From Synechococcales cyanobacterium C42_A2020_086 (GTDB lineage: Bacteria > Cyanobacteriota > Cyanobacteriia > Elainellales > Elainellaceae): a DNA stretch of 64,000 nt. The notes under the pieces were generated by a model. The model made no database searches and was not told where the DNA came from. It saw only the letters and a list, made by a program, of their open reading frames with translations. The translations under genes and the position numbers were made by a program. Shown piece by piece: positions 1-64,000 of this stretch; positions within the stretch are counted from its first letter, which is position 1; each line of letters begins with the position of its first letter. The DNA lies in contig JACYLU010000009.1 of the NCBI GenBank assembly GCA_015272325.1, positions 1 to 64,000 of the forward strand, read 5' to 3'.

Positions 1-200
1 TGCTCCTGAAGGACGGGATCAGGATCTTTCCGAGATGCTTTTTCAAAGGGAACTCGTTTTTTGTAATGAAATCCTAGCGCGGCTGCGAAAGATAAGATAT
101 CACCGTAGGTGAGGAACACGCCTTCATCTCCTTCTTTGGCATGAAGTGATCTAACGAACTCGGCCTTATCTGCTGCGATTTGAATTCTAGCGAGCGCCAT
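1..200 (-). CDS. DNA phosphorothioation-associated protein 4 (partial, cut by left edge)
   Basis: Reading the minus strand from an ATG at 200 gives 66 codons that stay open to the window edge. The protein starts MALARIQIAADKAEF and contains LTYGDILSFAAALG and KKRVPF followed by SRKDPDPV. This pattern of a basic start, a Y-x-D-x-x-x-F-A-A-x-L-G segment and a K-K-R-V-P stretch is what I recall for the small family annotated as DNA phosphorothioation-associated (dnd system-associated) protein 4. It is co-directional with dndD and the phosphorothioation restriction gene, which supports the call. Its biochemical role is not established. The C-terminus lies outside the window. Confidence 0.65.
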   Translation of the reverse strand, partial: MALARIQIAADKAEFVRSLHAKEGDEGVFLTYGDILSFAAALGFHYKKRVPFEKASRKDPDPVLQE

Positions 201-304
201 ACTGGTGAGTCAGAAAATCGGTTGATTTTAGGGTCCCCAGGTTAGGTGGGGAGTTTACACAATATTACCCACAAAGAAAAGGGCGATACTTGGCCAGACT
301 TGCT

Positions 305-904
305 TCACGTTGAGTTGCCTGCCCGCAGAATCTCTGCCACCGTCAGGTCTAGCCCCGGCAACAGGGCAGACTCAAGCCGCTGATCGCTCGTGTAGTCCAC
401 TAACTCATACAGCCCATCCACCAGCCGCAGCACCGCCACCGTCTGCCGCATCGGGTCCACGATCCAATATTCTGGGATGCCCCGCACGGCATATTCCGAC
501 CGTTTGTAGCGATAGTCCCGATCCTCATTCGCCTTTCCCGGCGATACGACCTCCACCACCAGCAGTGGCGCAGGCATCGCTTCTGTAATGGTGTTCCGTT
601 CCGACGCAAGCAACACGGCTGCCAAGTCCTCTCCCAACACCACCAAGTCCGGCATCCGCACTCGACCTGCCACCACCAGTTCCACGTCTTTATGCCGCAG
701 CCAGGGTACAGGCACAAGTTGAGCTAGCGTCACCAACAAAAACACAGAGATCTGGGCATTGAGATTACTTTCCGGTGGCATTTCTAAAATTTCTCCATCC
801 ACAAACTCGCGCCGACCTTCAAAGGCATCGTCTAGCGCCAAATAGTCTGCGACGGTGAGTTTTTGTGTCGATTGAGGGGTTGGGGTCGTGGGTGTGGTTG
901 TCAT
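305..904 (-). CDS. Uma2 family endonuclease (DUF820)
   Basis: A Uma2/DUF820 protein of about 199 aa with a PD-(D/E)XK-like fold, a family expanded in cyanobacteria. Visible family marks are LTVADYLALDD near the N-terminus, RMPDLVVL with the acidic Asp, LLVVEVVSPG with the catalytic-type Glu, a D-Y-x-x-K-x-x-E-Y helix, and GIPEYWIVDP. I chose the ATG at 904, which begins MTTTPTTPTPQ, because GGAGG lies about 11 nt upstream. A longer frame back to 943 has no comparable site. It follows a second Uma2 gene by about 67 nt and sits inside the dnd gene string. Its substrate is unknown. A part in phosphorothioation defence is inferred only from position. Confidence 0.8.
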   Translation of the reverse strand: MTTTPTTPTPQSTQKLTVADYLALDDAFEGRREFVDGEILEMPPESNLNAQISVFLLVTLAQLVPVPWLRHKDVELVVAGRVRMPDLVVLGEDLAAVLLASERNTITEAMPAPLLVVEVVSPGKANEDRDYRYKRSEYAVRGIPEYWIVDPMRQTVAVLRLVDGLYELVDYTSDQRLESALLPGLDLTVAEILRAGNST

Positions 905-971
905 GGTTAACCTTGCCTCCGGGTGTAGTTTAGCCGCCCCCACCCCATCCGCCCCTCTTGTACGTCAGCCA

Positions 972-1661
972 TCAGTCTTGTCCTTCACGCTCTTGTCCTG
1001 CATTTTGCGGTTGGCTATGAAACACCTGGAGCAGCCAGCGGTTAATCTCGCCGTCTTCCTCCGTCTGGCTGCGCTTGAGGGCTTCTTCCACAAGGGCGAT
1101 CGCCAGTCCTGGCAGCACCTCCGACTCGCGGATTTGCCGACTGCCCCCATCCGCCACCGCAAAGGCGATCACCTCACCCTGCTCCACATCCACCACCCAG
1201 TATTCCTGCACCCCCAACCGCTCGTAGAGTAATCGCTTGCGTCCAAGGTCATCGCTGAGAGTTGTAGAGGCAACTTCGATGACCAACTGTGGCGCACCAA
1301 ACTCGTTGACATCAATGGGCTGAGAAGACTTGGGTGGAATGCGGAACGCGGCACCAATGTAGTATGCCAAGTCAGGCTGACACTCGCGCACGCCTGGTTT
1401 GCGAAAACTGCTATTGGTCAAACCAACAATCCGAATGTTTTTGACCGTGCCGTAGAGACTGACCGTTTGGGCCAGCAGGCTATTATCTCGTCCGTGTCCA
1501 GCCCCAATCGGCATCGTCTCAATCCTCATCGAGTCAGTGTCGTAATAGAACCGAGCGTTTTCTAGTTCAGGGCGATCGCCCAGTGCCAGAAACGTCTCCC
1601 AACTCGCTTTGACCCACGCATCGGTGACCAAGTTTTGCGGTGCGGGTAAGGTATTCACCAT
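972..1661 (-). CDS. Uma2 family endonuclease (DUF820), second copy
   Basis: A Uma2/DUF820 protein of 229 aa. Family marks are an N-terminal F-L-A-L-x-D segment, CQPDLAYYIG with the metal-type Asp, PQLVIEVAS with the Glu, a K-R-L-L-Y-E helix, and GVQEYWVVDVEQGEV. The ATG at 1661 has AAGGAG a few bases upstream. The sequence differs clearly from the neighbouring Uma2, so this is not a recent tandem copy. It begins 42 nt after the dndD stop on the same strand and may be co-transcribed with it. The nuclease role follows from the family fold. The target and any link to the Dnd system are inference. Confidence 0.8.
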   Translation of the reverse strand: MVNTLPAPQNLVTDAWVKASWETFLALGDRPELENARFYYDTDSMRIETMPIGAGHGRDNSLLAQTVSLYGTVKNIRIVGLTNSSFRKPGVRECQPDLAYYIGAAFRIPPKSSQPIDVNEFGAPQLVIEVASTTLSDDLGRKRLLYERLGVQEYWVVDVEQGEVIAFAVADGGSRQIRESEVLPGLAIALVEEALKRSQTEEDGEINRWLLQVFHSQPQNAGQEREGQD

Positions 1662-1703
1662 TGGCTAAGGCTCCTTTGCACGGCGATTCTGACCCATGCC
1701 AGT

Positions 1704-3782
1704 CTACCCCTCGACTGCGATAATCTCAGTGTACTCAAACTCGTTGGGGCTGCAACGCACCAGGGGATAGGATGTGCCGTTGAGGGTGATCGCATCTGGT
1801 TCCACATCCGCCTTGGGCGAGTGATAGACCAGCACATACTGCCGTCCCAAGTGGGGCCCCATTTCTTCTGCCACCTCGCCGCGCCACTGGGTCTTGCTCA
1901 CCAGCACCACCAGTTGATTAGCCAGTGTGGGGAGCGATCGCCCCACCTGCCGCCGATAGGTTTCGTCTAGGCTGCCAAAGGGCGAATCCATCACCATCGG
2001 GTAGTTGCCTGCATCCGGCGGCATTAGGTATCGGTTTTGCTGATCGCGGCGGCTCCAGTCGCGCACCCGGTCGATAATGGCGCCGATAAACGACAGACTC
2101 AAGACCTGGTTTTCTCCGGTCGAGGCCGGCACCAGCCGCTCTTGCCCGGTGGTGCTTTCGACTAGATGCAGCTCATACTTCTCCGTCAGGCGCGGCACAT
2201 AGGGCGCAACCACGATCCGCTGAAAAATCTCCCGCACCCGTCGTTCTAGGTCGCTGCGAAACACCCGATCCACATTCGTCTGCACTTGCTTGAGACGGGC
2301 GATCGCCTCTTCGGTGGCGGTAATCCGGCGCTGCGTCTGGGTCTGTCGCGCTTCCGTCGCCTGGTGTTTTTCGATCTGTCGCCGCAGATCCTCAATCTGC
2401 TGGCTCAGGTCTTTCACGCGCTGGTCGTTTTCGCCCTGCTCCCGGTTCAACGCCTGAATTTTCGCGTCAATGTCTTCATGGCGCTTTTCCAGGTTGCGGA
2501 TATCTTCGAGGGGGCTATTGCGGAGTTGCTCGTGGATGGTGTCTAGCTCCGTCTCGATGCGGGATAGGGTCTGGCGCAGCTCACCGATCTTGCGCTGCTC
2601 CTCGTCTACGGTTTGCCAAAAGACTGGAATCTGGCGGGCGATCGCCTCCATCTGCGCCCCCATGCGGATCACCGTCTCCTCCACGTCTGCCAGCCCCGCC
2701 CGCTCTAGATATGCTTTCACCTGATGGTGATGGTCGCTGCCAGCCTCTAGCACGGTGCCACAGATGCAGCGCTGGCGATCGAGCAGATCTTGCACAAACT
2801 GCTGCTTGATATCAGCAGGCAATTCGCCGCGCTGGCGCAGGCCTTGCTCTAGCGCCCGAAACTGGGCGATCGCCCCCGGCAGCAGCACCGTATAGCCCCG
2901 CGTCGAAAGGGTCGATTTCAGCCGCACTCGACATTGCTCCAGGGCATCTCGCACCGACTGCTTCTGGCTTTCTAGGTCATCGCGCCGCTTTTGCTCTGCC
3001 CGCACCGCCTCCGACTCGCGTAGTGCGTTTGCCACTGCCTGCCGCTGACGTTTGAACTGCTCAATTTCTGACTCAATCTCGCCCTGCCGCGCTGCGATTT
3101 GCTCCCGCTCTTCCTCCAGCGTTTGCTTTTGCTGCACCAGCGTTTGGGTCTCCGGGTCGCCAAACCGTTCCAGTTCTTTTTCTAGGGTTTTGCGGGCCTC
3201 TCCCAAATGGCGAATGGCGCGGGTCAACACCTCCACCCCCAACAGGGCCTTGGTGGCCTCGGCAATCTCCGTTTTCTTATTCGAGCGCACGATTTGCTCA
3301 ATCCGCTCTCCATCAAAGAAGAAGTATTGATGCAAACTCACGGGCAGAATGCGCCCAATTACGTCATCTAGGTGCTGCTCAGAAATTCGCCAGCGCCCAT
3401 CTTCCCCAGCATATTTCAGCGATAAGTCGCTCCTAGTCGGCACAATCTCCCCAGTGTCAGTCCGATAGGCACGGCAGGAACGACGGATGCGATATTGGGT
3501 AGCGCCATGCTCACAGGCCAATTCCACCCAGCATTCGACGGGTTCATTAACTGCTGCCTCTGCCAGCGCCCGCTTATTCACCAACTGATCCGGCGAGGCA
3601 AAGGCCGCCGTCGTCTTTTCATACAGCGCCCAAGTAAAGGCATTGAGCAGGGAGGTTTTTCCTGCCCCATTGTTGCCATGAATCACCGTTACCTTGCGAT
3701 CGCCACTGGCAGACAGTCGTAGCTCTGGTGTAGTGCCATAAAACTGGCGGAAATTGTGCAACTGAATCGACAGCAGCCTCAT
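1704..3782 (-). CDS. dndD: DNA sulfur modification protein DndD (SMC-like ATPase)
   Basis: DndD is the ATPase of the DNA phosphorothioation complex, in which DndC, DndD and DndE replace a non-bridging backbone oxygen with sulfur. This 692-aa protein starts with an SMC/Rad50-type half domain with Walker A GNNGAGKT at residues 36-43 and the QFYGTTPE and NAFTWALYEK blocks typical of cyanobacterial DndD. It continues into a long charged coiled coil (about 190-520) interrupted by a Cys pair in RCICG that recalls a zinc hook. It ends with a signature-like STGENQVLSLS and a Walker B-type PMVMDSPFGSLDE. The start overlaps the stop of the small upstream gene as ATGA, implying translational coupling. 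dndB, dndC and dndE are not in the window; they may lie beyond the left edge. Confidence 0.88.
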   Translation of the reverse strand: MRLLSIQLHNFRQFYGTTPELRLSASGDRKVTVIHGNNGAGKTSLLNAFTWALYEKTTAAFASPDQLVNKRALAEAAVNEPVECWVELACEHGATQYRIRRSCRAYRTDTGEIVPTRSDLSLKYAGEDGRWRISEQHLDDVIGRILPVSLHQYFFFDGERIEQIVRSNKKTEIAEATKALLGVEVLTRAIRHLGEARKTLEKELERFGDPETQTLVQQKQTLEEEREQIAARQGEIESEIEQFKRQRQAVANALRESEAVRAEQKRRDDLESQKQSVRDALEQCRVRLKSTLSTRGYTVLLPGAIAQFRALEQGLRQRGELPADIKQQFVQDLLDRQRCICGTVLEAGSDHHHQVKAYLERAGLADVEETVIRMGAQMEAIARQIPVFWQTVDEEQRKIGELRQTLSRIETELDTIHEQLRNSPLEDIRNLEKRHEDIDAKIQALNREQGENDQRVKDLSQQIEDLRRQIEKHQATEARQTQTQRRITATEEAIARLKQVQTNVDRVFRSDLERRVREIFQRIVVAPYVPRLTEKYELHLVESTTGQERLVPASTGENQVLSLSFIGAIIDRVRDWSRRDQQNRYLMPPDAGNYPMVMDSPFGSLDETYRRQVGRSLPTLANQLVVLVSKTQWRGEVAEEMGPHLGRQYVLVYHSPKADVEPDAITLNGTSYPLVRCSPNEFEYTEIIAVEG

Positions 3783-3976
3783 TGCACCTCCTCTTTGACA
3801 ATCTGCAAAATGTCGTCATTAATACCTATTGGATTCCTGAGATGCAGCTTGTCGTTCTCTGCTTTCAGCACTCGCCTGATCAAGCGCTTGATCTCCGGCG
3901 GAGAAGAGTCGATCGGTTCCATTACAGCATGAGCAGGAGAGGGGGTTGAGGATTGATACGGCTGTTCTGGAGTCAT
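3779..3976 (-). CDS. Small protein translationally coupled to dndD
   Basis: A 65-aa acidic and basic protein with a proline/serine-rich first third and a helical second half (EIKRLIRRVLKAEND, then INDDILQIVKEEVQ). Its stop codon overlaps the dndD start as ATGA, and it follows the restriction gene on the same strand. I do not recognise the family securely. Phosphorothioation and other modification loci often contain small proteins of this size, annotated only as system-associated. It does not look like DndE, which is larger and has a different conserved core. An internal ATG at 3922 could give a 47-aa form. Confidence 0.55.
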   Translation of the reverse strand: MTPEQPYQSSTPSPAHAVMEPIDSSPPEIKRLIRRVLKAENDKLHLRNPIGINDDILQIVKEEVQ

Positions 3977-4074
3977 AGTTCGTTTAGAGGATTCGAGTGA
4001 GTTGCAATGAATAAATAGGGTCTAAAATCGGCAATCCTAAAGTCGGCAATCCAAAATCGAGCAGATTTTGAGGC

Positions 4075-5932
4075 TTACAAGTCCAGCAGTCCATAGCGCT
4101 GTTGCAAGTCGAGCAATTGGCTCCGTGCTTCGCCCGCGTTGTCAGCTAGGTCGGCAAATTCCACAAAGCGGGTCAGTTCCTTTCTGAGGAAATTTCGCTC
4201 TACTTCTAAGGTTTCCCGCCCCAAATCGGGCGGCAACACAATCATGTCGAAAATGGTAGCGCGGCGTTTGCCCGGATGGGGTCGCAGCACTCGCCCCCGC
4301 CGCTGGATAAACTGCCGGGGGTTGCCGCTGCTGGCTAAGATCACTGCCGTTTCGATCGCCGGAATGTCTACCCCTTCATCTAGGCAGCGAATTGCCACCA
4401 GCCCTTGCAGTTCTCCAGTTTCAAACTGGTGCCGCAGGTCTTCGCGCTCGTCTAACGTGGTTTCAGCAGTGTAGGTGTTGACCCGATAGCCCAGGTCGCG
4501 CCCCAGCAGGCGGGTCACGGCTTCTAGCTGTCGCTGGCTTTCGGCGCTGGTGTCGTCTTCGACCGACCCGTCGCCGCAGTAAATCAGGGTATGGCTGGTG
4601 TCTAGGCGCGATCGCATGACCTCCCGCAGCGCCTCTAACTTATTCGCTGCTGCCCCCACCAGTCGCGCCCGCTGGTTGAGCAGTGCCGCCAGTCCCTCGT
4701 TTTCATCCGGGTCTTCCCCCATCGCCATCGCTCGCCCAATCCGCGTGGTCAATTCCGAATAGCGTTCTGTTTCTGATTCCGTCAGCTCAACCAAAATCGG
4801 GTAATACAAGTAGTGAACCAGCGCCCCCTGGGCGATCGCATCTTTCAGGGTAAATTCTGGCTCCAGCACCGGGCCAAAATAGTCCAGCAGCGCTTCTGTT
4901 CCCTGCTCGTCGAAGTAGCGTTCTGGGGTGGCCGACAGTGCCAACCGCAGCCCGATGTTGCTCGGCAGGCTGGCGGCCAACCGTCTGGCTCCTAGATTAT
5001 GGGCTTCATCGCCCACGATCAGGGTTCTCTTGGGAAAGTAAGGCAGTTGTGACTGAAAACCATCGGTGATCAGTGTAGCGTTGGTCGTGATCACGGTCAG
5101 AAAGGGTTGATGACCAGCCTTAACGTTATAAAGCTGATTAGATAAGCAACCCTGCCACTGATGCCGGCTCTCGAACACCAGGAGGGGGTCGGTGATGCCA
5201 AACTTGCGGCATTCCCGCGCCCACTGCTGCACCAGATGCCGATAGGGGCAAATGATAATCAGCGCTTGCAGTTGAATCGCTTGATAGAGTTTTGCGGCGA
5301 TCGCCAGCGCCGTAATGGTTTTGCCGCTGCCCGTCGCCATCTTCAAGGTGCCTCGACCGTTGTTGGCAAACCAGTTGGCGATCGCCTGCTCCTGGTAGGG
5401 GCGCAGCGTCAGCCAGAAGGGCAGGGTGGGAATACCCGCTGGCTGCTGGGGGCGATAGATGCTCTCAAACCCATAGCTGCCGCTCGACGATGCCACCTTT
5501 GGTTCTCGCGTTGGCGCTTCGGACGGACAGCGCTGGAGGAGCGATCGCCGTGCCGCTTCTGGAAAATCCAGCACCTCCAGATTAGGCGTTTCGTTGTCCC
5601 ATAGCCGCTGAAAATCCTCAGTTTTTTCTGCAATGCGTTCCGCATCGCCAAGCTGCCACGAACGGAAGACATCGATGCACTCAAAATTGTCGCTAAGGGC
5701 ATTGGCGCTTTCGTTGGCAGACCCCGTGAAGACGACCACCTGATCCTCTTGATCCCTAAAAATCCCCAGCTTTTCATGGTAGATGCCTTGCTGGTAAGGA
5801 TTCTGATGTACCGCCAGCTTAATCTCCAGCCGTTCCCGGCTCAAAAGCCATGCCAAGTAGCCCAGCCTGTCATGTTCGAGTTGCTCCAGTTCCCGTACCA
5901 GGACAGCTTCAATGACTTCCTCTCGCTGCCTG
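4075..5932 (-). pseudogene. DNA phosphorothioation system restriction enzyme (PLD nuclease + helicase), 5' truncated by IS
   Basis: The intact part encodes the C-terminal portion of a phospholipase D-type nuclease (YHEKLGIF, then TGSANESANAL, an HxK...SANE half-site) fused to a superfamily 2 helicase. Helicase marks are Walker A MATGSGKT, DEAH in VGDEAHNLG, ALSATPER, LIYCGDGS and QRRGRVLRP. This arrangement matches proteins annotated as the phosphorothioation-system restriction enzyme of cyanobacteria. The frame is open past the TTG at 5856 and runs through RQREEVIEAVLVRELEQ up to the IS5 terminus at about 5933, so the true N-terminus is missing. No matching 5' part is visible beyond the IS. 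Whether the remnant is expressed is unknown; TTG 5856 could restart translation but would lack part of the nuclease domain. Confidence 0.82.
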
Positions 5933-6860
5933 AGAGGATATTTGGAAATACGGAGAGGGGAAAAGCCTCATGCCAGTCTACGGAGCATCAATCGAATCAT
6001 CGCGATATGAATAAAGGCTTCAGAAGAAGCGGGTAAGCGCTCGTAATCGACATTGAGACGACGACACCAATGCAGCCAACCGTAAGTGCGCTCCACAGTC
6101 CATCGCTTGGGAAGCAAGACGAATCCTTGAGCACCCTCTGGTCGCGGCACTACCTCTAAAATCCAACGAAAGGTATCAATGACCCAATGGAGGAAATCTT
6201 CTCCAGAGAACCCTCCATCGACCCAAATGCGAACCAGTTGAGGCACTCGATGACGCTCTTGATGAAGCGTTTTGAGCAAGTGTTTGGCTCCTTCGCGCTC
6301 AGGTACACTAGCAGCCACGACCTGCACGGCAATCAACAATCCCAACGTATCCACGAGCGTAAAGCGTTTGCGCCCTTTGATTTTCTTGCCGCCATCATAG
6401 CCAACCGCTTGGTGCAATATAACAGCACTGGGAACGGTTTGGGAATCTAAACTGGCTGCTGTTGGGCTACTGTTGCGATGGGCATCGATTCTCACCCATT
6501 GGACAAGATGGTCGTGAATTCGCTTCCAACTGCCATCATCCCGCCACTAACGAAAGTAATAATAAACCGTCGAATAGGGCGGATACTCCTTGGGTAACAG
6601 TCGCCAAGCACAACCGCTAATGAGCACGTACAGGATGGCTTGAAGCACCAACATCAGATTGACCGTACGAGGTCTTCCACACTGCGATTCAGGGGTAAGA
6701 AGGGCTTCAAATAATTCGTATTGTTCAGGGGTAAGTTCGCTGACGTAGGCTAGAGTCATAGCTTCCTAGAGGGCTGTTTGGATTTAGATATATTCAGCCT
6801 AAAAACCCCGGGAAGCTTTTGTATATACTAGTGCACTTTGCTACTTTCCAAACATCCTCT
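5933..6860. mobile_element. IS5-family insertion sequence (about 928 bp)
   Basis: The element is bounded by imperfect terminal inverted repeats: AGAGGATATTTGGAAATA at the left and, read on the other strand, AGAGGATGTTTGGAAAGTAG at the right. It contains one transposase frame with a stop codon. The flanks just outside the repeats, tga on the left and taa on the right, do not form a clear target duplication. This suggests an adjacent deletion or recombination after insertion, consistent with the missing 5' end of the restriction gene next to it. Confidence 0.8.
5968..6759 (-). pseudogene. IS5-family transposase with internal amber stop
   Basis: The first 70 codons encode an N-terminal transposase domain ([41 protein letters not shown]). 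An in-frame TAG at 6547-6549 follows, and the same frame then resumes with WRDDGSWKRIHDHL and the DDE domain (DSQTV, GYDGGKKIKGRKR, VDTLGLL, VDGGFSG, WTVERTYGW). The two parts are in one frame, so a single nonsense change, for example CAG or AAG to TAG, explains the break. It is not a programmed frameshift. The copy is probably inactive unless readthrough occurs. Confidence 0.82.
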
Positions 6861-6957
6861 TAAGCGTCTCATGCCCCCCCCTTTTTGACTATTCCTGTCT
6901 TAAATTGAGACTCTGGGTACAGCAACCTTTTCAGGAATTCTCTGCACCACTAAGGGG
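6861..6957. other. Short junction between the IS and the WYL gene
   Basis: This stretch lies between the right IS terminus and the stop of the WYL gene. It contains a run of nine C residues at about 6874-6882 and no recognisable piece of the missing restriction-gene N-terminus. It therefore gives no sign that the restriction gene continues beyond the IS. Confidence 0.5.
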
Positions 6958-8151
6958 CTAATTCTGTGAAGGAATCAGGGATGTGTAGCGTGTAAGTAAT
7001 TCTTGAGCCATCTGCTTGTGTTTCTCAATTAATTCTGGTGGCGAAATGAACTGAGTGTTGCCCATAAAGCGACAAACCCAGTAGCAGAATTCATTGAGCG
7101 ATCGCCTCGGTAGCTTGACTGTGTAGTCTAAATACTCTAATCTGCCGTCCTTTCCTTTGGGTCCTGCATGAATTTTCTGGGCTGGATGTCGCTTCTCTCC
7201 TTCTAAAATAAAGCTCATGACCTCCGGGAAAAATCGAACCGTTACTTCTACAGGCTCTAGCTGACCCAGCTTTTCTAGACGCTGTTCCTCTGTCGTACCC
7301 AAAAACAAACCCCAACCCGTTTCTAACAAGCGATGAGCCATCTGCAAGCTCTGCCACTGCTGCTCAGTATTCTGTTGTTTGCCCTCTATTGGCTGGAAGT
7401 GGTCACTCAGGCGATCGAGTCTAGAGAGCGCTAGATGCCCACTTTCACAATCCTCATGTAGTAAATACCAGGCAATGTCAGCATAAACAAGCTGGAGTGG
7501 ATATACCTGCATATACCGAGTTTCGCCAGTGCGATAGGGATTGCGGCTCCGGAAGAGTTCGATCGCCTGTCCCTGAATAATGCTCTCTTCCAATGCCTCT
7601 AGCTTCTCAAATAACGTGCCTCGATATTGACGCTGTGCCATCATTTCTTCAGGATCGGTGTAAACAACAGCACGATCGATATGAGTTCGTACTGGATAAA
7701 ACAACTGCTCAGAGAGATGGAGTCCACGCAGTCGCCGTTCTAACCGTTCATACAGTTTAGTCACTTCAGGGTCGCGTTGATACCTAGCTTGGGAGTAAAG
7801 CGCATTGAGAGCAACCTGTAGCTCTTCCCGGTTCATTGCCCCAGTCCCTAGATAGTACCCCCATCGATACATGTGCTGTTCCAAAATTCCCCAGCGTCGC
7901 AGAACTCCTAAATCTTTACGCAGAGTTGGTAAAGAACAAGCAGTTAGGGAAATGCCTTGCTTACCTGCAACTTCCTGCAAACGCTGCTGAACTTCGACGA
8001 GAGCATCATGATGTTTTTCAGAAACCCGCTCAACTCTTTCAGCGCTACCTACTCCTGGATGCTGCACCAGTGTTGCAATCAAAAGCATCAGCCGCTCGAA
8101 GGCAGTGCGATCGCTATAGGGATGGGACGCTGGTGAGCAACTCTTTCTCAT
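6958..8151 (-). CDS. WYL domain-containing transcriptional regulator
   Basis: A 397-aa protein with an N-terminal helical, winged-helix-like part (SLPTLRKDLGVLRRWGIL at about 75-92) followed by a WYL-type sensor domain. The literal WYL triplet occurs in YADIAWYLLHED, followed by the typical LSRLDRLSD and later VTVRFFPEV. WYL regulators are commonly found beside phage-defence operons, where they bind DNA and repress until a nucleic-acid or nucleotide signal appears. The gene diverges from the coiled-coil/helicase operon across a 293-bp intergenic region, so control of that operon is the natural inference. The ligand is not evident. The start at 8151 is the first ATG and has no strong ribosome site to confirm it. 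Confidence 0.78.
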   Translation of the reverse strand: MRKSCSPASHPYSDRTAFERLMLLIATLVQHPGVGSAERVERVSEKHHDALVEVQQRLQEVAGKQGISLTACSLPTLRKDLGVLRRWGILEQHMYRWGYYLGTGAMNREELQVALNALYSQARYQRDPEVTKLYERLERRLRGLHLSEQLFYPVRTHIDRAVVYTDPEEMMAQRQYRGTLFEKLEALEESIIQGQAIELFRSRNPYRTGETRYMQVYPLQLVYADIAWYLLHEDCESGHLALSRLDRLSDHFQPIEGKQQNTEQQWQSLQMAHRLLETGWGLFLGTTEEQRLEKLGQLEPVEVTVRFFPEVMSFILEGEKRHPAQKIHAGPKGKDGRLEYLDYTVKLPRRSLNEFCYWVCRFMGNTQFISPPELIEKHKQMAQELLTRYTSLIPSQN

Positions 8152-8444
8152 ATGTCAACTAAAAGCCAATATTTTTTGAACATATCATAATGGCTCAGAA
8201 CTGCTCTTGACGAGAGCTTTATAACTATGACAATAATTGCTTTAAATATTGGGATTTCTTTGGAGACAGATGGGTACTCTTGCTAGAGTGAAATCTAAGC
8301 CAATCCAAAAGGCGGAACATTACAGCCTGCGGGATGCATTCATCACGAGGCTTATCCGAAGGCCTGCCAAGCTTTGGATTAGAGCAGTGCAATCGCCTCA
8401 TAGTGGTGGTTTTGTTTGTGTGTGTCCCCTGCATCTAACCCCTT
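8152..8444. promoter_or_regulatory. Divergent intergenic region between the WYL gene and the defence operon
   Basis: This 293-bp AT-rich stretch must hold the promoters of both the WYL gene and the operon starting at 8445. A possible forward promoter is TTGACG at 8209 followed about 18 nt later by CAATAA, leaving a leader of over 200 nt. I found no clear long palindrome that would mark the WYL operator. The promoter assignment is weak. Confidence 0.3.
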
Positions 8445-11400
8445 ATGATGAAAGACTGGCTAGTTTTAGGTTCTGTTGCCTTTGGTGTTGGGTTTAGTCT
8501 CAGTCTGCCAATTACTCGCAACATTAAAGACTCTGCGCTTGTAGGCCTGACAGCCATTCCGGCTGCAACCAGCGGAGTGTTGGTACTCAGTCGCCAGCAA
8601 AAACGGCAGATAGGGATATTATTCTCCTCACTCCAGGCAGAAGTCCAAACCCTTGAACAGCAGAAGCAATTACTAGACCAAACGATCGCCACCATCCGCG
8701 AGCAACAGCAAGGGGCAGAAGTCAGGTTAAGTCAACTCAATGCTCAATTAGAACAATCGCAGACGCAACTCAGCAGTCAGGCGCAGGAAAGCCAGACAAT
8801 TCAACAAGAACTGGAAACGCTGGAAACCCAAAAGCGATCGCTACACCAGGAAAATCTGCACATTGAGAGTCAGTTGCAAGAACTGAGAGCGCAAGAGCAA
8901 CGGTTGAATGCTTCTCTCTCTGCGATCGCCGTTCAAAAGGAGCAACTGGAAGTTCAGTTAGGGGCTGAAGAGCAGCAAAGACAAGCCATTCATCAGGAAG
9001 TGACGCTGCTGGAAACTCAAAGGCAGTTGCTTCAAACAGAAACCAAACGTACTGAGGATCGGTTGCGAGAACTAAGAGTACAGGAGCATCAGGCGAATGA
9101 ATTATTGGAAACGATTGCTCAATTAACAGCACAAAAACAAACCCTAGAAACTGACTTAAATCAACTAGGCATTCAACTTCAGTCTTTTCAGCAACAGCAG
9201 TCCAACTTGATTCAGGAGTTGGAGCAACTTTCCACTGAAAAGGGTGAGTTAACAGAACTTCTCCATCAACTTCAAGAACAGATCCAGGCAACTCAAACTC
9301 TCGGTCAGCAGGATTCTCTGCTTCTGGAGAACCCTCCACCAGAGACAATGGTGCGCTTAGATTCCCCCCTGGATAATCAAGATATCTCATCACAGCCAGA
9401 GAGAGGCGATGCGGCGGCAGAGAATGTTGTGCCAGAAGGAGAACCTTCACGAGAAACGCGGAATGTCTCCGTGCATCAAGGACTGCAACAGATCGAACCG
9501 TTGGAACAAGTTGAAGCGTTTGAGATTCCACAGTCTGCTGCTGAGTTCCGACTAGCGAATGCAGAGCATACACGCTGGCTGTGGGAAGGTGTAATTCTCC
9601 CTCGCTGGCAGTATCCTCCTTTTTTAGGCAGTGTGTACTTACCACGTTATGACACTGATGAAGTTTGGGGTACGGAAACGATTCTGGATATCGTGGGGGA
9701 CAACCTGCGACGAATCGGCATCAACAATCTGGAATATGACCGGATATTCAATCGCCTTGGAGATGAAACCCATCTCAACTGGCTGAAAATTCTGACGTTA
9801 GCCATGTCAGAATACGCCTATTATTCAGAGGCAGAGGGTGGCTTCTGGGAAGGATTATGCAATCGATTGCAATTGCCCTATCAGGGCGACAACCATGATC
9901 CAGTTCAGATGCTTAGAGATCTAGCACGAGAGGGGATTCATCTGCTCAAGCTGCCTCAAGCAGTGGGAGGCTACCCGATCGTTTCTACCTTCTGGTTGCA
10001 AAGCGGTATTCCCCGCCGCAATCTCAACCATTTTACTGAACTCGTTGCAGATCTGGTTGTAGAACGAGGATGGCAATATCTTCTGAATGCAGATGCCAAA
10101 CTTTTAGCCCATCAACTTTTGAGTACCTGCCAAAATCGCTATCCAGGGCGAACGGTTTTACGACGATTTCTAGAGTATAGCTGTGCTTCTAAAGCAGATC
10201 CCTTATCTGGAAAACTGCTGCAAAGTATTGCCGGAGTAGCCATTGCCCTGCGGGAGTACAATCTTCAACCCCAGGAAGTTTTGCTCAACCCTGCCCAACG
10301 ACAAGAATTTCTGCTCAATGCCCTTCCTCAATTCAATTTCTTCCTCAGAGATTGGGAAGCTTTGATTCAGCTCCTTACCCCTCGTCCCGAATGGAGTGGA
10401 CGGAGTCGTCCTGGTATGGGGCAGCTTCCCCTGGCTCTGATGCTGGATACAGAGGATCTGTTGATTCAACTCATATTACCCGAACAAACCCTACCTCATC
10501 CTGACTGGACAGCAGGAACTTGTTTTATTCATGAAGCAAACTGGCAAGGAGAAATTAGCGCCTCTGGACAGGTCGAGATTGAGGAATGTGTGTTACCTAT
10601 TTACAACAGCAGTGAGGAATGGCACTGGCAATTACAAGATGAACAGGGAAATACCCTTTATTCATGGTATTTGGAGGGGACTTCATCCGATGCTCCCTAC
10701 CTTTTGTTTGATGCCTGGACGGGCGATCGTCTGCTTCCTGATCCTCAACTTGTCAACAGCCAAGACATTTTCTGCTTTGCGCCAACAGGGACTGTAATTG
10801 AAACGGTAGGGTCTATCGAACCTGTAGAGAACGGGATGCTTCCCTGTAGCATTCAAGGATGGCAGGGTAGACGATTGCGGCTGACCGGACAAATTGGAGA
10901 ACTCAATCTTCAATTTGACCATTGTTCCACCTCGATAAGCTGGAGAGCTGCGGCAAACGAACCTCGACTGCGGGGCTTACGGATGCGAGGGCAAAATGCT
11001 CCTTATCTTGAGCCGCCTGTACTCTGGTATCCTCCTTGTTCAACACCACTATCTCTCACGCTATCCCTGCAAGAATGCTTCGTTCAGAATAATCCGCTGA
11101 CAATTCGGGAGACGATTTCGATTCCAGTAGGCGATCGATGGTATGCCATTCCTTTAAACCAATGGCTCTCCCAATCGGGGCACTACAATATTACTCTGAC
11201 TGCACCAGAAGAGGAATGGTCACAATCCTTCGAGGTGCAAGCTGCTTATCAAGTCCGGGCTGAAGATATTGCTGCTTTGCCTCCTGTGCAAGTGACTGAT
11301 ACTGACGGAGCGGTGGTTGATCTTCCAATACAGACCGATCGCACCCATCAATTCTGGTCTACCACACTGCTCATTACAGGATTGTGGACACTGGAACCTG

Positions 11401-12335
11401 TCAAACTGCTGCTCTCGGATAGGCAAAATCAGATCAGTCGTTCCTTCCAGGCAACCGCAACAGGGCAGTTGCGTGTGGAGCTATCCACTCTCCATGATGT
11501 GTTGCCGCCCTCCAATCAATATGTGCTGGAGTATCAACGAGCGGGACAGGCTCCTCAGCGATTGGTGGAACTGGTGGAAAACCTCCCCCTGTCTTGGCGT
11601 TGGCAGAATAACACTCTGGAATTTTCCGGCTTAAAAGCTGACCAAACCTATGCGGTGCATTGCTGGAACTTACTTCTGCCTCAGCAACCTTCTTTAGAAA
11701 TTGCCCTGGCTACTGAAGTTTCTGTCAAGGTATCGCTCGATTTGCCTCCAAGCATCTATTACCTGCAATTAAAAGCCTCTGACCATTCAATAGAAAATCT
11801 AGGCTGGTGGTGTAACTGCGATGATCCTTGTGATGTCTCAATTGATGCCGATCCAACACTGGCTAAATATAGTTACGCGATTTTAGACAATGTTTTAGTT
11901 CACGAGTTCCAGACTGCTGCTCAGGCTTTAACCTGGGATAAAAACTGGATAGAAACGATCGCCGCTTCCCTAAAAACCGAAAATAATCGTTTCCCAGCAT
12001 GGCTTGATGCCACAGCACTTTTGGCAAAACTTCAGTCAATGCTGACTCCACTGAATGGACAGTGGTACATGGTGATGACAACAGAAGGAAGGCGAGGCGA
12101 CTTTCAAGATGCTCTAGTAGAATCGATCGCTCAACATAATCTGTGGCACCTCATCCTGGACTTTCGGCGGCATCGTCAACGAGATAAACGCAATATTGCA
12201 TTTGTGTCTGTCACTGATATTGAGCTTGCTCGTCCTTATATCAGTCAAGTTCCTTACTTTGAGCGGATGGGTCGGGCACCCTTAAGACCGGAGGAAACCA
12301 ACTTATTGCTGGGGTCAGGAGAGGTTGAGAGATAA
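8445..12335 (+). CDS. Membrane-anchored coiled-coil protein of a DruE-type defence operon (DruH-like position)
   Basis: A 1296-aa protein I cannot assign to a firm family. Residues 4-22 and about 30-48 are hydrophobic (WLVLGSVAFGVGFSL; LVGLTAIPAATSGVLVL), consistent with a membrane hairpin. Residues about 50-285 are a Gln/Glu/Leu-rich coiled coil with repeated segments such as LETQKRSLHQEN and LETQRQLLQTET. A variable acidic linker follows to about 360. The remaining 900 residues look folded: a helical part with WLWEGVILPRWQYPP and IPRRNLNHFTELVADLV, then Trp-rich beta-type repeats to the C-terminus. The stop is 2 nt from the next ATG, so the three genes form one operon. Its place before a DruE-like helicase is that of DruH in type III Druantia, but homology is not shown. 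The predicted anchor suggests action at the membrane. Confidence 0.6.
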   Translation: MMKDWLVLGSVAFGVGFSLSLPITRNIKDSALVGLTAIPAATSGVLVLSRQQKRQIGILFSSLQAEVQTLEQQKQLLDQTIATIREQQQGAEVRLSQLNAQLEQSQTQLSSQAQESQTIQQELETLETQKRSLHQENLHIESQLQELRAQEQRLNASLSAIAVQKEQLEVQLGAEEQQRQAIHQEVTLLETQRQLLQTETKRTEDRLRELRVQEHQANELLETIAQLTAQKQTLETDLNQLGIQLQSFQQQQSNLIQELEQLSTEKGELTELLHQLQEQIQATQTLGQQDSLLLENPPPETMVRLDSPLDNQDISSQPERGDAAAENVVPEGEPSRETRNVSVHQGLQQIEPLEQVEAFEIPQSAAEFRLANAEHTRWLWEGVILPRWQYPPFLGSVYLPRYDTDEVWGTETILDIVGDNLRRIGINNLEYDRIFNRLGDETHLNWLKILTLAMSEYAYYSEAEGGFWEGLCNRLQLPYQGDNHDPVQMLRDLAREGIHLLKLPQAVGGYPIVSTFWLQSGIPRRNLNHFTELVADLVVERGWQYLLNADAKLLAHQLLSTCQNRYPGRTVLRRFLEYSCASKADPLSGKLLQSIAGVAIALREYNLQPQEVLLNPAQRQEFLLNALPQFNFFLRDWEALIQLLTPRPEWSGRSRPGMGQLPLALMLDTEDLLIQLILPEQTLPHPDWTAGTCFIHEANWQGEISASGQVEIEECVLPIYNSSEEWHWQLQDEQGNTLYSWYLEGTSSDAPYLLFDAWTGDRLLPDPQLVNSQDIFCFAPTGTVIETVGSIEPVENGMLPCSIQGWQGRRLRLTGQIGELNLQFDHCSTSISWRAAANEPRLRGLRMRGQNAPYLEPPVLWYPPCSTPLSLTLSLQECFVQNNPLTIRETISIPVGDRWYAIPLNQWLSQSGHYNITLTAPEEEWSQSFEVQAAYQVRAEDIAALPPVQVTDTDGAVVDLPIQTDRTHQFWSTTLLITGLWTLEPVKLLLSDRQNQISRSFQATATGQLRVELSTLHDVLPPSNQYVLEYQRAGQAPQRLVELVENLPLSWRWQNNTLEFSGLKADQTYAVHCWNLLLPQQPSLEIALATEVSVKVSLDLPPSIYYLQLKASDHSIENLGWWCNCDDPCDVSIDADPTLAKYSYAILDNVLVHEFQTAAQALTWDKNWIETIAASLKTENNRFPAWLDATALLAKLQSMLTPLNGQWYMVMTTEGRRGDFQDALVESIAQHNLWHLILDFRRHRQRDKRNIAFVSVTDIELARPYISQVPYFERMGRAPLRPEETNLLLGSGEVER

Positions 12336-12337
12336 CG

Positions 12338-13258
12338 ATGTGGAACAGTAAAATTCTGCACCTGTTGAGTCATCATCGGCAACCGGGACAGCCAGTCCTA
12401 CCAGCAGCGCTGAGCATGACTCAAATTACGTCACTGCTGCGCCAATGCCTTGATCCGGCTCAGCCGACCGAGCAAATTGTGGATGAGGTACAGGAATCCC
12501 TACGCGAATTAGAGGCACAGAACGAAATTTTCAGGGCATTCGGTAATCGTTACTGTATGGCTCCACCTACCTTATTGGCACTAAACCGAGAGAACCTGGT
12601 TGGATGGCGCTTTCGAGGCGATCGGGCATATCTTAGCCTTGCACACGAAACGTTGAAAACAAGGCAACAGCCGACTGAAGAGAAGCTGCATTCTGGTATC
12701 AGGAATTTCGATCGGGCCAAGAGCAGGCTTCAGGATAGGAAAATTCGTTTGCTGACGTTAGAAGAAGTCATTAACGAACTCCCCAAACCTCAAAAGCCAC
12801 CGTATTTTCTTCTGCAAGGGCACCAATACCCACTGACTTGCTCGGAGCTTTGGCAGATGAGCGATGTGAAGCAGTATGTGCCCACCTATGCTGAACAAAA
12901 AGATCGATGGCGATCGCCCACACCCCAAACCTTGAGCAGTGAAAGTCTATTGCGATTGCCAGACGAAACATACCTTTGGTTTGAAGCAGAGGAGTTTTAC
13001 AAAATTGAGCCTAATGCGGCAATTCTTGCCATGTTTTATCTCGATCGCTGTGCTCAACAACCACTTCGCATTGTTTGGGCAAATGCGGCAATGAACCAAC
13101 TCAATCTACAAAACATCTGGTTGCCCTATGCCCATTTCCAATGGCTCCGACAACTATCCGAACCCATTGAAGGACACCGCAGAGTATTTTTTGTTTCTCC
13201 TGCCAATCGCCCCCTGGTGGAAGCCGTTTTTCAATATCTAGGATGTGATATACGATGA
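12338..13258 (+). CDS. Conserved operon protein of unknown function between coiled-coil protein and helicase
   Basis: A 306-aa soluble protein with no signal peptide or membrane segment. The first 100 residues (MTQITSLLRQCLDP, EIFRAFGNRYCMAPP, LLALNRENLVGWRFRGDRAYL) look like a small helical, winged-helix-type module. The C-terminal part (ETYLWFEAEEFYKIEPNAA, WLPYAHFQWLRQL) is mixed. Its start lies 2 nt after the upstream stop and its own stop overlaps the helicase ATG as ATGA, so all three products are probably made in fixed proportion. I do not recognise the family. An accessory or adaptor role for the helicase is inferred from coupling only. Confidence 0.6.
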   Translation: MWNSKILHLLSHHRQPGQPVLPAALSMTQITSLLRQCLDPAQPTEQIVDEVQESLRELEAQNEIFRAFGNRYCMAPPTLLALNRENLVGWRFRGDRAYLSLAHETLKTRQQPTEEKLHSGIRNFDRAKSRLQDRKIRLLTLEEVINELPKPQKPPYFLLQGHQYPLTCSELWQMSDVKQYVPTYAEQKDRWRSPTPQTLSSESLLRLPDETYLWFEAEEFYKIEPNAAILAMFYLDRCAQQPLRIVWANAAMNQLNLQNIWLPYAHFQWLRQLSEPIEGHRRVFFVSPANRPLVEAVFQYLGCDIR

Positions 13259-16200
13259 CAAACTATCTCGACCCCATTGCCGCCACAGAAAAGCCTCGTA
13301 ACGATTTCATCCGCTATTTACTCACAGCCTATCCCTTACGAGATTCAGCCTTGCGAACCGCATTTGAGCAGGAACTTCAGCAACGCGGCAGTATTTGGCA
13401 ATCGCCTTACCTAGAGGGTTCCCAACCTTATCGTCCAGATTGTAGTGTGGCAGATTTGGTGGCTGAGGGAGTGTTACATGCGGAAATGTCCCGTCTATTT
13501 CTGCCCCACCGCCCTCTCTATCAACATCAAGCTGTAGCAGTACGCGCCGTAGTTGAACGTCAAGAGAATATTATTGTTGCGACTGGGACAGGTTCCGGTA
13601 AAACGGAGTGTTTCCTGTTACCTATGATTGATCAACTTTTGAAAGAAGAAGGCGAACTGCAAGCCGGAGGTGTGCGTGTCCTGATTCTTTATCCCATGAA
13701 TGCGTTGGTCAATGATCAGGTCAAACGACTGCGCCAGCTCCTTTGCCGTCAAAGCAGCAATCGTCCCCGCATTCAGTTTGGGTTTTACACCAGCCGCACA
13801 GAGAAGGAGGAAAAAGCAGCTCAACAAGCCCTAGCAGATGAACTTCGCGCCTATAGCGATGATGAACTGTTGAGTCTAATTCCATCAGCAGAACAAGCAG
13901 AGATGAGGGAACTGGTTACAGGATCTCGACGAGAAGTGGTTGTGACGAGAGCCTGTGAACTTGTGCAAGAGATTCAAACGCTTTAACGAGCAGAAATTCA
14001 GCGGAAGCCGCCCCACATCTTAGTCACCAACTACTCGATGTTGGAACATATGCTGATCCGCCCTAAAGAGCGTGGAACGATTTTTGAGCGATCGGCAGGA
14101 TTGTTCAAAATGCTGGTGGTGGACGAGGCACATTCCTACGATGGCTCTACGGGCACTGAAGTGTCCATGCTGATTAAGCGGCTTAAAACCGCTGTCCAAG
14201 TTGAGTCCTCTGGACAAATTCGCTGTATTGCAACCAGTGCTAGTTTAGGCGATGAATCAGTCGATTCGCAGGTGATTGAATTCGCCAAGCAATTATTTGA
14301 TGAACCATTTGAACAAGTAGTACGGGGCACTCGTGTATCTGCTACTGAGAGGTTGGAAGAACCCTATGCTTTACCTGAAGGATTAAGTGAAGAAGAGGTT
14401 TATGAACACTTCTATACTCTCGAATTACCCAAACTAAACGATCCTATAGAGGATTGGGAAAAGCAACTGAGTTACCTTGTCCCTAATGAACGGCTACAAG
14501 TTGCTAAAGCTAAAGCGACTGAAGCACCTCCCGAAGAACAAATTCACCGATTTCTCTGGTACGCCCTCAAGCAGCATCCCACAGTTCATAATCTAATTCG
14601 CCTGCTAGCTCGATCGCCCCAACCTTGGGAACAGATTGCTCAATCTGCTGAACTCTGGAAATTCCCGACCACCGTCGAAGGTGAAATTCCACCAGAAGAA
14701 CAGAAGAACCTACAGCGTGCTTTGGCACACCTCATTCAGTTAGGCACGTTAGCACGAGAAAACTTAGAGGATTTGCCCCTGCTTCCAGTTCGTCTGCACC
14801 TGCTATTCCGTAGCATTGAGGGATTATATGCTTGTGTCAATCCACACTGTCAGCCACCAGGCGCGCAAGTCCCTCCTGCTCCCAATCGCCGCTACGGACG
14901 GGTATATCTCAGTGAACGAAAGACTTGCGAAGATTGCAAGGCTCCAGTTTTGGAATTGGCAAGCTGCCGCAAATGTGGACAGGCTTATAGTCTGATGCAT
15001 CTGGGTGAACAGGGAGAATTGCTTTCTTTGCCGCGATCATTAGAAGCGGTTGAAGATAACAAACGTATTTATGTGCTTACCTCCGGACCTCTCGATAGCA
15101 TTACTCTGGATGAAGAGGAAGAAGAGTCTGACAGCGTTGATGAAAACACAGGAATCTGTCTGTTAACCCGCAGGCAAGGATGGATTGGTCGGGTTGCTCG
15201 TACTCCTGAACAACTTCAGCAAGCGCCTGAATCGGAGAAATTTTCGCTTCTCTGGCATATTCCACCGAACACTAAAAGTACAGAGGGTGGATACTTGTCA
15301 CGTTGCCCTGCTTGCGCGGCTGGACGAACTCAAACCTCCTCTATCGGGCGCTTCATTTCCTATACAGATGCGCCACTAGAAGTCATGATTGATGGATTGT
15401 TTGAACTTTTGCCTGATCCGACATGGGAAGAGGGACAACCCACAAAACGCAAATTGCTGACTTTCTCAGATGGTCGCCAGGATGCTGCGTTTTTCTCCTC
15501 TGATTTTCAGCGCACCCATACGGAAGCTCTCTATCGTCAGATGGTATGGCACGCTTTCCAGGATTGTCGGGATGAAGAGAAAGTTGCCTCCGTCAAACAA
15601 GTGGAAGACAAGTTAGTCGAACACTTTCTGAAGGTTTCAATTCCTCATCCCGATCGCGATCCGGAATGGCATCATCATAGTTATGTTGCCAATGATGAAC
15701 TGGATGAGGAGCCAAAAAACCCGAAGGACTGCAAAGATCATGCTCGTAGCCGTGCTAAAGAATTGCTGCTGCGAGAATTTGGCTTACCTTCGGCTCGGCG
15801 CTTTTCGATCGAAGCGTTGGGATTGCTCGCGTGTCATCTCGATTGGCAGGGTTACTCAGGTGTCCAGAAACTATGCGATCGGTTCAATATCTCCAAAGCA
15901 GAAGCCATTGTATTTCTAACTGCACTCACCGACTTAATCCGGCTTTCTGGAATTGTCAATGTTGAGAAGCCATCTGATTATTTTCCAGAAGTCGGTGGAG
16001 TAGAGGATGTTCGCCCTGGAATATTGGACAAATCAGGAAAGGTCAAAAAGTTCCTCAAGCTGCAAAAAGGACAGGGGGATGCAAAAGAAGCAGTTTCCTT
16101 CTGTGCATACAAAGCTGGTAACAATCAACTGATCCGTAGCACTTTTGTAAACTATTGTGAGAAGGTATTTGGATTAACGGCAAAAGAGCAGGGAGAGGAA

Positions 16201-19200
16201 TTGAAAGATATTCAACTCTGGCTCTACGAAGAGGTGTTGCTAGGCAGCAATGTTCTAGCAAAGTACGATAAAGATGGTCGTCAGCTCAACTGGGGACTAC
16301 TCAATATTCAGCAGACCTCTGAGGACTGGTGTCGTTGCAATACCTGCCAGCAAATCTTCCATCTTCCTGGCTTTTCTTTAATTGAAGAACAGCCCAAACT
16401 CAATGTCCGGAAATGTCCTGCGTTCAGATGTAACGGAGAACTGCGTCCTTTCCCCTTGGAGCAGATGCAGGATGATCACTATCGACATCTGATTCAAGTC
16501 AGACATATGCTGCCACTGAGGGCACAGGAACATACTGCTCAATTAGAAACAGATGACTTAGCACATCGAGAAAGTCGTTTTCGGCGTGGTCAGACAAACC
16601 TACTCAGTTGTTCCACAACACTGGAGATGGGTGTTGATATTGGAGAATTGCAAGCCGTAGTTCTCCGAAACTTTCCGCCTCATGTGAGCAATTATCAACA
16701 ACGGGCAGGAAGAGCAGGACGACGGACGGATGGGGTAGCCGTAACCCTCATGTATGGGCAACGTCGCCCTCACGATCGCTACTACTTCGAGCAGCCTGAA
16801 CGTTTAATTGCAGGTAAAAACCAAATTCCCAAACTCGATCCACGTAATTTCCAGGTGCAAGAACGCCATATTCGGGCAGAATTACTGGCAGAATTCTTGC
16901 GAAAAGACGATTTAGGAGCAGAAGACGTGAAGATTTTTGTCTTTCTTGCTCTTCCCAAAGATGCGCCCACCTCCGCGCCTAATTTTACGCCGCCGAATAG
17001 CTCTCCAATCACTCAATTTCAGCTATGGTTACGCAGCGATGATGCCCGTCAACTCACTGACTATTGGCTCAATAAGCTAGGAGGAAAGGAACGATCGCAT
17101 ACACAAGTTTTAGAAGATTTTAGCGATCGAATCGAGGAATTCCAAAAACAACAATTGCAGGACTGGGATGCGTTGGTTGAAGTATTACTGAGTCTGCAAC
17201 AACGATTAACAGACCCTACAGAAGCTAGGAATTTAACTACAATTGCAAAACATCTTGCCAAAACTCAAGCGGAGCTAGACAAAATTGCAGATCGTCGTTT
17301 ACACGATGAACTTGCTCGCGCTAGTATTCTCCCAATCTACGGATTCCCCATTGATGTAGTACGGCTAATGACTGGAAAGCGCCAACATCGCCTAGAGCGC
17401 GATCGTCGCCTTGCACTGGGTGAGTACGCTCCAGGACAGGAAATTGTAGTGGACGATCGAGTCCATACCAGCGTAGGAGTTGTCAGACCTGAAAAATTGT
17501 TGGAGCAATACTATTGGGTTTGCCAGAACTGCAATTATTTCACCTCCAGTCTAAAGAAGAGCGATTACTACGCAACTTGCCCAGTATGCAAAGCAGCAGC
17601 TTCGGCTCCGAAGCCTCGGCTTTACAAAGTTCCTGGTGCATTCACAACAGATTGGCGACAAAATCCTAAAGTCACGCCCTATAGCAAACCCATGCGCCAA
17701 CCCACCTCTCAAGTTTTCTTAGCGAAAGAAGGAGACATCTCGGTTTGCTTATCTTCAGCTTCAGACCCATACACGCTTGTATATAGTCAAGCTGGTCGAT
17801 TTTTCCTAGCTAATCAGGGTCCTGCTCAGGATGGAAAGGGATTTAAGAATCCTGGTTTTGCACTCTGCCGCTTCTGTGGACGAGACCTGAGTGAAGATGT
17901 TTGGAAGCAAAGGGCGAAAGTAAAAGTCAGCAAAAAACAATCAAAGCTCGGCAAGTCTTCAGAATCTGTTCCCTCGACCATTCCTCATAATCACCCAATC
18001 AGCGATCGTCCCTGTTCAGGTGGATATGAAAGAACACATTTAGGACACGATTTCTTAAGTGATTTACTCAAACTCCGCTTTAGTCAGGCAACTCATCCTC
18101 CCGCATTATTTGAACCTGTTGCTCATCTGGCTGACGGGGAAGAAATAGCTTCAGTAGAGGCAGATGGATCGTCATCCCAGCCAACTGGAATGACATTCTG
18201 GCGATCGCTCACGTCTGCTCTTTTAGCTGCGGCATCTCAAGTGATTGATGTGCCAAGGACTGAATTGGATGGATTATTCCGTCCTTCCGAAGATCGAGAC
18301 GGTACAGCAGAAATTGTGATCTATGACAATGTACCAGGTGGTGCAGGCTACAGTCGCAAAATTGGCGAACGCTTCCGCGAGGTACTGCAACAGGCATATC
18401 AGATTGTAGAATCCTGTTCCTGTGACAGCAGTTGCTATGACTGTTTGCGAACCTATTCCAATCAATTCTTTCATCACGAACTCGATCGCCATCAGATAAA
18501 AGCATTTCTGCAACCGCTGGTTGAACAGATAAATCCAGAGCTATTTCCAGAACTCCAAGATTTTGCTGCCGATGCCAATCAGGTCACTCATCCTCAAATT
18601 ATGGCTCAGTTCGGGGCATGCTGCCGCGCTGCCAGTTCTACCAGCATCATGGGCTTACCTCAACTGGAAGAGCCATTTACCCTGAAGCGACTCACAGAAA
18701 TCATCAACGCTCTACAAAACCGAAATGACTCTCTAGAGCTAATAGTGCGTCATTTACCTCAACCGATTTCAGATCAAGAACGAGTTCTCCGCAAACGCCT
18801 GCAACAATGGATTGATCAGGGAGCGCTCAAGCTTTACGTGCTAGACCAAGATATTCTTCCAGAACTGTGTCTGAGCAGCCAGTGGGAACGCTATCGTATT
18901 GCCTTACGGTACTGTCCTGCTGAGGGCGATAACCCCGCCTACTGGCTAAAAACAACAACTGAGCGAGGTGTTACCCAAGTCTTCGATCGCCTGAAACAGT
19001 TGCAGCAGCGAGCTAAATCTGTTGCTGCTCAAGAGTTGATCGATCGAGATACTAACGTAGTGTTTCCCGATCGCACCTGGAAGAATCTCAGTATTGATCA
19101 ACTCCGTCGCCAACTAGGTTTAGAGCAGGTTCTAGTCGGAAGCAAGATTTCACAAGTGATTTATAGCGATCGTTATCTTAACGCATTTGATGCCCAGTTC

Positions 19201-19539
19201 TTAGCCGATTTATTGAAGGGTGACTGGCTGGAGTCTAACACTCAAGTCACCATTCACATTCAACAACTTTATAAAGAATACCGCTCAAATGATACCAGTC
19301 GTCGAGTAACAATGGAGAAAGTACTTGCCCAGCAATTGGAATTGCAGCCTAACGTTAAGATGCGTCCCTATGGACGCAACTATGAAACTCTTTCACACAG
19401 CCGGGAGTTAACTATTTGCCGTCAAGATAAGCAGGTTTATCGAATGTTGTTTGACAAAGGAATGAATTTTTTAGAGAAAACTAACGGCACCTACCACGTT
19501 ACCGAATCTACCTACGTGGTTGTGACGAAACAGAGATGA
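13255..19539 (+). pseudogene. DruE-like DEAD/DEAH helicase with DUF1998/MZB region, interrupted by one in-frame TAA
   Basis: The frame of about 2094 codons encodes a superfamily 2 helicase. It has Walker A ATGTGSGKTE, VVDEAHSYDG (DEAH), CIATSASLGD, a helicase C block ending NYQQRAGRAGRR, several Cys pairs (CEDCKAP, CRKCGQA, CPACAAG, CRCNTCQ), and the DUF1998/MZB signature IYDNVPGGAGY with CSCDSSCYDCLRTYSNQ. The size and layout match DruE of Druantia systems. A C-terminal extension ends in ELTICRQ...YRMLFDKGMNFLE. A TAA at 13984-13986 splits it into 243 and 1833 aa. The frame is the same on both sides, and the codons between the stop and ATG 14038 encode conserved helicase sequence (PPHILVTNYSMLE). 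The stop falls between Walker A and DEAH, so restart at 14038 would give a helicase without an ATP-binding loop. Nonsense mutation, sequencing error or recoding are the options. Confidence 0.8.
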
Positions 19540-19734
19540 TTGGTAGATAGGATATTGAACTATTCAATCTATCATCTCATCATGAGATTAGATAATCTGA
19601 GCGACGTCCTAGCCGTATCTGTGAGTCGTCAGCAAGGGTGGGAGTACCTCAAGCAGATGGAATATGATGTACCCCATAAACTGGACAAAGCAATAAGAGA
19701 GAACCGCTGCACAATAGACCAGGGAAAATACTGA
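19540..19734 (+). CDS. Short ORF of unknown function after the helicase
   Basis: A 64-codon frame starting with TTG directly after the helicase stop and ending just before the IS3 orfA. The internal MRLDNLSDVLAVSVSRQQGW stretch looks protein-like, but I recognise no family and see no ribosome-binding site. It may be the left remnant of a gene cut by the IS3 element, or chance. Confidence 0.2.
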   Translation: MVDRILNYSIYHLIMRLDNLSDVLAVSVSRQQGWEYLKQMEYDVPHKLDKAIRENRCTIDQGKY

Positions 19735-19746
19735 GTGGAAAAGAAT

Positions 19747-20037
19747 ATGCAGCGAAAACAATACAGCGCCGAGTTCAAGACCAAAGCCGCCCTCGAAGCC
19801 ATCAAAGGACTAAGAACGGTGAACGAGATTGCCAGTGATTTAGGGGTACATCCGAGCCAAATTGCACTGTGGAAGAAACAAGCCCTTGATGCTTTACCAG
19901 AAGCGTTTTCGAGCCATCAGGGACAGCATCAAAAAGCTCAGGAGGATTTAACGGCACAACTCTATCAACAGATTGGACAACTGAAAGTCGAGTTGGACTG
20001 GCTGAAAAACAAATCTGGAGTTGTCGGTGGACGTTAA
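19747..20037 (+). CDS. IS3-family transposase OrfA (helix-turn-helix)
   Basis: A 96-aa OrfA starting MQRKQYSAEFK at ATG 19747. It has the transposase_8 helix-turn-helix (ALEAIKGLRTVNEIASDLGV, SQIALWKKQAL) and a C-terminal leucine-rich coil (LYQQIGQLKVELDWLKNKS) used for dimerisation. In IS3 elements OrfA is fused to OrfB by frameshifting to make the active transposase. OrfB here is broken, so this copy is a remnant. No clear terminal inverted repeat was found on the left. Confidence 0.8.
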   Translation: MQRKQYSAEFKTKAALEAIKGLRTVNEIASDLGVHPSQIALWKKQALDALPEAFSSHQGQHQKAQEDLTAQLYQQIGQLKVELDWLKNKSGVVGGR

Positions 20038-20378
20038 ACGCAGTTGGATTGAGCCAGGGCACGGTCAAATCAGTGTGCAACGGCAATGTGAGTTAATCGG
20101 ATTGGCGCGTGCAAGTTGGTACTACGAAGTTGCTGAAGAAACTCCTTACAACGAACATCTGATGAAATTGATTGACCAGCGATTCACCGAAACCCCGTTT
20201 TATGGCATTCGTCGCATGACTGCTTGGTTGAAGTTTTAAGGGGAAACGGTCAACCACAAACGGGTAGCTCGGTTGATGCGGAAAATGGGATTAGAGGCAA
20301 TCTACCCAAAGCCAAATCTGAGTCTGCCAGGGGACAATGACAGACGATCCCCATATCTGCTGCGGGATGTAGCGATTA
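20021..20378 (+). pseudogene. IS3-family OrfB N-terminal remnant with internal stop
   Basis: The N-terminal HTH_21 part of OrfB is present (QRQCELIGLARASWYYE, FTETPFYGIRRMTAWL). The frame then meets a TAA at 20237-20239 and resumes in phase as GETVNHKRVARLMRKMGLEAIYPKPNLS and PYLLRDVAI. The DDE catalytic part that normally follows (a QVWSTDITY-type segment) is absent. At about 20378 the sequence changes to a TnsA-like segment. A CAA to TAA change would explain the stop. The element is dead. Confidence 0.75.
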
Positions 20379-20608
20379 TGGAAACCGAAGAGTGGGTCCG
20401 AACATGCAAAACTGTCGAAGAGTTACAGAATCCTAAAACTTTAGAAAAGCTGGAACTCGATCGCCGATATTGGCAGGCAAGAGGAATGAACTGGGGCATC
20501 GTGACCGATCGAGAAATTCCAGGTGTTCTGGTTGGCAATATGATGCAAATCCACGACTTACATTTTTTCAGGGCAAGATCACTTAGGATCGCTGAAGCTT
20601 CAGGTTAA
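20379..20608 (+). pseudogene. tnsA: Tn7-type TnsA endonuclease fragment, fused to the IS3 remnant
   Basis: The segment from METEEW onward matches the end of the catalytic domain of TnsA, the endonuclease that cuts 5' transposon ends in Tn7-like elements. Diagnostic stretches are LEKLELDRRYWQARG, WGIVTDREIP and VLVGNMMQIH, which parallel the E. coli TnsA block TLEKLELERRYWQ...FTDKEI. The catalytic Glu and first Asp regions are missing. The Q-x-K segment is reduced to T-C-K. It shares a reading frame with the IS3 OrfB piece upstream and ends about 43 bp before the thiC riboswitch. It marks a former Tn7-like transposon at this site. No TnsB, TnsC or TniQ is visible in the window. Confidence 0.75.
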
Positions 20609-20650
20609 TTTTAGATTTCTCTACTTGCGACAGTGATATTCTTGACCTCA

Positions 20651-20733
20651 ATAGCTAGGGGTGCCTGAGCTTCGTCCAGGCTGAGATTACACCCTTGGAA
20701 CCTGAGTCTGGTTAGCACCAGTGGAGGGAAGCT
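20651..20733 (+). promoter_or_regulatory. TPP riboswitch (THI box) upstream of thiC
   Basis: The sequence shows the conserved thiamine pyrophosphate aptamer: GGGGTGCC, then CTGAGATTACACCCTTGGAACCTGA split over two helices, then TCTGGTTAGCACCAG and GGAGGGAAGCT. The closing helix can form between AGCT near 20652 and AGCT near 20729. It lies in the leader of thiC, the first gene of thiamine pyrimidine synthesis. When TPP binds, expression is expected to fall, probably through access to the AAGGAG site just before the ATG. Confidence 0.93.
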
Positions 20734-20743
20734 GTTTTTGTAA

Positions 20744-22138
<1,395 letters not shown>

Positions 22139-22312
22139 CTAGTTTGGCATATTCCATCAGCCTGCAATCAATGGACTACGCATCCTGCTTCTCCCAACTT
22201 AAGAACAGTACCGAGCACTACCGTCATTGCTCCATCTTTGATAGGCTCGATCCACAGAAAACCCAAGGCATGCCTAACGGTTGTCATCCCACTCAGACTT
22301 GAGGAGCCGACG

Positions 22313-22951
22313 ATGGATGTTCATACCCTGCGAGAAGACTATACTCAAGCCGAACTAAGAGAAGAGGATTTGCATAGCGATCCTGTTGAGCAATTCACTC
22401 TCTGGTTTCAGCAGGCTTGCGACGCGGAACTGCCGGAACCCAATGCGATGGTTTTGGCAACGGCTTCCGCGGCAGCCGAACCCTGTGCTCGAACTGTACT
22501 GTTAAAATATTTCGACAGCAGCGGATTTGTGTTTTTCACGAACTATGAGAGCCGCAAAGCCCGTCATATCGCCGAAAATCCTCATGTGGCTCTCCTGTTT
22601 CTTTGGTTACCGCTGCAACGCCAAGTGCAAATCACGGGTGTCGCTGCAAAAATCTCAACGGCGGAATCGATCCGCTATTTTGCCACTCGCCCCCGCGGCA
22701 GCCAGATCGGAGCTTGGTGCTCTCCCCAGAGTAGAGTCATTTCGTCGCGCCAAATCTTGCTGATGGAGTTTGAAGCGATGAAACAGAAATTCCTCAATCA
22801 TGAGGTTCCCTTACCTCCGTTTTGGGGTGGTTATCGGGTAACGCCCCATCAGTTCGAATTCTGGCAAGGTCGCTCCAACCGGCTGCATGATCGCTTTCTG
22901 TATGTTCGTCAAGCCGATGAGAGCTGGCAGATCCAACGACTTGCACCCTAG
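22313..22951 (+). CDS. pdxH: Pyridoxamine 5'-phosphate oxidase
   Basis: PdxH oxidises pyridoxine or pyridoxamine phosphate to pyridoxal phosphate with FMN. The 212-aa protein has family blocks EPNAMVLATA, RTVLLKYFDSSGFVFFTNYESRK as an FMN/PLP-binding core, RPRGSQIGAW, PPFWGGYRV, FEFWQGRSNRLHDR and a C-terminal WQIQRLAP, all as in E. coli PdxH. I chose ATG 22313 because GAGGAG stands about 7 nt upstream and the family begins near there. A longer frame from 22238 adds 25 non-conserved residues. It lies 174 bp after thiC on the same strand, so both cofactor genes could share a transcript. Confidence 0.94.
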   Translation: MDVHTLREDYTQAELREEDLHSDPVEQFTLWFQQACDAELPEPNAMVLATASAAAEPCARTVLLKYFDSSGFVFFTNYESRKARHIAENPHVALLFLWLPLQRQVQITGVAAKISTAESIRYFATRPRGSQIGAWCSPQSRVISSRQILLMEFEAMKQKFLNHEVPLPPFWGGYRVTPHQFEFWQGRSNRLHDRFLYVRQADESWQIQRLAP

Positions 22952-23055
22952 GTTTAAATGGATTGAGATTGATTGCGCCTGCTACTGTCGCGATCGATCT
23001 ACTGCCGATCTACCGCGGCTCTTCTGAACCCGTAGGTTGATCTACCCTTTGGGGG

Positions 23056-23796
23056 TCAGGTCAGTTGGGGATTAGATTCCGTCTGCTGAGCCAAAGCAGG
23101 CAGCGACAGCCAAAAATCACTGAGAGCTTGCGCCACTTTGTCCGGTTGCACAAAATGGAAGAAATACCCGGCATCTGGGCAACTCCATAGCCGATCGCCA
23201 ACCTTCTGCCACTCCCGCCATCCTTGGAGTTGGTTGCGATCAACTACCATATCTGCACCACCACCGCAAACCATGAGCGGCATCTTCACTGAAATGGGAG
23301 GGATGCTGATGCGCCTGAACAATGTATGCGGCGATAGCGAACTTTCCAAGTCTTGTTCTAGAATTTTGACGAGTTCTCGCGTCGTTGCGTGAGATTGCGG
23401 TCCAAACAAATTAGTAACCATCTGCGCCAAAATCATGGACTGGCTACAGGATAAAAGCTGCCGATGCATATAGTAATGCGCCTGCCAATCTACAGCGGGA
23501 TGTACCCCCACCGACAGAAGTACGAGGGATTTGACTCGTTCGGGATGGCGTTGCGCATAGAGCAGTGCTACCAGACCGCTGATACCGTGACCGCATAAAT
23601 GAACAGGATGAGCACAGGCTTTTAGATAATCGTGTAATAAGACTAACGCAATTTCTAAAGAGCATGCTTCATCGGGAGTTTGGTAATATTCCCATTGGGC
23701 AATTGTAACCTGCCTTGACAGTAATTTGAGTAACGGCTGATCAAATCGTTTGAGGCTGGGGCTAGCGCTCAACCAAAGAACATCAGGTACAACCAT
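23056..23796 (-). CDS. isiC: Alpha/beta-hydrolase fold protein, IsiC-like
   Basis: A 246-aa alpha/beta-hydrolase fold protein third in an isiA-isiB-isiC gene order on the minus strand, as in the iron-stress operons of other cyanobacteria. Family features are VHLCGHGISGLVALLYAQRHPERVKSLVLL (read as two blocks: the nucleophile elbow and the following helix-strand) and a late aspartate/histidine region (CGGGADMVV; YFFHF). At the nucleophile elbow the usual G-x-S-x-G reads G-H-G-I-S, so Gly replaces the catalytic Ser and a Ser sits two residues later. It may therefore be non-catalytic or use another residue. The function of IsiC is not known. It starts 126 bp downstream of isiB and is probably co-induced by iron limitation. 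Confidence 0.78.
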   Translation of the reverse strand: MVVPDVLWLSASPSLKRFDQPLLKLLSRQVTIAQWEYYQTPDEACSLEIALVLLHDYLKACAHPVHLCGHGISGLVALLYAQRHPERVKSLVLLSVGVHPAVDWQAHYYMHRQLLSCSQSMILAQMVTNLFGPQSHATTRELVKILEQDLESSLSPHTLFRRISIPPISVKMPLMVCGGGADMVVDRNQLQGWREWQKVGDRLWSCPDAGYFFHFVQPDKVAQALSDFWLSLPALAQQTESNPQLT

Positions 23797-23922
23797 GTAG
23801 TAATAATCCTAAAGCAATTATGAAAAAGTCTAAGTAAACAGTCTAAGTGAACCGCATAACTCAACGGGAACAGGAATCCATTTCTTCTCCAAGAATTGGC
23901 CTCCCATTCCCGCCTGCGCCGA

Positions 23923-24435
23923 TTACAACCCAAACTCTTGCTTGAGTTGAGCTGCCCACGTGTTGATTCGGCTTTCGGTTAACTCAGACTGATTATCGTC
24001 ATCGAGGGCCAGCCCAACAAACTTACCGTTGCGCACTGCTTTGGATTCGGTGAAGTCGTAGCCTTCGGTGGGCCAGTACCCTACCGTTGTGCCGCCCAAT
24101 TCCGAAATTTTTTCTTCCAAAATGCCCATAGCATCCTGAAAGTTATCGGCATAGCCTACCTGATCACCTGGACCAAAATAGGCTACCTTTTTGCCGCTAA
24201 AGTCAATGGCATCTAGCTCCTCGTAAAAGCCTTCCCAGTCGGCTTGCAGTTCACCTACGTTCCAAGTAGGGCAGCCGACGATGATGTAGTCGTACTCTTC
24301 AAAGTCGCTTGGGGAGGCATTGGCGATGTCATGGAGATCCACCACATCACTGCCGCCGAGAGCTTTTTGTATCAACTCTGCCGCATTCTGCGTATTTCCG
24401 GTTTGAGTACCGTAAAACAAGCCGATTTTCGCCAT
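23923..24435 (-). CDS. isiB: Flavodoxin IsiB
   Basis: Flavodoxin is the FMN electron carrier that replaces ferredoxin after photosystem I when iron is scarce. This 170-aa long-chain flavodoxin starts MAKIGLFYGTQTGNTQ, where the T-Q-T-G-N-T loop binds the FMN phosphate. It contains VGCPTWNVGELQADWEGFY and FGPGDQVGYADNFQDAMG, the two loops around the isoalloxazine ring, and the strongly acidic composition of the family. The ATG at 24435 has GGAG upstream (caaggagatag). It lies between isiA and the isiC-like gene on the same strand, the standard iron-stress arrangement. Confidence 0.97.
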   Translation of the reverse strand: MAKIGLFYGTQTGNTQNAAELIQKALGGSDVVDLHDIANASPSDFEEYDYIIVGCPTWNVGELQADWEGFYEELDAIDFSGKKVAYFGPGDQVGYADNFQDAMGILEEKISELGGTTVGYWPTEGYDFTESKAVRNGKFVGLALDDDNQSELTESRINTWAAQLKQEFGL

Positions 24436-24708
24436 ACTATCTCCTTGAGTTCTCGCAATTGACCAACTAGTGAATAACGAAACAGTTCACTCTACGGGTC
24501 GTCAAACGGTTGGATGATCTAGTTTGCTAGTTTGATGATCTATCCATCAAATTACTCCTTGCCTGCGACAGCACAGGGTTGGCGGAATGAGTGTCATTCG
24601 AGAGTGTCACCAAAACAGAACTACAATCTGAGTGGTCCTAAATTGCAGCGCATGCATGACACTAATTTCACATGGCAATCTCAACTGCTGTGCTGCCGAC
24701 AGGAAGGT

Positions 24709-25737
24709 TTAGCTTTCTACAGCATTCAGAGCGCGCTCAACTCGCCGGAAGTCGAAGCCCATGGCTCGCAGCGCATGCCAAAGGTGCCCTTGCAGGAAGA
24801 AGAACGCCAGGAAGAAATGCGCATTGGCCAGCCAGCAGCGGGCGGTATGAGCACCCAGTGGCAGCTCGACGGTATCAGCAAAATAAGGAGTAACACCCAA
24901 TCGCACCACCAAAGGCGGTCCGTAGAATTCGGTTGGGTAAGCTAGGGTATTCACTGCGCAGAAATAGGCCGCCACGAAGCCAGCTAGGGCAATGCCGCCT
25001 AGCGAGTAGGACAAAATGGCTTCGCCGGAGTAGTCTAGCACTTTCTTGGCCCAGCCCAGTGGCGGCACCAAAATATGCCAAATCCCGCCGGCAATCAGCA
25101 TCACACCTACATAGATATGCCCGCCAACAAGATCTTCCAAGTTATCGACGCTGGCAAAGTGGGTCTGGTAGCCGTAAATTACGAGCGGATCCAGAGTGGG
25201 TTGGGTCACCAAACGCACATCCTGGATCACTGAATCATACAGTCCGCCCCAGTACATGGCTTTGGCAACCAGCAGCAGAGCACCTGCCCCCAAAAACAGT
25301 AGATGATGCCCTAAAATAAAGCCCAATTTCTGGGGATCTCCCCAATCAAAGTGGAATTTGCGAGCACGACCTGTCGCTTGCCGCAAGTCTGCAGGGGACT
25401 TAAAGGTGTGGAAGAGCGCTCCTGCCCCTAGTACGGCTGAAGAAATCAGATGCACCACTCCCACGACGAAGTAGGGATAGGTATCCACCACCTCGCCACC
25501 TTGACCAATTCCCAGTCCTAAGGTTGCCAAATGGGGCAGTAGAATCAATCCTTGCTCTCCCATTGGGATGCTCGGGTTGTAGCGAGAGAGTTCAAACAAG
25601 GTAAACGCCCCCGCCCAGAAGGTAATCAGAGCAGCTTGCGCCACATGAGCAGCAATAAACAAGCCTGACAAATTGGCAAAGCGGGCATTCCCAGCCCACC
25701 AATCGTATTGAACGCTGGGGTTATCGTAGGTTTGCAT
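24709..25737 (-). CDS. isiA: Iron-stress chlorophyll-binding protein IsiA (CP43')
   Basis: IsiA is a six-helix chlorophyll-binding protein of the CP43 family. It forms antenna rings around photosystem I under iron limitation. The protein starts [25 protein letters not shown], shown here only to mark the family start (first residues [14 protein letters not shown]), and is 342 aa, the usual IsiA length. It lacks the large lumenal loop of PsbC. Helices are visible as [56 protein letters not shown], and [19 protein letters not shown]. An in-frame extension to 25812 is not conserved, so I use ATG 25737, which has GGGAGG upstream. Confidence 0.96.
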
Positions 25738-26248
25738 AAATAATATGGCCTCCCAATCGAAAACGAATGAAGGGTAAAAGCGAAAAGGTGAGAAAGCTTG
25801 CGATTGAGTCACAGCGAATGTCCTGAATCGGCGAAGAGGAATTCATCTCTGCTCGGATGTTCCTTCTGGCGCCATCAATCACAGTTGCAGAACACAAGCG
25901 TTCCGAACCTGTCACAGATACCTGCCCACAGACAGCAGAGGGCAACCCTGAGAGTGCCCCCGGTCTAGCCATGAACTGACCTGTTCAGGAGTAGCGGAAA
26001 CTTACAAGCTTAGCTTACAGACACTCTACCCTAGTTGAGAATCAATTGCATTAATCTGTGATTATTTTTCTTTATTTTTTTAGATTTCTCTTGCAAGCAA
26101 ATGTAATCAGTAGCCTAATTGACTAAAACGGTTATTTAGAACTCTTACAGGCATTTCTACTAAGTTAAGCGCAAAATTGGACTAAAATTCGCATTTAGTC
26201 TCTTTTAGGCAGAAGGATAGGCAACGAAACTAGTGCGACTAGCTCGGT
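25738..26248. other. isiA leader and promoter region
   Basis: This 511-bp gap separates isiA from the end of furA and contains no credible gene. The part nearest isiA likely forms a long 5' leader, as known for isiA in other cyanobacteria. The part from about 26035 to 26220 is very AT-rich with oligo-T runs. The only candidate regulatory site I can point to is the Fur-like box listed separately. Confidence 0.5.
26022..26053 (-). promoter_or_regulatory. Candidate isiA promoter with Fur-like box
   Basis: On the minus strand TGCAAT and TAGAGT are spaced by 16 nt. The first overlaps a sequence that reads TTGAGAATCAATTGCATTA on the plus strand. That sequence resembles a 7-1-7 Fur site with a good left half and a weaker right half. 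The position about 290 bp upstream of the isiA start fits a long leader. Overlap with the -35 would let Fur with iron repress isiAB(C). The match is partial. Confidence 0.4.
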
Positions 26249-26803
26249 CTATCCTCGTGATGCCATATCGGAGTCCGAGTCCCGATCGGAGCGCTGCAAC
26301 CGCTGCTGCGACTGACTACAGCGCCAGCCTTCCGGTAGGGTTCGGCTCCATCCCCGCTGCATTGCTTCCGGGCAAATGCCATAAATAGTCAATTGACAGT
26401 CGAGCAAATGATAGCCCTCTGCTTCAGCTTGGCGAGTACCGATACGGTCGATCAAGTCGCTCTTGAACTCAATGGTTTGATTGCACTGCACGCAGACCAG
26501 ATGATGGTGGTGCTCGGTATAGGGAGAATTCAGCTCATAATGCTTGTGGCCTTCTGCAAGTTCTAGCTCCCGCAAAATTCCCATATAGGCCATGAGATGC
26601 AAAGTGCGATAGACCGTGGAAAGGCTGATGCGTTCACCCTGTCGGCGCAAGATTTGGTGCAGATCTTCAGCGCTGAGATGGTTACCTTGGGGCAGCGTTT
26701 GAAAGACATATAAAATCGTTTGGCGTTGAGGCGTTAGTCTAAAACCGCGTTTATTCAGCAGCGCTTTCAGAGAAGCCGAGGTATGAGGTGACATAGAACC
26801 CAC
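26249..26803 (-). CDS. furA: Ferric uptake regulator (FurA-type)
   Basis: A 184-aa Fur-family repressor. The N-terminal winged helix is visible (ALLNKRGFRLTPQRQTIL, HLSAEDLHQ, ISLSTVYRTLHLM) and is followed by the dimerisation and metal domain (HKHYEL, EHHHHLVCVQCNQTIEF). Cysteines are CVQC, DCQL and ICPEA, the arrangement I recall for cyanobacterial FurA. The C-terminus has about 30 extra residues, rich in Arg, Ser and Asp, compared with the usual length of about 150. Lying next to isiABC, it is the likely repressor of that operon. A perfect palindrome 54 bp upstream of the start suggests autoregulation. An internal ATG at 26794 (MSPHTSASL) is an alternative start. Confidence 0.9.
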   Translation of the reverse strand: MGSMSPHTSASLKALLNKRGFRLTPQRQTILYVFQTLPQGNHLSAEDLHQILRRQGERISLSTVYRTLHLMAYMGILRELELAEGHKHYELNSPYTEHHHHLVCVQCNQTIEFKSDLIDRIGTRQAEAEGYHLLDCQLTIYGICPEAMQRGWSRTLPEGWRCSQSQQRLQRSDRDSDSDMASRG

Positions 26804-26856
26804 ACTGAACAGATGACCGAACTGAGGTGGAGCGAAAACCCTCCCATGCGCTGCAT

Positions 26857-26879
26857 TTATTGAAAACCATTTTCAATAA
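26857..26879. promoter_or_regulatory. Perfect 23-bp palindrome, probable Fur box upstream of furA
   Basis: TTATTGAAAA, a 3-nt spacer CCA, then TTTTCAATAA form perfect 10-bp arms. The core TGAAAACCATTTTCA resembles the 7-1-7 consensus TGATAATNATTATCA (11 of 14 positions by eye). It sits 54-76 bp upstream of furA, where an autoregulatory operator would be expected. A Zur site cannot be excluded because the two consensus sequences are similar. Confidence 0.65.
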
Positions 26880-27336
26880 TTCTGGAACAGTTGTAAAGGG
26901 ATTGGTGAAAATTTTTGGCATTTGCTAAGTGGCATTGAGTCGCACTGATGACCGCTCAGCAACTTTTGCGCGTCTTGTCTCGTCGTGAGGCAGAGTGATC
27001 GGCGGCGTCTGATTCGATACCTAGATGCCTGGCTTCCTGAACAAATGCAATCCCTCAGCAGGAACGAGCAAGTGCTATGACCATGCCGAGGTGAACTGGC
27101 AAGGCAACGGCTCATGTTCAGCCGTTCACTCAGCGCAAATCGCTCGATCCATAGGCCAAGGAGCGACAAAAATTCCGATTTCGACGACTGATTTGCCAAA
27201 GTTTGGGAATATTGCATAGTGTGATCCCCGGCATCGCCTCTAGCCTGTGAGCATGGGATGCTGAACCGAAGGCTGGTGCCAAATCCTGATCCTTAAGTGA
27301 AACATCTGATCCGTTGCGCGTAGAGGAGTTCAAGCG
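26880..27336. other. Non-coding stretch between furA and the lysozyme gene
   Basis: This stretch is about 457 bp long and I see no credible gene in it. A 114-codon minus-strand frame here has unlikely composition (many Cys, Ser and Arg) and no recognisable motif. It may hold the lysozyme promoter, but I cannot place it. The sequence agaggag lies 8 nt before the lysozyme ATG as its ribosome site. Confidence 0.4.
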
Positions 27337-28734
27337 ATGTCATACACGCTCAAACCCGTCGTTGATACTTGGCTGAAGCTGAGCACCGCCCAAGGCGCAA
27401 CCCTGCCCGACAATCAGCGGCAATTCCTTCGGGCAGGCACGGTTTTGCCCCTATCTAGCTTTGAGGTCATCGGAAATGACCACCTGCGAGTTGCCTTAGG
27501 GCGCGACGCCAGCGGTCAGCAGGTGCAGTTTCAGGGGCGTAACACCTGGTTGGTTTATCGTCCGGCAGTGCAGGTGCTGCGCAATGGTCAGCTTGTTACC
27601 TTGCCCAACACCGCTCCGACGGCGGCCCCAAGTACCGCCCCGCCCACTCCCACTACTCTGACGCTCAGACCCGTCGTTGATACTTGGCTGAAGCTGAGCA
27701 CCGCCCAAGGCGCAACCCTGCCCGACAATCAGCGGCAATTCCTTCGGGCAGGCACGGTTTTGCCCCTAGCCAGCTACCAGAGCGTTGGCAATAATCATCT
27801 ACGAATTACCCTCGGACGCGATGCTCAAGGGCAGCCGCTGCAATTTCAGGGACGCAATACTTGGCTGGTCTATCAGCCAGCGGTTCAGATTTCGCGGAAT
27901 GGACAGGTGATCCTTGGACCAACATCTGCGCCGAGTCCTGCTCCCGCTCCCCGCCCGACGCCTGCCCCAACGCCCGCTCCTACGCCTCAACCCCGACCTG
28001 CCCCCACCTTGGTTTTGAAAACCCTGATTGACACATGGCTAAAGCTGAGCACCGCCCAAGGTTCAACCCTGCCCGACGATCAGCGGCAATTCATCAGCAG
28101 CAATACCGTCTTGCCACTGGCGAGCTATGCCCCAGCTGACAATAATCACTTCAAGATCACCCTAGGGCGCGATGCTCAGGGGCAGCCGCTGCAATTTCAG
28201 GGGCGAAATACCTGGTTTGTCTATCGTCCGGCGGTGCAAATTATCAAAGAGGGGCAAGTTGTGCCTACTCCAGCTCCTACAGGTCGGCGGCAGATCAACG
28301 CCAAGGGGTTGCAGCTGCTGAAATCCTTTGAGGGGCTGGAATTGCGTGCCTATCAGGATGCCGTTGGAGTTTGGACCATTGGCTACGGCACAACGTCGGG
28401 GGTGCGTCCGGGCATGGTGATCACCGAAGCTCAAGCAGAGGAGTTGCTAAAGCGCGATCTAGCCCGCTTCGAGCGAGCCGTCAGCGACTTAGTAGAGGTT
28501 CCGCTCACTGACGATCAGTTCTCTGCCTTAGTTTCGTTTGCCTACAACGTTGGAGAAGGCGCTCTTGCTAGCTCGACACTGCTCCGGCTCCTGAATCAGC
28601 GCAACTATCAAGGCGCTGCCGATCAGCTTCTACGCTGGGATAAGGCCGGAGGTCGTCCCTTAGCAGGGCTAACTCGCCGCCGCCGCGCCGAACGTGCCCT
28701 GTTCTTGGGACAAGACTACACAGTGTTTTTGTAG
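27337..28734 (+). CDS. Lysozyme (GH24) with three N-terminal repeat domains
   Basis: A 465-aa protein. Residues about 4-88, 108-190 and 225-310 are three copies of an 80-residue unit containing VDTWLKLSTAQG, LPDNQRQFLRAGTVLPL, LGRDA-G and FQGRNTWLVYRPAVQ. They are joined by Pro/Ala/Thr linkers. Residues about 320-465 are a phage-type lysozyme: SFEGLELRAYQDAVGVWTIGYG carries the catalytic Glu and Asp region, and LTDDQFSALVSFAYNVG and RRRAERALF are further family blocks. GH24 enzymes cut the glycan of peptidoglycan. The repeats are SH3-like or cell-wall-binding by analogy only. No signal peptide or membrane segment is visible, so export is unexplained. Confidence 0.88.
   Translation: MSYTLKPVVDTWLKLSTAQGATLPDNQRQFLRAGTVLPLSSFEVIGNDHLRVALGRDASGQQVQFQGRNTWLVYRPAVQVLRNGQLVTLPNTAPTAAPSTAPPTPTTLTLRPVVDTWLKLSTAQGATLPDNQRQFLRAGTVLPLASYQSVGNNHLRITLGRDAQGQPLQFQGRNTWLVYQPAVQISRNGQVILGPTSAPSPAPAPRPTPAPTPAPTPQPRPAPTLVLKTLIDTWLKLSTAQGSTLPDDQRQFISSNTVLPLASYAPADNNHFKITLGRDAQGQPLQFQGRNTWFVYRPAVQIIKEGQVVPTPAPTGRRQINAKGLQLLKSFEGLELRAYQDAVGVWTIGYGTTSGVRPGMVITEAQAEELLKRDLARFERAVSDLVEVPLTDDQFSALVSFAYNVGEGALASSTLLRLLNQRNYQGAADQLLRWDKAGGRPLAGLTRRRRAERALFLGQDYTVFL
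27354..27768 (+). repeat. 100-nt identical direct repeat inside the lysozyme gene
   Basis: Bases 27354-27453 and 27669-27768 are identical over 100 nt, including synonymous positions. They encode the first half of repeat domains 1 and 2. The third domain (from about 28020) carries a diverged copy with several substitutions. The second halves of domains 1 and 2 differ much more, so the identity points to recent local gene conversion or duplication. Confidence 0.9.
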
Positions 28735-28791
28735 AATCATTTCTAATTTCTAGAATCACCTCTGGAGTTTGTACGGTAGCCTGCAAGAAAA

Positions 28792-28828
28792 GGTGATTTC
28801 TGAGGTGCAAAGCACTCCAAAAATCACC
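28792..28828. terminator. Hairpin downstream of the lysozyme gene
   Basis: GGTGATTT at 28792-28799 pairs with AAATCACC at 28821-28828, with an inner GTGC-aaa-GCAC stem. It lies 58 bp after the lysozyme stop. No strong U-tract follows on either strand, so its role as a terminator is uncertain; it could be a processing or stabilising structure. Confidence 0.35.
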
Positions 28829-28956
28829 GTCTTACCCGGAAGAGAGTCCCAAACCCGACGTTTCTTCTGATTGATCCCACTAGATATCGCATCTAGACTG
28901 CATCGGATGGATTCGGATCAATCAACTCTCATCGACCCTGCTGGTTCTGACCCATC

Positions 28957-29484
28957 TCAACTCACCGTGGCTGCCTGATCCAGAGTCGAGGCATCCGCCA
29001 CGGGTAGATGCTGCACAACAATCACTGAACAGGGCGCATGGTGTAACACGTAGTTACTGACGCTGCCCAGAAGCATCTCCGTTAATCCTCGATGCCCTCG
29101 CCGCCCTAGGACGATTAAATCGGCACCCCACGTCTTGGCAACTTGACAGAGAACGCTTCCTGGTGTCCCAAAGCGCTGAGTCCAATCGGTGGTAACGCCG
29201 GCATCCTCAGCTTCGTTGACCAACCATTGCAAACGCTGTAGCGTTTGCTGTTCAAACGTTTGCCACTGCTGAGAGTAACGCTCCATTAACTCTTGTTGCA
29301 GTTGGGTATCAAAATTGGAGATGTCAGCCCAAGTAGCTCGCTCGGGATAGCCTTTTTCAACAGGCGTTAGTACATGGACTAACATCAGCTGTGCCGAGAG
29401 TGACTTGGCGAGCGTCAGCGCTGTTTCAAATACCCGACGGCTGCTGTCTGAATGATCAATCGCAACTAGAATTTTCTGAAACAT
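28957..29484 (-). CDS. Universal stress protein (UspA family)
   Basis: A 175-aa single-domain UspA protein starting MFQKILVAIDHSDSS. The nucleotide-binding motif is present (VLGRRGHRGLTEMLLGSVS, the G-x2-G-x9-G-S pattern), so ATP binding is likely. The insert of about 40 residues with Trp/Gln-rich helix (ELMERYSQQWQTFEQQTL) is shared with the next gene. I use ATG 29484, with a GGAGG site in gcaaggaggggttatg; the longer frame to 29511 is not conserved. It is the downstream member of a tandem pair on the minus strand. Confidence 0.9.
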   Translation of the reverse strand: MFQKILVAIDHSDSSRRVFETALTLAKSLSAQLMLVHVLTPVEKGYPERATWADISNFDTQLQQELMERYSQQWQTFEQQTLQRLQWLVNEAEDAGVTTDWTQRFGTPGSVLCQVAKTWGADLIVLGRRGHRGLTEMLLGSVSNYVLHHAPCSVIVVQHLPVADASTLDQAATVS

Positions 29485-29608
29485 AACCCCTCCTTGCCCC
29501 GGCTCAACCATGGATGCTGAGTGTGGTCTTTGCTTGAGGCAGGTTGGCTAGTCCTCCTGACCTCAATTGAATGGCGATGGGGCGGCTGTTGAATCGCGAA
29601 GCTGTCCT

Positions 29609-30139
29609 TCAGGATGACTTCAGGGCAGCCGTGTCTGGCGTAGAGGAATCCATCGCGGACGTTGTCACCCCTTGCACCGTTAATACCGCGCAGGGTGCAT
29701 GGTGCAACACATAATTGCTGACACTGCCTAGCAGCCATTCGCTCAGACCAGAATGCCCCCGTCGCCCAATCACAATCAAGTCTGCTGACCACTCCCGTGC
29801 CTGAGCACAGATCGCGCGACTGGGATCCCCCATCACTTGCTGACACTCCGCTGCAACACCGGCGGCTCTAGCGGTTTGCGCCAGAGTATTGAGATAGTTT
29901 AGACCACTCGTTGTAATGCGTTCCCACTCTGCTTGGTAGTATTTTGCCAGCTCTTCTGTGTAAATCGGGAAATAAGGGGGACAAAACGTAGGCAACATGG
30001 GCTGGTTCTGCTCATCAAACGAGAGAACATGCAGCAGCATCAGCTGGGCACCTGTCGATTTTGCCAGCTCCAACGCCGCAGTAAAGACACCCTGACTCTG
30101 ATCAGACTGATCGAGGGCAACCAAGATTTTGGTGAACAT
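29609..30139 (-). CDS. Universal stress protein (UspA family), tandem paralogue
   Basis: A 176-aa UspA protein (MFTKILVALDQSDQS; VIGRRGHSGLSEWLLGSVS as the nucleotide-binding loop; HHAPCAVLTVQ as the last strand). It is clearly paralogous to the gene downstream, with the same insert between strands 2 and 3, which suggests an old tandem duplication. The start at 30139 has GGAGAG upstream. The role is general stress response by family. The specific signal is unknown. Confidence 0.9.
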   Translation of the reverse strand: MFTKILVALDQSDQSQGVFTAALELAKSTGAQLMLLHVLSFDEQNQPMLPTFCPPYFPIYTEELAKYYQAEWERITTSGLNYLNTLAQTARAAGVAAECQQVMGDPSRAICAQAREWSADLIVIGRRGHSGLSEWLLGSVSNYVLHHAPCAVLTVQGVTTSAMDSSTPDTAALKSS

Positions 30140-30472
30140 AGGGTCTCTCCTCTCTTCGGTAGGGATCGTCTATGGAATCCAGCCTTGCGCTCGTATTGCG
30201 TCCTTTACTGGTGCATTATTTATCGGTGCATTATTGGTGCATCTTTAATATCAAAGCTATCAAAGCGGCATTGCCAGAGATCCTTCCATTTCTGGTATAG
30301 GAGAGAATCATGAGGAACTTGTGAAGAGCGGATGGCTATGCATTTTTGCTCCTTCTTGCTATTTACTGCTTAGGCTGCGGTTGGCTCAGGTCTCGTTAGA
30401 AATACGGAGTCAGAAGCGATTTGCCTGCGCTACAACATGGGCACTGCTTTTTCGCTTCTCTGGGTTAAACCG
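30140..30472. other. Divergent intergenic region, USP pair and UbiA-like gene
   Basis: About 333 bp without a credible gene. It contains three closely spaced copies of GGTGCAT near 30208-30242 (tactggtgcattatttatcggtgcattattggtgcat), which may be a protein-binding cluster or chance. Promoters for both the stress protein pair and the membrane protein should lie here, but no convincing -35/-10 pair stands out. Confidence 0.35.
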
Positions 30473-31393
30473 ATGGCAGTTAGACCGACAGCAAACCGTT
30501 GGTGGCTCTACCAAAAAGCACGATTTCCGCTTTGCCAGCATGGGCTGCGAATGGCGGTCCTCAGTATTGCGGCAGTGGGTTATTCTCGAATCCTGCGAGA
30601 CGGGTTGCCTGTACCGTTTGTATTCGATCTGGCTAGGCTAGCGTTTCTGGCATTCATCGCCCTGTTTTTGCTGGCTTTACAGCGCCGTATTGTAGACGAA
30701 CTCTATTCTCTGGATTGGATCAAAGCAACGCCCAATGCTCAGGTGATCAGTCAAATCTCGCGACGGGAGTTCATTGTGCTGGCTATCGCAGCCGGACTGA
30801 TTCAGCTTGGGTTCGCCCTTGTGCTGGGGCTGCCAATGCTGGGGCTGCTCTTGCTGCTGTGGGGTTACTTGGCTCTATATCGTCGTGATTTTTGGGCAAC
30901 GGTGTGGCTTAAAAATCATCTCTGGATAGCACTGCTCTTACGGGCCCTGAGCGTGCCGCTACTGATCCTCTATGGGTCTGCCCACGACTGGCTGACGGCA
31001 GGGGCAACGGCTCCTCCTGGGTTGATCTGGCTGCTCCTCAGCAGTTGGGGCAGCGGAGTGATCCTTGAGATCGGGCAGCGGATCGGCAGTTCCTGGATCG
31101 CAGGAACACATACAATCACAGACTCCGCGCTGGGCCGGCGGCAAGCCGTGAGTGCTTGGCTGCTTGCGGTCTGGCTAGTAACGGTGACAACCCTGCTAGC
31201 AGCCCAGCAAATTTCCTTCGTCGCACCTGTAGCGCTGATGTTACTGCTGCTGCTGACGGGGTCACTGCTCATCGTCTGGCAATTTCTCTCGCGTCCGCAT
31301 CGTCTGACTGCCCAGCGTATCGAGCACCTGTCTCAGCTCTGGCTGCTAGGGAGCTGCATCGGCATTGGGGTATTGCCGCTTTGGCACGGATGA
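30473..31393 (+). CDS. UbiA-like multi-pass membrane protein
   Basis: A protein of about 306 aa with eight or so hydrophobic segments. The stretch IVDELYSLDWIKATPNAQVI followed by SRREFIVLAIAAGLIQLGFAL parallels the UbiA prenyltransferase pattern D-E-x-x-D-x-x-x-D-x-x-x-x-P-x-R-P-V followed by a helix. Here the acidic motif is degraded: the later Asp is missing and RPV is replaced. A second Asp-rich motif is not evident. A prenyltransferase-fold protein of unknown substrate is the best reading, and catalytic activity is doubtful. I prefer ATG 30473 (MAVRPTANRWW) over 30437, but neither start has a strong ribosome site. Confidence 0.55.
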   Translation: MAVRPTANRWWLYQKARFPLCQHGLRMAVLSIAAVGYSRILRDGLPVPFVFDLARLAFLAFIALFLLALQRRIVDELYSLDWIKATPNAQVISQISRREFIVLAIAAGLIQLGFALVLGLPMLGLLLLLWGYLALYRRDFWATVWLKNHLWIALLLRALSVPLLILYGSAHDWLTAGATAPPGLIWLLLSSWGSGVILEIGQRIGSSWIAGTHTITDSALGRRQAVSAWLLAVWLVTVTTLLAAQQISFVAPVALMLLLLLTGSLLIVWQFLSRPHRLTAQRIEHLSQLWLLGSCIGIGVLPLWHG

Positions 31394-31434
31394 AATTGTG
31401 CTACAGCCTGCTTTGACGGCTCCTGGATTGCTGG

Positions 31435-32163
31435 TTAGCGCTGCATCGACTTAGGGAGAAAGAGTCCCACTTCCGTACAGATGCCCTGGAGCGGTCGGTC
31501 CCATGGATCATAGGGAATTTGGGGCAGGCGAGCAAACTCGAAGACAATGCCAATGGTAGGAATGCGGGACCACGCAGGCGTACTCAGCAGCCGATCGTAG
31601 AAGCCACCGCCGTAGCCCAAACGGTAGCCGCGGACATCGCATGCCACAGCAGGCACCAAGATCAGATCAATCTCGGCCGCAGTCAGGGTTGGGGAGTTGG
31701 GGTCTGGTTCGGGAATGCCGTAGGAGCCGGTTTGGAGGCGGGGTCCGCTGTTTGGAGACCACTCGTGCCAAGTCAGCGCGGTGCCCACGCAGCGCGGTAG
31801 CCCCCAGCGATGTCGGGAGCTTTGCGCCTCGAACAGCACGCTGAGGTCAGGCTCTTGACGAAAACTGAAGTAGGCGAGGATGGTGCGGGCCGCGGTAAAG
31901 CAGGGTGCATTTTGCAGGTGCCCACACAGGCGATCGCTTTTCTGCCGCCAGATCTCCTGAGGCATGGCTTGGCGAGCCTTCAGCAGAGAGCGACGCAGAG
32001 CAGCCTTTTGGCTGGCTCGAGCGGCTTTGGTCGAGACTGGCGGATGGGTAGGGTTCAGACTGTTTGGGGGACTCAATTGGTCGGAGCTACTTGGGCTGTT
32101 CGGGCTGGTGAGAGGCGTTAAGCTGGGGTTGACAGAATTCGTAGGATTGACGCCATTATTCAT
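31435..32163 (-). CDS. 5-formyltetrahydrofolate cyclo-ligase
   Basis: This enzyme (MTHFS) converts 5-formyl-THF to 5,10-methenyl-THF with ATP. Family blocks are KAALRRSLLKARQAMP, ILAYFSFRQEPDL, YGIPEPDP, the D-L-I-L-V-P-A-V-A segment, RLGYGGGFYDRLL, the ATP/folate motif, and the C-terminal TIGIVFEFARLPQIP. The first 45 residues are an Asn/Pro/Ser/Thr-rich extension with no family counterpart. A start nearer MPQEIW is too late, so the extension may be real or translation may begin at an unrecognised codon. The gene converges on the UbiA-like gene. Confidence 0.9.
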   Translation of the reverse strand: MNNGVNPTNSVNPSLTPLTSPNSPSSSDQLSPPNSLNPTHPPVSTKAARASQKAALRRSLLKARQAMPQEIWRQKSDRLCGHLQNAPCFTAARTILAYFSFRQEPDLSVLFEAQSSRHRWGLPRCVGTALTWHEWSPNSGPRLQTGSYGIPEPDPNSPTLTAAEIDLILVPAVACDVRGYRLGYGGGFYDRLLSTPAWSRIPTIGIVFEFARLPQIPYDPWDRPLQGICTEVGLFLPKSMQR

Positions 32164-32447
32164 GGGGATTGATTCGGAGACTCCAGGAATTTAACTCAGC
32201 GCCTGTTTGCACTCAGGCATTGCACACTAGGAAATGAGCTGAGTGTAACTTGCGACTCTAAAAATAGATCACAAATCGAGCCTGTAATATACACTATTGT
32301 GCTCTATGGCTTATTCTCTGTAACTCTGTGACGTTGTAGGGGCAGTTTTCCTACCTTTCCTACCTCAGTCGATTGGGCAAGCTGCTGAATTCAGTCCTAC
32401 AATCAGGAGTGATTCATTTGTTCTGAGCATAGAACGCGGTTCAACCC

Positions 32448-32912
32448 ATGGCACTTCAACCTGGCGACATGGCTCCCGACTTTTGCTTACCTGACGCAGG
32501 GGGCAATGTTGTGTCCCTTTCTAATTTCCGAGGCAAGCGTGTGGTGCTATACTTCTACCCCCGCGACAACACCCCTGGCTGCACGAAAGAAGCCTGTGGC
32601 TTTCGCGATGCCTATGCCGAATACCAAGCCAACGATGTGGTCGTGTTGGGAATCAGCACTGACGATGCCAAATCTCACACCAAGTTTTCCCAAAAGTTTG
32701 AGCTGCCCTTTCCCTTGCTGACAGACGCCGATGGGCAGGTGGCGACTGCCTATGACAGCTACGGCTTAAAGAAATTTATGGGCAAGGAATACATGGGTAT
32801 CAGTCGTCAAACCTTTGTCATCGGTGCCGATGGTCGGATTGAGAAAATCTATCGCAAAGTCAAACCGGAGACTCATGCCGCCGAAATTTTGGCAGATTTG
32901 GGAGTAGGATAA
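32448..32912 (+). CDS. bcp: Peroxiredoxin Q / thioredoxin-dependent thiol peroxidase
   Basis: A 154-aa peroxiredoxin of the BCP/PrxQ group, which reduces peroxides with thioredoxin. The peroxidatic Cys lies in YFYPRDNTPGCTKEACGFRD, with the resolving Cys four residues after it, the PrxQ layout. Other blocks are GISTDDAKSHTKFSQKF, PFPLLTDADG and SRQTFVIGADGRI. The start at ATG 32448 matches the family start (MALQPGDMAPDF). Confidence 0.95.
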   Translation: MALQPGDMAPDFCLPDAGGNVVSLSNFRGKRVVLYFYPRDNTPGCTKEACGFRDAYAEYQANDVVVLGISTDDAKSHTKFSQKFELPFPLLTDADGQVATAYDSYGLKKFMGKEYMGISRQTFVIGADGRIEKIYRKVKPETHAAEILADLGVG

Positions 32913-33048
32913 CCGCTCTGGCTCCGCTTGATCTGCACCATTGCCCTTTAAACTTTTCTACACTAGAGGCGTTTACGCAGATTCGACTGGATGCATCTCG
33001 ATCTATTCCTGGATCCTCTCTTTTGCCGTTTCGGCGTTATGTGACTCT

Positions 33049-33504
33049 ATGCAGCAGCTTTGGCGGTTATTACAAGCAGGTCTTGGCGTGATCTTCCGCC
33101 ATCCGATTACTGGCACCAGCATTATTCCGGTGTTGCCCGATGGTCGGATTGTGCTAGTGCAGCGGCGCGATAACGGCAAATGGAGCTTGCCAGGCGGCAT
33201 TGTGGAATGGGGTGAAGATATCCTGACCTCGGTGCAGCGAGAGTTAGTCGAAGAAACAGGGTTGAACCTGATAAAAATCAACCGCCTTGTGGGGGTTTAC
33301 TCCGATCCCAGTCGCGATCCGCGCTTTCACTCCATCTGTGTGGTGGTGGAAGCTGCCGTAGAAGGAGATTTGCACATCCAGGACACGCTGGAACTGATGA
33401 ACATTCAGGCCTTCTCGCCGTCGGACATTCCCCAAGGCACCCTCTCGCACGATCACGACCGGCATTTGCAGGATTATTTCCAAGGATTGACGGTGCTGGC
33501 TTGA
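33049..33504 (+). CDS. NUDIX hydrolase
   Basis: A 151-aa NUDIX protein. The box GGIVEWGEDILTSVQRELVEETG fits G-x5-E-x7-R-E-U-x-E-E-x-G-U (quoted here only as GGIVEWGE and RELVEETGL with seven residues between). Preceding IIPVLPDGRIVLVQRRDNGKW gives the usual strands. The substrate could be a nucleoside diphosphate derivative and cannot be named. I use ATG 33049 (MQQLWRLL); the frame is open upstream to 32941 but those residues are not family-like. It follows the bcp stop by 136 bp on the same strand. Confidence 0.85.
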   Translation: MQQLWRLLQAGLGVIFRHPITGTSIIPVLPDGRIVLVQRRDNGKWSLPGGIVEWGEDILTSVQRELVEETGLNLIKINRLVGVYSDPSRDPRFHSICVVVEAAVEGDLHIQDTLELMNIQAFSPSDIPQGTLSHDHDRHLQDYFQGLTVLA

Positions 33505-33643
33505 TGAGTCCGGATGGATTGACTCAACCTGACTCTATCGTTCCCGACCAGCGGCCGCAGATCACCTCGAATTTAGCACCAACGGCTCTCAACCGTCCGC
33601 TGCGTTGGGGTTGTTGGGATGCTGGCTGCAACCTAGACCTAAA

Positions 33644-33928
33644 CTAACGCCCAGTCACTTCACCTAGCGCCTCTTGAATCACTTCATCACTGACACCATG
33701 GCGCTTCAAACTTGCAATCAACGCAGACACCGTATCGCCTTCTAAACGCTCTAAGTCAGTCCGCAACCCTTGCCCAATATAAGCCCGCACTAGGGGTTGA
33801 TACCCGGAGAAACCAAGCAATGGGGCAACTCGCTTCAAATCCTCAATCACATCTTCAGGCATCCGAATAGTAATCGTTGTCATGGGACGATTCCGATCTA
33901 ACCGCTTTTTCAACGCTTCAGCTTTCAT
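33644..33928 (-). CDS. BrnA-like antitoxin (ribbon-helix-helix)
   Basis: A protein of about 94 aa starting MKAEALKKRLDRNRP, followed by TTITIRMPEDVIEDLKRVA, a ribbon-helix-helix DNA-binding unit. Its start overlaps the end of the brnT-like toxin gene by 11 bp, the usual toxin-then-antitoxin order of BrnTA. The antitoxin should bind the toxin and repress the shared promoter. A longer frame to 34006 lies inside the toxin gene and is not likely. BrnA assignment rests mostly on the partner. Confidence 0.75.
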   Translation of the reverse strand: MKAEALKKRLDRNRPMTTITIRMPEDVIEDLKRVAPLLGFSGYQPLVRAYIGQGLRTDLERLEGDTVSALIASLKRHGVSDEVIQEALGEVTGR

Positions 33929-34214
33929 AATATTCCCGCTCCTTGCGTGTCGCTCTGCGAGCCGAGATGATCCGAATGATGTCGTTTTCGCGCTCAATGA
34001 AGACAACGTATAACAAATTCCAACGTCGATCTAAACCAATAATGGCATCTCGGGCCTCGTCGTTACGACTCGCATCAACCACCACAAGCAGTGGATCAAA
34101 GAAGGCTTCTGCGGCTTGCTGAAATGTAACGCCATCATGGTTTGTCGGGTTGATCCTGTCTTTTTCGTCATTCCAGACAAAACTAATGCCGTTGAGCACG
34201 AAATACACATCCAT
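33918..34214 (-). CDS. brnT: BrnT family toxin (RelE-like RNase)
   Basis: A 98-aa BrnT toxin, a RelE-fold ribonuclease. Family marks are FVWNDEKDRINPTNHDGVTF near the N-terminus (W-x-x-x-K-x-x-x-N-x-x-K/N-H-G-V-x-F), AEAFFDPL, the R-W-N-L-L-Y-V-V-F strand, and IRIISARRATRKEREYYE at the C-terminus. The ATG at 34214 sits only 6 nt after the promoter -10 element, so the message is probably leaderless. It overlaps the antitoxin gene. Confidence 0.88.
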   Translation of the reverse strand: MDVYFVLNGISFVWNDEKDRINPTNHDGVTFQQAAEAFFDPLLVVVDASRNDEARDAIIGLDRRWNLLYVVFIERENDIIRIISARRATRKEREYYES

Positions 34215-34220
34215 GCTGGT

Positions 34221-34250
34221 AGTGTAAGCAAGCTGTATTTACATTGTCAA
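34221..34250 (-). promoter_or_regulatory. brnTA promoter and probable operator
   Basis: On the minus strand TTGACA (34250-34245) and TACACT (34226-34221) are separated by 18 nt, close to a sigma-70 consensus promoter. The -10 ends 6 nt before the brnT ATG, which implies a leaderless or nearly leaderless transcript. The region reads TGTATTGACAATGTAAATACA, with TGTATT and AATACA as inverted half-sites around the -35. These are a natural site for the antitoxin. Confidence 0.7.
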
Positions 34251-34359
34251 TACATATTTCGTATCCTGAGGCGTTGACGCGATCACTTTCGGCACTCATT
34301 TACATTGTCAATACATATTTCGTATCCTGAGGCGTTGACGCGATCACTTTCGGCACTCA
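34238..34359. repeat. Perfect 61-bp tandem duplication upstream of brnT
   Basis: Bases 34238-34298 and 34299-34359 are identical (unit begins tttacattgtcaatacat and ends tttcggcactca). Each copy carries the TTGACA element and half of the putative operator, but only the copy next to brnT has a matching -10. The duplication therefore doubles the possible regulator-binding sites without doubling the promoter. Confidence 0.95.
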
Positions 34360-34467
34360 ACAGAAGCGATTTGAGTACCGTCCCAACCGAAGGCTAAAGC
34401 AGCCCAACTAACTATTAACTAAATTAACTAATTCAAGCTCTATCTGAACTAGACAGGACAGACAGGA

Positions 34468-35466
34468 CTAAGATTTGCGGGTAGCAGAAGCAGCCAAATT
34501 GGCACGAGCGTTGCGGCGCAGCATCTCGGGTTTGATTCGCCGTAAAGCAGATGCTGGAAACCGCTGCTCCCAGTCGGCTGGGGTGAGATTTGCCAGTTCC
34601 GCTAAACGCGGCGCCAAGTTCCACGGGTAGGGCTGAAACTCGGCAACGTCGGTTTCTTGGGCAAACCGCTGATTCCACGGGCAGACATCCTGACAAATAT
34701 CGCAGCCAGCCACCCAGCCCTGCATCTGATTTGCAATATCTTCGGGCAGCGTGGCAGCGCGGTTTTCGATGGTGTGGTAAGCGATGCAGCGGTTGGCATC
34801 CACAACAAAGGGTTGAGTAATAGCCTGAGTGGGGCAAGCATCGAGGCAACGGGTGCAGGTGCCGCAGTGCGCCGTGTGGGGACGATCTGGCTGCAGTTTC
34901 AGGTTGGTGAGCACTTCCCCCAGAAAGACCCAGGAGCCATAGTCGCGGGTAATCAGATTGCTATTTTTGGCGATCCAGCCCAGACCGGCTCGCTCCGCCC
35001 AGACTTTGTCTTGAATGGGTCCGGTGTCGGCATAGTAGCGGGCGATAATGCCCTCACCCTGAGCCTCCAACCAAATTGCGAACTGCTTCAGCTTTTTGTG
35101 CAGCACACGGTGGTAGTCGCGCCCCCAGCCATAGCGTGAAATTTTGCCAAATTCGCGGCCCTCAGGACGGGTGTGGGGGGTGTAGTAGTTGAGTGCCACG
35201 CAGATCACCGACTGCACCTCGGGCATCACTAGACGCACATCCTGACGTTTGGGATTCGCCATCCATGCCATGTCCGCTTGGTAGCCTTGATTCAGCCAGC
35301 GTTGCAGTGGAACCGCCGTCTGAGCAGTATCGAAATCATCCACGCGGGCAATCCCGACTAGATGAAATCCCAGGTCTAGGGCTTGCTGCTTAACGTGGGA
35401 ACTGCTGAGAGAAGCTAGGGAGGAAGAAGCGACTGGAGGTGCTGCCATAGATGTAAAGGCTGCCAT
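34468..35466 (-). CDS. queG: Epoxyqueuosine reductase
   Basis: QueG performs the last step of queuosine synthesis in tRNA, using cobalamin and two 4Fe-4S clusters. The protein of up to 332 aa shows the family blocks LGFHLVGIARVDDF, ALNYYTP, RYGWGRDYH, YADTGPIQDKVWAERAGLGW and GSWVFLGEVLT. The cluster ligands are CGTCTRCLDACPT and CDICQDVCPWN. Two start codons exist, at 35466 and 35448, because an 18-bp duplication repeats the ATG; the extra six residues would be MAAFTS. Confidence 0.94.
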   Translation of the reverse strand: MAAFTSMAAPPVASSSLASLSSSHVKQQALDLGFHLVGIARVDDFDTAQTAVPLQRWLNQGYQADMAWMANPKRQDVRLVMPEVQSVICVALNYYTPHTRPEGREFGKISRYGWGRDYHRVLHKKLKQFAIWLEAQGEGIIARYYADTGPIQDKVWAERAGLGWIAKNSNLITRDYGSWVFLGEVLTNLKLQPDRPHTAHCGTCTRCLDACPTQAITQPFVVDANRCIAYHTIENRAATLPEDIANQMQGWVAGCDICQDVCPWNQRFAQETDVAEFQPYPWNLAPRLAELANLTPADWEQRFPASALRRIKPEMLRRNARANLAASATRKS

Positions 35467-35476
35467 AGATGTAAAG
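35441..35476. repeat. 18-bp tandem duplication across the queG start
   Basis: The unit gctgccatagatgtaaag occurs twice without mismatch at 35441-35458 and 35459-35476. It duplicates the start codon and adds six in-frame codons to queG. This is a recent slippage event. Confidence 0.9.
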
Positions 35477-35702
35477 ACGATCAGTCCGAGCTACAAACCA
35501 ATTCGTAGTTGGGCAAGGACGAGGAACCCAGGAGTAGGGAGCAGTAGGGACACGATAAGAAAAAGATACCCCCTGCTTGTAGCTTGACAGCAGGCTATCT
35601 AGAACAATTAGGTAATAGGTAACAATAGGTTCAGATGGGGGAGCAACCTAGGCTGACTAACGGGTTTCTACCTGTTTCTATTTTCTATTTCTCATCAATC
35701 TT

Positions 35703-38372
35703 CTAATCAATTCCTTCATTGACCGGGAAGCGATCAATCAGCTGAATGGCACGAACGGCATTATTCTTCAGCTCTGGTGTGAGATAGGGAACATGAGGCA
35801 CCTGCGAGAGGAAATCGACCGTGCGACGTAGAATCCGCACCACGTCTCCTTCGTCAAGGCTGGTGTTGGCGCACAGCTCGGGCCACTCGGTTCCCAAGGC
35901 CCACTGCTCAACGAGTCCCATCCAGTCGGTCTCTAGCCACACGGGTAGCGCCACCTGATAGCGCCGCTGTAGCTTAAACAGCTCGCGTCGAATGCCGCGC
36001 AGTCCACCGAGGGCTGCCTCTACTTCGGGCGAAGCATCGTAGCGGGTCCAGTTATCAGGGCGAGAGACTTCCGTGACTAGGGCTGCGCACGCCGCCGCCA
36101 GCTGATGGGGATCGAGAGCATCCAACACGCCCGACGCGAGAGCCAACCCCAGCCACAGCTCGTTGTCACCCCGCAGTGCTGCCGCTACCTGCCCCAGGGG
36201 GGTAGGCTGCGTCTCTTCTAGGCAGCCAAAATACTGCAAGATTTCCATCAACGTGACGAACTCCTGCCAGTAGCGCTGAGTATACTGATTGAGCTTGCTC
36301 TGGCGGCTGGCTAGCTCCTCTTCTAGGCGAAGAAGGCGCTTTTGCCGCTTCAGCAGATAGCCCGGATCGCCCCATTGGTGCAGCGGATGATGTTGCAGTT
36401 GTGCTTCCACGGCAGCAACCCGTCCCTGTTGTTCCCGCACTTCGGCAGCAGCTTCAGCTTCCGGCGGAATATTAGGAATCTGTTGAACAATCGCGGCAGT
36501 TTGGGAGTCGCCCTTGCGCACCGAGCCAGGTTTTGCTGCTAGCTCAGCGGGAGGAGTCAGGTGATCGACCTGGGCGAGTCGCGGGTATTCAGCATGTAGC
36601 CCTACCACATCTGCGACTGTCGCCACGTACCAGCGGTTATCTCTGCCTAAACACACCAAATACGGAAATTGACCTGAACCAGGCACCTTCAGCACCAATG
36701 TTGCTGGTAGAGGAACGGGGACGGGCACATGCTTTCCCTTCAAGGTCAGCACGGTACCGGCGACGGCAAAGGCAAGGGCACTCGCAAGATGGTGCGATTC
36801 CATTTCTTGGGCCTGTTGTTGCAAGATCTTCAGCAGGCGGCGTTCTTCCCGCAGGCGTTCGTGTAGCTTTTCGTAGTGGGCAATCACCTCAGGGTCGATA
36901 GTGGCGAACTGGGCCCGCTGGTGCTCAATTTCGGCGGTGAGGTCAGCGATGGCCTGCTGCTGCGGCTTCAGGTGTAGGGTCGAGAGGTAGTGCCCGAAGC
37001 TGCGCTCGATCAAATCTTGGGCTTCTTCAAGGGAGTGGGTTTGCAGCAGGTTCAGCACCATACCGTAGCTCGGCGTGAATTGGCTGACTAGGGGATCGGC
37101 TTTTGAGGTTGCCAGATAAGCTGCTTCCGATGCGCCTTCATAGGGCGACTGCACTGTCACCACATGCCCCAAATCATCCATACCGCGACGTCCAGCTCGT
37201 CCAGCCATTTGCAGAAATTCTGATGCCGTCAAGAGCCGATGCCCGCGATCGGTGCGCTTCGAGAGGCTAGAAATCACCGTCGTGCGAGCCGGCATATTGA
37301 TCCCCGCGGCCAAGGTTTCCGTAGCAAAGACGATTTTAATCAGGCCTTGCTGAAACAGCTCCTCGATCAGCCCTTTCCAGGCAGGCAGCACCCCCGCATG
37401 GTGGGCGGCAATACCGCGATAAAGCGGCTCAATATGCCCACTACGCCCCGCCTCCGGATTGCGGTCCAGAAAGTCATCGATTTGCTGCTTCAGGGCCAGG
37501 GCTTCGGCGGCATTCACCAGAGACAGATGACTCAGCTCATCCACGGCTTTGTCGCATCCCTTGCGGCTAAAGATGAAGTAAATCGCCGGCAGCATGTCTC
37601 GTTGCTGGAGCTGCGCTACCACATAGGCCAAGCTTGGCGCATCCTGCCGTCCTCGCTGCCGCCCGCCCTTTGGCTTCAGACGCGGATTCATTGCTGTGCC
37701 TTTGGGGTTGAGCAGCGGAAAGAGTCCTTTGGGACTGCAATAGTGAAAATCGAGCGGGACGGGGCGGAAGTCGGAGTAAATGAGCTGCGTCTCGCCATGC
37801 ACCTCACGGATCCAGTCGGTGAGCTGATCGCTATTGGCAATTGTGGCAGAGAGGGCAACAAGCTGAATTCCGGGCGGACAGTAGATAATCGACTCTTCCC
37901 AGACAGTGCCGCGCTGCCGGTCGTTCATGTAGTGGCACTCGTCGAGCACCACCGTTTCTACATCCACGAGTGAAGTGCCTACCTGCCCAATGGGGGTGCC
38001 GTAGAGCATATTGCGGAAAATTTCCGTGGTCATTACCAGGATCGGCGCATCCCGGTTGACCGAGACATCGCCGGTCAGTAGCCCCACCTGATCGGCCCCA
38101 AAGCGGTCGCGAAAATCCCGCAATTTTTGATTGGATAACGCCTTGAGAGGCGTGGTGTAGAACACCCGCTTGCGACGAGACAAAGCGCGGTAGATCGCGT
38201 ATTCTCCGATTAGTGTCTTACCGGACCCGGTCGGGGCACACACCACCACCGATTGGTCTGCATCCAAGGCCGCGATGGCTTGCTTTTGGAAGTCATCCAA
38301 CTCGAAAGGAAATAGCTGATGCAGATCAAGAGTTGATGGAAACGGCAGATTCACGGGTGGCTCATTCGACAA
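35703..38372 (-). CDS. Ski2-like DEAD/DEAH-box RNA helicase
   Basis: An 889-aa superfamily 2 helicase of the Ski2/Mtr4 type. Motifs: FELDDFQKQAIAAL (Q-like), VVCAPTGSGKT (Walker A, about 40-50), TPLKALSNQK (Ia), VVLDECHYM (motif II, DECH), ALSATIAN (III), LAAGINMPARTTV (V) and QMAGRAGRRGMD (VI). The C-terminal half contains a long helical insert (about 480-680) comparable to an arch, then a DSHCT-type helical end. Cyanobacterial members of this family are the bacterial relatives of the plastid helicase ISE2. The role is RNA processing or turnover; specific substrates are unknown. It stands alone on the minus strand. Confidence 0.9.
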   Translation of the reverse strand: MSNEPPVNLPFPSTLDLHQLFPFELDDFQKQAIAALDADQSVVVCAPTGSGKTLIGEYAIYRALSRRKRVFYTTPLKALSNQKLRDFRDRFGADQVGLLTGDVSVNRDAPILVMTTEIFRNMLYGTPIGQVGTSLVDVETVVLDECHYMNDRQRGTVWEESIIYCPPGIQLVALSATIANSDQLTDWIREVHGETQLIYSDFRPVPLDFHYCSPKGLFPLLNPKGTAMNPRLKPKGGRQRGRQDAPSLAYVVAQLQQRDMLPAIYFIFSRKGCDKAVDELSHLSLVNAAEALALKQQIDDFLDRNPEAGRSGHIEPLYRGIAAHHAGVLPAWKGLIEELFQQGLIKIVFATETLAAGINMPARTTVISSLSKRTDRGHRLLTASEFLQMAGRAGRRGMDDLGHVVTVQSPYEGASEAAYLATSKADPLVSQFTPSYGMVLNLLQTHSLEEAQDLIERSFGHYLSTLHLKPQQQAIADLTAEIEHQRAQFATIDPEVIAHYEKLHERLREERRLLKILQQQAQEMESHHLASALAFAVAGTVLTLKGKHVPVPVPLPATLVLKVPGSGQFPYLVCLGRDNRWYVATVADVVGLHAEYPRLAQVDHLTPPAELAAKPGSVRKGDSQTAAIVQQIPNIPPEAEAAAEVREQQGRVAAVEAQLQHHPLHQWGDPGYLLKRQKRLLRLEEELASRQSKLNQYTQRYWQEFVTLMEILQYFGCLEETQPTPLGQVAAALRGDNELWLGLALASGVLDALDPHQLAAACAALVTEVSRPDNWTRYDASPEVEAALGGLRGIRRELFKLQRRYQVALPVWLETDWMGLVEQWALGTEWPELCANTSLDEGDVVRILRRTVDFLSQVPHVPYLTPELKNNAVRAIQLIDRFPVNEGID

Positions 38373-38574
38373 GATTTACCCTCAATCATAAGCTTTCTGA
38401 CAAAGGGCGGAGGGAGAAGCCTGATCTGGATTTCGCTACGGCTGGGCTGGCCGCGTTTAGAATTCTATAGTGAAGGCTTGACGCACCGTTGCTTTTCTGT
38501 GCCATGCTGGTGAGCAGTTTGCTAAGGTGCCCTACCTGGTATAACGCTGTTATCGCTGCGAGAGAAACGCCCCT

Positions 38575-39450
38575 ATGAGTTCCGTTCTTGCTTGGTTTGC
38601 TGGTCTCAATCCTTGGATTTTGGCAGGTATTCTGGTGCTTGTTACCGCCTTTAGTTCCACTCGCCGCGTTGGGCAGGGTAAGGAAGCCATTGTAGAGCGG
38701 CTGGGTCGTTACCACCGAACGCTGAAACCCGGTCTCAACTTTGGGGTCTTTCCCATCGTGGATGAGGTGGTGGTGCAGTTAAATACCCGTGAGCAGATTT
38801 TGGAAATCGCTCCCTTTGAAATCATGACAGCGGACAGCGTGCCCCTAAAGGTGGATATGGTTGCCTTCTGGCGAATTATCGACCCCTTTGCCGCTCACTA
38901 CGAAATTGACAATGTGCGGGCAGCCCTGCGGAATCTGGTGATCACCACCTTACGATCCACGATTGGCGAGATGGACTTGCAGCACACCTATGCCGCTCGC
39001 GACAAAATTAACCGGCAGGTTCTAGAAAGCTTAGATGCCGCCACCGAGCCGTGGGGGGTGCGCATCACGCGAGTGGAAGTACAGGGGATGGAGCTGCCAG
39101 AAACCCTGAAAAATTCTCTAGAGCAAGAGCGGGGAGCTTGGAGTACGCGGCGGTCGATCATCACCGAAGCTGAAGGGCGCAAGGAAGCCATCATCGTAGA
39201 AGCCGAAGGCAAGCGCAAAGCCTCGATTCAAGAAGCCGAGGCTATCGCTGAATCGGCTCGTCGAATTGCGGAAGTGCTGCGGGGGGATGCTGCCACCCGG
39301 GAAGCGCTCCGGTTCCTACTAATGCGAGAATATGCCCGCGCCGGACAGCGCCCCAATCTAAACATAGAAGAGCCTCGGGTGCGGATCGAACCTGACCCCT
39401 CGACGCGCGCCATTCCCAACCGCACTGAGAATCAAAACAAGCTGCAATAG
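38575..39450 (+). CDS. SPFH domain membrane protein (stomatin/slipin-like)
   Basis: A 291-aa SPFH (band 7) protein. One N-terminal hydrophobic segment (WILAGILVLVTAF) anchors it, followed by the band 7 fold: VERLGRYHRTLKPGLNF, VVVQLNTREQILEI, TADSVPLKVDMVAFWRI, ALRNLVITTLRSTIGEMDL and GVRITRVEVQGMELP. An Ala/Glu-rich coiled coil (EAEGRKEAIIVEAEGKRKAS) follows at about 200-240. Such proteins oligomerise in membrane microdomains and often pair with a membrane-bound NfeD. No nfeD is adjacent here. The target is unknown. Confidence 0.92.
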   Translation: MSSVLAWFAGLNPWILAGILVLVTAFSSTRRVGQGKEAIVERLGRYHRTLKPGLNFGVFPIVDEVVVQLNTREQILEIAPFEIMTADSVPLKVDMVAFWRIIDPFAAHYEIDNVRAALRNLVITTLRSTIGEMDLQHTYAARDKINRQVLESLDAATEPWGVRITRVEVQGMELPETLKNSLEQERGAWSTRRSIITEAEGRKEAIIVEAEGKRKASIQEAEAIAESARRIAEVLRGDAATREALRFLLMREYARAGQRPNLNIEEPRVRIEPDPSTRAIPNRTENQNKLQ

Positions 39451-39469
39451 AGCCAAATGAACTAGAAGC

Positions 39470-39500
39470 ACAAAATCCCTCGACCTAATGCCAAGGGATT
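39470..39500 (-). terminator. Possible terminator between the SPFH and M50 genes
   Basis: AATCCCT (39474-39480) and AGGGATT (39494-39500) form a short inverted repeat between two convergent genes. Read on the minus strand it ends AGGGATTTTG, with a short T-run. The stem of 7 bp is weak, so this is a tentative call. Confidence 0.35.
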
Positions 39501-39576
39501 CTGGGGTTTGAAGTGGTTGTCAGGTTATCAGAGTAACACTGGTAGGGCATCCCTACGACGGCTAGCGTCTCGACAA

Positions 39577-40704
39577 CTATGCGGCTGCCATTTTGGCTTC
39601 TGCGCGCTTCTGCAAGAGCTGAATCACCGAAGCTTTCTCCAGCAAACCTACTAGCGCTCCGTTCTCTTGCAGCACGACCAAGGTTGGAATGCGCTTCTGT
39701 TCTAGCAGGGTCACTACCTCCAGCAGTGGCTGAGTCGCAATCACAGTGTCTAGTTGCCCGGCAGGCCGCATCAGCTCGCGCACCTGCACATTCCACCAGT
39801 CGTTTGTGGGAATCGTCTTCAGGGCATCGACTTCGATCTCGCCGATGAGTTGACCATCGCTGTCTGTGACCAAATACTTGCGCCAGTTTGCCGGATTGCC
39901 AATGACGTACTGGTTAGCAAATTCGCGTAGCAGCAAGTCTGCCGACACAATCGGGCTATTGGGCAGTACGGCGTCGGCGGCCGTCAATCCGCTGAGTTGC
40001 TCTTGCACGGAGGCCGCCTGGGCATAGCGATTGGCATTTTGCAGCAGGAACCAGCCGATCAGCAGCGTCCAGATGTTGCCCACCGAGCTAACTCCCAGCA
40101 GATTCAGGAGACCCAGGGAAATGCCGATCCAGCCCAAGAGCTGACCCATACGACTCGCAAAGGCAATACCTCGATAGGGCTTGCCGGTGATCTTCCACAC
40201 CAGTGCCTTCAGCACGTTGCCCCCATCCAGCGGCAGACCCGGCAGCAGGTTAAACAGCGCTAGCGCCAAGTTGATCGACATCAGCACGCTGACCACCGCC
40301 GCCAACGGACCACTAATGCCTGCATTAAGGACCAAAAAGAACACGCCAAACAGCAACAGACTCACTAGGGGACCAGCAATAGCCACCCAGAACGACTCAG
40401 CGGGCGTTTTAGACTCTTCGCCCAGGCTGGCCAAGCCACCGAAAATAAACAGCGTAATCGAGTTCACCGGAATCCCCTGCCGCAGTGCCACAAAGCTGTG
40501 ACCCAGTTCATGGGCCAAAACCGAGGCAAACAGCAGCAGCGCTGTCACTAACCCCAACAGCCAGGCCGCTCCGCCCAACTGGGGAAAGGCAAATCCGAGT
40601 TGGCTGCCGTAGTCCCACGTCACTAATCCCAGTACCAAAAACCAGGACAAATTGACAAAAAAGGGAATGCCAAACAGGCTGCCGACTCGCAGGTTACCGT
40701 TCAT
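39577..40704 (-). CDS. Site-2 protease family zinc metalloprotease with CBS domains
   Basis: A 375-aa M50 intramembrane protease. The first membrane helices carry VLAHELGHSFVAL (HExxH zinc site), and NLLPGLPLDGGNVLKAL holds the second zinc ligand in the N-x-x-P-x-x-P-L-D-G-G motif. Six or so hydrophobic segments are visible. The C-terminal 150 residues form a pair of CBS domains (LREFANQYVIGN; VRELMRPAGQLDTVIATQPLLEVV; RIPTLVVLQENGALVGLL), which usually bind adenine nucleotides and regulate. I prefer ATG 40704 (MNGNLRVGSL) because the family begins at N-x-R-V-G. The substrate is unknown. Confidence 0.9.
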   Translation of the reverse strand: MNGNLRVGSLFGIPFFVNLSWFLVLGLVTWDYGSQLGFAFPQLGGAAWLLGLVTALLLFASVLAHELGHSFVALRQGIPVNSITLFIFGGLASLGEESKTPAESFWVAIAGPLVSLLLFGVFFLVLNAGISGPLAAVVSVLMSINLALALFNLLPGLPLDGGNVLKALVWKITGKPYRGIAFASRMGQLLGWIGISLGLLNLLGVSSVGNIWTLLIGWFLLQNANRYAQAASVQEQLSGLTAADAVLPNSPIVSADLLLREFANQYVIGNPANWRKYLVTDSDGQLIGEIEVDALKTIPTNDWWNVQVRELMRPAGQLDTVIATQPLLEVVTLLEQKRIPTLVVLQENGALVGLLEKASVIQLLQKRAEAKMAAA

Positions 40705-41011
40705 TATTTCACCTCCCATCCTGACCGAGCGCCAGGCATGTGTGAGTTTTAGATCGTTATGTTCTTATCGTAACGGAATGTTAAAACCCTTTAATCTTAC
40801 AGACGGCAGGGATATCCGCCAAGGTACGTTCGGTGTCCCGATCCAGGTGCCCGATCCATTAGTGCCCGATCGATCAGTGCCCGATTCATCAGAAATGGCA
40901 AGCCAAGCCGAACTTGAGCCAGCAGCCAGCTTGATCCCAGTATTGAAGCATGGCCCGATCGAAATGAGTTCAACTCTCTCTTGCTCTTAGCTTCAGCTGT
41001 AACTGCTGCAC
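40705..41011. other. Intergenic region with a short tandem repeat
   Basis: About 307 bp between the M50 gene (transcribed away) and the ABC ATPase gene (transcribed towards it). It contains the 15-bp repeat listed separately. A 112-codon plus-strand frame spans 40652-40990 but overlaps the protease start and has no recognisable features, so I do not call it. A run of AAAACCC near 40780 precedes the repeat. Confidence 0.4.
40833..40891. repeat. 15-bp tandem repeat, about four units
   Basis: Units gtgcccgatccatta (40847-40861), gtgcccgatcgatca (40862-40876) and gtgcccgattcatca (40877-40891) follow a partial unit gtgtcccgatccag (40833-40846). The units share GTGCCCGAT and vary in the last six bases. 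They are not in a credible coding frame. Confidence 0.8.
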
Positions 41012-41734
41012 CTACAGCACTTTCTCCAAGAATTGGCAGGCACGTTCGCTGCGGGGGTTCGTGAAGAAAATATCCGGCGGAGCGTCTTCTGCCAGTCGGC
41101 CGCTGTCTAGGAATAGAATCCGGTTAGCAACCTCACGAGCAAAGCCCATCTCATGGGTAACGATTGCCATTGTCATGCCGCTGCGGACAAGTTCCTTCAT
41201 CACGTCGAGCACTTCCTTCACCATCTCGGGGTCGAGGGCGGAGGTTGGTTCATCAAACAGCATTACTTCCGGCTGCATCGCCAGTGCCCGCGCAATTGCT
41301 ACCCGCTGCTTTTGCCCCCCTGAGAGGCGCGAGGGGTAAACTCCCGCTTTTTGCTCCAATCCGACTTTCGAGAGCAGATCTAGCCCCAGCTTCTCAGCGT
41401 CGGCTTTGGACAAATGCTTCACCTTGCAGGGACCATAGGTGACGTTTTCTAGCACCGTTTTGTGGGGAAACAGGTTGAAGTGCTGAAACACCATGCCCAT
41501 GTTCTGGCGAATTTTTTTGATATCCACGCCAGGCGTCGTGATATCCACATTGTCCACGTAGACTCGCCCACGGGTGGGCACCTCCAGCAAATTGAGGCAG
41601 CGCAGAAAAGTGGACTTCCCACCTCCTGACGGGCCAATAATGGCGACCACTTCACCCTTCTTAATTTCGGTGGAAATATCTTTTAAAACATCTAATCTGC
41701 CAAACGATTTACACAAAAATTCCGTTCTAATCAC
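41012..41734 (-). CDS. Polar amino acid ABC transporter, ATP-binding protein
   Basis: A 240-aa ATPase of the HisP/GlnQ group. Motifs: Walker [14 protein letters not shown]-loop [11 protein letters not shown], signature [20 protein letters not shown], Walker [17 protein letters not shown], and switch His in [12 protein letters not shown] choose GTG 41734 rather than the TTG at 41755, because the intervening codons themselves contain a strong AAAGGAGG ribosome site about 10 nt before the GTG. It overlaps the permease gene by 8 nt, so the two are coupled. The family handles polar amino acids; the exact one is unclear. Confidence 0.92.
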
Positions 41735-42449
41735 TGGCGCGCATCCTCCTTTCAAAACGCTGAGCCACCCAAGTCAAGGTCATCACCATGACGTAGTACA
41801 CAAGCCCAACAAAAATCAGCGGCTCGAAATAGATAAATTTCTCGGCGGCCACAATCTGACCGCGACGCATCAGGTCGAGCGCTCCTACCGTAGAAACCAA
41901 TGACGAGTCCTTGAGCAGCGCAATACTCTCGTTCACCAGCGCTGGCAGAATGTTTTTAAAGGCCTGTGGCAAAATGATATCCCACATCATTAGTGGATAG
42001 GCGACGCCCAACGTCATGGCTGCTTCTCGCTGCCCCTTATCTACGGCCAGAATGCCGCCACGAATCGTTTCGGAGCTGTAGGCTGCCGAGTTGAGCGAGA
42101 AGGTGATCACGCCAGCTTGAAACGGCGGAATCGCGTAGCCAATCAACTGTGGTGTCGAGAAGTAAATGATAGCCAACTGCAAAATCAGGGGGGTACCCCG
42201 AAAGATGGAGGTGTAAAAATCGGCAAACCACTTCAGTGGCTTAAACGTGGAAATTTTAAACACCGACAAAATGGTGCCCCAGGCAAACCCAATCAAGGCA
42301 GACACAATGGTGAATGCCAAGGTGACGCCAACCCCCTGCAACATGAAGGGAATATTGGGGACGATTTTAGAAAAATCTAGATTTAAACCAGTTGCCTGTC
42401 CGAGCAGCGCGTAATCCCTGAGACTCAGCTCAACAAAATCCAGCACCAT
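41727..42449 (-). CDS. Polar amino acid ABC transporter, permease
   Basis: A 240-aa inner-membrane permease of the HisM/GlnP type. It has five hydrophobic segments, the N-terminal [19 protein letters not shown], the [13 protein letters not shown]-type segment (here [18 protein letters not shown]), and the EAA loop [25 protein letters not shown] before [16 protein letters not shown]. It pairs with the ATPase gene that follows with an 8-nt overlap. A substrate-binding protein gene is not adjacent in the window. Confidence 0.92.
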
Positions 42450-42777
42450 GCTTTACTGTGTCCTCACTGTATCCTCAAACCAACGAAGATGAATGAAATC
42501 ATTTGAGTTGTTTAGTTCAATGCGTCTAAACCAATGCGTCTAAATTCTTAAATCCTACAGTGCCTATTGCAACCACGCCGAAATGTTCCCAGAAGTTTAC
42601 TATGACCAAGCCCGCAAAGTGGTAGCCAAAGACGCAAGATGCCGCCAAACCGCAGGCTACGGCAACAACCGAACGACTCCACTCTGGGGAATATGGGCAA
42701 AGGCAAGACGGTGACAGCGAGTCCGTTTTGCTGCTGAATGGCTTTTTCAAAATTGCCCAATTCCAGTCGCTGCAAAC
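42450..42777. other. Intergenic region upstream of the ABC transporter genes
   Basis: About 328 bp. Two overlapping minus-strand frames of about 75 codons exist (42526-42775), but neither shows a family or a ribosome site. One reads QRLELGNFEKAIQQQNG at its start, which looks like the edge of a helical repeat, and could be a decayed gene end, perhaps of the missing solute-binding protein or a TPR protein. Near 42516-42545 the short segment caatgcgtctaaa is repeated. I see nothing else. Confidence 0.35.
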
Positions 42778-44061
42778 CTAAGTATGGCTGGCTAGACGGC
42801 TATTCCAGGTCTGGATAACGCGCCCCTTCACCGGTTGACCCAGCCAAGGTGTATTGCTGGAGCGGGAGTGCAGCGTTTGGGGCGTAATTGTCCAGGACTG
42901 GTGGGGGTCAAATAGGGTGAGTTCGGCGAGCACTCCGGGCAGGAGTCGGGCAGGGGGTTGATGCAAACAGCGAGCAGGTTGACTGCTCAGACAACGCCAG
43001 AGGGTGAGAGCTGACCATTGACCAGAGACCACAAACTGCTGCCAGAGCAGCGGCAATGCCAGTTCTAGCCCAATGGCACCCGCTGGCGATTCGGCAAAGG
43101 CGACCGTTTTCTCTTCGTAAGTGTAGGGGCTGTGGTCAATGGCAATGGCGTCGATGATGCCCTCTTGCACGGCTTGGCACAGAGCCTCCTGATCCGCCGG
43201 ATTGCCTAAAGGTGGTTCTAGGTGCAGGCTGGGATCATAGCTTTGAACAGCCGTGATGTTGAGCAGCAGATGCATCCAGGTGGTGCTGGCGGTCACGGGC
43301 AGCCCCCGAGCCTTGGCATCGCGCAGCAGTTCCACGCTACGGGCGGTAGAAATCCGCATCAGATGCACGGGGGTACCGAGAGTCGCTACACACTCTAGTA
43401 GGGCAGCTAGCGGTGCGGTTTCTGCCATCGCTGGGTTTCCGGGCAGCCCTAACCGCAAGGATTCTTCCCCTTCCCGCACCACGCCATTACCGGCTAGTTC
43501 ACGATCACAGCACCACAGGGCAATGGGTCGATTCAGAATCTGCCCATACTCCAGCAACCGCCGCAGCAGCATGCTGTTCTGCAACGGCCGACCATCAGCA
43601 AAGCCTACAATGCCAGACTCTGCCAGTTCTGCTAGCTCCACCATCTGTTGCCCGGCCACACCCACGGTGAGAGCACCCCAGCACTGAAGGAGCGGCAGCG
43701 GCTCAGGACTAGCCCGCAAACGTGCGTGCAACCACTCTACGCTGGCAGGAGTATCAATGGCGGGATGGGTATCCGGCAGCAGCGTCAGGCGAGTGAAGCC
43801 TCCAGCTTGGGCAGCGTGCAATAGCGAATCGAGGGTTTCGCGATCCTCAAATCCTGGCTCGCCGGAATGGCTGTAGAGATCCACCAAGCCCGGACCCAGC
43901 ACGCAGCCAGAACAGTCCTGCACATCTGCGTTAGCAGGTGGCTCGGGGAGGCTTGCCTCTATGGCGGCGATGCGCCCGTCGGTGATCAGCACATCCGCGA
44001 TGCGATCGGTTTCGGACTCTGGATCAAGGACGCGCACCTGTCGGAGTAGCTGACTCGTCAT
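42778..44061 (-). CDS. pyrC: Dihydroorotase-like protein, metal ligands missing
   Basis: A 427-aa amidohydrolase homologous to type I dihydroorotase, the third enzyme of pyrimidine synthesis. The layout is intact (GLVDLYSHSGEPGFEDRETL, AAQAGGFTRLTLLPDT, EGEESLRLGLPG, STARSVELLRDAKARG, IDAIAIDHSPYTYEEK). However, the H-x-H pair reads Y-S-H, the Q-H-C-E-D His reads W-C-C-D, and the H-V-S-T-A His reads R-I-S-T-A. Only the Asp of D-H-S-P and one His remain, so catalysis is doubtful. It may be a PyrX-like structural partner of aspartate carbamoyltransferase or a moonlighting paralogue, with an active copy elsewhere. The symbol reflects homology, not proven activity. Confidence 0.8.
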   Translation of the reverse strand: MTSQLLRQVRVLDPESETDRIADVLITDGRIAAIEASLPEPPANADVQDCSGCVLGPGLVDLYSHSGEPGFEDRETLDSLLHAAQAGGFTRLTLLPDTHPAIDTPASVEWLHARLRASPEPLPLLQCWGALTVGVAGQQMVELAELAESGIVGFADGRPLQNSMLLRRLLEYGQILNRPIALWCCDRELAGNGVVREGEESLRLGLPGNPAMAETAPLAALLECVATLGTPVHLMRISTARSVELLRDAKARGLPVTASTTWMHLLLNITAVQSYDPSLHLEPPLGNPADQEALCQAVQEGIIDAIAIDHSPYTYEEKTVAFAESPAGAIGLELALPLLWQQFVVSGQWSALTLWRCLSSQPARCLHQPPARLLPGVLAELTLFDPHQSWTITPQTLHSRSSNTPWLGQPVKGRVIQTWNSRLASHT

Positions 44062-44106
44062 AGGTCATTCCAATAGGTCATCCCAGGTAGGTCATCCCAG
44101 GCGGCA

Positions 44107-45468
44107 TCACAGTGCTCCAGCAGCCGTTTTATCGAGCACACCGCCGCTCAAATGGCTGGTAATGTTCAGAGCCTGAATCACCGGCTTGCCAGCAATACCG
44201 TCTGGATAGTCAATCACCGTGACAGAGCCATTGCCCTGCTTGAAGATCCAGAAGGCTTCCGGGCCGCGATCGACTAATCCACACAGAATTGCCTTATTCA
44301 CCGCGTCATGCGCAACGACCAGAGTAGTTACAACCGATCCGTCGCTACGCTCTGGCGTTGAGGCAACGATATCGTTCCAAGCTCGGATTGCCCGTGCCCA
44401 CACCTGCTGCAAATTTTCGCCTTCGGGCATCTGTACGGTTTCTGGCGCGTGCTGCCACTGCTTCAGGTCCCCCGGATAGGCAGCCTCAATTTCGGCTTCC
44501 AGCTTGCCTTCCCATAGCCCGTGGCTAATTTCCCGCAGCTCATCCATCAGCTCTAGGGGCACATCAGGATGGGACTGCAAAATAATTTCTGCCGTTTCCT
44601 TGGGGCGTAGCATCGGGCTACTCACAGCGCGGTGGATGGGAACGGATTGCAGAAAATCCCTCGCCTGCCCCGATTGCACCCGTCCTTGGTCGTTTAATGG
44701 CACATCCATTTGCCCCTGAAAACGCTTCTGGCGATTCCAATCGGTTTCGCCGTGGCGCACTAGCAAAAAGCGTGGTCCATGTTGTCCCTTCTTGCGCTTG
44801 GGCAATGGGTCTCCTAGATGCGACGTTAGGTTCAGGGATTCTAGCTGCACTGGGCCACCCAATTCCCCAGCGAAATTGAGGATGCTGATGCCGCAATTTG
44901 ACTGCTGCAACGACTGGTAATATTCCGGTCCCAGCCCGATTGCCGTATTGATCAGACAGCGATTGATGCCGCTATGAGCGACCACCAGAATTGTCTCGCC
45001 GGAATGCCGCGGCAAAACATCCTGCCAAAACTGTCGTGCCTGGTCGTATAGCGCCGGAACCGGATAGAACTCCTTAGGACCATCGGGTGTGTCCAGTTCC
45101 ATCCTTAGCCGATGAGGCTGCTGCCGCCAGTCGCGATAGCCGTCCGGGAAACGTTCTTCCACTTCCTCAAAGGTTAGACCTTCCCACTGCACCAAATTGA
45201 TTTCTTTGAGTGTGTCTTTAAACGTGAGGCTCAGTCCGTGATGTCCATTGGAGGTATTGGCCACAATCAGTTCAGCCGTTTCGCGAGCTCGCTGCAATGG
45301 GCTGCTGTAGGCGGCGGTAATTGGCAGCTCTTGCAGGGCTATGCCTACCTGCCGAGCACCTAGGCGACCCGCCTCCGTTAGGTTAGAGAGATCGCAGTGC
45401 CCCTGCACTCGCCGCTCCACGTTGAATGTACTTTCTCCATGACGAACCAAAATGACGCGAGTAGCCAG
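44107..45468 (-). CDS. Two-domain histidine phosphatase (phosphoglycerate mutase-like)
   Basis: A protein with two tandem histidine phosphatase domains. Domain 1 has VRHGESTFNVERRVQG and AAYSSPLQRARETAE, and its later active-site His lies in VVAHSGINR. Domain 2 has LLVRHGETDWNRQKRFQG and AVSSPMLRPKETAE with VVAHDAVNK. Both RHG motifs are intact. Cyanobacterial relatives include metal-independent phosphoserine phosphatases, but the substrate here is not certain. A TTG at 45450 would remove the first beta strand; the family start LATRVILVRHG is reached from CTG 45468, which has GGAGG 8 nt upstream. I therefore take CTG as the probable start (453 codons). Confidence 0.85.
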   Translation of the reverse strand: MATRVILVRHGESTFNVERRVQGHCDLSNLTEAGRLGARQVGIALQELPITAAYSSPLQRARETAELIVANTSNGHHGLSLTFKDTLKEINLVQWEGLTFEEVEERFPDGYRDWRQQPHRLRMELDTPDGPKEFYPVPALYDQARQFWQDVLPRHSGETILVVAHSGINRCLINTAIGLGPEYYQSLQQSNCGISILNFAGELGGPVQLESLNLTSHLGDPLPKRKKGQHGPRFLLVRHGETDWNRQKRFQGQMDVPLNDQGRVQSGQARDFLQSVPIHRAVSSPMLRPKETAEIILQSHPDVPLELMDELREISHGLWEGKLEAEIEAAYPGDLKQWQHAPETVQMPEGENLQQVWARAIRAWNDIVASTPERSDGSVVTTLVVAHDAVNKAILCGLVDRGPEAFWIFKQGNGSVTVIDYPDGIAGKPVIQALNITSHLSGGVLDKTAAGAL

Positions 45469-45614
45469 GACTTTACCCTCCGTAAATGACGGAAAAAATT
45501 CATCCGCATTCTACCCTGTTTGGGCAACCAACAGGTGTTCACGCCTGGAGGAATAACCTCAACCTCTTTGGACGGGAAACCCTGAGAAACTGGCTGGAAA
45601 TTTCTGGATGAGCG

Positions 45615-46529
45615 TCACAGTTTACTGCCCCGCACCGCAAACCGCCGCACGGCAAACAAACTGCCCATCAGCCCTACTGAACAGCCCAAGCCCAGTAGCG
45701 AGAGCGGGAGCAAGATGAATTCGCGTGGCGTGAGCTGCATCTGCTGGGTCAAAAACTGCACAAACTCGCTTTGTTGTGCCAGCAGACTGCCGAGAAACTG
45801 CTGCACACCAGCAATCAGCCCCCAAGCCATAACAGCACCGACAACGCCTAGCACTAGTCCTTGTAAGATAAACGGCAGGTAGATCCAGGTGGTGGTCGCT
45901 CCCACTAATTGCATCACTTCGATCTCGCGGCGACGAGCCAGCACAATCAAACGAATCGTAGTCATAATCACGGCGATAGCTGTTAGAGAAAGCAGCGTGG
46001 TCATGCCCAAGCTGACCCAATTCAGCCCCTGATTGAGCTGCGTGATCCGCTGCACAGCTTCGTCTACATACTGCACTTGATCAACACCGTCTAGTTGCCG
46101 CAGTTGCTCTGCCAGAATCGGCACTGCCTGAGAAACCCGTGCCTTTACCTTGAGTTCATCGACGAGAGGATTGCCGCTGAGCTGATCGGTGGCATTTTTC
46201 AAGTCCGAGGCACCTAGCTCCTGCAACAGCTCAGCCCAGGCTTCTTCTTTCGAGATCACTGTAACCGACGTCACGTCTGGCAGGGATGCTACCAGCGGCT
46301 GGAGATCGGCGGCCTGCACACCCGTATCCAGATATACTGACACCTCCAACTGGCTGCCAAACTGGTTGAGCAGTCCTTCAAGCTGCCACGATGCCTGCAA
46401 ACTCATGCCAAACAGAAACAGCAGCACGGTGACCGTACTCACGGCTGCCCAGTTCATCCAGCCGCCGCGCTTGAGTCCTAGCAGCGTTTCTCGCAGCAGA
46501 TAGTCCGACTTTGTTAATAGTTGCAGCAC
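45615..46529 (-). CDS. ftsX: Cell division protein FtsX (permease-like)
   Basis: A 304-aa FtsX. A cytoplasmic N-terminus with LRETLLGLKRGGWMNWAAVSTVTVL leads into helix 1, then an extracellular domain of about 110 residues (VYLDTGVQAADLQPLVASLP, VTVISKEEAWAELLQ, NPLVDELKV), and three C-terminal helices with REIEVMQLVGATTTWIYLPF. FtsX with the ATPase FtsE controls peptidoglycan hydrolases at division. ftsE is not adjacent in this window. The quoted first block spans residues about 13-37. Confidence 0.93.
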   Translation of the reverse strand: MLQLLTKSDYLLRETLLGLKRGGWMNWAAVSTVTVLLFLFGMSLQASWQLEGLLNQFGSQLEVSVYLDTGVQAADLQPLVASLPDVTSVTVISKEEAWAELLQELGASDLKNATDQLSGNPLVDELKVKARVSQAVPILAEQLRQLDGVDQVQYVDEAVQRITQLNQGLNWVSLGMTTLLSLTAIAVIMTTIRLIVLARRREIEVMQLVGATTTWIYLPFILQGLVLGVVGAVMAWGLIAGVQQFLGSLLAQQSEFVQFLTQQMQLTPREFILLPLSLLGLGCSVGLMGSLFAVRRFAVRGSKL

Positions 46530-46780
46530 GTATCCTCCTCCTGCGGCAGCCAGCGGTGTCTCGTTTCGTGAACTAGTCAGTAACTACCAGTAACTAAGAG
46601 TCAACTGAGAGCCGCCGAAATCAAAGCAGCATTTATTCTAGTGAGACTGGCTAAAAAACTCCAGTTGCTTCACGGCTTGCTCGGGAGACGAGAGGCCCGA
46701 TCCGGGCTACCCCAATCCTGGCTATCATGGATGTAGAAACAGAACTCAACATTATTTCACGCGATGCAGGTTGCAAGGTC

Positions 46781-47344
46781 ATGACTGCTCAACTTTTGGT
46801 CGAAAAGAAAAAATTAGCCAATCCACCCCTGGAACTCCACTATCTGGGCGATCGCGTTCTGCGACAGCCTGCAAAGCGTATTTCCAAAATAGATGACGAC
46901 ATTCGTCTGCTGGCTCGCCAAATGCTGCAAACCATGTACAGTGAAGACGGCATTGGTTTGGCAGCCCCGCAGGTGGGCGTTCATAAGCAGCTGATTGTTG
47001 TAGACTGTGAACCCGACAAGCCAACCACACCTCCCTTGGTGCTGATTAATCCGGTCATCAACAAGGTGAGCCGTGAGGTTTGCGTGATCCAGGAAGGCTG
47101 TCTCAGTATCCCCAAAGTGTTTCTGGATGTGGTGCGTCCTGAAGTCATTGAGGTGTCCTACAAAGATGAGCAGGGACGACCTCAGCGCATCACGGCAAAG
47201 GGGCTGCTTGCTCGTGTGATTCAGCACGAGATCGACCACCTCAACGGCGTCATGTTTGTCGATCGAGTCGATAACAAGCTTGCTATGAACCAGGAACTGA
47301 CCAAAAACGGTTTCTCGGTTGCTGCCGTCAAGCCAATTCAATAG
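46781..47344 (+). CDS. def: Peptide deformylase
   Basis: Peptide deformylase removes the formyl group from nascent chains using a bound metal. The 187-aa protein has all three motifs: GIGLAAPQVG, EGCLS (metal Cys) and QHEIDHLNG (metal His pair and catalytic Glu). I use ATG 46781 (MTAQLLVEKKK). The frame from 46727 adds 18 unlikely residues. It is followed by a good intrinsic terminator. Confidence 0.96.
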   Translation: MTAQLLVEKKKLANPPLELHYLGDRVLRQPAKRISKIDDDIRLLARQMLQTMYSEDGIGLAAPQVGVHKQLIVVDCEPDKPTTPPLVLINPVINKVSREVCVIQEGCLSIPKVFLDVVRPEVIEVSYKDEQGRPQRITAKGLLARVIQHEIDHLNGVMFVDRVDNKLAMNQELTKNGFSVAAVKPIQ

Positions 47345-47409
47345 TCACAATAGACACATTCAACATTTGGGGCACCAGCACCAGCTATTGCCCATATTCA
47401 ACACCAAAC

Positions 47410-47457
47410 AAGGGGAGACAACCGCTAAACCGCTCTAGCGTGTCTGCCCTTTTTGTG
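47410..47457 (+). terminator. Intrinsic terminator after def
   Basis: AAGGGGAGACA (47410-47420) pairs with TGTCTGCCCTT (47441-47451) with one internal mismatch, and CGCTA/TAGCG form an inner stem. The stem is followed by TTTTTGTGTTT, which gives the expected U-tract about 66 bp after the def stop. Confidence 0.85.
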
Positions 47458-47511
47458 TTTCCATAGCTATAGAAGGTTGATTGCCTAGGTGGACTGTACA
47501 GAGGATTATCC

Positions 47512-47706
47512 GTGACTCCCAAAAGTGGTGTGTTTCTGGCTGGTTCGTGCGTTGCCGCAATCGCGGCGGTCGGTTCGATTTTTGAATTAAGTTCCGGTAA
47601 TCCCCAGCTAGGTAGTTTGACCACGACGATTATTCTGATTTTGACCATCCCTCTGACTGGACTTCTCTTCTATGCAGCCGTTATGGATGCGAGAGCCAAT
47701 CAGTAA
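47512..47706 (+). CDS. Small two-helix membrane protein of unknown function
   Basis: A 64-aa protein starting with GTG at 47512. It has two hydrophobic segments (VFLAGSCVAAIAAVGSIF and LTTTIILILTIPLTGLLFYA) joined by ELSSGNPQLGS, with a short charged end (MDARANQ). The composition and tidy two-helix plan suggest a real gene, and I have the impression of similar small proteins in other cyanobacteria. No function can be given. It lies between the def terminator and the FHA-PrsW gene on the same strand. Confidence 0.6.
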   Translation: MTPKSGVFLAGSCVAAIAAVGSIFELSSGNPQLGSLTTTIILILTIPLTGLLFYAAVMDARANQ

Positions 47707-47743
47707 TAGTCAGTAATCTTTTTCTCTTGCGGCATCCCCACTG

Positions 47744-49138
47744 ATGACCGGTTCATCTTCATATCCCGCACTGCTTCGACGGATCACTTCTCCTAATCAA
47801 GCTGATCCAGGTCCTGCCACCTATCCCCTGACCGCCGCTACTACCCTCTTGATTGGACGCGATCCGCGCTGTCAAATTGTCTTGGATTCGCAGCAGCACG
47901 GGGCCGTCTCGCGGCAGCACGTCAGAATTTCTCCTTCGCCTATGTCGCCGTCGGGCTGGGAGGTGTGCGACCTCAATAGCGCCAATGGGACCTATGTCAA
48001 CGGGCAGCGATTGCAGGGTTGTGTCCCTCTGCGGTCCGGAGATGCCATTACTTTGTCTCAGAATGGACCGCAGTTCGTCTTTGAGCTGCGGGCACTCAGC
48101 CCCGTTCCCAACTTTCCAGCACCCCCCCCCTCTACAGAACCTGATCCGCCGCCCGCCATTGCCGCGTCTACCCGTCCGCCGCGTGTGACCCCAGCCTCGC
48201 CACCGCCACCCGACGGGGTCACGCTGAGTCAGCTATTTCCGATTCTGTCCACTGGTCGAGACCTCACCCGCAAAGCCTATCTAGTGCCGGGGATTTTTAC
48301 GGTGTCTTTTGTGGTGCTGATGTTTTTCTCGATCGGCAACCCGATTCTCTTCAACCTGCTGCTAGCGTTCTATATTGCCGGCATAGCCTTCTACTTTGTC
48401 TATCAGCTCTGTGGCAAACCGAAACCCTGGTGGCTATTGGTCTGCTCTGCGCTGCTGACGATGGTGCTGCTGATCAGTCCGGTGCTGCTGATCTTTCTGT
48501 TCGTATTTCGCGGCATTTTGCCAGGCAATATCCCGGACGATAATTCAGCCGGGCTACTGCGAACCTTTGTGCAGATGTTTTTTGGCGCGGGGTTGATGGA
48601 GGAGTTGCTGAAGGCAATTCCGGTGTTGTTAGCCTACTGGATCGGTGCACGACTGCGCTCACCGCATCGAGAGCGGATTGGCGTTTGGGAACCGCTAGAT
48701 GGTATTTTGCTGGGCACCGCCTCTGCGGTTGGATTTACCCTCCTGGAAACCTTGGGGCAGTATGTTCCGGGTGTGGTGAATGATGTGACGCTTCAGGCTG
48801 GGACAGAAAGTTTGGGGCAGCTTGTGGGGCTACAGCTGCTAATTCCCCGAATTCTGGGTTCCATTTCAGGGCATATGGCCTATAGCGGTTACTTTGGCTA
48901 TTTCATCGGCCTGAGTGTATTGAAGCCTGCCCGACGCTGGCGAATCCTCACGGTGGGCTATCTGACGGCTTCCCTACTGCACGCGCTTTGGAACACAACG
49001 GGGCTACTGAATCTTGGTGTAACGGCCGTAGTTGGGGTAGTTTCCTATGCTTTCTTAACGGCGGCTATTCTCCAGGCCAGAAAACTATCGCCCACCCGCG
49101 ATCAGAACTTTGCCACTCGGTTTACTCGACTTCCCTAA
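47744..49138 (+). CDS. FHA domain fused to PrsW-type intramembrane protease
   Basis: A 464-aa protein. Residues about 25-115 are an FHA phosphothreonine-binding domain (LLIGRDPRCQIVLDSQ, VSRQHVRISPS, DLNSANGTYVNGQRL). A Pro-rich linker runs to about 160. The rest is a multi-pass PrsW-like domain, with FFGAGLMEELLKAIPVL carrying the E-E-x-x-K-A motif, a later Glu in FTLLETLGQYV, and His residues in ISGHMAYSGYFGY and LLHALWNT. PrsW proteases act in membranes, as in regulated sigma-factor release. The FHA domain suggests recruitment by a phosphorylated protein. No RsiW-like substrate is adjacent. Confidence 0.82.
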   Translation: MTGSSSYPALLRRITSPNQADPGPATYPLTAATTLLIGRDPRCQIVLDSQQHGAVSRQHVRISPSPMSPSGWEVCDLNSANGTYVNGQRLQGCVPLRSGDAITLSQNGPQFVFELRALSPVPNFPAPPPSTEPDPPPAIAASTRPPRVTPASPPPPDGVTLSQLFPILSTGRDLTRKAYLVPGIFTVSFVVLMFFSIGNPILFNLLLAFYIAGIAFYFVYQLCGKPKPWWLLVCSALLTMVLLISPVLLIFLFVFRGILPGNIPDDNSAGLLRTFVQMFFGAGLMEELLKAIPVLLAYWIGARLRSPHRERIGVWEPLDGILLGTASAVGFTLLETLGQYVPGVVNDVTLQAGTESLGQLVGLQLLIPRILGSISGHMAYSGYFGYFIGLSVLKPARRWRILTVGYLTASLLHALWNTTGLLNLGVTAVVGVVSYAFLTAAILQARKLSPTRDQNFATRFTRLP

Positions 49139-49170
49139 GAGGTCAAATCCGGTGTAAGTTCCAATGGGTT

Positions 49171-49809
49171 CTAGTGGTGATGATCGGGTGCTGGCATTTG
49201 GGCAATGGCATAGCGAGCAATGGCTAGACTGAGACGAGCTTGCTCAACGCCCGATAGCTCGGTCCACGCTGCACAGCGCATCGAGCGTAGAGCTGCTTCT
49301 AGCGTTTCCGTTTCGCTGCCGCGCATAGCATAGGCAAACGGACGTGCCAGAACTAACAAATCTGCCTCCGACCACGTGGGTAGACAGTCGCGAACGCACT
49401 GCACCATCTGCTCGGCCAGGGAGGCACGACTCATCATAGCGGCTTGGGCGCGCTGTACAATGCTTTCGAGCAGCGATTGAGGGACTTGGGCCGCAAACTG
49501 TTGCAGCAGTGTCGTACAGGCTGCGCTCACAACCGTTTCAGCAGACGGTGCTGCAGGTTGCACGCTCGCCCAAACCTGATCCAGTTGGTTAGCGAGACGT
49601 CGCCCCTGCTCAGCTAGCTCTTCTGCCGTCCAGCCCGCCGTCATCACTTCCTGTTCTAGAGCAGCAAAGTAAGCCTCCGTCTCCACCGGATTCCCTACCG
49701 GATTCCAAGGATAGGCAACAGCATCCTCTTGCAGCATCAGCTGCAGTAGCTCTAGTTCTGCCTGAGCTTGAAAGGGAGAAATGGAGGGACGGGTCGGATC
49801 ATGGGTCAT
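49171..49809 (-). CDS. Conserved helical protein of unknown function
   Basis: A 212-aa acidic, largely helical protein (AQAELELLQLMLQED; WTAEELAEQGRRLANQLDQVW; ARLSLAIARYAIAQMP) ending in a His-rich tail (PDHHH). ATG 49809 is chosen because AGGAG stands 7-8 nt upstream; the frame extends to 49860 without support. I do not recognise a family with a function. It shares strand and neighbourhood with the CHAT-FHA and PP2C genes, with 266 bp to the next. Confidence 0.6.
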   Translation of the reverse strand: MTHDPTRPSISPFQAQAELELLQLMLQEDAVAYPWNPVGNPVETEAYFAALEQEVMTAGWTAEELAEQGRRLANQLDQVWASVQPAAPSAETVVSAACTTLLQQFAAQVPQSLLESIVQRAQAAMMSRASLAEQMVQCVRDCLPTWSEADLLVLARPFAYAMRGSETETLEAALRSMRCAAWTELSGVEQARLSLAIARYAIAQMPAPDHHH

Positions 49810-50075
49810 GGATTTACTCCTAAAGCTACGCTGATACACAGGTTGTGGATTGCTTGACATGAGTCACTACAGTCATAAACGGGCACGTTCCGTAAGCGAA
49901 GTCAGATTAGAGTCAGATTAAAGTCAGGTTTTACCGTCAAACGTTGCAATCGGCAGTCCAGGCTGTGGTCTAGTCTACCTAGGTTGTCGTTGTTCCCAGA
50001 GATCCAGCAAGACTGCTCCTTTCTGGAGGGTTGGATCTTGCCTAGTCTTGATCAGTTAGGTGCTCTAGTTAGGTG

Positions 50076-51737
50076 CTAGTTAGACGGACCCTCAATAATG
50101 AATTCCAGCGCCTGCCCTCTTAAATTGCCAAACTTAAGTTGAGTCCGAGATCGCAGCGGTACCTCTTGATGGTGAACCAGCAGCCAACCGTCCGGTCCCG
50201 AGACGTAGGTGCCCCAGCGGGAACGGTCGCGCAGCATGTAGCTAGGTTCAGCCCCTTCCTTTGCGACTGTATCTCGATAGAGAATTTCGGCATGTTCGCG
50301 CGACACTTCCGGCTGCTGTAGCACCACATCGTTGCTTTCGCCGCGCCCCACCCGCATGATGCCACCGCGCAACGACCAGACCCGAGAAGGCGTCGTGACT
50401 AGCCGCAGATAGGCCTGGGGTGCTCGTCGTCCAAACCAGCTGTTCGATTGATCGGGGATTTCTGTGGAGCCTTCTGTGGAGGGGCGGATCAGCTCACCAT
50501 TGAACTCGGGATGCATGTAGAGCACGGGCAGCGTCCAGGCAGGTTGATTGAAGCGATACAATGTCAACAAATGCTGACGTGCAATGGCAACGGCTTCATC
50601 GATAGATGCTCGCCGCGCTAACTGCTGAGTAAATACCTGAATAAAGCTGAGTGCTTCTTGGTCTGTGATCGAGTCGCGCATGCCCAATACTGCCGGCACA
50701 CCATGGTGAATCAGCACTTCTGCCAAACTGCTGCGCGGGATCGTCTGCCCATCGCGCTGATCGGGCTGGGCCCCCCAGCAGGCATTGAAAACTGCCAGCT
50801 TGACCTGACAACGCACCAACACCTGCGCCAGTTCAGTTCCATTGATTTCAGCGTCTGCCCGCAAAAAGAGCTGCCCGCCATCGGGGGCTGGCGATCCGTG
50901 CCCGGAGTAGAACAACACGTTGTAGGCTCCCGTCTCTAGGTAGCTGATTAGCTCTGACGGGCTGGGTTCAAGCAACGTAGTCACTTGACAGCGAACCGGA
51001 GAAGACAAGGAGTAGCTTGTAGGGTCGGTTTCGCCAGCACTCTCTAGCAGCCGCGACAGGGATTCAGCCTCTTGCTCGAGTGCTAGCCGTTGGGAGTTGC
51101 CCACGAGTGGGGTGGAGCGAGCGGTGCTGCCTTCTGAGTCATGCCCCAACACCAGCAAGATGCTAAGCGATTGAGTAGAGCGCTGGGGCGGCAGCGGATC
51201 GACATCACTAGTTGTGCGGCTGAACAGAATTTGCTGTTGATTGCTCAGCGAAATGGCTGGTCGTCCGGGCTGCGGCTGCATAATTTCCCAGGGCAGGGTA
51301 ATGAGATTGGGATCGCGAATTTCCAGCCGGAGCCGCAGCGGTCGATTCTGCCCGCGTGCCATACCCTGACTATGGTTGAAACTATTTTGAATCGGTCCGT
51401 CAAACAGCCATTCCCAGAGACTGACGCCGAGCCTCTGCATGATTCGCTCGGTATAGCTAACGGGTTGAGCCGGGTTGGGGGTCGCGGTGTCGGGATTAGC
51501 GGCGGGCGAAATCAAAGAATCGAACACGGACGATACATAGGGGACAGGCGGCAACCCCCGCAGCGGGAAAAAGCTTTGCCACGCTTGCCAATGCTCGTCT
51601 AACGCCTGAGTCCACTTTCGGACATGATGCACCCGCCCTCCCGGATACGGAGCTTGCCACACCCAAATTGCGTAGTGCTGCGGTCCAACATCCGTTAGCG
51701 GCTCAATCACCAAACTCAGGCAAGGAATATCAGACAT
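50076..51737 (-). CDS. CHAT domain (caspase-like) protease with C-terminal FHA domain
   Basis: A 553-aa protein. The middle (about 205-420) is a CHAT domain of clan CD, with the catalytic His in LFYSGHGSPAPDGG and Cys in VFNACWGAQ, so both dyad residues are intact. The C-terminal 110 residues are an FHA domain (MRVGRGESNDVVLQQPEVSR, REHAEI, DRSRWGTYVSG). The N-terminal 200 residues contain a beta-rich segment leading to ITLPWEIMQPQ. The start MSDIPCLSLVIEP at 51737 is preferred; GTG 51764 is possible. A PP2C gene follows upstream on the same strand. A phospho-dependent protease is a reasonable inference. Confidence 0.83.
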   Translation of the reverse strand: MSDIPCLSLVIEPLTDVGPQHYAIWVWQAPYPGGRVHHVRKWTQALDEHWQAWQSFFPLRGLPPVPYVSSVFDSLISPAANPDTATPNPAQPVSYTERIMQRLGVSLWEWLFDGPIQNSFNHSQGMARGQNRPLRLRLEIRDPNLITLPWEIMQPQPGRPAISLSNQQQILFSRTTSDVDPLPPQRSTQSLSILLVLGHDSEGSTARSTPLVGNSQRLALEQEAESLSRLLESAGETDPTSYSLSSPVRCQVTTLLEPSPSELISYLETGAYNVLFYSGHGSPAPDGGQLFLRADAEINGTELAQVLVRCQVKLAVFNACWGAQPDQRDGQTIPRSSLAEVLIHHGVPAVLGMRDSITDQEALSFIQVFTQQLARRASIDEAVAIARQHLLTLYRFNQPAWTLPVLYMHPEFNGELIRPSTEGSTEIPDQSNSWFGRRAPQAYLRLVTTPSRVWSLRGGIMRVGRGESNDVVLQQPEVSREHAEILYRDTVAKEGAEPSYMLRDRSRWGTYVSGPDGWLLVHHQEVPLRSRTQLKFGNLRGQALEFIIEGPSN

Positions 51738-51907
51738 TAGCGGGGAACTATCAACCAAAAGCACATAAAACTGCGGATTGCAAAACCCGAACTGATGACT
51801 TGCCGAATATCCACCCTTAACAGTCTATCTGGTCTATCGCGAGAGTGAGCGCTCAGCCTCCGCCTTTCTCAAATTCAGAAGTTCGCAGCGAACTGCTTTA
51901 CCTAAAT

Positions 51908-54346
51908 TTAGGGCGGCGGGGTCGGTGATGGCACAGGTCCTTCAATCGTTGGCAGCGGTACAGACTGCACGCATTCAGAAATCTGCTCGACCGACAGATC
52001 GGGACGCACCGTGATTCGAGGCAGCAGTGTGGCTTCGGCGATCCAGCCGTTGTCACCGGGTTGCACCAAGGCAGGGCGTTGCGGGTTGACGGGCAGTGCC
52101 GGAGCAGCGACATCAGCTTCAGCAGGAGTCGGTCTGGCTTCCGGACTATCGCCAGCAGGGGTGGAGCAGACTCGCACATTCAGCCAGAGCTGCCGCTGGG
52201 AATCTTCCTGCCGTTTCAAGATGCCGAGCAAGGTACCCTGCGGAATGACTCCTAGAGACTCAATCGCAGGGGAGGGAGCGCCTTCAGGGGTTGCACCCGC
52301 AGGAGCGGGCAAAAGCCGAAGAGGCTGTGAATTGCCATCTAAAGGAGATTGAGTCAGTTGCACCACGGTTCCAACGGCGAGTGCTTCGGCTAGGGGCGCT
52401 GGCGTGCTTGTCGTAGGAGGACTCGCTCCTATCTCCGGCTCTAGCTGAGGAATAGGTGAGGTGGCGCGACGATCGATAGACGACGGCAGCAAAAGCGCCA
52501 GTAACAGCCCACCCATCCCTAAGAGCACCCCAATTCCCAGCAAGAGCGGCAGGATCCCTGCTTTAGCAGGCTGGGGGCGAACCACCCGAGGTTTGATCGG
52601 GTCCGCTGGAGCGGTTGCCAGTCTCGTCTGGGCCGTATCTGTCGCAGCTGGGGAAGCTGGGGCCCCCAGAGTTAGGGTGGGCTGCAGGGTGCTAGGTAGC
52701 TGGAGCGGCGGCAATTCCGACAGCGTGGGAGGTGAGGGTTGCTGCGCCGGGATCCGGTAGTGAATCAGCCCCACCGTGACATTGTCGTAGCCGTTGCGCT
52801 GGTTGCCAATGTCCACCAAACGACGGCTGGCAGTAGCCAGATCAACGCTGCCATCGAGGATAGGCAATAACTCACTTTCCCAGACTTCCTCTACCCGGTC
52901 ATTATCGCTCAAGCCATCCGAGCAGAGCAGAAAGACGCAGTCTTCGTCTGGGATTAGCCGCTGCACCGTGGGGTAAAGCGACGACGAGCCACCCATACCG
53001 AGAGCTTGCACCAGGGAACCAGCGCTCGGCTGCTGCAGCGCTTGGCGATAGAAACTGTAGCCTAGCCGCACTTCTCGTGAGGCAACGTCGTCATCCAGGG
53101 TGATTTGATGGCAGCCGCGTCGGGTAATCCAGTAGGCGCGACTATCACCCACATGCATAATATACAGCTCATGACCCCGTGCCAAGCCCATCACCAAGGT
53201 GGTGCCCATGCGCTGCCGGTCGTAGCGCTGCTCCTGATCATTCCGCTGGCTAATCTGGTCATTGGCGACTGCAATCGCTTTTTCCAGCTCTACCGTCAAC
53301 GTGGTGGGATCCAAGTGCGGCAGCGGCAGCGCTTTCACGTGCTGTTCGAGCGATTCAATGGCTAGATGCGAGGCAACATCACCTCCCTGATGCCCACCAA
53401 TGCCATCACAGACAATCAGCAAAACTGGCTCTGCTGATTCGAATCGCTGTACGGTGCCGCTTGCTGGATAGCACGCATCTTCATTGCGCTGTCGAGTTGG
53501 ACCTTGATCGGTGAGCGTGGCGATTTGAATCTGCCGAGTCTGGGTTTGCCCGACCTGAGCTAACGCCGCATCTAAATAGTGAGTCAGCAGCTCGGCGTTG
53601 CGGATCTGTTTATTGATCAGCCCTTGGCAAAGGTGCTGCAGAAATCCGCGAATTTTCGGACTTGCCGTGGCAACCCAGCCCGACCAAAGTTGCCCTAGGT
53701 CCACCAAAGTAGGAGGATCGCGTCGATCAGCATCAAACTGCAGCTCCAGCAGCCGCACCAACCCTCCCTCCACCCGCAGCAGGTCAGGCTCGAATAGGCT
53801 AGCGGCCACCTGCTCACTGCTCAGCGGATGCCACAGATTTGCCAGCTGCCACAGCCAGTTCAACTGCCGCAACGGGCTAGCTTGGGGCCAGGCATCTAGC
53901 AGAGCAGGAAACAACCGCACATCCCCAGAGCGAGTGGACGCGACTGGATCGGCAGTGGTTTTGGAGCTGCTCGCAGGACCCGTCACATAGAGCGGGGCTT
54001 GCTCCAGCAAAATCAAGGGCGCGGCTGAGGCAGACGCAATCCAATCGTAAACCTGAGGGACATGAGGCCGAAGCGGAGCTAGCCGCAGATAGGGCAAAAA
54101 CCGCTCAGGCACCTCCGCAAAATTGCTCGACAGCAGCCCCGGATGAGTATCCAGGAAAATTCGCTCGCGCTTGCACAGGTAGCGATCGACCAACAACTCG
54201 CCCGGTTGGCAGCTGACTCCTCCCAGTGCCCACAAATAGCGGTGAGGCAGCAGCGTTTGACATTTCTGGCAAAATTGATGATCTTCAGGATTTGGAGTTT
54301 GACAGGCAGGGTTGGGGCAGTAGAGCATTACCTTGGCGATGGGCAT
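51908..54346 (-). CDS. PP2C-type protein phosphatase with zinc ribbon, TM helix and C-terminal domain
   Basis: An 812-aa protein. The start carries a zinc ribbon (YCPNPACQTPN, FCQKCQTLL). A region of about 200 residues (LLVDRYLCKRERIFL, VPERFLPYLRL, PHVPQVYDWI) follows, resembling the start of a kinase-like fold without its catalytic motifs. The PP2C domain (about 275-520) has TDQGPTRQRNEDA, LLIVCDGIGGHQGGDVAS, HVGDSRAYWI and LLCSDGLSDND with metal Asp residues intact. A Pro-rich linker, one membrane helix (ILPLLLGIGVLLGMGGLLLA) and an SH3-like extracytoplasmic tail end it. It removes phosphate from Ser/Thr; the natural partners are the FHA proteins nearby. Start could be 54346 or 54328. Confidence 0.85.
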   Translation of the reverse strand: MPIAKVMLYCPNPACQTPNPEDHQFCQKCQTLLPHRYLWALGGVSCQPGELLVDRYLCKRERIFLDTHPGLLSSNFAEVPERFLPYLRLAPLRPHVPQVYDWIASASAAPLILLEQAPLYVTGPASSSKTTADPVASTRSGDVRLFPALLDAWPQASPLRQLNWLWQLANLWHPLSSEQVAASLFEPDLLRVEGGLVRLLELQFDADRRDPPTLVDLGQLWSGWVATASPKIRGFLQHLCQGLINKQIRNAELLTHYLDAALAQVGQTQTRQIQIATLTDQGPTRQRNEDACYPASGTVQRFESAEPVLLIVCDGIGGHQGGDVASHLAIESLEQHVKALPLPHLDPTTLTVELEKAIAVANDQISQRNDQEQRYDRQRMGTTLVMGLARGHELYIMHVGDSRAYWITRRGCHQITLDDDVASREVRLGYSFYRQALQQPSAGSLVQALGMGGSSSLYPTVQRLIPDEDCVFLLCSDGLSDNDRVEEVWESELLPILDGSVDLATASRRLVDIGNQRNGYDNVTVGLIHYRIPAQQPSPPTLSELPPLQLPSTLQPTLTLGAPASPAATDTAQTRLATAPADPIKPRVVRPQPAKAGILPLLLGIGVLLGMGGLLLALLLPSSIDRRATSPIPQLEPEIGASPPTTSTPAPLAEALAVGTVVQLTQSPLDGNSQPLRLLPAPAGATPEGAPSPAIESLGVIPQGTLLGILKRQEDSQRQLWLNVRVCSTPAGDSPEARPTPAEADVAAPALPVNPQRPALVQPGDNGWIAEATLLPRITVRPDLSVEQISECVQSVPLPTIEGPVPSPTPPP

Positions 54347-54555
54347 GATGCCAGGAATACAACGGTCTTACCAGGATATCTTAGACGCCCACTGCCTGCT
54401 TCCGCCTCCGTCAGCTAGATTTCTGCAACAGAACGACACTATCAGCAATGCTGGAACCGGCATTAGAGCCACTCCTAGGCGAACTTGCGTAGACCTGCAG
54501 TGTAGGGTTGCCCCCAACCCGATGCAAACCAATTTGCTGGTTTCAAGCTGCTGAA

Positions 54556-54921
54556 TTATTGAACCGCCAAATGATTGCTCGATTCGCCATCATCCGCCAA
54601 ACGCGGCAAACCTAGGCTGTAATTGCGCACGCGGCTGTTGAGATTGTAGGATATCTGCCCAGACTGCAACAGCGATCGCACAAAATGCTCTAAATCGGAG
54701 CCAATGCGGCGCAGATTATAGTCGGTGAGGTCAGCGCCGGCGTATTCTGCAACGAGCTGATCAAACTTGCGGTACACCTGCTGCAGGGCAGCGTCATTCC
54801 AAATCAGCTCATTGTCTGGGTCAACATCCAACGTCAGCTTATCGGTGCTAGGCACTAGTTCATTGTTCTGAATTTCTCCAGTAAAAATGCGGATATGGCG
54901 CGTGGTGGACTTCAGTAGCAT
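54556..54921 (-). CDS. ndhM: NAD(P)H-quinone oxidoreductase subunit M
   Basis: NdhM is a peripheral subunit of the cyanobacterial and plastid NDH-1 complex, which runs cyclic electron flow and respiration. The 121-aa protein matches the family: LLKSTTRHIRIFTGEIQNNE, LTLDVDPDNELIWNDAALQ, ADLTDYNLRRIGSDLEHFVR and ISYNLNSRVRNYSLGLPR. Its length is typical. It stands alone on the minus strand between the PP2C gene and a divergent DUF4230 gene. Confidence 0.96.
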   Translation of the reverse strand: MLLKSTTRHIRIFTGEIQNNELVPSTDKLTLDVDPDNELIWNDAALQQVYRKFDQLVAEYAGADLTDYNLRRIGSDLEHFVRSLLQSGQISYNLNSRVRNYSLGLPRLADDGESSNHLAVQ

Positions 54922-55220
54922 AGGGTTTGGATGTTAACAGCATCGGTTGACCAGGATATACGGACTATCTTACAGGCAATGCTGAGCGGGTTTACCGCTC
55001 TTCCAGGATTCCTGATTCGATGGGGCGGTGAAGTCAACCACACGGCTAGCTCGATACGCTCAGAAATCAAGAGGTTTCCTGCAATCCTGATTATAATTTC
55101 ACCATTTTTTATCGGGTTTATCAGTAATGTCTACCCCTTCAGACAATTGGCAACCCTTCCCTTACAATGGAGTACTGCTAGCTTGATCGACATCAGGGGG
55201 ACGCGAGAGGCAGCGATCGC

Positions 55221-56102
55221 ATGAGCAGCTACAAAACACGAGACGACTGGAGTTTCCGCAACGGTGGCATTCAAGAGCCCAGTCTTCCATCTTACCCAGG
55301 GCATGTCCAGTTCCTTTGGAAGCAGGTTTCGCGCCTAGCTACAGGGGGCGTCGTTGTGACGCTGCTGCTAGTTGGGGCAGGAATCTGGCGGACCGGCGGC
55401 CAGCTGATGGGCGGACTGCGAGATCTGGTAACTGCTCCGCAGCCTGAGCCAAAAGTGGATGTGCGATCACTGGTCGTGCAGCAGGTGCGCAGCGCCAGCG
55501 AGTTAACCACCGCAGTCTACACGATGGAGTCTGTGGTCCCCGCTAGCCGGGAACGCACCTTGGGCGGCTATGTAATCGGCAAAACCACGCTGCTCTACAT
55601 TGCCCATGCTGAAGTCCGAGCGGGCGTTGATCTCTCGGTACTACAACCCCAAGATGTTCAGGTTAACGGCGACTCGATTGTACTGCGGCTTCCTCCGCCA
55701 CAAATTCTCGACAGCAAAATTGACGTCAACCGCTCGAAGGTCTACGACTATGATCGCGGTTTTCTCGGGTTGGGTCCAGACGTTGCCCCAGAACTGCAAG
55801 AGCTAGCCCAGCGGGAAACCCTGAATAAGATCGTTGAAGCTGCCTGCAGCGATGGCGTGTTGCAAACGGCCAATGACCGCGCCAAGCTCGCGGTAAGCCA
55901 GCTGCTGACGACGGCCGGCTACAGCCAATTCTCGGTTGAAACCCAAACACCGGGAAGCTGCACTGCTCCAGCCAACCCAGCCAATATTCCTGCGGCTCCA
56001 AGCCTGCCTCCAGAAACCACGCCGCCTGCACCTTCATTGTCGCCGAACCCTGCTTCGAAAGCGCCTCCAACGGCACCGCCTACTTTGCCGCCGGTAATTT
56101 AA
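55221..56102 (+). CDS. DUF4230 domain protein, membrane-anchored
   Basis: A 293-aa protein. One hydrophobic segment at about 37-57 (LATGGVVVTLLLVGAGIW) is followed by a DUF4230 domain (VVQQVRSASELTTAVYTMES, YVIGKTTLLYIAHAEVRAGVDLS, VLRLPPPQILDSKID, VYDYDRGFLGLG), and then a Pro/Ala-rich tail from about 250. The domain probably lies outside the cytoplasmic membrane. Function is unknown. The ATG at 55221 is reasonable, but the upstream ORF at 54931-55224 is not. Confidence 0.85.
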   Translation: MSSYKTRDDWSFRNGGIQEPSLPSYPGHVQFLWKQVSRLATGGVVVTLLLVGAGIWRTGGQLMGGLRDLVTAPQPEPKVDVRSLVVQQVRSASELTTAVYTMESVVPASRERTLGGYVIGKTTLLYIAHAEVRAGVDLSVLQPQDVQVNGDSIVLRLPPPQILDSKIDVNRSKVYDYDRGFLGLGPDVAPELQELAQRETLNKIVEAACSDGVLQTANDRAKLAVSQLLTTAGYSQFSVETQTPGSCTAPANPANIPAAPSLPPETTPPAPSLSPNPASKAPPTAPPTLPPVI

Positions 56103-56184
56103 CCGGTAATTTAAGTGGTTTGACAGTGATTTGACTCAACCAGAGTGCTAGCTTGGTAGGCCGGGTCCATCTTCTGCCAACCTC

Positions 56185-56883
56185 TTAAAATTCGATGCCT
56201 GGCTGAGCTTTGACGCCCTGTTCGCGGAAGGGGTGCTTCACCAGCGTCATTTCGGTGACAAGGTCGGCCTGTTCAATCAAAGCAGCGGGTGCCCCTCGGC
56301 CGGTCAGAATCACGTGAGAGTCGGTCGGCTTCTGCTGCAACCCCGATAGTACTTCTTCCACCTTTAGGTAGCCGAGCTTCAGGGCAACATTGACTTCATC
56401 GAGCAGAACCAGCTTGAAGGCAGGGTCGATGATGAAACTCAAGGCTTTTTGCCAGGCTTCCTGCGCTTTCTGAGTGTCGCGCTCCCGGTCTTGGGTTTCC
56501 CAGGTAAAACCTTCGCCCATCGCCAAAAATTCTAGCTGGGGCGGCTGGGTTTCGCTGCCCGTACACCATGGAGCAAAAGCTACCTTCTCTGCCGGCTCCC
56601 AAGCTCCCTTAATGAACTGCACAATCGCCACCCGGTAGCCGTGCCCTAGCGAGCGCAGCACCATCCCTAAGGCGGCGGTAGTTTTGCCCTTGCCATTGCC
56701 CGTGTGGACAATAATCAGCCCTTTCTCTTGGGTTCGCTGAGCCAGACGCTTCTCCTGCACCGCTTTGCGGCGCTCCATCTTGCGACGATACTGCTCGCTG
56801 GTCAATTCGGGGACAGTGGCAGCTTCATCGAGCTGGATGGCTTCCCGGTCAGCCTCGGGGGTCAGGGCAGAGTTCAATTCCAT
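56185..56883 (-). CDS. cobO: Cob(I)yrinic acid a,c-diamide adenosyltransferase
   Basis: CobO/BtuR attaches the adenosyl group to cobalt in corrinoid synthesis. The 232-aa protein has an N-terminal helical extension (about 40 residues) then IVHTGNGKGKTTAALGMVLR with the P-loop, HGYRVAIVQFIKGAW, LVLLDEVNVALKLGYL and VILTGRGAP. It ends with MTLVKHPFREQGVKAQPGIEF, a standard C-terminus. Cyanobacteria make pseudocobalamin, and QueG and others in the window use it. Confidence 0.95.
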   Translation of the reverse strand: MELNSALTPEADREAIQLDEAATVPELTSEQYRRKMERRKAVQEKRLAQRTQEKGLIIVHTGNGKGKTTAALGMVLRSLGHGYRVAIVQFIKGAWEPAEKVAFAPWCTGSETQPPQLEFLAMGEGFTWETQDRERDTQKAQEAWQKALSFIIDPAFKLVLLDEVNVALKLGYLKVEEVLSGLQQKPTDSHVILTGRGAPAALIEQADLVTEMTLVKHPFREQGVKAQPGIEF

Positions 56884-56959
56884 GGATCACATCAGGAAAA
56901 ACGGTTCGCTGAGTGAAGACCAGAGCGATTAGGCTCCACTCAACAGACTCTAGCATACG

Positions 56960-58693
56960 CTATTCGGGAGGAGATTGAGTCCAAGCCTCAGCCGTGCAGA
57001 CCGGCTGCGAGGTGTGCCAGATGTGCCCATCAACGAGCGTATGCACTAACCAATTGGGATCGGGATGCGGGTAATCTGAGCGGTAATGCCCACCTCGGCT
57101 CTCGGTCCGGAAGCGGGCGCTATGCAGCAGCAAATAGCCGATATCGAGCAAATTCCGAGTTTCGCTCCAGAGGCGAATCTGCGAGCCACTCAACGGAATA
57201 GGCACTGTCATCGCTTCTGTGGGGGATAGCTGCTCGAGGGCCTGGCTAACCGTCAATGCCGCGAACTGCTGCCGCCAGCGCTCTACCTGATGAATCGCTT
57301 GATCGAGCGTCTGCCCGTCGCGACTAATGCCAGCACTGCGCCACATCAACCGAGGCAACTCCTGCCGCCAGTACTGAATCTGCTGCAGCTCGGTTTCAGG
57401 AAGTGCCACGATGTCTCCTGCTCCTAGAGCCACCGGGGGAGGAAGGGTTACGGACTCTGTGGCAGGTAGCTCTAGGGAGGCAAGCTGCGCCCCAAACACC
57501 AGGCATTCCAGCAGCGAATTGCTCGCCAGACGGTTGGCGCCATGAACGCCGGTGCTGGCTGTTTCACCGACGGCATACAGTCCTGAGATCGTGGAGCGGC
57601 TGAGGGTGTCGGTGGTGATACCACCCATCCAGTAGTGAGCGGCAGGAGCAACCGGAATTGGCTCCTGGAAGACATCTACGCCCCACTGCTGGCAGACGCG
57701 AATGATATTGGGGAAACGGCGGCGAACCGTGTCGGCAGGAATTGGGCGTAGATCCAACCAGACATGGGCGGTGGCTGGATCAGCGGCCGTGGCTTGCAGA
57801 TGATTAAAAATGGCCCGACTGACGACATCGCGGGGTGCTAGTTCGCCTGCCGGATGATAATCAAAGGCAAAACGACGCCCCTGATCATCAATGAGGTGAG
57901 CACCTTCACCGCGCACCGCTTCACTAATCAGAAAGCGCGGGGCACCCGGTTTGGTGAGTGCAGTGGGATGAAACTGCACAAACTCCAGATCACGCAACTG
58001 GGCACCCGACCGCCACGCCATCGCCACGCCATCGCCAGTGCTGAGGGGGGGATTAGTTGTCTGGGCAAACACCTGGCCGCCACCACCAGTTGCCAGTACT
58101 ACAGCTCGCGCTTGAACCCAGTGGATCTGCGTTCCCTGAACTAGCCGCACTCCTTGGCAGCGAGAGCCACCGAGCCACAGATCGAGCACCAAGGACTCAG
58201 AAAGAACCTGGATATTTTTGCGGTTCAGCACCTGTGCCGTCAGCGTTGTAATCATGGCTCGTCCAGTGGTGTCGGCCGCATGGAGAACGCGCCGTCGGGA
58301 GTGGGCTGCTTCCAACGTTAGCGCCAAAGCATCGCCGTGACGGTCAAAAGCAACGCCCATCTGCACTAGAGACTGGACGCATTCTGGCGCTCGTTCAACA
58401 AGGAGCTGCACGGCATCCAGATCGCAGAGTCCTGCACCTGCTCGCAGGGTGTCTTCCACATGGAGCTGGGGGGAATCTTCAGGAGCAATGGCTGCTGCAA
58501 TGCCGCCTTGGGCCCAATCGCTCGCCGACAGCGACAGAGTATCTTTGGTGATCAAGCCCACTCGAAAGTGACTCGGCAAACAAAGCGCCGTGTATAGCCC
58601 AGCCGCTCCACCTCCGATGACGAGCACATCCCAGTCCACCGATCGGGTTGATTCCATTGAACCTATTGGATCTATTGCTATTCCAGTGGTCAC
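56960..58693 (-). CDS. nadB: L-aspartate oxidase
   Basis: NadB oxidises aspartate to iminoaspartate for NAD synthesis. The 577-aa flavoprotein has the FAD dinucleotide motif VLVIGGGAAGLYTALCL, SDWAQGGIAAA, HSRRRVLHAADTTGRAM, VVLATGGGGQVF, EFVQFHPTAL, REVVSRAI-type segment (PRDVVSRAIFNH), HYWMGGI and ANRLASNSLLECLVFG. The C-terminal helical domain has WRSAGISRDGQ. ATG 58693 lies 18 nt in front of the family-like part (DWDVLVIGG); a nearer start is possible. Confidence 0.95.
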   Translation of the reverse strand: MTTGIAIDPIGSMESTRSVDWDVLVIGGGAAGLYTALCLPSHFRVGLITKDTLSLSASDWAQGGIAAAIAPEDSPQLHVEDTLRAGAGLCDLDAVQLLVERAPECVQSLVQMGVAFDRHGDALALTLEAAHSRRRVLHAADTTGRAMITTLTAQVLNRKNIQVLSESLVLDLWLGGSRCQGVRLVQGTQIHWVQARAVVLATGGGGQVFAQTTNPPLSTGDGVAMAWRSGAQLRDLEFVQFHPTALTKPGAPRFLISEAVRGEGAHLIDDQGRRFAFDYHPAGELAPRDVVSRAIFNHLQATAADPATAHVWLDLRPIPADTVRRRFPNIIRVCQQWGVDVFQEPIPVAPAAHYWMGGITTDTLSRSTISGLYAVGETASTGVHGANRLASNSLLECLVFGAQLASLELPATESVTLPPPVALGAGDIVALPETELQQIQYWRQELPRLMWRSAGISRDGQTLDQAIHQVERWRQQFAALTVSQALEQLSPTEAMTVPIPLSGSQIRLWSETRNLLDIGYLLLHSARFRTESRGGHYRSDYPHPDPNWLVHTLVDGHIWHTSQPVCTAEAWTQSPPE

Positions 58694-58754
58694 CAGCTAC
58701 TACCTATTTCCCTGTCTATGCGCACAAACCAACTACATACTGTGTAAATCAATA

Positions 58755-58830
58755 CTAAAAAATCGCCCTCAAACCTGGGAAATACGCTACAGCTTCAGAT
58801 CCGCTGAACCGTTTCCTAGCGAGGGCGATG
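58755..58830 (-). terminator. Terminator-like hairpin after psbU
   Basis: On the minus strand ATCGCCCTC pairs with GAGGGCGAT across a loop of about 50 nt, and is followed by TTTTTTAG. The U-tract fits a rho-independent terminator for psbU. The long loop holds further pairing potential that I cannot resolve by eye. Confidence 0.6.
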
Positions 58831-58890
58831 GGTTAAAACTACAACACGAAGGAGCAGAGAGCCGCAGCTCAATCGCCTGAACTCCTAGCT

Positions 58891-59316
58891 CTAACGGTAA
58901 ATGCCGTTATTGAAGCGATCGCCACCTTCGACAAAGGTATCTTCCGGAGCCGACACGGTGAACTTGTCCAGGTTGGACTGCAAAACGTCTTTTTGACGAT
59001 CTGTGAGTCCTGGAATATCCAACACGTCATCTACTTTTTCGTAGGGCGCGTTGGTGACAATCAGCCGAGCCAGCGTTGGATACAGTCCTGGGTAGTTCAT
59101 GAAGGCGCGAACGTTCGTGTTATTAATGTCAATTTTTTTGCCAAACTCAGTGGCCAGCTTGTCATCAGCGCGGTTTCGAGGTTCGGCTGCCAGCAGCACA
59201 GGCGATGCGGTCACGCTATTCCACCCCAGAGCCATTACCGGCTGAGGTGATTCCAGCCATCCTAAGCAACCTAGCGTGATCCCCAACGCCACCAGTACGC
59301 CAACCAGTCGTTTCAT
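58891..59316 (-). CDS. psbU: Photosystem II 12 kDa extrinsic protein PsbU
   Basis: PsbU is a lumenal protein that stabilises the oxygen-evolving complex. The 141-aa precursor begins [16 protein letters not shown] with a Sec/Tat-type signal sequence and a cleavage region near PVMA-LGW. The mature part shows [40 protein letters not shown], the helix-hairpin-helix-like [19 protein letters not shown], and [17 protein letters not shown] 59316 is chosen because GGGAGG is about 10 nt upstream; the frame extends to 59361 without family support. Confidence 0.96.
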
Positions 59317-59469
59317 TGGTGTAGTCCCTCCCAATCTGAATCGATCAGTTTCAATTTTCATGCTTTCTTAAACACAGCATTTACATAGAGACTATCATTT
59401 CAATGCACCCAGTGGAGAAGTGAGCGACGGCAAGGTTACCCTCTTTGCGCGGTCTTTAGTGTGGTTGGC

Positions 59470-59694
59470 TCAAATCGCCTCCTCCCGGTGTGCTTGATCG
59501 CTGACGATCAGCATTTGCCCTCCCACCAAGACCCGATCGCCCACAACCAGCTTGCGACCCCGTCGAGTTTCGATTTCGCCATTCACGCGCACCTGCCCAC
59601 TCTGGATCAGCAGCTTGGCTTCACCCCCGGTTTGGGCAGCATTACTCCATTTAAGAAACTGATCAAGTTTTATCGGGGCGTTTGGGTCGCTCAT
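59470..59694 (-). CDS. S4 domain RNA-binding protein (YbcJ/RqcP-like)
   Basis: A 74-aa protein made of a single S4 RNA-binding domain: IKLDQFLKWSNAAQTGGEAK, LIQSGQVRVNGEIETRRGRK, VVGDRVLVGGQ. Family members with this G-G-E-A-K pattern bind RNA, some of them on the ribosome. A specific role is not shown here. Start at ATG 59694 is consistent with the family. Confidence 0.88.
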   Translation of the reverse strand: MSDPNAPIKLDQFLKWSNAAQTGGEAKLLIQSGQVRVNGEIETRRGRKLVVGDRVLVGGQMLIVSDQAHREEAI

Positions 59695-59726
59695 AGTCGC
59701 TCCTGCTGGGGTTTTCCTGATTCTGC

Positions 59727-59770
59727 TTTTTTCTGGACTTCATCCCGATTTTTTCTGGACTTCATCCCGA
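59727..59770. repeat. 22-bp tandem duplication upstream of the S4 gene
   Basis: ttttttctggacttcatccc ga occurs twice without mismatch at 59727-59748 and 59749-59770. It lies in the likely promoter region between the S4 gene and the divergent anbu gene. Confidence 0.92.
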
Positions 59771-59905
59771 GTCAATCCAATCCATACCATTGAAAACCAG
59801 TCCCATGAAAACCTACCACACCGTAAGATCGGGACAGTGACATTAAACAATGCCTGTCCTGACCTGTCGCCCTTACTCATTTTGTCTAGACTCGTCGATC
59901 ACAGC

Positions 59906-60673
59906 ATGACCTACTGCCTTGGGATTGTTACGCGCTATGGGCTTGTGATGGCTGCCGATTCCCGCACTAATGCAGGAGTGGACTATATTTCAACCTATCA
60001 AAAACTGTTTGATTTCTCCGATCCCGGACAGCGCGTTTTGCTGCTCTGCACGTCGGGCAATCTCTCGATTACCCAGGCCGTGATGAATTTGCTGCAGCAG
60101 GATCTACACCTCAAAGAGAGCGAAAATCTGCACACGATTCCCTCACTTTACGAAGTTGCGCATTATGTCGGCAGCAAGGTGCGGCAGATTCAAGCGCAGG
60201 AGCGTCCCTGGCTGGAGAAAGATGGCATTGATTTCAAATGCACCCTCTTGCTCGGTGGGCAACTTCGCGGCGAAGCACCGGGGCTGTACATGATCTACAG
60301 TCAGGGAAATTTTATTCAGGCCACCCCGGAAACGCCCTTTCTGCAAATTGGAGAAACGAAATACGGCAAGCCGATTCTGGATCGCACGCTCACCTATGAG
60401 ACGCCCTTGGAAGATGCGGCCAAAGGGGCGCTGCTCTCGATCGACTCGACGATGAAGTCGAATATTTCCGTTGGTCCGCCGATTGATCTGGTGATGTACG
60501 AGACGAACAGCTTGTTTATTCGCCATCAGCTACGGCTGCGGCTAGGCGATCCTTATTTAGCCAAAATTCGTCGCCTTTGGGAAATCTCGCTGCGAGAAGC
60601 CTTTGAGCGGATGCCTGCGATTGACTGGGGGCAGCATCTGGATTTGCTAGAGGAAGATTTACTGGCTGATTAA
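59906..60673 (+). CDS. anbu: Anbu, proteasome-type protease
   Basis: Anbu is a bacterial relative of the proteasome beta subunit. The protein (255 aa from ATG 59906) starts MTYCLGIVTRYGLVMAADSR, which places Thr2 as the N-terminal nucleophile after Met removal and keeps the AADSR block of Ntn hydrolases. TYQKLFDF (with the conserved Lys), LLLCTSGNLS, CTLLLGGQ and TKYGKPILDRTL are family features. A frame from 59837 adds 23 residues in front of the nucleophile and is unlikely. It converges with the transglutaminase, alpha-E and ATP-grasp genes that accompany anbu in other genomes. Confidence 0.93.
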   Translation: MTYCLGIVTRYGLVMAADSRTNAGVDYISTYQKLFDFSDPGQRVLLLCTSGNLSITQAVMNLLQQDLHLKESENLHTIPSLYEVAHYVGSKVRQIQAQERPWLEKDGIDFKCTLLLGGQLRGEAPGLYMIYSQGNFIQATPETPFLQIGETKYGKPILDRTLTYETPLEDAAKGALLSIDSTMKSNISVGPPIDLVMYETNSLFIRHQLRLRLGDPYLAKIRRLWEISLREAFERMPAIDWGQHLDLLEEDLLAD

Positions 60674-60714
60674 AGAGAGCCGGATCAAGACAGCAGGACC
60701 CCTAAGCAGCTTCG

Positions 60715-61779
60715 TTAAGACTGAGAACGCTTGCGAGACTTCGATGCTTTCGAGGATTTGGAGGACCGGGATAATTTGCTTCCCGAACCACGCGGGGCAG
60801 GCGTTGGCTGAGAAGTGGATTGAGCCACTTTTCCGTTGGGTGAATTTGGCGAAGCTGCTTCTGAAACCAGATCTGCAGCACGATTTGAACTAGCATCAGC
60901 AAGCTGAATGGTCAGGCGATAGGTCATTTCGGAAGAGGCTCCGGCCGACTTGAGCGTACCGCTGACGGGAGCCGAGTGGTGGGCAGTCGGCATAGCCACC
61001 AGCGCAATGTGCTGATCGGCAACGGCGAGGCCGTGGGTTGGGTCGTAGCCGCGCCAGCCGGCCCCGGGCAGATACACTTCCGCCCAGGCATGGAGATGGC
61101 GGTCATCTCGGTCGAGGTCACCTTCCTGGTAGCCGCTGACAAAGCGAGCCGCCAGCCCAACCGCGCGGCAGACTTCCATAAACAGCACGGCGTAGTCGCG
61201 GCAGGAGCCGGTTTTTTGAGACCAAGTGATGCCCGGTGGCAAGGCACTTCCCGTTTCGCGGAGCTGATAGCGGCACTCGCGGTAGATCCGCTGGTTCAGC
61301 TCGCTGAGAAACGAGACGGTGTTGCCAGCGGTTTGCAGCCAAAGCTCCTGAGCCAGCTGGATCGCCGTCGGATCGATCGAACCACCAGCCCCGGCAAACT
61401 GTCCGCCTAGATAAGGCTGAAGCGGGTGTGCCCAGGAGCGGGGATAGTCGATCGGCAGCGTCACAGCCCAGGGTTCCAGCAAGTAATTGAAGGGATTGGA
61501 GCGGTAGGTTTCCACCTCAGAGGTAGCTTGGATCTGGAGAGTGGTGGTCGGTTCATCGCCAAACCACACCTTCAGGAGATTGTTGCCGTCAAGATCCACG
61601 ATGTCCGAGCGCTGCTTTGGCTGGGGAGTGATGGCGAGGCTGAACTGATGCAGCTTCTGGGTGACATCACAGCGGGGCCGCAGCCGCAGCCAGTGGGCCG
61701 CCAGCGTCACCGGGCGATCATACTGATAGGTAATCTGATGGGTAATGCAATAGCGCACAGGTGGCAAGGGGGTGAGCAA
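60715..61779 (-). CDS. Transglutaminase-like cysteine protease of the Anbu locus
   Basis: A 354-aa protein. The N-terminal 130 residues form a beta-rich bacterial transglutaminase-like N domain (CITHQITYQYDRPVTLAAHW-L, LRPRCD). The catalytic core follows: Cys in KTGSCRDYAVLFMEVCRA, His in RHLHAWAEVYLPGAGW, and Asp in GYDPTHGLAV. The last 60 residues are a Ser/Lys/Arg-rich tail (RSSKSSKASKSRKRSQS) not typical of the family. The gene overlaps almost the next one (2 nt gap), forming an operon with alpha-E and ATP-grasp. A role in a peptide or protein tag pathway is proposed for the family. Confidence 0.9.
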   Translation of the reverse strand: MLTPLPPVRYCITHQITYQYDRPVTLAAHWLRLRPRCDVTQKLHQFSLAITPQPKQRSDIVDLDGNNLLKVWFGDEPTTTLQIQATSEVETYRSNPFNYLLEPWAVTLPIDYPRSWAHPLQPYLGGQFAGAGGSIDPTAIQLAQELWLQTAGNTVSFLSELNQRIYRECRYQLRETGSALPPGITWSQKTGSCRDYAVLFMEVCRAVGLAARFVSGYQEGDLDRDDRHLHAWAEVYLPGAGWRGYDPTHGLAVADQHIALVAMPTAHHSAPVSGTLKSAGASSEMTYRLTIQLADASSNRAADLVSEAASPNSPNGKVAQSTSQPTPAPRGSGSKLSRSSKSSKASKSRKRSQS

Positions 61780-61781
61780 GG

Positions 61782-62735
61782 TCAGGCTTTCACGGGTTCG
61801 AGGGCACAGAAGGTCTCGAAGATTTTGTGTCCGACGAGATTGAGCTGAATCTGGATGTGGTCGAGAAATTCGTGCAGTCCGCCTTGGATGATCTCTTCGA
61901 TGGTAATGAAATCGAGTTCGGCGCGTAGTTTGCCGAGGGTGCGTTCGGCGGCGTTGTTCCAGGTGCCTGCGGTGCTGCCAGTGATGGCGTGCAGCGATTG
62001 CTCTGCCTCCAGCAAGCAGAACTGGATCGAACGAGGAAACTCCCGATCGAGAATCAGAAACTTGGCGATGCCTGTAGGGCTGATGCGGCGCTGGCGTTTG
62101 CGATACATCTCATAGCCGCTGGCAGATTTGAGCAGGGCAATCCACTGCAATTCGTCGAGGGCAGTGCCGACAAAGTTCACCGACGGCAGCAGGATAAAGT
62201 ACTTCACATCAAGAATGCGAGCCGTCTTATCGGCCCGCTCGATCAGCCGCCCCAAGTAGCCAAAGTGCCAGCCTTCGTTGTGCGACATGGTGGCGCTCAT
62301 CACCCCAGCAAACAAATGGCTTGCCATTTTCACTTCCGCGAAAAAACTGGGGAGTTGCAATCGGTGCTTGGCTTCCGAGGCATCCTTCACCATGAGATAA
62401 AACAGGTTCACCTGTTCCCACATTTCTGAAGAGATAATTTCCCGCACCGAGCGAGCGTTCTCCCGTGCCAGCCGCAGGCAAGACAGAATTGAGTTGGCAT
62501 AATCACTATCAAAGGTCAAAAACTGAATGACCGTTTCTGCCGTTGCTTCACCATAGCGCTCTCTGAAGAGATCCAGATCGCCGGTTGTGCGCACTAGCGG
62601 CTCCCACTGCTGGGTCAGCCCTGTCGGCGAATCGAGCGACAGATTCAAATTCACGTCTACAAAGCGAGCGATGTTTTCAGCCCGCTCCACATAGCGATTT
62701 AGCCAATAGATGGAATCGGCAACGCGACTCAGCAT
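61782..62735 (-). CDS. Alpha-E domain protein (DUF403)
   Basis: A 317-aa all-helical protein of the alpha-E/DUF403 family. It starts MLSRVADSIYWLNRYVERAE and has ARENARSVREIISSEMWEQVN, HNEGWHFGYLGRLIERADKT and RILDVKYFILLP, which are standard blocks. Its stop is 2 nt before the transglutaminase ATG and its start 23 nt after the ATP-grasp stop. Genes of this kind always travel with circularly permuted ATP-grasp proteins. The function is unknown; a scaffold or substrate role is proposed in the literature. Confidence 0.92.
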   Translation of the reverse strand: MLSRVADSIYWLNRYVERAENIARFVDVNLNLSLDSPTGLTQQWEPLVRTTGDLDLFRERYGEATAETVIQFLTFDSDYANSILSCLRLARENARSVREIISSEMWEQVNLFYLMVKDASEAKHRLQLPSFFAEVKMASHLFAGVMSATMSHNEGWHFGYLGRLIERADKTARILDVKYFILLPSVNFVGTALDELQWIALLKSASGYEMYRKRQRRISPTGIAKFLILDREFPRSIQFCLLEAEQSLHAITGSTAGTWNNAAERTLGKLRAELDFITIEEIIQGGLHEFLDHIQIQLNLVGHKIFETFCALEPVKA

Positions 62736-62758
62736 AGACAGGTTACTCCTACTCTTTC

Positions 62759-64000
62759 CTACTCTTCCACCACCCAGGTATCTTTGCTGCCACCGCCCTG
62801 CGAGGAGTTGACGACAAGCGAGCCGCGCTTTAGGGCTACTCGCGTCAGCCCACCCGGATTCACGTAGATCTCTTTGCCATAGAGGATGTAGGGGCGCAAA
62901 TCAACGTGGCAGCCCTCGAAGCGGTCGTCAAACAGCGTGGGCACACGGGATAGACAGAGCGTAGGCTGGGCAATGTAGTTGCGGGGGGCCGCTTTGATCC
63001 GCTCGGCAAAGTCCGCTCGCTGCTCGGGTGTAGCATGGGGACCCACCAGCATCCCGTAGCCGCCGGACTCACCCGCCGCCTTCACCACCAGTTTGTCGAG
63101 GTTGTGCAGCACATGCTGTTGTTGCTCTGGCTCCCAGCAGAGGTAGGTCGGCACATTCGGCAGAATCTGGTCTTCGCCTAGGTAGTAGCGAATCATCTGC
63201 GGTACATAGGCGTAGATCACCTTGTCGTCGGCGACGCCGGTTCCTAGGGCATTGGCAATGGCGACGCGCCCGGCTCGGTAAACCTCCATCAATCCCGGAA
63301 CACCCAGCAGCGAGTCAGGACGGAAGGCGAGCGGATCGATAAAGACATCGTCGATGCGGCGGTAGATCACGTCTACGCGCTTCAGCCCCTTGGTTGTCCG
63401 CATTTGCAGATAGCCGTCGCTGACGACGAGATCTGAGCCTTCCACTAGCTCTACGCCCATCTGCTGCGCCAGGAAGGAATGCTCGAAATAGGCGGAGTTG
63501 TAGATGCCGGGCGTCAGCACGACAACGGTGGGTTCTGGCAGTCCAGCCGGCGCGAGATTCAGCAGCGTTTCCAGAAGCTGGCTCGCATAATCATCGACCG
63601 GGCGGATATTAACCCGGCTAAACACCTGAGGAAAGGTGGACTTCATCACCCGGCGATTTTCCAGCACGTAGGAAACCCCAGAAGGGCAGCGCAAGTTATC
63701 TTCCAGCACGTACCACTGCCCGTCGCGGTCGCGTACTAGGTCGGTGCCGGTAATGTGACACCAAATACCCTGGGGTGGCTTCAAGCCCATGCAGGGTTTG
63801 AGGAAGCCGGTTGCCGAGTAAATCAGCGCCTCGGGAATCACCTTGTCTTTGAGGATGTTTTGCTCGCTGTAGATGTCTGTGAGAAACAAATTCAGCGCCT
63901 GAATTCGCTGCTTCAAGCCAGACTCTAGCCACTCCCACTCCCGCGCCGAGACAATGCGGGGAATGATATCAAAGGGGAGAATTCGCTCGGTACCCTGCTC
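62759..64000 (-). CDS. Circularly permuted type 2 ATP-grasp protein (partial, cut by right edge)
   Basis: The frame is open to the window edge; the part present is about 413 codons and the N-terminus is missing. Visible family blocks are [122 protein letters not shown] and a Gly-rich end ([13 protein letters not shown]). These proteins form amide bonds with ATP. Together with alpha-E, transglutaminase and Anbu they make the recognised Anbu operon. Confidence 0.93.

What the first reader, a model, noticed from the sequence alone, without database searches (positions are those of the whole stretch)
6958..19539. WYL-regulated operon: membrane coiled-coil protein, 306-aa protein and DruE-like helicase, possibly a new defence system
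Seen: three genes are tightly coupled (2-nt gap, then ATGA overlap) and diverge from a WYL regulator next to a Dnd locus. The helicase has DEAH motifs and a DUF1998/MZB signature of the DruE type. The first protein has two hydrophobic segments, a 230-residue coiled coil and a Trp-rich 900-residue body. Known: Druantia systems are defined by DruE, and WYL regulators commonly accompany defence operons. Inference: this could be a Druantia III-like variant with an extra middle gene, or an undescribed relative that acts at the membrane. I cannot tell which without searches.
Basis: partly seen in the sequence, partly recalled or inferred. Interest (0 to 1): 0.82.

Follow-up and report, generated by a model that had tools for sequence, protein, structure and literature searches.

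The report
Druantia-like three-gene defence operon, cyanobacteria
This is a mobile three-gene antiviral defence cassette of cyanobacteria, built on the known Druantia helicase but with two partner proteins that match no defence-system model, and the copy in this genome carries one stop codon that probably disables the helicase.

Summary
The operon is real. A divergent WYL regulator faces A (1296 aa), B (306 aa) and C (a DruE-like helicase). The nearest relative has TCA there; its own apparent breaks are single N's in its assembly.

The WYL-A-B-C set is conserved in about 18 cyanobacterial loci. Window and sister match at 87% over 12.6 kb, and the match stops at the ends of the module, so it moves as one unit. 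A 21-bp block sits upstream of every WYL gene found and of nothing else fetched.

C is a strongly supported clade of its own inside the Druantia branch of YprA helicases and usually keeps the C-terminal PLD nuclease motif. A matches no DruH, DruF or other Druantia component; its predicted layout (helical, Ig-like repeats, C-terminal alpha/beta domain) resembles the one published for the DruH sensor. B is a remote homologue of DruL from Druantia type IV, which standard models miss. The membrane coiled coil is an optional add-on.

Verdict: an undescribed Druantia subtype, with a probable sensor (A), a DruL-like adaptor (B) and a helicase-nuclease (C). The window copy is probably freshly broken. 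New variant of a known kind.

The parts
6958..8151 (-). WYL-WCX transcriptional regulator, divergent from the operon
   Evidence: Pfam WYL and WCX over cut-off; 47-94% identical WYL in the same divergent place in 12 relatives
8153..8173 (.). Candidate operator TGTCAANTAAAAGNNAATATT just upstream of the WYL start codon
   Evidence: One hit in the 64-kb window, none in 100 shuffles; exact hits in 10 other WYL loci and in no unrelated locus among 113; one mismatch each in L012 and L007
8445..12335 (+). Gene A, 1296 aa: large protein, family undescribed in Pfam, NCBIfam and PADLOC
   Evidence: Only coiled-coil matches; conserved core in about 18 cyanobacterial loci
8457..9314 (+). Optional N-terminal part of A: two hydrophobic segments (aa 5-23, 31-49) and coiled coil (about aa 54-290)
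   Evidence: Present in window, L005, L013, L012; a different single hydrophobic segment plus coiled coil in L011; absent elsewhere; dN/dS 0.327
9525..12332 (+). Conserved core of A (aa 361-1296): alpha-helical part (about 9561-10379), tandem Ig/FnIII-like beta domains (about 10422-11819), C-terminal alpha/beta part (about 11853-12314)
   Evidence: AlphaFold2 model, pLDDT 67.9, pTM 0.36; Foldseek to fibronectin type III E 6e-6; 30-37% identity across the family
12338..13258 (+). Gene B, 306 aa: N-terminal winged helix and alpha/beta C-terminal part; remote homologue of DruL
   Evidence: Model pLDDT 72.5, winged-helix matches; profile link to DruL in both directions
13255..19539 (+). Gene C: DruE-like YprA-family SF2 helicase with MZB/DUF1998 and C-terminal PLD-type region, interrupted at codon 244
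   Evidence: PADLOC DruE models best; relatives intact at 2076-2127 aa; alignment
13585..13605 (+). Walker A / motif I of C (GTGSGKT)
   Evidence: Alignment with DruE III proteins
13984..13986 (+). In-frame TAA (codon 244 of C)
   Evidence: TCA in sister locus L012, a single C-to-A difference; no stop in the other relatives
14122..14133 (+). DEAH box (motif II) of C, downstream of the stop
   Evidence: Alignment
18211..18447 (+). MZB (MrfA Zn-binding, DUF1998) domain of C
   Evidence: 73 bits, cut-off 24.2
18562..19536 (+). C-terminal PLD-type region of C with HxR...DxG motif (HSREL...DKGM)
   Evidence: Aligned with the C-terminus of DruE III, whose PLD domains are described in PMC13192584; missing in L022 and G187

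Best explanation
WYL-A-B-C is a mobile antiphage defence cassette, an undescribed subtype of Druantia in cyanobacteria. Shown: gene content, conservation, purifying selection, the helicase's clade inside Druantia, the remote DruL relationship of B, the Ig-like build of the model of A, and the stop codon in this copy. Inferred: A recognises a product of infection through its Ig-like repeats, as proposed for DruH. B, a winged-helix protein, binds DNA and couples A to the helicase. C loads on 3'-tailed single-stranded DNA in replication intermediates, unwinds it and, through its PLD domain, cuts it. The WYL protein controls expression through the 21-bp block. In this genome the TAA cuts C between motif I and the DEAH box, so this copy is probably inactive unless the TAA is a sequencing error.
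For: Co-occurrence in about 18 loci with the same order and overlaps. Homology between window and L012 ends at the module's ends, 6982-19523, at 87%. dN/dS 0.08-0.15 for the core genes. C clade SH-aLRT 100 inside the Druantia branch. SF2 motifs, MZB and PLD motif kept. B-DruL: hhalign score 36.8 over 247 collinear columns against a maximum of 25.3 in 60 block shuffles; B's profile ranks only DruL proteins next after itself among 3,077 ORFs (E 0.006-0.36), and DruL's profile ranks B proteins next after itself apart from one other ORF, L058 (E 0.016). Ig-like A. Neighbours in relatives: HamB-like, Avs4-like, AIPR and DpdF-like genes. DruH as Ig-domain sensor and DruE as 3'-tail helicase with PLD nuclease: PMC13192584.
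Against: No antiphage activity has been tested. A shows no sequence relation to DruH; the shared layout rests on a low-confidence model (pTM 0.36), and Ig-like repeats are common. B-DruL E-values are weak one by one. The exact place of C inside Druantia is unresolved (AU p 0.056 with DruE3, 0.375 with DruE1/4). Two relatives (L022, G187) lack the PLD region, so cleavage by C cannot be universal.
Confidence: 0.68

Rival explanations
1. It is a highly diverged Druantia type III: A is DruH changed beyond sequence recognition, B a lineage-specific addition, and the system works as DruH-DruE does.
For: C has a PLD-type C-terminus like DruE III and high DruE3 scores. A has the same order of parts as published for DruH. 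The local A-DruH alignment is unusually long and nearly in register (386 columns, 76-508 against 81-518).
Against: Score 20-22, below block-shuffled controls (up to 27.6). No match to 11 PADLOC DruH models or NF038336 that ring strongly on real DruH. C outside the DruE3 clade, AU p 0.056. B is DruL-like, and DruL is absent from type III.
Confidence: 0.25
2. It is a branch of Druantia type IV (DruF-DruL-DruE) in which DruF has been replaced by A; B does what DruL does, and A plays DruF's part.
For: B is DruL-like and lies directly upstream of druE in both. C grouped with DruE1/DruE4 is not rejected (AU p 0.375).
Against: A-DruF profile comparison at noise level. C is a separate clade from DruE4.
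Confidence: 0.35
3. The operon is a housekeeping or plasmid-maintenance helicase cassette (DNA repair or plasmid partition), not defence.
For: On three plasmids in different hosts, beside parAB-like genes in one; YprA/MrfA relatives act in repair; earlier annotation calls A 'chromosome segregation ATPase-like'.
Against: Patchy: 3 of 386 cyanobacterial genomes by B. Defence genes beside it. The helicase lies in the defence branch, not the repair branch, of the YprA family. The 'segregation' label reflects only the coiled coil.
Confidence: 0.1
4. The window copy still works: the TAA is a sequencing or assembly error, or the two halves are made separately and assemble.
For: The rest of C is open, no excess of amino-acid change after the stop (dN/dS 0.082 before and after); an ATG lies at 14038.
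Against: A clean single-base nonsense change at a serine conserved in relatives. Separate halves would split the first helicase domain between motif I and the DEAH box.
Confidence: 0.3

Closest known systems
Druantia type IV (DruE-DruF-DruL; PADLOC, PMC8565338)
   Same: A DruE-family helicase with a DruL-like winged-helix protein encoded directly upstream
   Different: No DruF; a 930-residue-core Ig-like protein A instead; helicase in its own clade, usually with a PLD region
Druantia type III (DruH-DruE; PMC13192584, PMC13316683)
   Same: DruE-type helicase with MZB and C-terminal PLD motif; a large partner with helical, Ig-like and C-terminal parts encoded upstream
   Different: No detectable DruH homology; third gene B; helicase outside the DruE3 clade, though AU p 0.056 does not firmly reject a joint clade
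'Druantia Type III-like' branch of the YprA tree (Bell et al. 2025, PMC12458937)
   Same: DruE-like helicases of a separate branch whose C-terminal nuclease (PLD, Vsr) is variably present, as in this family
   Different: That paper's main text and legends describe no A, B or WYL partner and no such operon in cyanobacteria; its supplements could not be read, so this clade may be an unlabelled part of that branch
ARMADA type I / II (PMC12458937)
   Same: YprA-family defence helicase in the same wider branch
   [quoted passage not shown] none in this operon
Druantia type I (DruA-E)
   Same: DruE-family helicase at the end of an operon with a protein of about 360 aa just upstream
   Different: No DruA-D match; B has no profile relation to DruD

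Membership tests
YprA/DruE family of SF2 helicases | RecA1 and RecA2 motifs with MZB/DUF1998 Zn domain | tested here: met
   Pfam DEAD, Helicase_C and MZB over cut-offs in window and L006 C; motifs aligned; interrupted in the window copy only
Druantia (any type) | DruE as the shared component | tested here: met
   DruE models are the best PADLOC hits of C; C falls inside the Druantia clade
Druantia type III | DruH (YjiT family) partner | tested here: not met
   No hit of A to DruH models or NF038336, which score 2544 and 979 bits on a real DruH; profile comparison at noise
Druantia type III | Helicase inside the DruE3 clade | tested here: inconclusive
   Separate clade in both trees; joint clade AU p 0.056
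Druantia type IV | DruL | tested here: inconclusive
   B misses PADLOC's DruL models, but profile comparison links the two in both directions: homologue, not a typical DruL
Druantia type IV | DruF | tested here: not met
   No PADLOC hit; A and B against a 13-sequence DruF profile at noise
Druantia types I and II | DruA, DruB, DruC, DruD / DruM, DruF, DruG | tested here: not met
   No PADLOC hit for A or B; no profile relation to type I partners
ARMADA / DISARM | BrxHII-like helicase, PglX-like methyltransferase; separate DrmB and DrmC | tested here: not met
   No such genes in the operon; C carries its own MZB
CoCoNuT (McrBC-like) | CnuB GTPase or its inactive homologue with coiled coil | tested here: not met
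   A has a coiled coil but no GTPase or McrB match in Pfam, NCBIfam or PADLOC
Any antiphage system | Protection against phage | not testable with these tools
   Needs an infection experiment

The most novel reading that the evidence does not exclude
A fifth Druantia type, confined as far as found to cyanobacteria: A (Ig-repeat sensor), B (DruL-like) and C (DruE with PLD), under a WYL switch. It combines the DruL adaptor of type IV with a DruH-like sensor layout of type III, which would suggest that all Druantia types share a plan of sensor, winged-helix adaptor and helicase.
Probability: 0.55. Interest if true: 0.65.

Novelty: new variant of a known kind. Interest (0 to 1): 0.55.

Why it matters
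Druantia types are told apart by partner proteins that look unrelated. Here one partner proves to be a hidden DruL homologue and the other has the layout of the DruH sensor, so the types may be variations on one plan that structures can test. It also gives cyanobacteria, whose defences are little studied, a compact system with a candidate operator, and shows that PADLOC models record only an orphan DruE at these loci.

Tried and rejected
A as DruH, DruF, DruL or a Druantia I partner: all profile comparisons at noise. The local A-DruH alignment is long, but its score lies below shuffled controls, so it is not counted as homology. SMC/JetC/LmuB matches of A: coiled coil only. PI_PP_I Pfam match of A: under cut-off. 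Phage baseplate-J-like fold for A: the viral Foldseek search gave Ig/FnIII-type and tail proteins at TM about 0.1, nothing specific. Viral contigs: no relatives of A or B. Frame breaks in the sister locus L012: single N's in its assembly, not pseudogenisation. L070 (type I restriction and SspE/HEC-06-like partners) and L068 (Mokosh) are other helicase systems. Relaxed selection after the stop: none seen.
Full report
WHAT IS THERE. Codon 244 (13984-13986) is TAA, and the same frame goes on to 19539 (also flagged, '1 TAA').

THE STOP. In the nearest relative, Elainella saxicola (L012, about 88% identical in C), the codon is TCA...CTTTAACGA... here...CTTTCACGA... there. The residue is a serine in every homologue shown. 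The stop falls between motif I and the DEAH box. L012 at first looked broken too, but its extra frame breaks coincide with single N letters in that assembly. No other relative listed has a stop in C. dN/dS between the two copies is low before and after the stop (0.082 both), so nothing shows long decay. I read the window copy as freshly inactivated, or as carrying a sequence error; these cannot be told apart here.

CONSERVATION. A scan of 84,980 species genomes with A found 13 loci, all cyanobacterial; plasmids gave six more records, and genome searches added G280, G187 and G334. With flank available, A is followed by B and C in all of them except G334, where B is gone and only a C-terminal scrap of C remains. 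A divergent WYL is present in 12 of the relatives. The window and L012 match at 87.45% over 6982-19523, and the match ends at the module's ends: the flanks are unrelated. This is the best sign that WYL, A, B and C are one transferable unit. Frequency is low: 3 of 386 cyanobacterial genomes by B. No relatives were found in viral contigs.

REGULATION. A 21-bp block, TGTCAANTAAAAGNNAATATT, lies 2-8 bp upstream of the WYL start codon. It occurs once in the window, with none in 100 shuffles, and exactly in 10 other WYL loci of this system and in no unrelated locus among 113; L012 and L007 carry it with one mismatch. It is a candidate WYL operator; binding is not shown.

HELICASE C. Complete relatives have 2076-2127 residues. 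Domains are DEAD, Helicase_C and MZB. PADLOC's DruE models are best but nearly tied: L006 C scores DruE1 785, DruE3 725, DruE2 548, DruE4 520. Trees put all C proteins in one clade (SH-aLRT 100) inside the Druantia branch, apart from DruE3, DruE1 and DruE4. Its nearest neighbour within Druantia is open: AU p is 0.056 for a clade with DruE3 and 0.375 with DruE1/4. The C-terminus aligns with that of DruE III, including HxRxL...DxG, where PMC13192584 places an active PLD domain. L022 and G187 lack this part. PMC12458937 reports variable nuclease ends in 'Druantia Type III-like' helicases; this clade may belong there.

PROTEIN B. No match in Pfam, NCBIfam or PADLOC. The model (pLDDT 72.5) has an N-terminal winged helix and an alpha/beta C-terminal part. 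A profile of 17 B proteins against a profile of 16 DruL proteins (15 loci, plus L064) gives score 36.8 over 247 collinear columns running to both C-termini; 60 block-shuffled controls reach at most 25.3, the reversed control 18.3, and unrelated families stay under 20. In plain HMM searches of 3,077 ORFs the next-best hits of B's profile after itself are all DruL (E 0.006-0.36). DruL's profile gives one unrelated ORF (L058, E 0.016) and then a run of B proteins (from E 0.043). B and DruL are also encoded in the same place, directly upstream of druE. I take them as remote homologues.

PROTEIN A. Only coiled-coil matches. The coiled coil and two hydrophobic segments form an N-terminal add-on in the window, L005, L012 and L013 (a different version in L011); the other A proteins begin at the core, so a membrane location is not general. 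The core model (pLDDT 67.9, pTM 0.36) is helical at model residues 13-285, beta-rich at 300-765, alpha/beta at 777-930; Foldseek finds fibronectin-III/Ig arrays (best E 6e-6, global TM low). DruH is described as helical ends around three Ig-like domains and as the likely phage sensor. The sequence comparison with DruH fails, so this is likeness of plan, not membership. A diverges faster across the family than B or C (mean identity 41, 48, 56%), as reported for DruH relative to DruE.

CONTEXT. Relatives sit among defence genes: HamB-like helicase with a caspase domain (L014; ORFs of the same length in the same place in L017 and L023), Avs4-like proteins (L015, L018), an AIPR gene downstream (L014; same-length ORFs in L015, L017, L018, L023), DpdF-like and another YprA helicase (L007). 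L005-L007 are plasmid-borne. In the window, Pbe genes lie to the left.

MECHANISM. Shown elsewhere for Druantia III: DruE unwinds 3'-tailed and forked DNA and cleaves long DNA, and DruH is the likely sensor (PMC13192584); in mycobacteria both are needed and a phage tail protein triggers (PMC13316683). By analogy, A senses infection, B binds DNA or bridges, C unwinds and cuts, and WYL sets expression. The analogy is strong for C, fair for A, weak for B.

NOVELTY. No paper found describes this A-B pair, but supplements of PMC12458937 were out of reach and subscription journals are not held. I call it a new variant of a known kind.

Noticed in passing
window 1704-5856 (-): PbeC (998 bits) and PbeA (699 bits; first 111 profile positions missing) form a remnant phosphorothioation-dependent restriction pair beside an IS5-family transposase fragment (5968-6495). 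No DndC over the curated cut-off in the genome.
   Followed up: partly
window 5968-6495 and 19735-20037: Transposase fragments (IS5 family; IS3/HTH_Tnp_1 type) bracket the WYL-A-B-C module.
   Followed up: partly
L014 5130-8366; ORFs of equal length in L017 4930-8166 and L023 4929-8165: A caspase (Peptidase_C14) domain fused to a HamB-like DEAD helicase, next to the WYL gene: possibly a Hachiman-like system with a built-in protease.
   Followed up: no
L014 20721-21941; 406-aa ORFs also in L015, L017, L018, L023: An AIPR (abortive infection phage resistance) family gene lies downstream of the helicase in L014, with same-length ORFs in the same place in four other loci: possible accessory or neighbouring system.
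   Followed up: partly
L070 (G018:C14): A DruE-like helicase in an operon with type I restriction R and S subunits and an SspE/HEC-06-like protein: an unusual combination.
   Followed up: no
L007 5804-10498 (-) and 22068-26738 (-): On the Pseudanabaena plasmid the module is flanked by a RecQ/DpdF-like plus UvrD/GajB-like fusion helicase and by a second YprA-type helicase.
   Followed up: partly
L074 (G334) 8985-12556 (-): Degraded copy of the system: A intact (952 aa), B gone, only a C-terminal scrap of the helicase left.
   Followed up: partly
window 23056-26803: By eye, an iron-stress cluster like isiA (24709-25812), flavodoxin isiB (23923-24435) and a hydrolase (23056-23796), with a Fur-like regulator at 26249-26803; not tested.
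   Followed up: no
window 305-1661 (-): Two adjacent genes that look like the cyanobacterial Uma2/DUF820 nuclease-like family; not tested.
   Followed up: no

Follow-up and report, generated by a model that had tools for sequence, protein, structure and literature searches.

Three genes on the minus strand of the window, which is the whole stretch of 64,000 nucleotides that was analysed, were found in the order and orientation given by the original prediction: a membrane PP2C phosphatase gene, a CHAT-FHA protease gene and the gene of a 212-aa helical protein, here termed H229. They lie downstream of ndhM (NDH-1 subunit M), which is the upstream neighbour in many relatives also and is not part of the mechanism considered here. 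Counts of promoters and terminators at the locus were the same as in shuffled sequences. The features are given below, with CHAT-FHA residues numbered from the GTG at 51764.

54556..54921, minus strand: ndhM, upstream neighbour (Pfam NdhM, E 8.7e-54)
51908..54346, minus strand: membrane PP2C phosphatase gene, 812 aa
54260..54319, minus strand: four-Cys zinc ribbon, residues 10-29 (Cys10, Cys15, Cys26 and Cys29, invariant in 35/35)
53537..54247, minus strand: pseudokinase domain, residues ~34-270 (predicted kinase fold without catalytic motifs)
52763..53512, minus strand: PP2C catalytic domain, residues ~279-528 (Pfam PP2C_2, E 4.1e-13, 49.8 bits against a cut-off of 24)
52487..52555, minus strand: predicted TM helix, residues ~598-620, followed by a Pro-rich C-terminal tail (hydrophobic segment read from sequence)
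50076..51764, minus strand: CHAT-FHA protease gene, starting at GTG 51764 (562 aa) or ATG 51737 (553 aa); the profile match begins at 51737
50550..51434, minus strand: CHAT protease domain (Pfam CHAT, PF12770, E 3.3e-23, 83 bits against a cut-off of 24)
50898-50900, minus strand: His289 codon of the CHAT dyad
50778-50780, minus strand: Cys329 codon of the CHAT dyad
50127..50354, minus strand: C-terminal FHA domain (Pfam FHA, E 4.2e-12, 46.8 bits against a cut-off of 20.7)
49171..49809, minus strand: H229 gene (212-aa helical protein)
47744..49138, plus strand: FHA-PrsW intramembrane protease gene, convergent, beyond H229 (Pfam PrsW, E 5.4e-38; FHA, E 5.9e-18)

The protease had been described as keeping its His/Cys pair and ending in an FHA domain, and both statements hold: His289 and Cys329 are identical in all 77 aligned relatives and both Pfam domains score above their cut-offs. 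CHAT-FHA may be an active endopeptidase. Known CHAT proteases include HetF and that of Craspase, and few have a known client. The best NCBIfam relative of CHAT-FHA is HetF (alr3546) of filamentous cyanobacteria, with 162.4 bits over HetF residues 72-386, far under the equivalog cut-off of 1200 bits (NF045509), and the source genome encodes a separate HetF-like protein. HetF has TM and TPR parts according to the available text of PMC8406250, whereas Pfam finds only CHAT and then FHA in CHAT-FHA, with neither TM nor TPR after the CHAT domain. In Craspase, the TPR-CHAT protein Csx29 cleaves the neighbour-encoded Csx30 (available text of PMC10028731). The locus resembles this system in pairing a CHAT protease with a candidate client encoded next to it. 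It differs in that FHA replaces TPR and in that no Cas7-11/gRAMP or CRISPR genes occur among the annotated neighbours examined, the annotation being general rather than CRISPR-specific. Among open-licence papers, none was found that joins CHAT and FHA domains, in cyanobacteria or as bacterial proteases.

The strongest association at the locus is that between CHAT-FHA and H229. Among 292 genomes of the phylum, 67 carry both, one carries CHAT-FHA only, three carry H229 only and 221 carry neither. The resulting phi of 0.96, uncorrected for shared ancestry, compares with 0.84 for HetR, 0.87 for HetF and 0.73 for the PrsW neighbour; CHAT-FHA and HetF occupy similar sets of genomes, 56 of them shared. 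One exception to the co-occurrence (G123) reflects a gene truncated where its contig stops. In another genome (G005), H229 is kept beside a decayed CHAT-FHA gene with seven stops, and H229 may therefore also act independently of the protease. The two genes are adjacent on the same strand in 50 of the 67 genomes with both and are unlinked in at least five; they stand 1.1-1.6 Mb apart on one contig in four genomes and on two contigs in G211, and the neighbours of the unlinked copies are unrelated genes. Where HetR and CHAT-FHA disagree, H229 goes with CHAT-FHA (14 of 16 genomes). Conservation of gene order, on which the original prediction depended, was confirmed across 80 named loci: H229 directly adjoins CHAT-FHA in 69, among them three loci of Laspinema in which the order is swapped, and is missing beside it in eight although sequence is available, while PP2C lies directly upstream in 39 and does not in 33, contig ends leaving eight undecided. 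The protease is tied more closely to H229, an aside in the original prediction, than to PP2C.

That these are unrelated housekeeping genes merely held together by descent is an improbable explanation. Close relatives do keep long stretches of gene order in common, and an evolutionary-rate comparison over 11-21 loci gave similar partial correlations for all gene pairs; this result does not single out CHAT-FHA and H229 and is uninformative. Against frozen synteny stand the co-occurrence of the two genes even where they are unlinked, their adjacency where the order is swapped and the behaviour of H229 in the HetR-discordant genomes. It is very probable that CHAT-FHA and H229 work together, and their near one-to-one tie makes them a concrete candidate for a protease-client pair in many cyanobacteria.

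H229, which had been called conserved-looking and helical, proved to be a family found in 70 of the 292 genomes. Its length of 212 aa assumes a start at ATG 49809, whose Met is shared by all of 63 relatives; a longer 229-aa reading frame is less likely. The protein is compact and all-helical, with a conserved YPWNP segment and an ARPxAYAMR motif, and contains no conserved Thr; the flexible YPWNP segment looks like a docking motif. No Pfam family was detected beyond scattered weak matches, and structure searches returned no relative (best Foldseek E 1.9, best VIA Z 4.4), a result that does not prove a new fold. H229 would be a specific client of CHAT-FHA, and a substrate appears likelier than an activator or inhibitor by analogy with Csx30, which is encoded beside the CHAT protease that cuts it; the chance that H229 is the substrate is put slightly below even. 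A rather less probable reading makes it an obligate cofactor, inhibitor or localisation adaptor, the protease being controlled by binding and cutting something else. The same co-occurrence evidence applies to this reading, and the docking-like segment in a compact helical protein and the retention of H229 in G005 would suit it. Against it stand the known neighbour-encoded CHAT client, Csx30, which is a substrate (available text of PMC10028731), and the structure searches, which found no match to known inhibitors or adaptors.

The PP2C protein runs from a zinc ribbon through a pseudokinase and the PP2C domain to one TM helix and a C-terminal tail. Its earlier description as a zinc-ribbon, membrane-spanning phosphatase with intact metal Asp residues agrees with the four conserved Cys, the single hydrophobic segment and the retention of Asp290, Asp314, Asp477 and Asp521 in 36 of 36 relatives. 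The zinc ribbon matches DZR weakly, under the curated cut-off (Pfam, E 0.0043), and the PP2C domain matches NCBIfam Stp1/PP2C with 157 bits, under its cut-off of 230. Pfam leaves the region between these two domains blank. The AlphaFold model of this region (pLDDT 87.9) matched kinases in Foldseek and VIA-align, the latter aligning the predicted model with CRAF (Z 11.0, 176 residues, 4.2 A) and YabT (Z 10.6, 189 residues, 3.7 A). Sequence profiles were less telling: a 4-Cys-prefix kinase domain model reached 21.8 bits on the protein (cut-off 24), a kinase profile gave a best E of 0.0043, and hhalign against real kinases was weak (probability 12 in one comparison and only 38, with P 3.3e-4, in another against 20 real kinases; P 0.11 for the H229 control), so the kinase assignment draws mainly on the predicted fold. 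HxDxKxxN occurs in none of 51 family members, and none of the 51 has DFG/DYG in residues 150-270. The protein is therefore predicted to conceal a pseudokinase, a domain of kinase fold that lacks the catalytic motifs; it would account for the Pfam-blank region and suggests how such phosphatases find targets. This N-terminal region occurs in 101 of the 292 genomes.

The zinc ribbon and PP2C domain are common to the cyanobacterial Ser/Thr phosphatases of PRK14559/NF011149, and the pseudokinase region recurs in paralogous members of that group; the protein described here scores 281.6 bits against a curated cut-off of 374 and is set apart by its TM helix and long tail. Foldseek ranked PknG (7q52), a rubredoxin plus kinase protein, first for the zinc-ribbon/kinase-fold region. 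PknG is an active kinase, in contrast to the motif-less fold found here, which is followed by PP2C. In the Pseudomonas PP2C-kinase fusions, phosphatase and kinase share one protein with PP2C N-terminal to the kinase (available text of PMC1262709), whereas here the order is reversed, the motif-less kinase fold being N-terminal to PP2C. Open-licence papers gave no match for a pseudokinase joined to PP2C in cyanobacteria, and the term PP2C does not occur in the available text of a review of bacterial pseudokinases (PMC12599244).

The phosphopeptide-binding face of FHA domains includes Arg, Ser, His and Asn residues, of which the Arg normally holds the phosphate. In the FHA domain of CHAT-FHA, Arg474, Ser488 and His491 are present and the usual Asn position is Trp517, leaving the set incomplete. 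Across the family, Arg is kept in 61, Ser in 77, His in 77 and Asn in 7 of 77 sequences. Phospho-recognition by this domain is thus doubtful in part of the family, since 16 of the 77 relatives have lost Arg and 70 carry another residue instead of Asn. A tie between Arg loss and absence of PP2C was considered and dropped: no such link was seen, and losses are commoner beside PP2C (11 of the 16). The Asn loss, the kinase fold within the PP2C protein and the convergent FHA-PrsW gene were absent from the original prediction.

The central idea of that prediction was a phospho-gated caspase-like module, in which a kinase and PP2C set a phosphorylation state that is read by FHA and switches the protease in stress, death or defence. 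The intact active-site residues and the conserved neighbours stand, as does the adjacency of the FHA protein to PP2C in about half of the loci; three of the four binding-face residues are present, the neighbouring FHA-PrsW keeps the full SRxH/NG motif as read from sequence, and the source genome has 30 protein-kinase matches. The gating itself thus has partial support, and the model as a whole is rather unlikely in view of the FHA Arg and Asn losses, the Arg losses beside PP2C and the lack of a conserved linked kinase: 76 of 81 stretches are without one and five hold one, in varying places. No kinase was found by profile search in the window either, as had been stated, apart from the non-catalytic fold in the PP2C protein. 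A reset of the switch by PP2C is equally doubtful, given its missing upstream neighbourhood in many loci and the distribution of the Arg losses. A system for anti-phage defence or programmed cell death is very improbable. In its favour, Craspase immunity involves CHAT proteases (available texts of PMC9729208 and PMC10028731), a Druantia-like locus lies ~30 kb away within the window, and a PADLOC search for defence families returned matches, all of them weak, including BovA at E 7e-4. The lack of any stronger match counts against phospho-gated defence, and no mobile or defence genes lie beside the module among the neighbours examined. The proposed role in cell death or defence found no positive support: the genes are single-copy and widespread, and many lineages keep them next to ndhM in an unchanged order; core regulation fits the module better.

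The gene set points to an undescribed protein-cutting switch and not to a chance cluster. We consider it an even call that it forms a vertically kept cyanobacterial module of a HetF-like CHAT protease and its dedicated partner H229, under looser control by the receptor-like PP2C. The FHA domain would bring the protease to a partner, which in some lineages may be a protein phosphorylated on Thr by one of many unlinked Hanks kinases. The receptor-like PP2C could use its dead kinase domain as a docking platform and, in loci where its gene adjoins that of the protease, would remove the phosphate of the partner. By analogy with HetF, the module probably serves to control growth or the envelope and division, in lineages that are mostly filamentous. 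A bolder and rather improbable extension is a second caspase-like pathway parallel to HetF-PatU3, with site-specific cleavage by CHAT-FHA, H229 as its dedicated substrate and the first of an undescribed family that would work downstream to control filament growth or the envelope, and a pseudokinase-sensor receptor phosphatase timing the cut through phosphorylation. FHA-PrsW is a tentative member of the module: part of the lineage conserves it as a neighbour, and its gene lies convergently in 27 of the 80 loci.

The original prediction of three neighbouring genes, for a PP2C phosphatase, a CHAT protease with a C-terminal FHA domain (CHAT-FHA) and a small helical protein (family H229), was confirmed on the minus strand at 49171-54346, downstream of ndhM. 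The local layout is as follows:

51908-54346, minus strand: PP2C phosphatase gene, downstream of ndhM; Pfam match above the cut-off
50076-51764, minus strand: CHAT-FHA gene; Pfam matches above the cut-off
49171-49809, minus strand: H229 gene, small helical protein of 212 aa
47744-49138, plus strand: FHA-PrsW protease gene, convergent, next after H229; Pfam match above the cut-off

The start of H229 is a Met that is invariant in 63/63 relatives, giving 212 aa. The zinc ribbon of the PP2C protein scored under the Pfam cut-off, yet its four Cys residues are invariant. FHA-PrsW, an intramembrane protease whose FHA motif is complete, lies convergent beside the module in some lineages and forms a second FHA-protease combination adjoining the first.

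Conservation of gene order was analyzed in GTDB genome contigs, where 316 CHAT-FHA relatives were found and the best 80 were used for counting. H229 adjoined CHAT-FHA in 69 of these 80 loci, on its downstream side in 66 and on its upstream side in the other 3, all Laspinema; it was not adjoining in 8 and the contig ended too early in 3. The Laspinema loci (L053, L080 and L081) have the two genes swapped on the same strand with adjacency kept. The PP2C gene was directly upstream in 39 of the 80, absent there in 33 and undecided at contig ends in 8. FHA-PrsW was convergent in 27 loci, missing from this position in 43 and undecided in 10. The complete order ndhM-PP2C-CHAT-FHA-H229-FHA-PrsW was detected in a genome from another family (G125).

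Across 292 genomes of the phylum, H229 was present in 70, CHAT-FHA in 68 (E 1e-60, up to four candidates scored per genome) and both in 67 (Fisher P = 3e-61, ignoring relatedness of genomes). The phi coefficient of CHAT-FHA with H229 was 0.96, compared to 0.84 for HetR, 0.87 for HetF (E 1e-150) and 0.73 for PrsW-like proteins, a neighbour gene serving as linkage control. HetR and CHAT-FHA presence differed in 16 genomes, and H229 tracked CHAT-FHA in 14 of them. The two genes were adjacent on one strand in 50 of the 67 genomes, 1.1-1.6 Mb apart on one contig in 4 and on separate contigs in 13; among the latter, each copy in G211 is flanked by unrelated genes, and the other cases may be contig breaks. 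As for the exceptions, the CHAT-FHA end is truncated where a 5959-base contig stops in G123, the CHAT-FHA search gave just a HetF-like match in G207, and no H229 match was found in G237 in a search run without a positive control. In G005 (L115), CHAT-FHA has degenerated into a remnant containing seven stops, whereas the PP2C and H229 frames on either side stay open, so H229 might work independently of the protease. The named loci are mainly from filamentous genera such as Leptolyngbya, Microcoleus, Symploca and Oculatella, and two carry names of unicellular or colonial genera (Aphanothece, Cyanosarcina). A mostly filamentous distribution would agree with the overlap with HetR and HetF.

Of the inferences drawn, the strongest is joint action of CHAT-FHA with H229. 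H229 would most likely be a substrate of CHAT-FHA, by analogy with the CHAT protease Csx29, described as cleaving Csx30, which is encoded next to it (PMC10028731), and with HetF, described as limiting the levels of PatU3, which it could degrade (PMC12288457); a cofactor or inhibitor is less likely. H229 is predicted to be all-helical (pLDDT 80.6, pTM 0.58), and the predicted structure gave nothing below E 1.9 in Foldseek and no Z over 4.4 in VIA. Two stretches are conserved in the family: Tyr-Pro-Trp-Asn-Pro, which is flexible, and Ala-Arg-Pro...Met-Arg, whose end lies at a loop; no Thr is conserved. That the Arg180 loop is a protease site is conceivable, but only a guess.

The CHAT pair His289 and Cys329, noted as kept in the original prediction, is identical in 77/77 sequences, as are Ser488 and His491 of the FHA domain. 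FHA Arg474 is kept in 61/77 and the usual FHA Asn in just 7, with Tyr, Phe or Trp in 66. By these counts, the protease site is strictly selected, unlike the site that grips the phosphate. Among the 39 sequences with an adjoining PP2C gene (including the window), 11 lack Arg474, as do 3 of the 31 without one and 2 of the 7 whose PP2C neighbourhood is hidden by a contig end. The PP2C metal residues Asp 290, 314, 477 and 521 are indeed intact (36/36). The original interpretation is supported in part. The FHA and PP2C parts suggest that phosphorylation matters, but a strict phospho-gate is uncertain because both the FHA residues and the PP2C linkage are patchy. Nothing was found that favours the suggested cell death or defence role over growth control. 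These genes are a variant of CHAT protease systems, of which the H229 link and a predicted pseudokinase are the parts worth following.

This pseudokinase region lies in the PP2C N-terminus (residues 1-300), whose structure was predicted from 35 sequences (pLDDT 87.9, pTM 0.82). PknG (7q52) was the top Foldseek match (E 2.7e-4, TM-score 0.44) and the only one with E < 1e-3; the remaining listed matches are protein kinases, except for an aminoglycoside phosphotransferase and an inflammasome entry, whose matched chain we take to be the kinase NEK7. VIA alignment gave Z 11.0 for CRAF (176 residues, 4.2 A) and 10.6 for YabT (189 residues, 3.7 A), with Z of at least 8 in 924/1000 chains and kinase entries in the 50 matches listed. 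Pfam kinase models matched none of 35 family members, and the catalytic-loop and DFG motifs are absent from all 51 members examined. Profile comparison with 20 kinases of the source genome was weak (P 0.0025 and 3.3e-4) but in register across the catalytic loop. The region occurs in 101/292 genomes, commonly in multiple copies, and is therefore part of a broader PP2C family, one branch of which adjoins CHAT-FHA. The C-terminal tail past the TM helix (51911-52486, minus strand) is Pro-rich and variable apart from a short conserved core keeping Val-Cys and Gly-Trp, possibly an SH3-like sensor.

The source genome (5.93 Mb, 38 contigs) contains four CHAT matches and 30 protein-kinase matches, two of these within one open frame; the closest listed kinase match on the same contig is 16 kb outside the window. 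On contig C24 (~144007-146894; L004, L101), another CHAT gene is followed closely by a Ser/Thr kinase gene on the same strand. The window also carries a Druantia-like defence locus (8445-19539, plus strand) made up of genes for proteins of 1296 and 306 aa plus a DruE-type helicase (PADLOC DruE, E 6e-176); the helicase is interrupted at about 13986-14038, giving two open frames, and is therefore probably broken.
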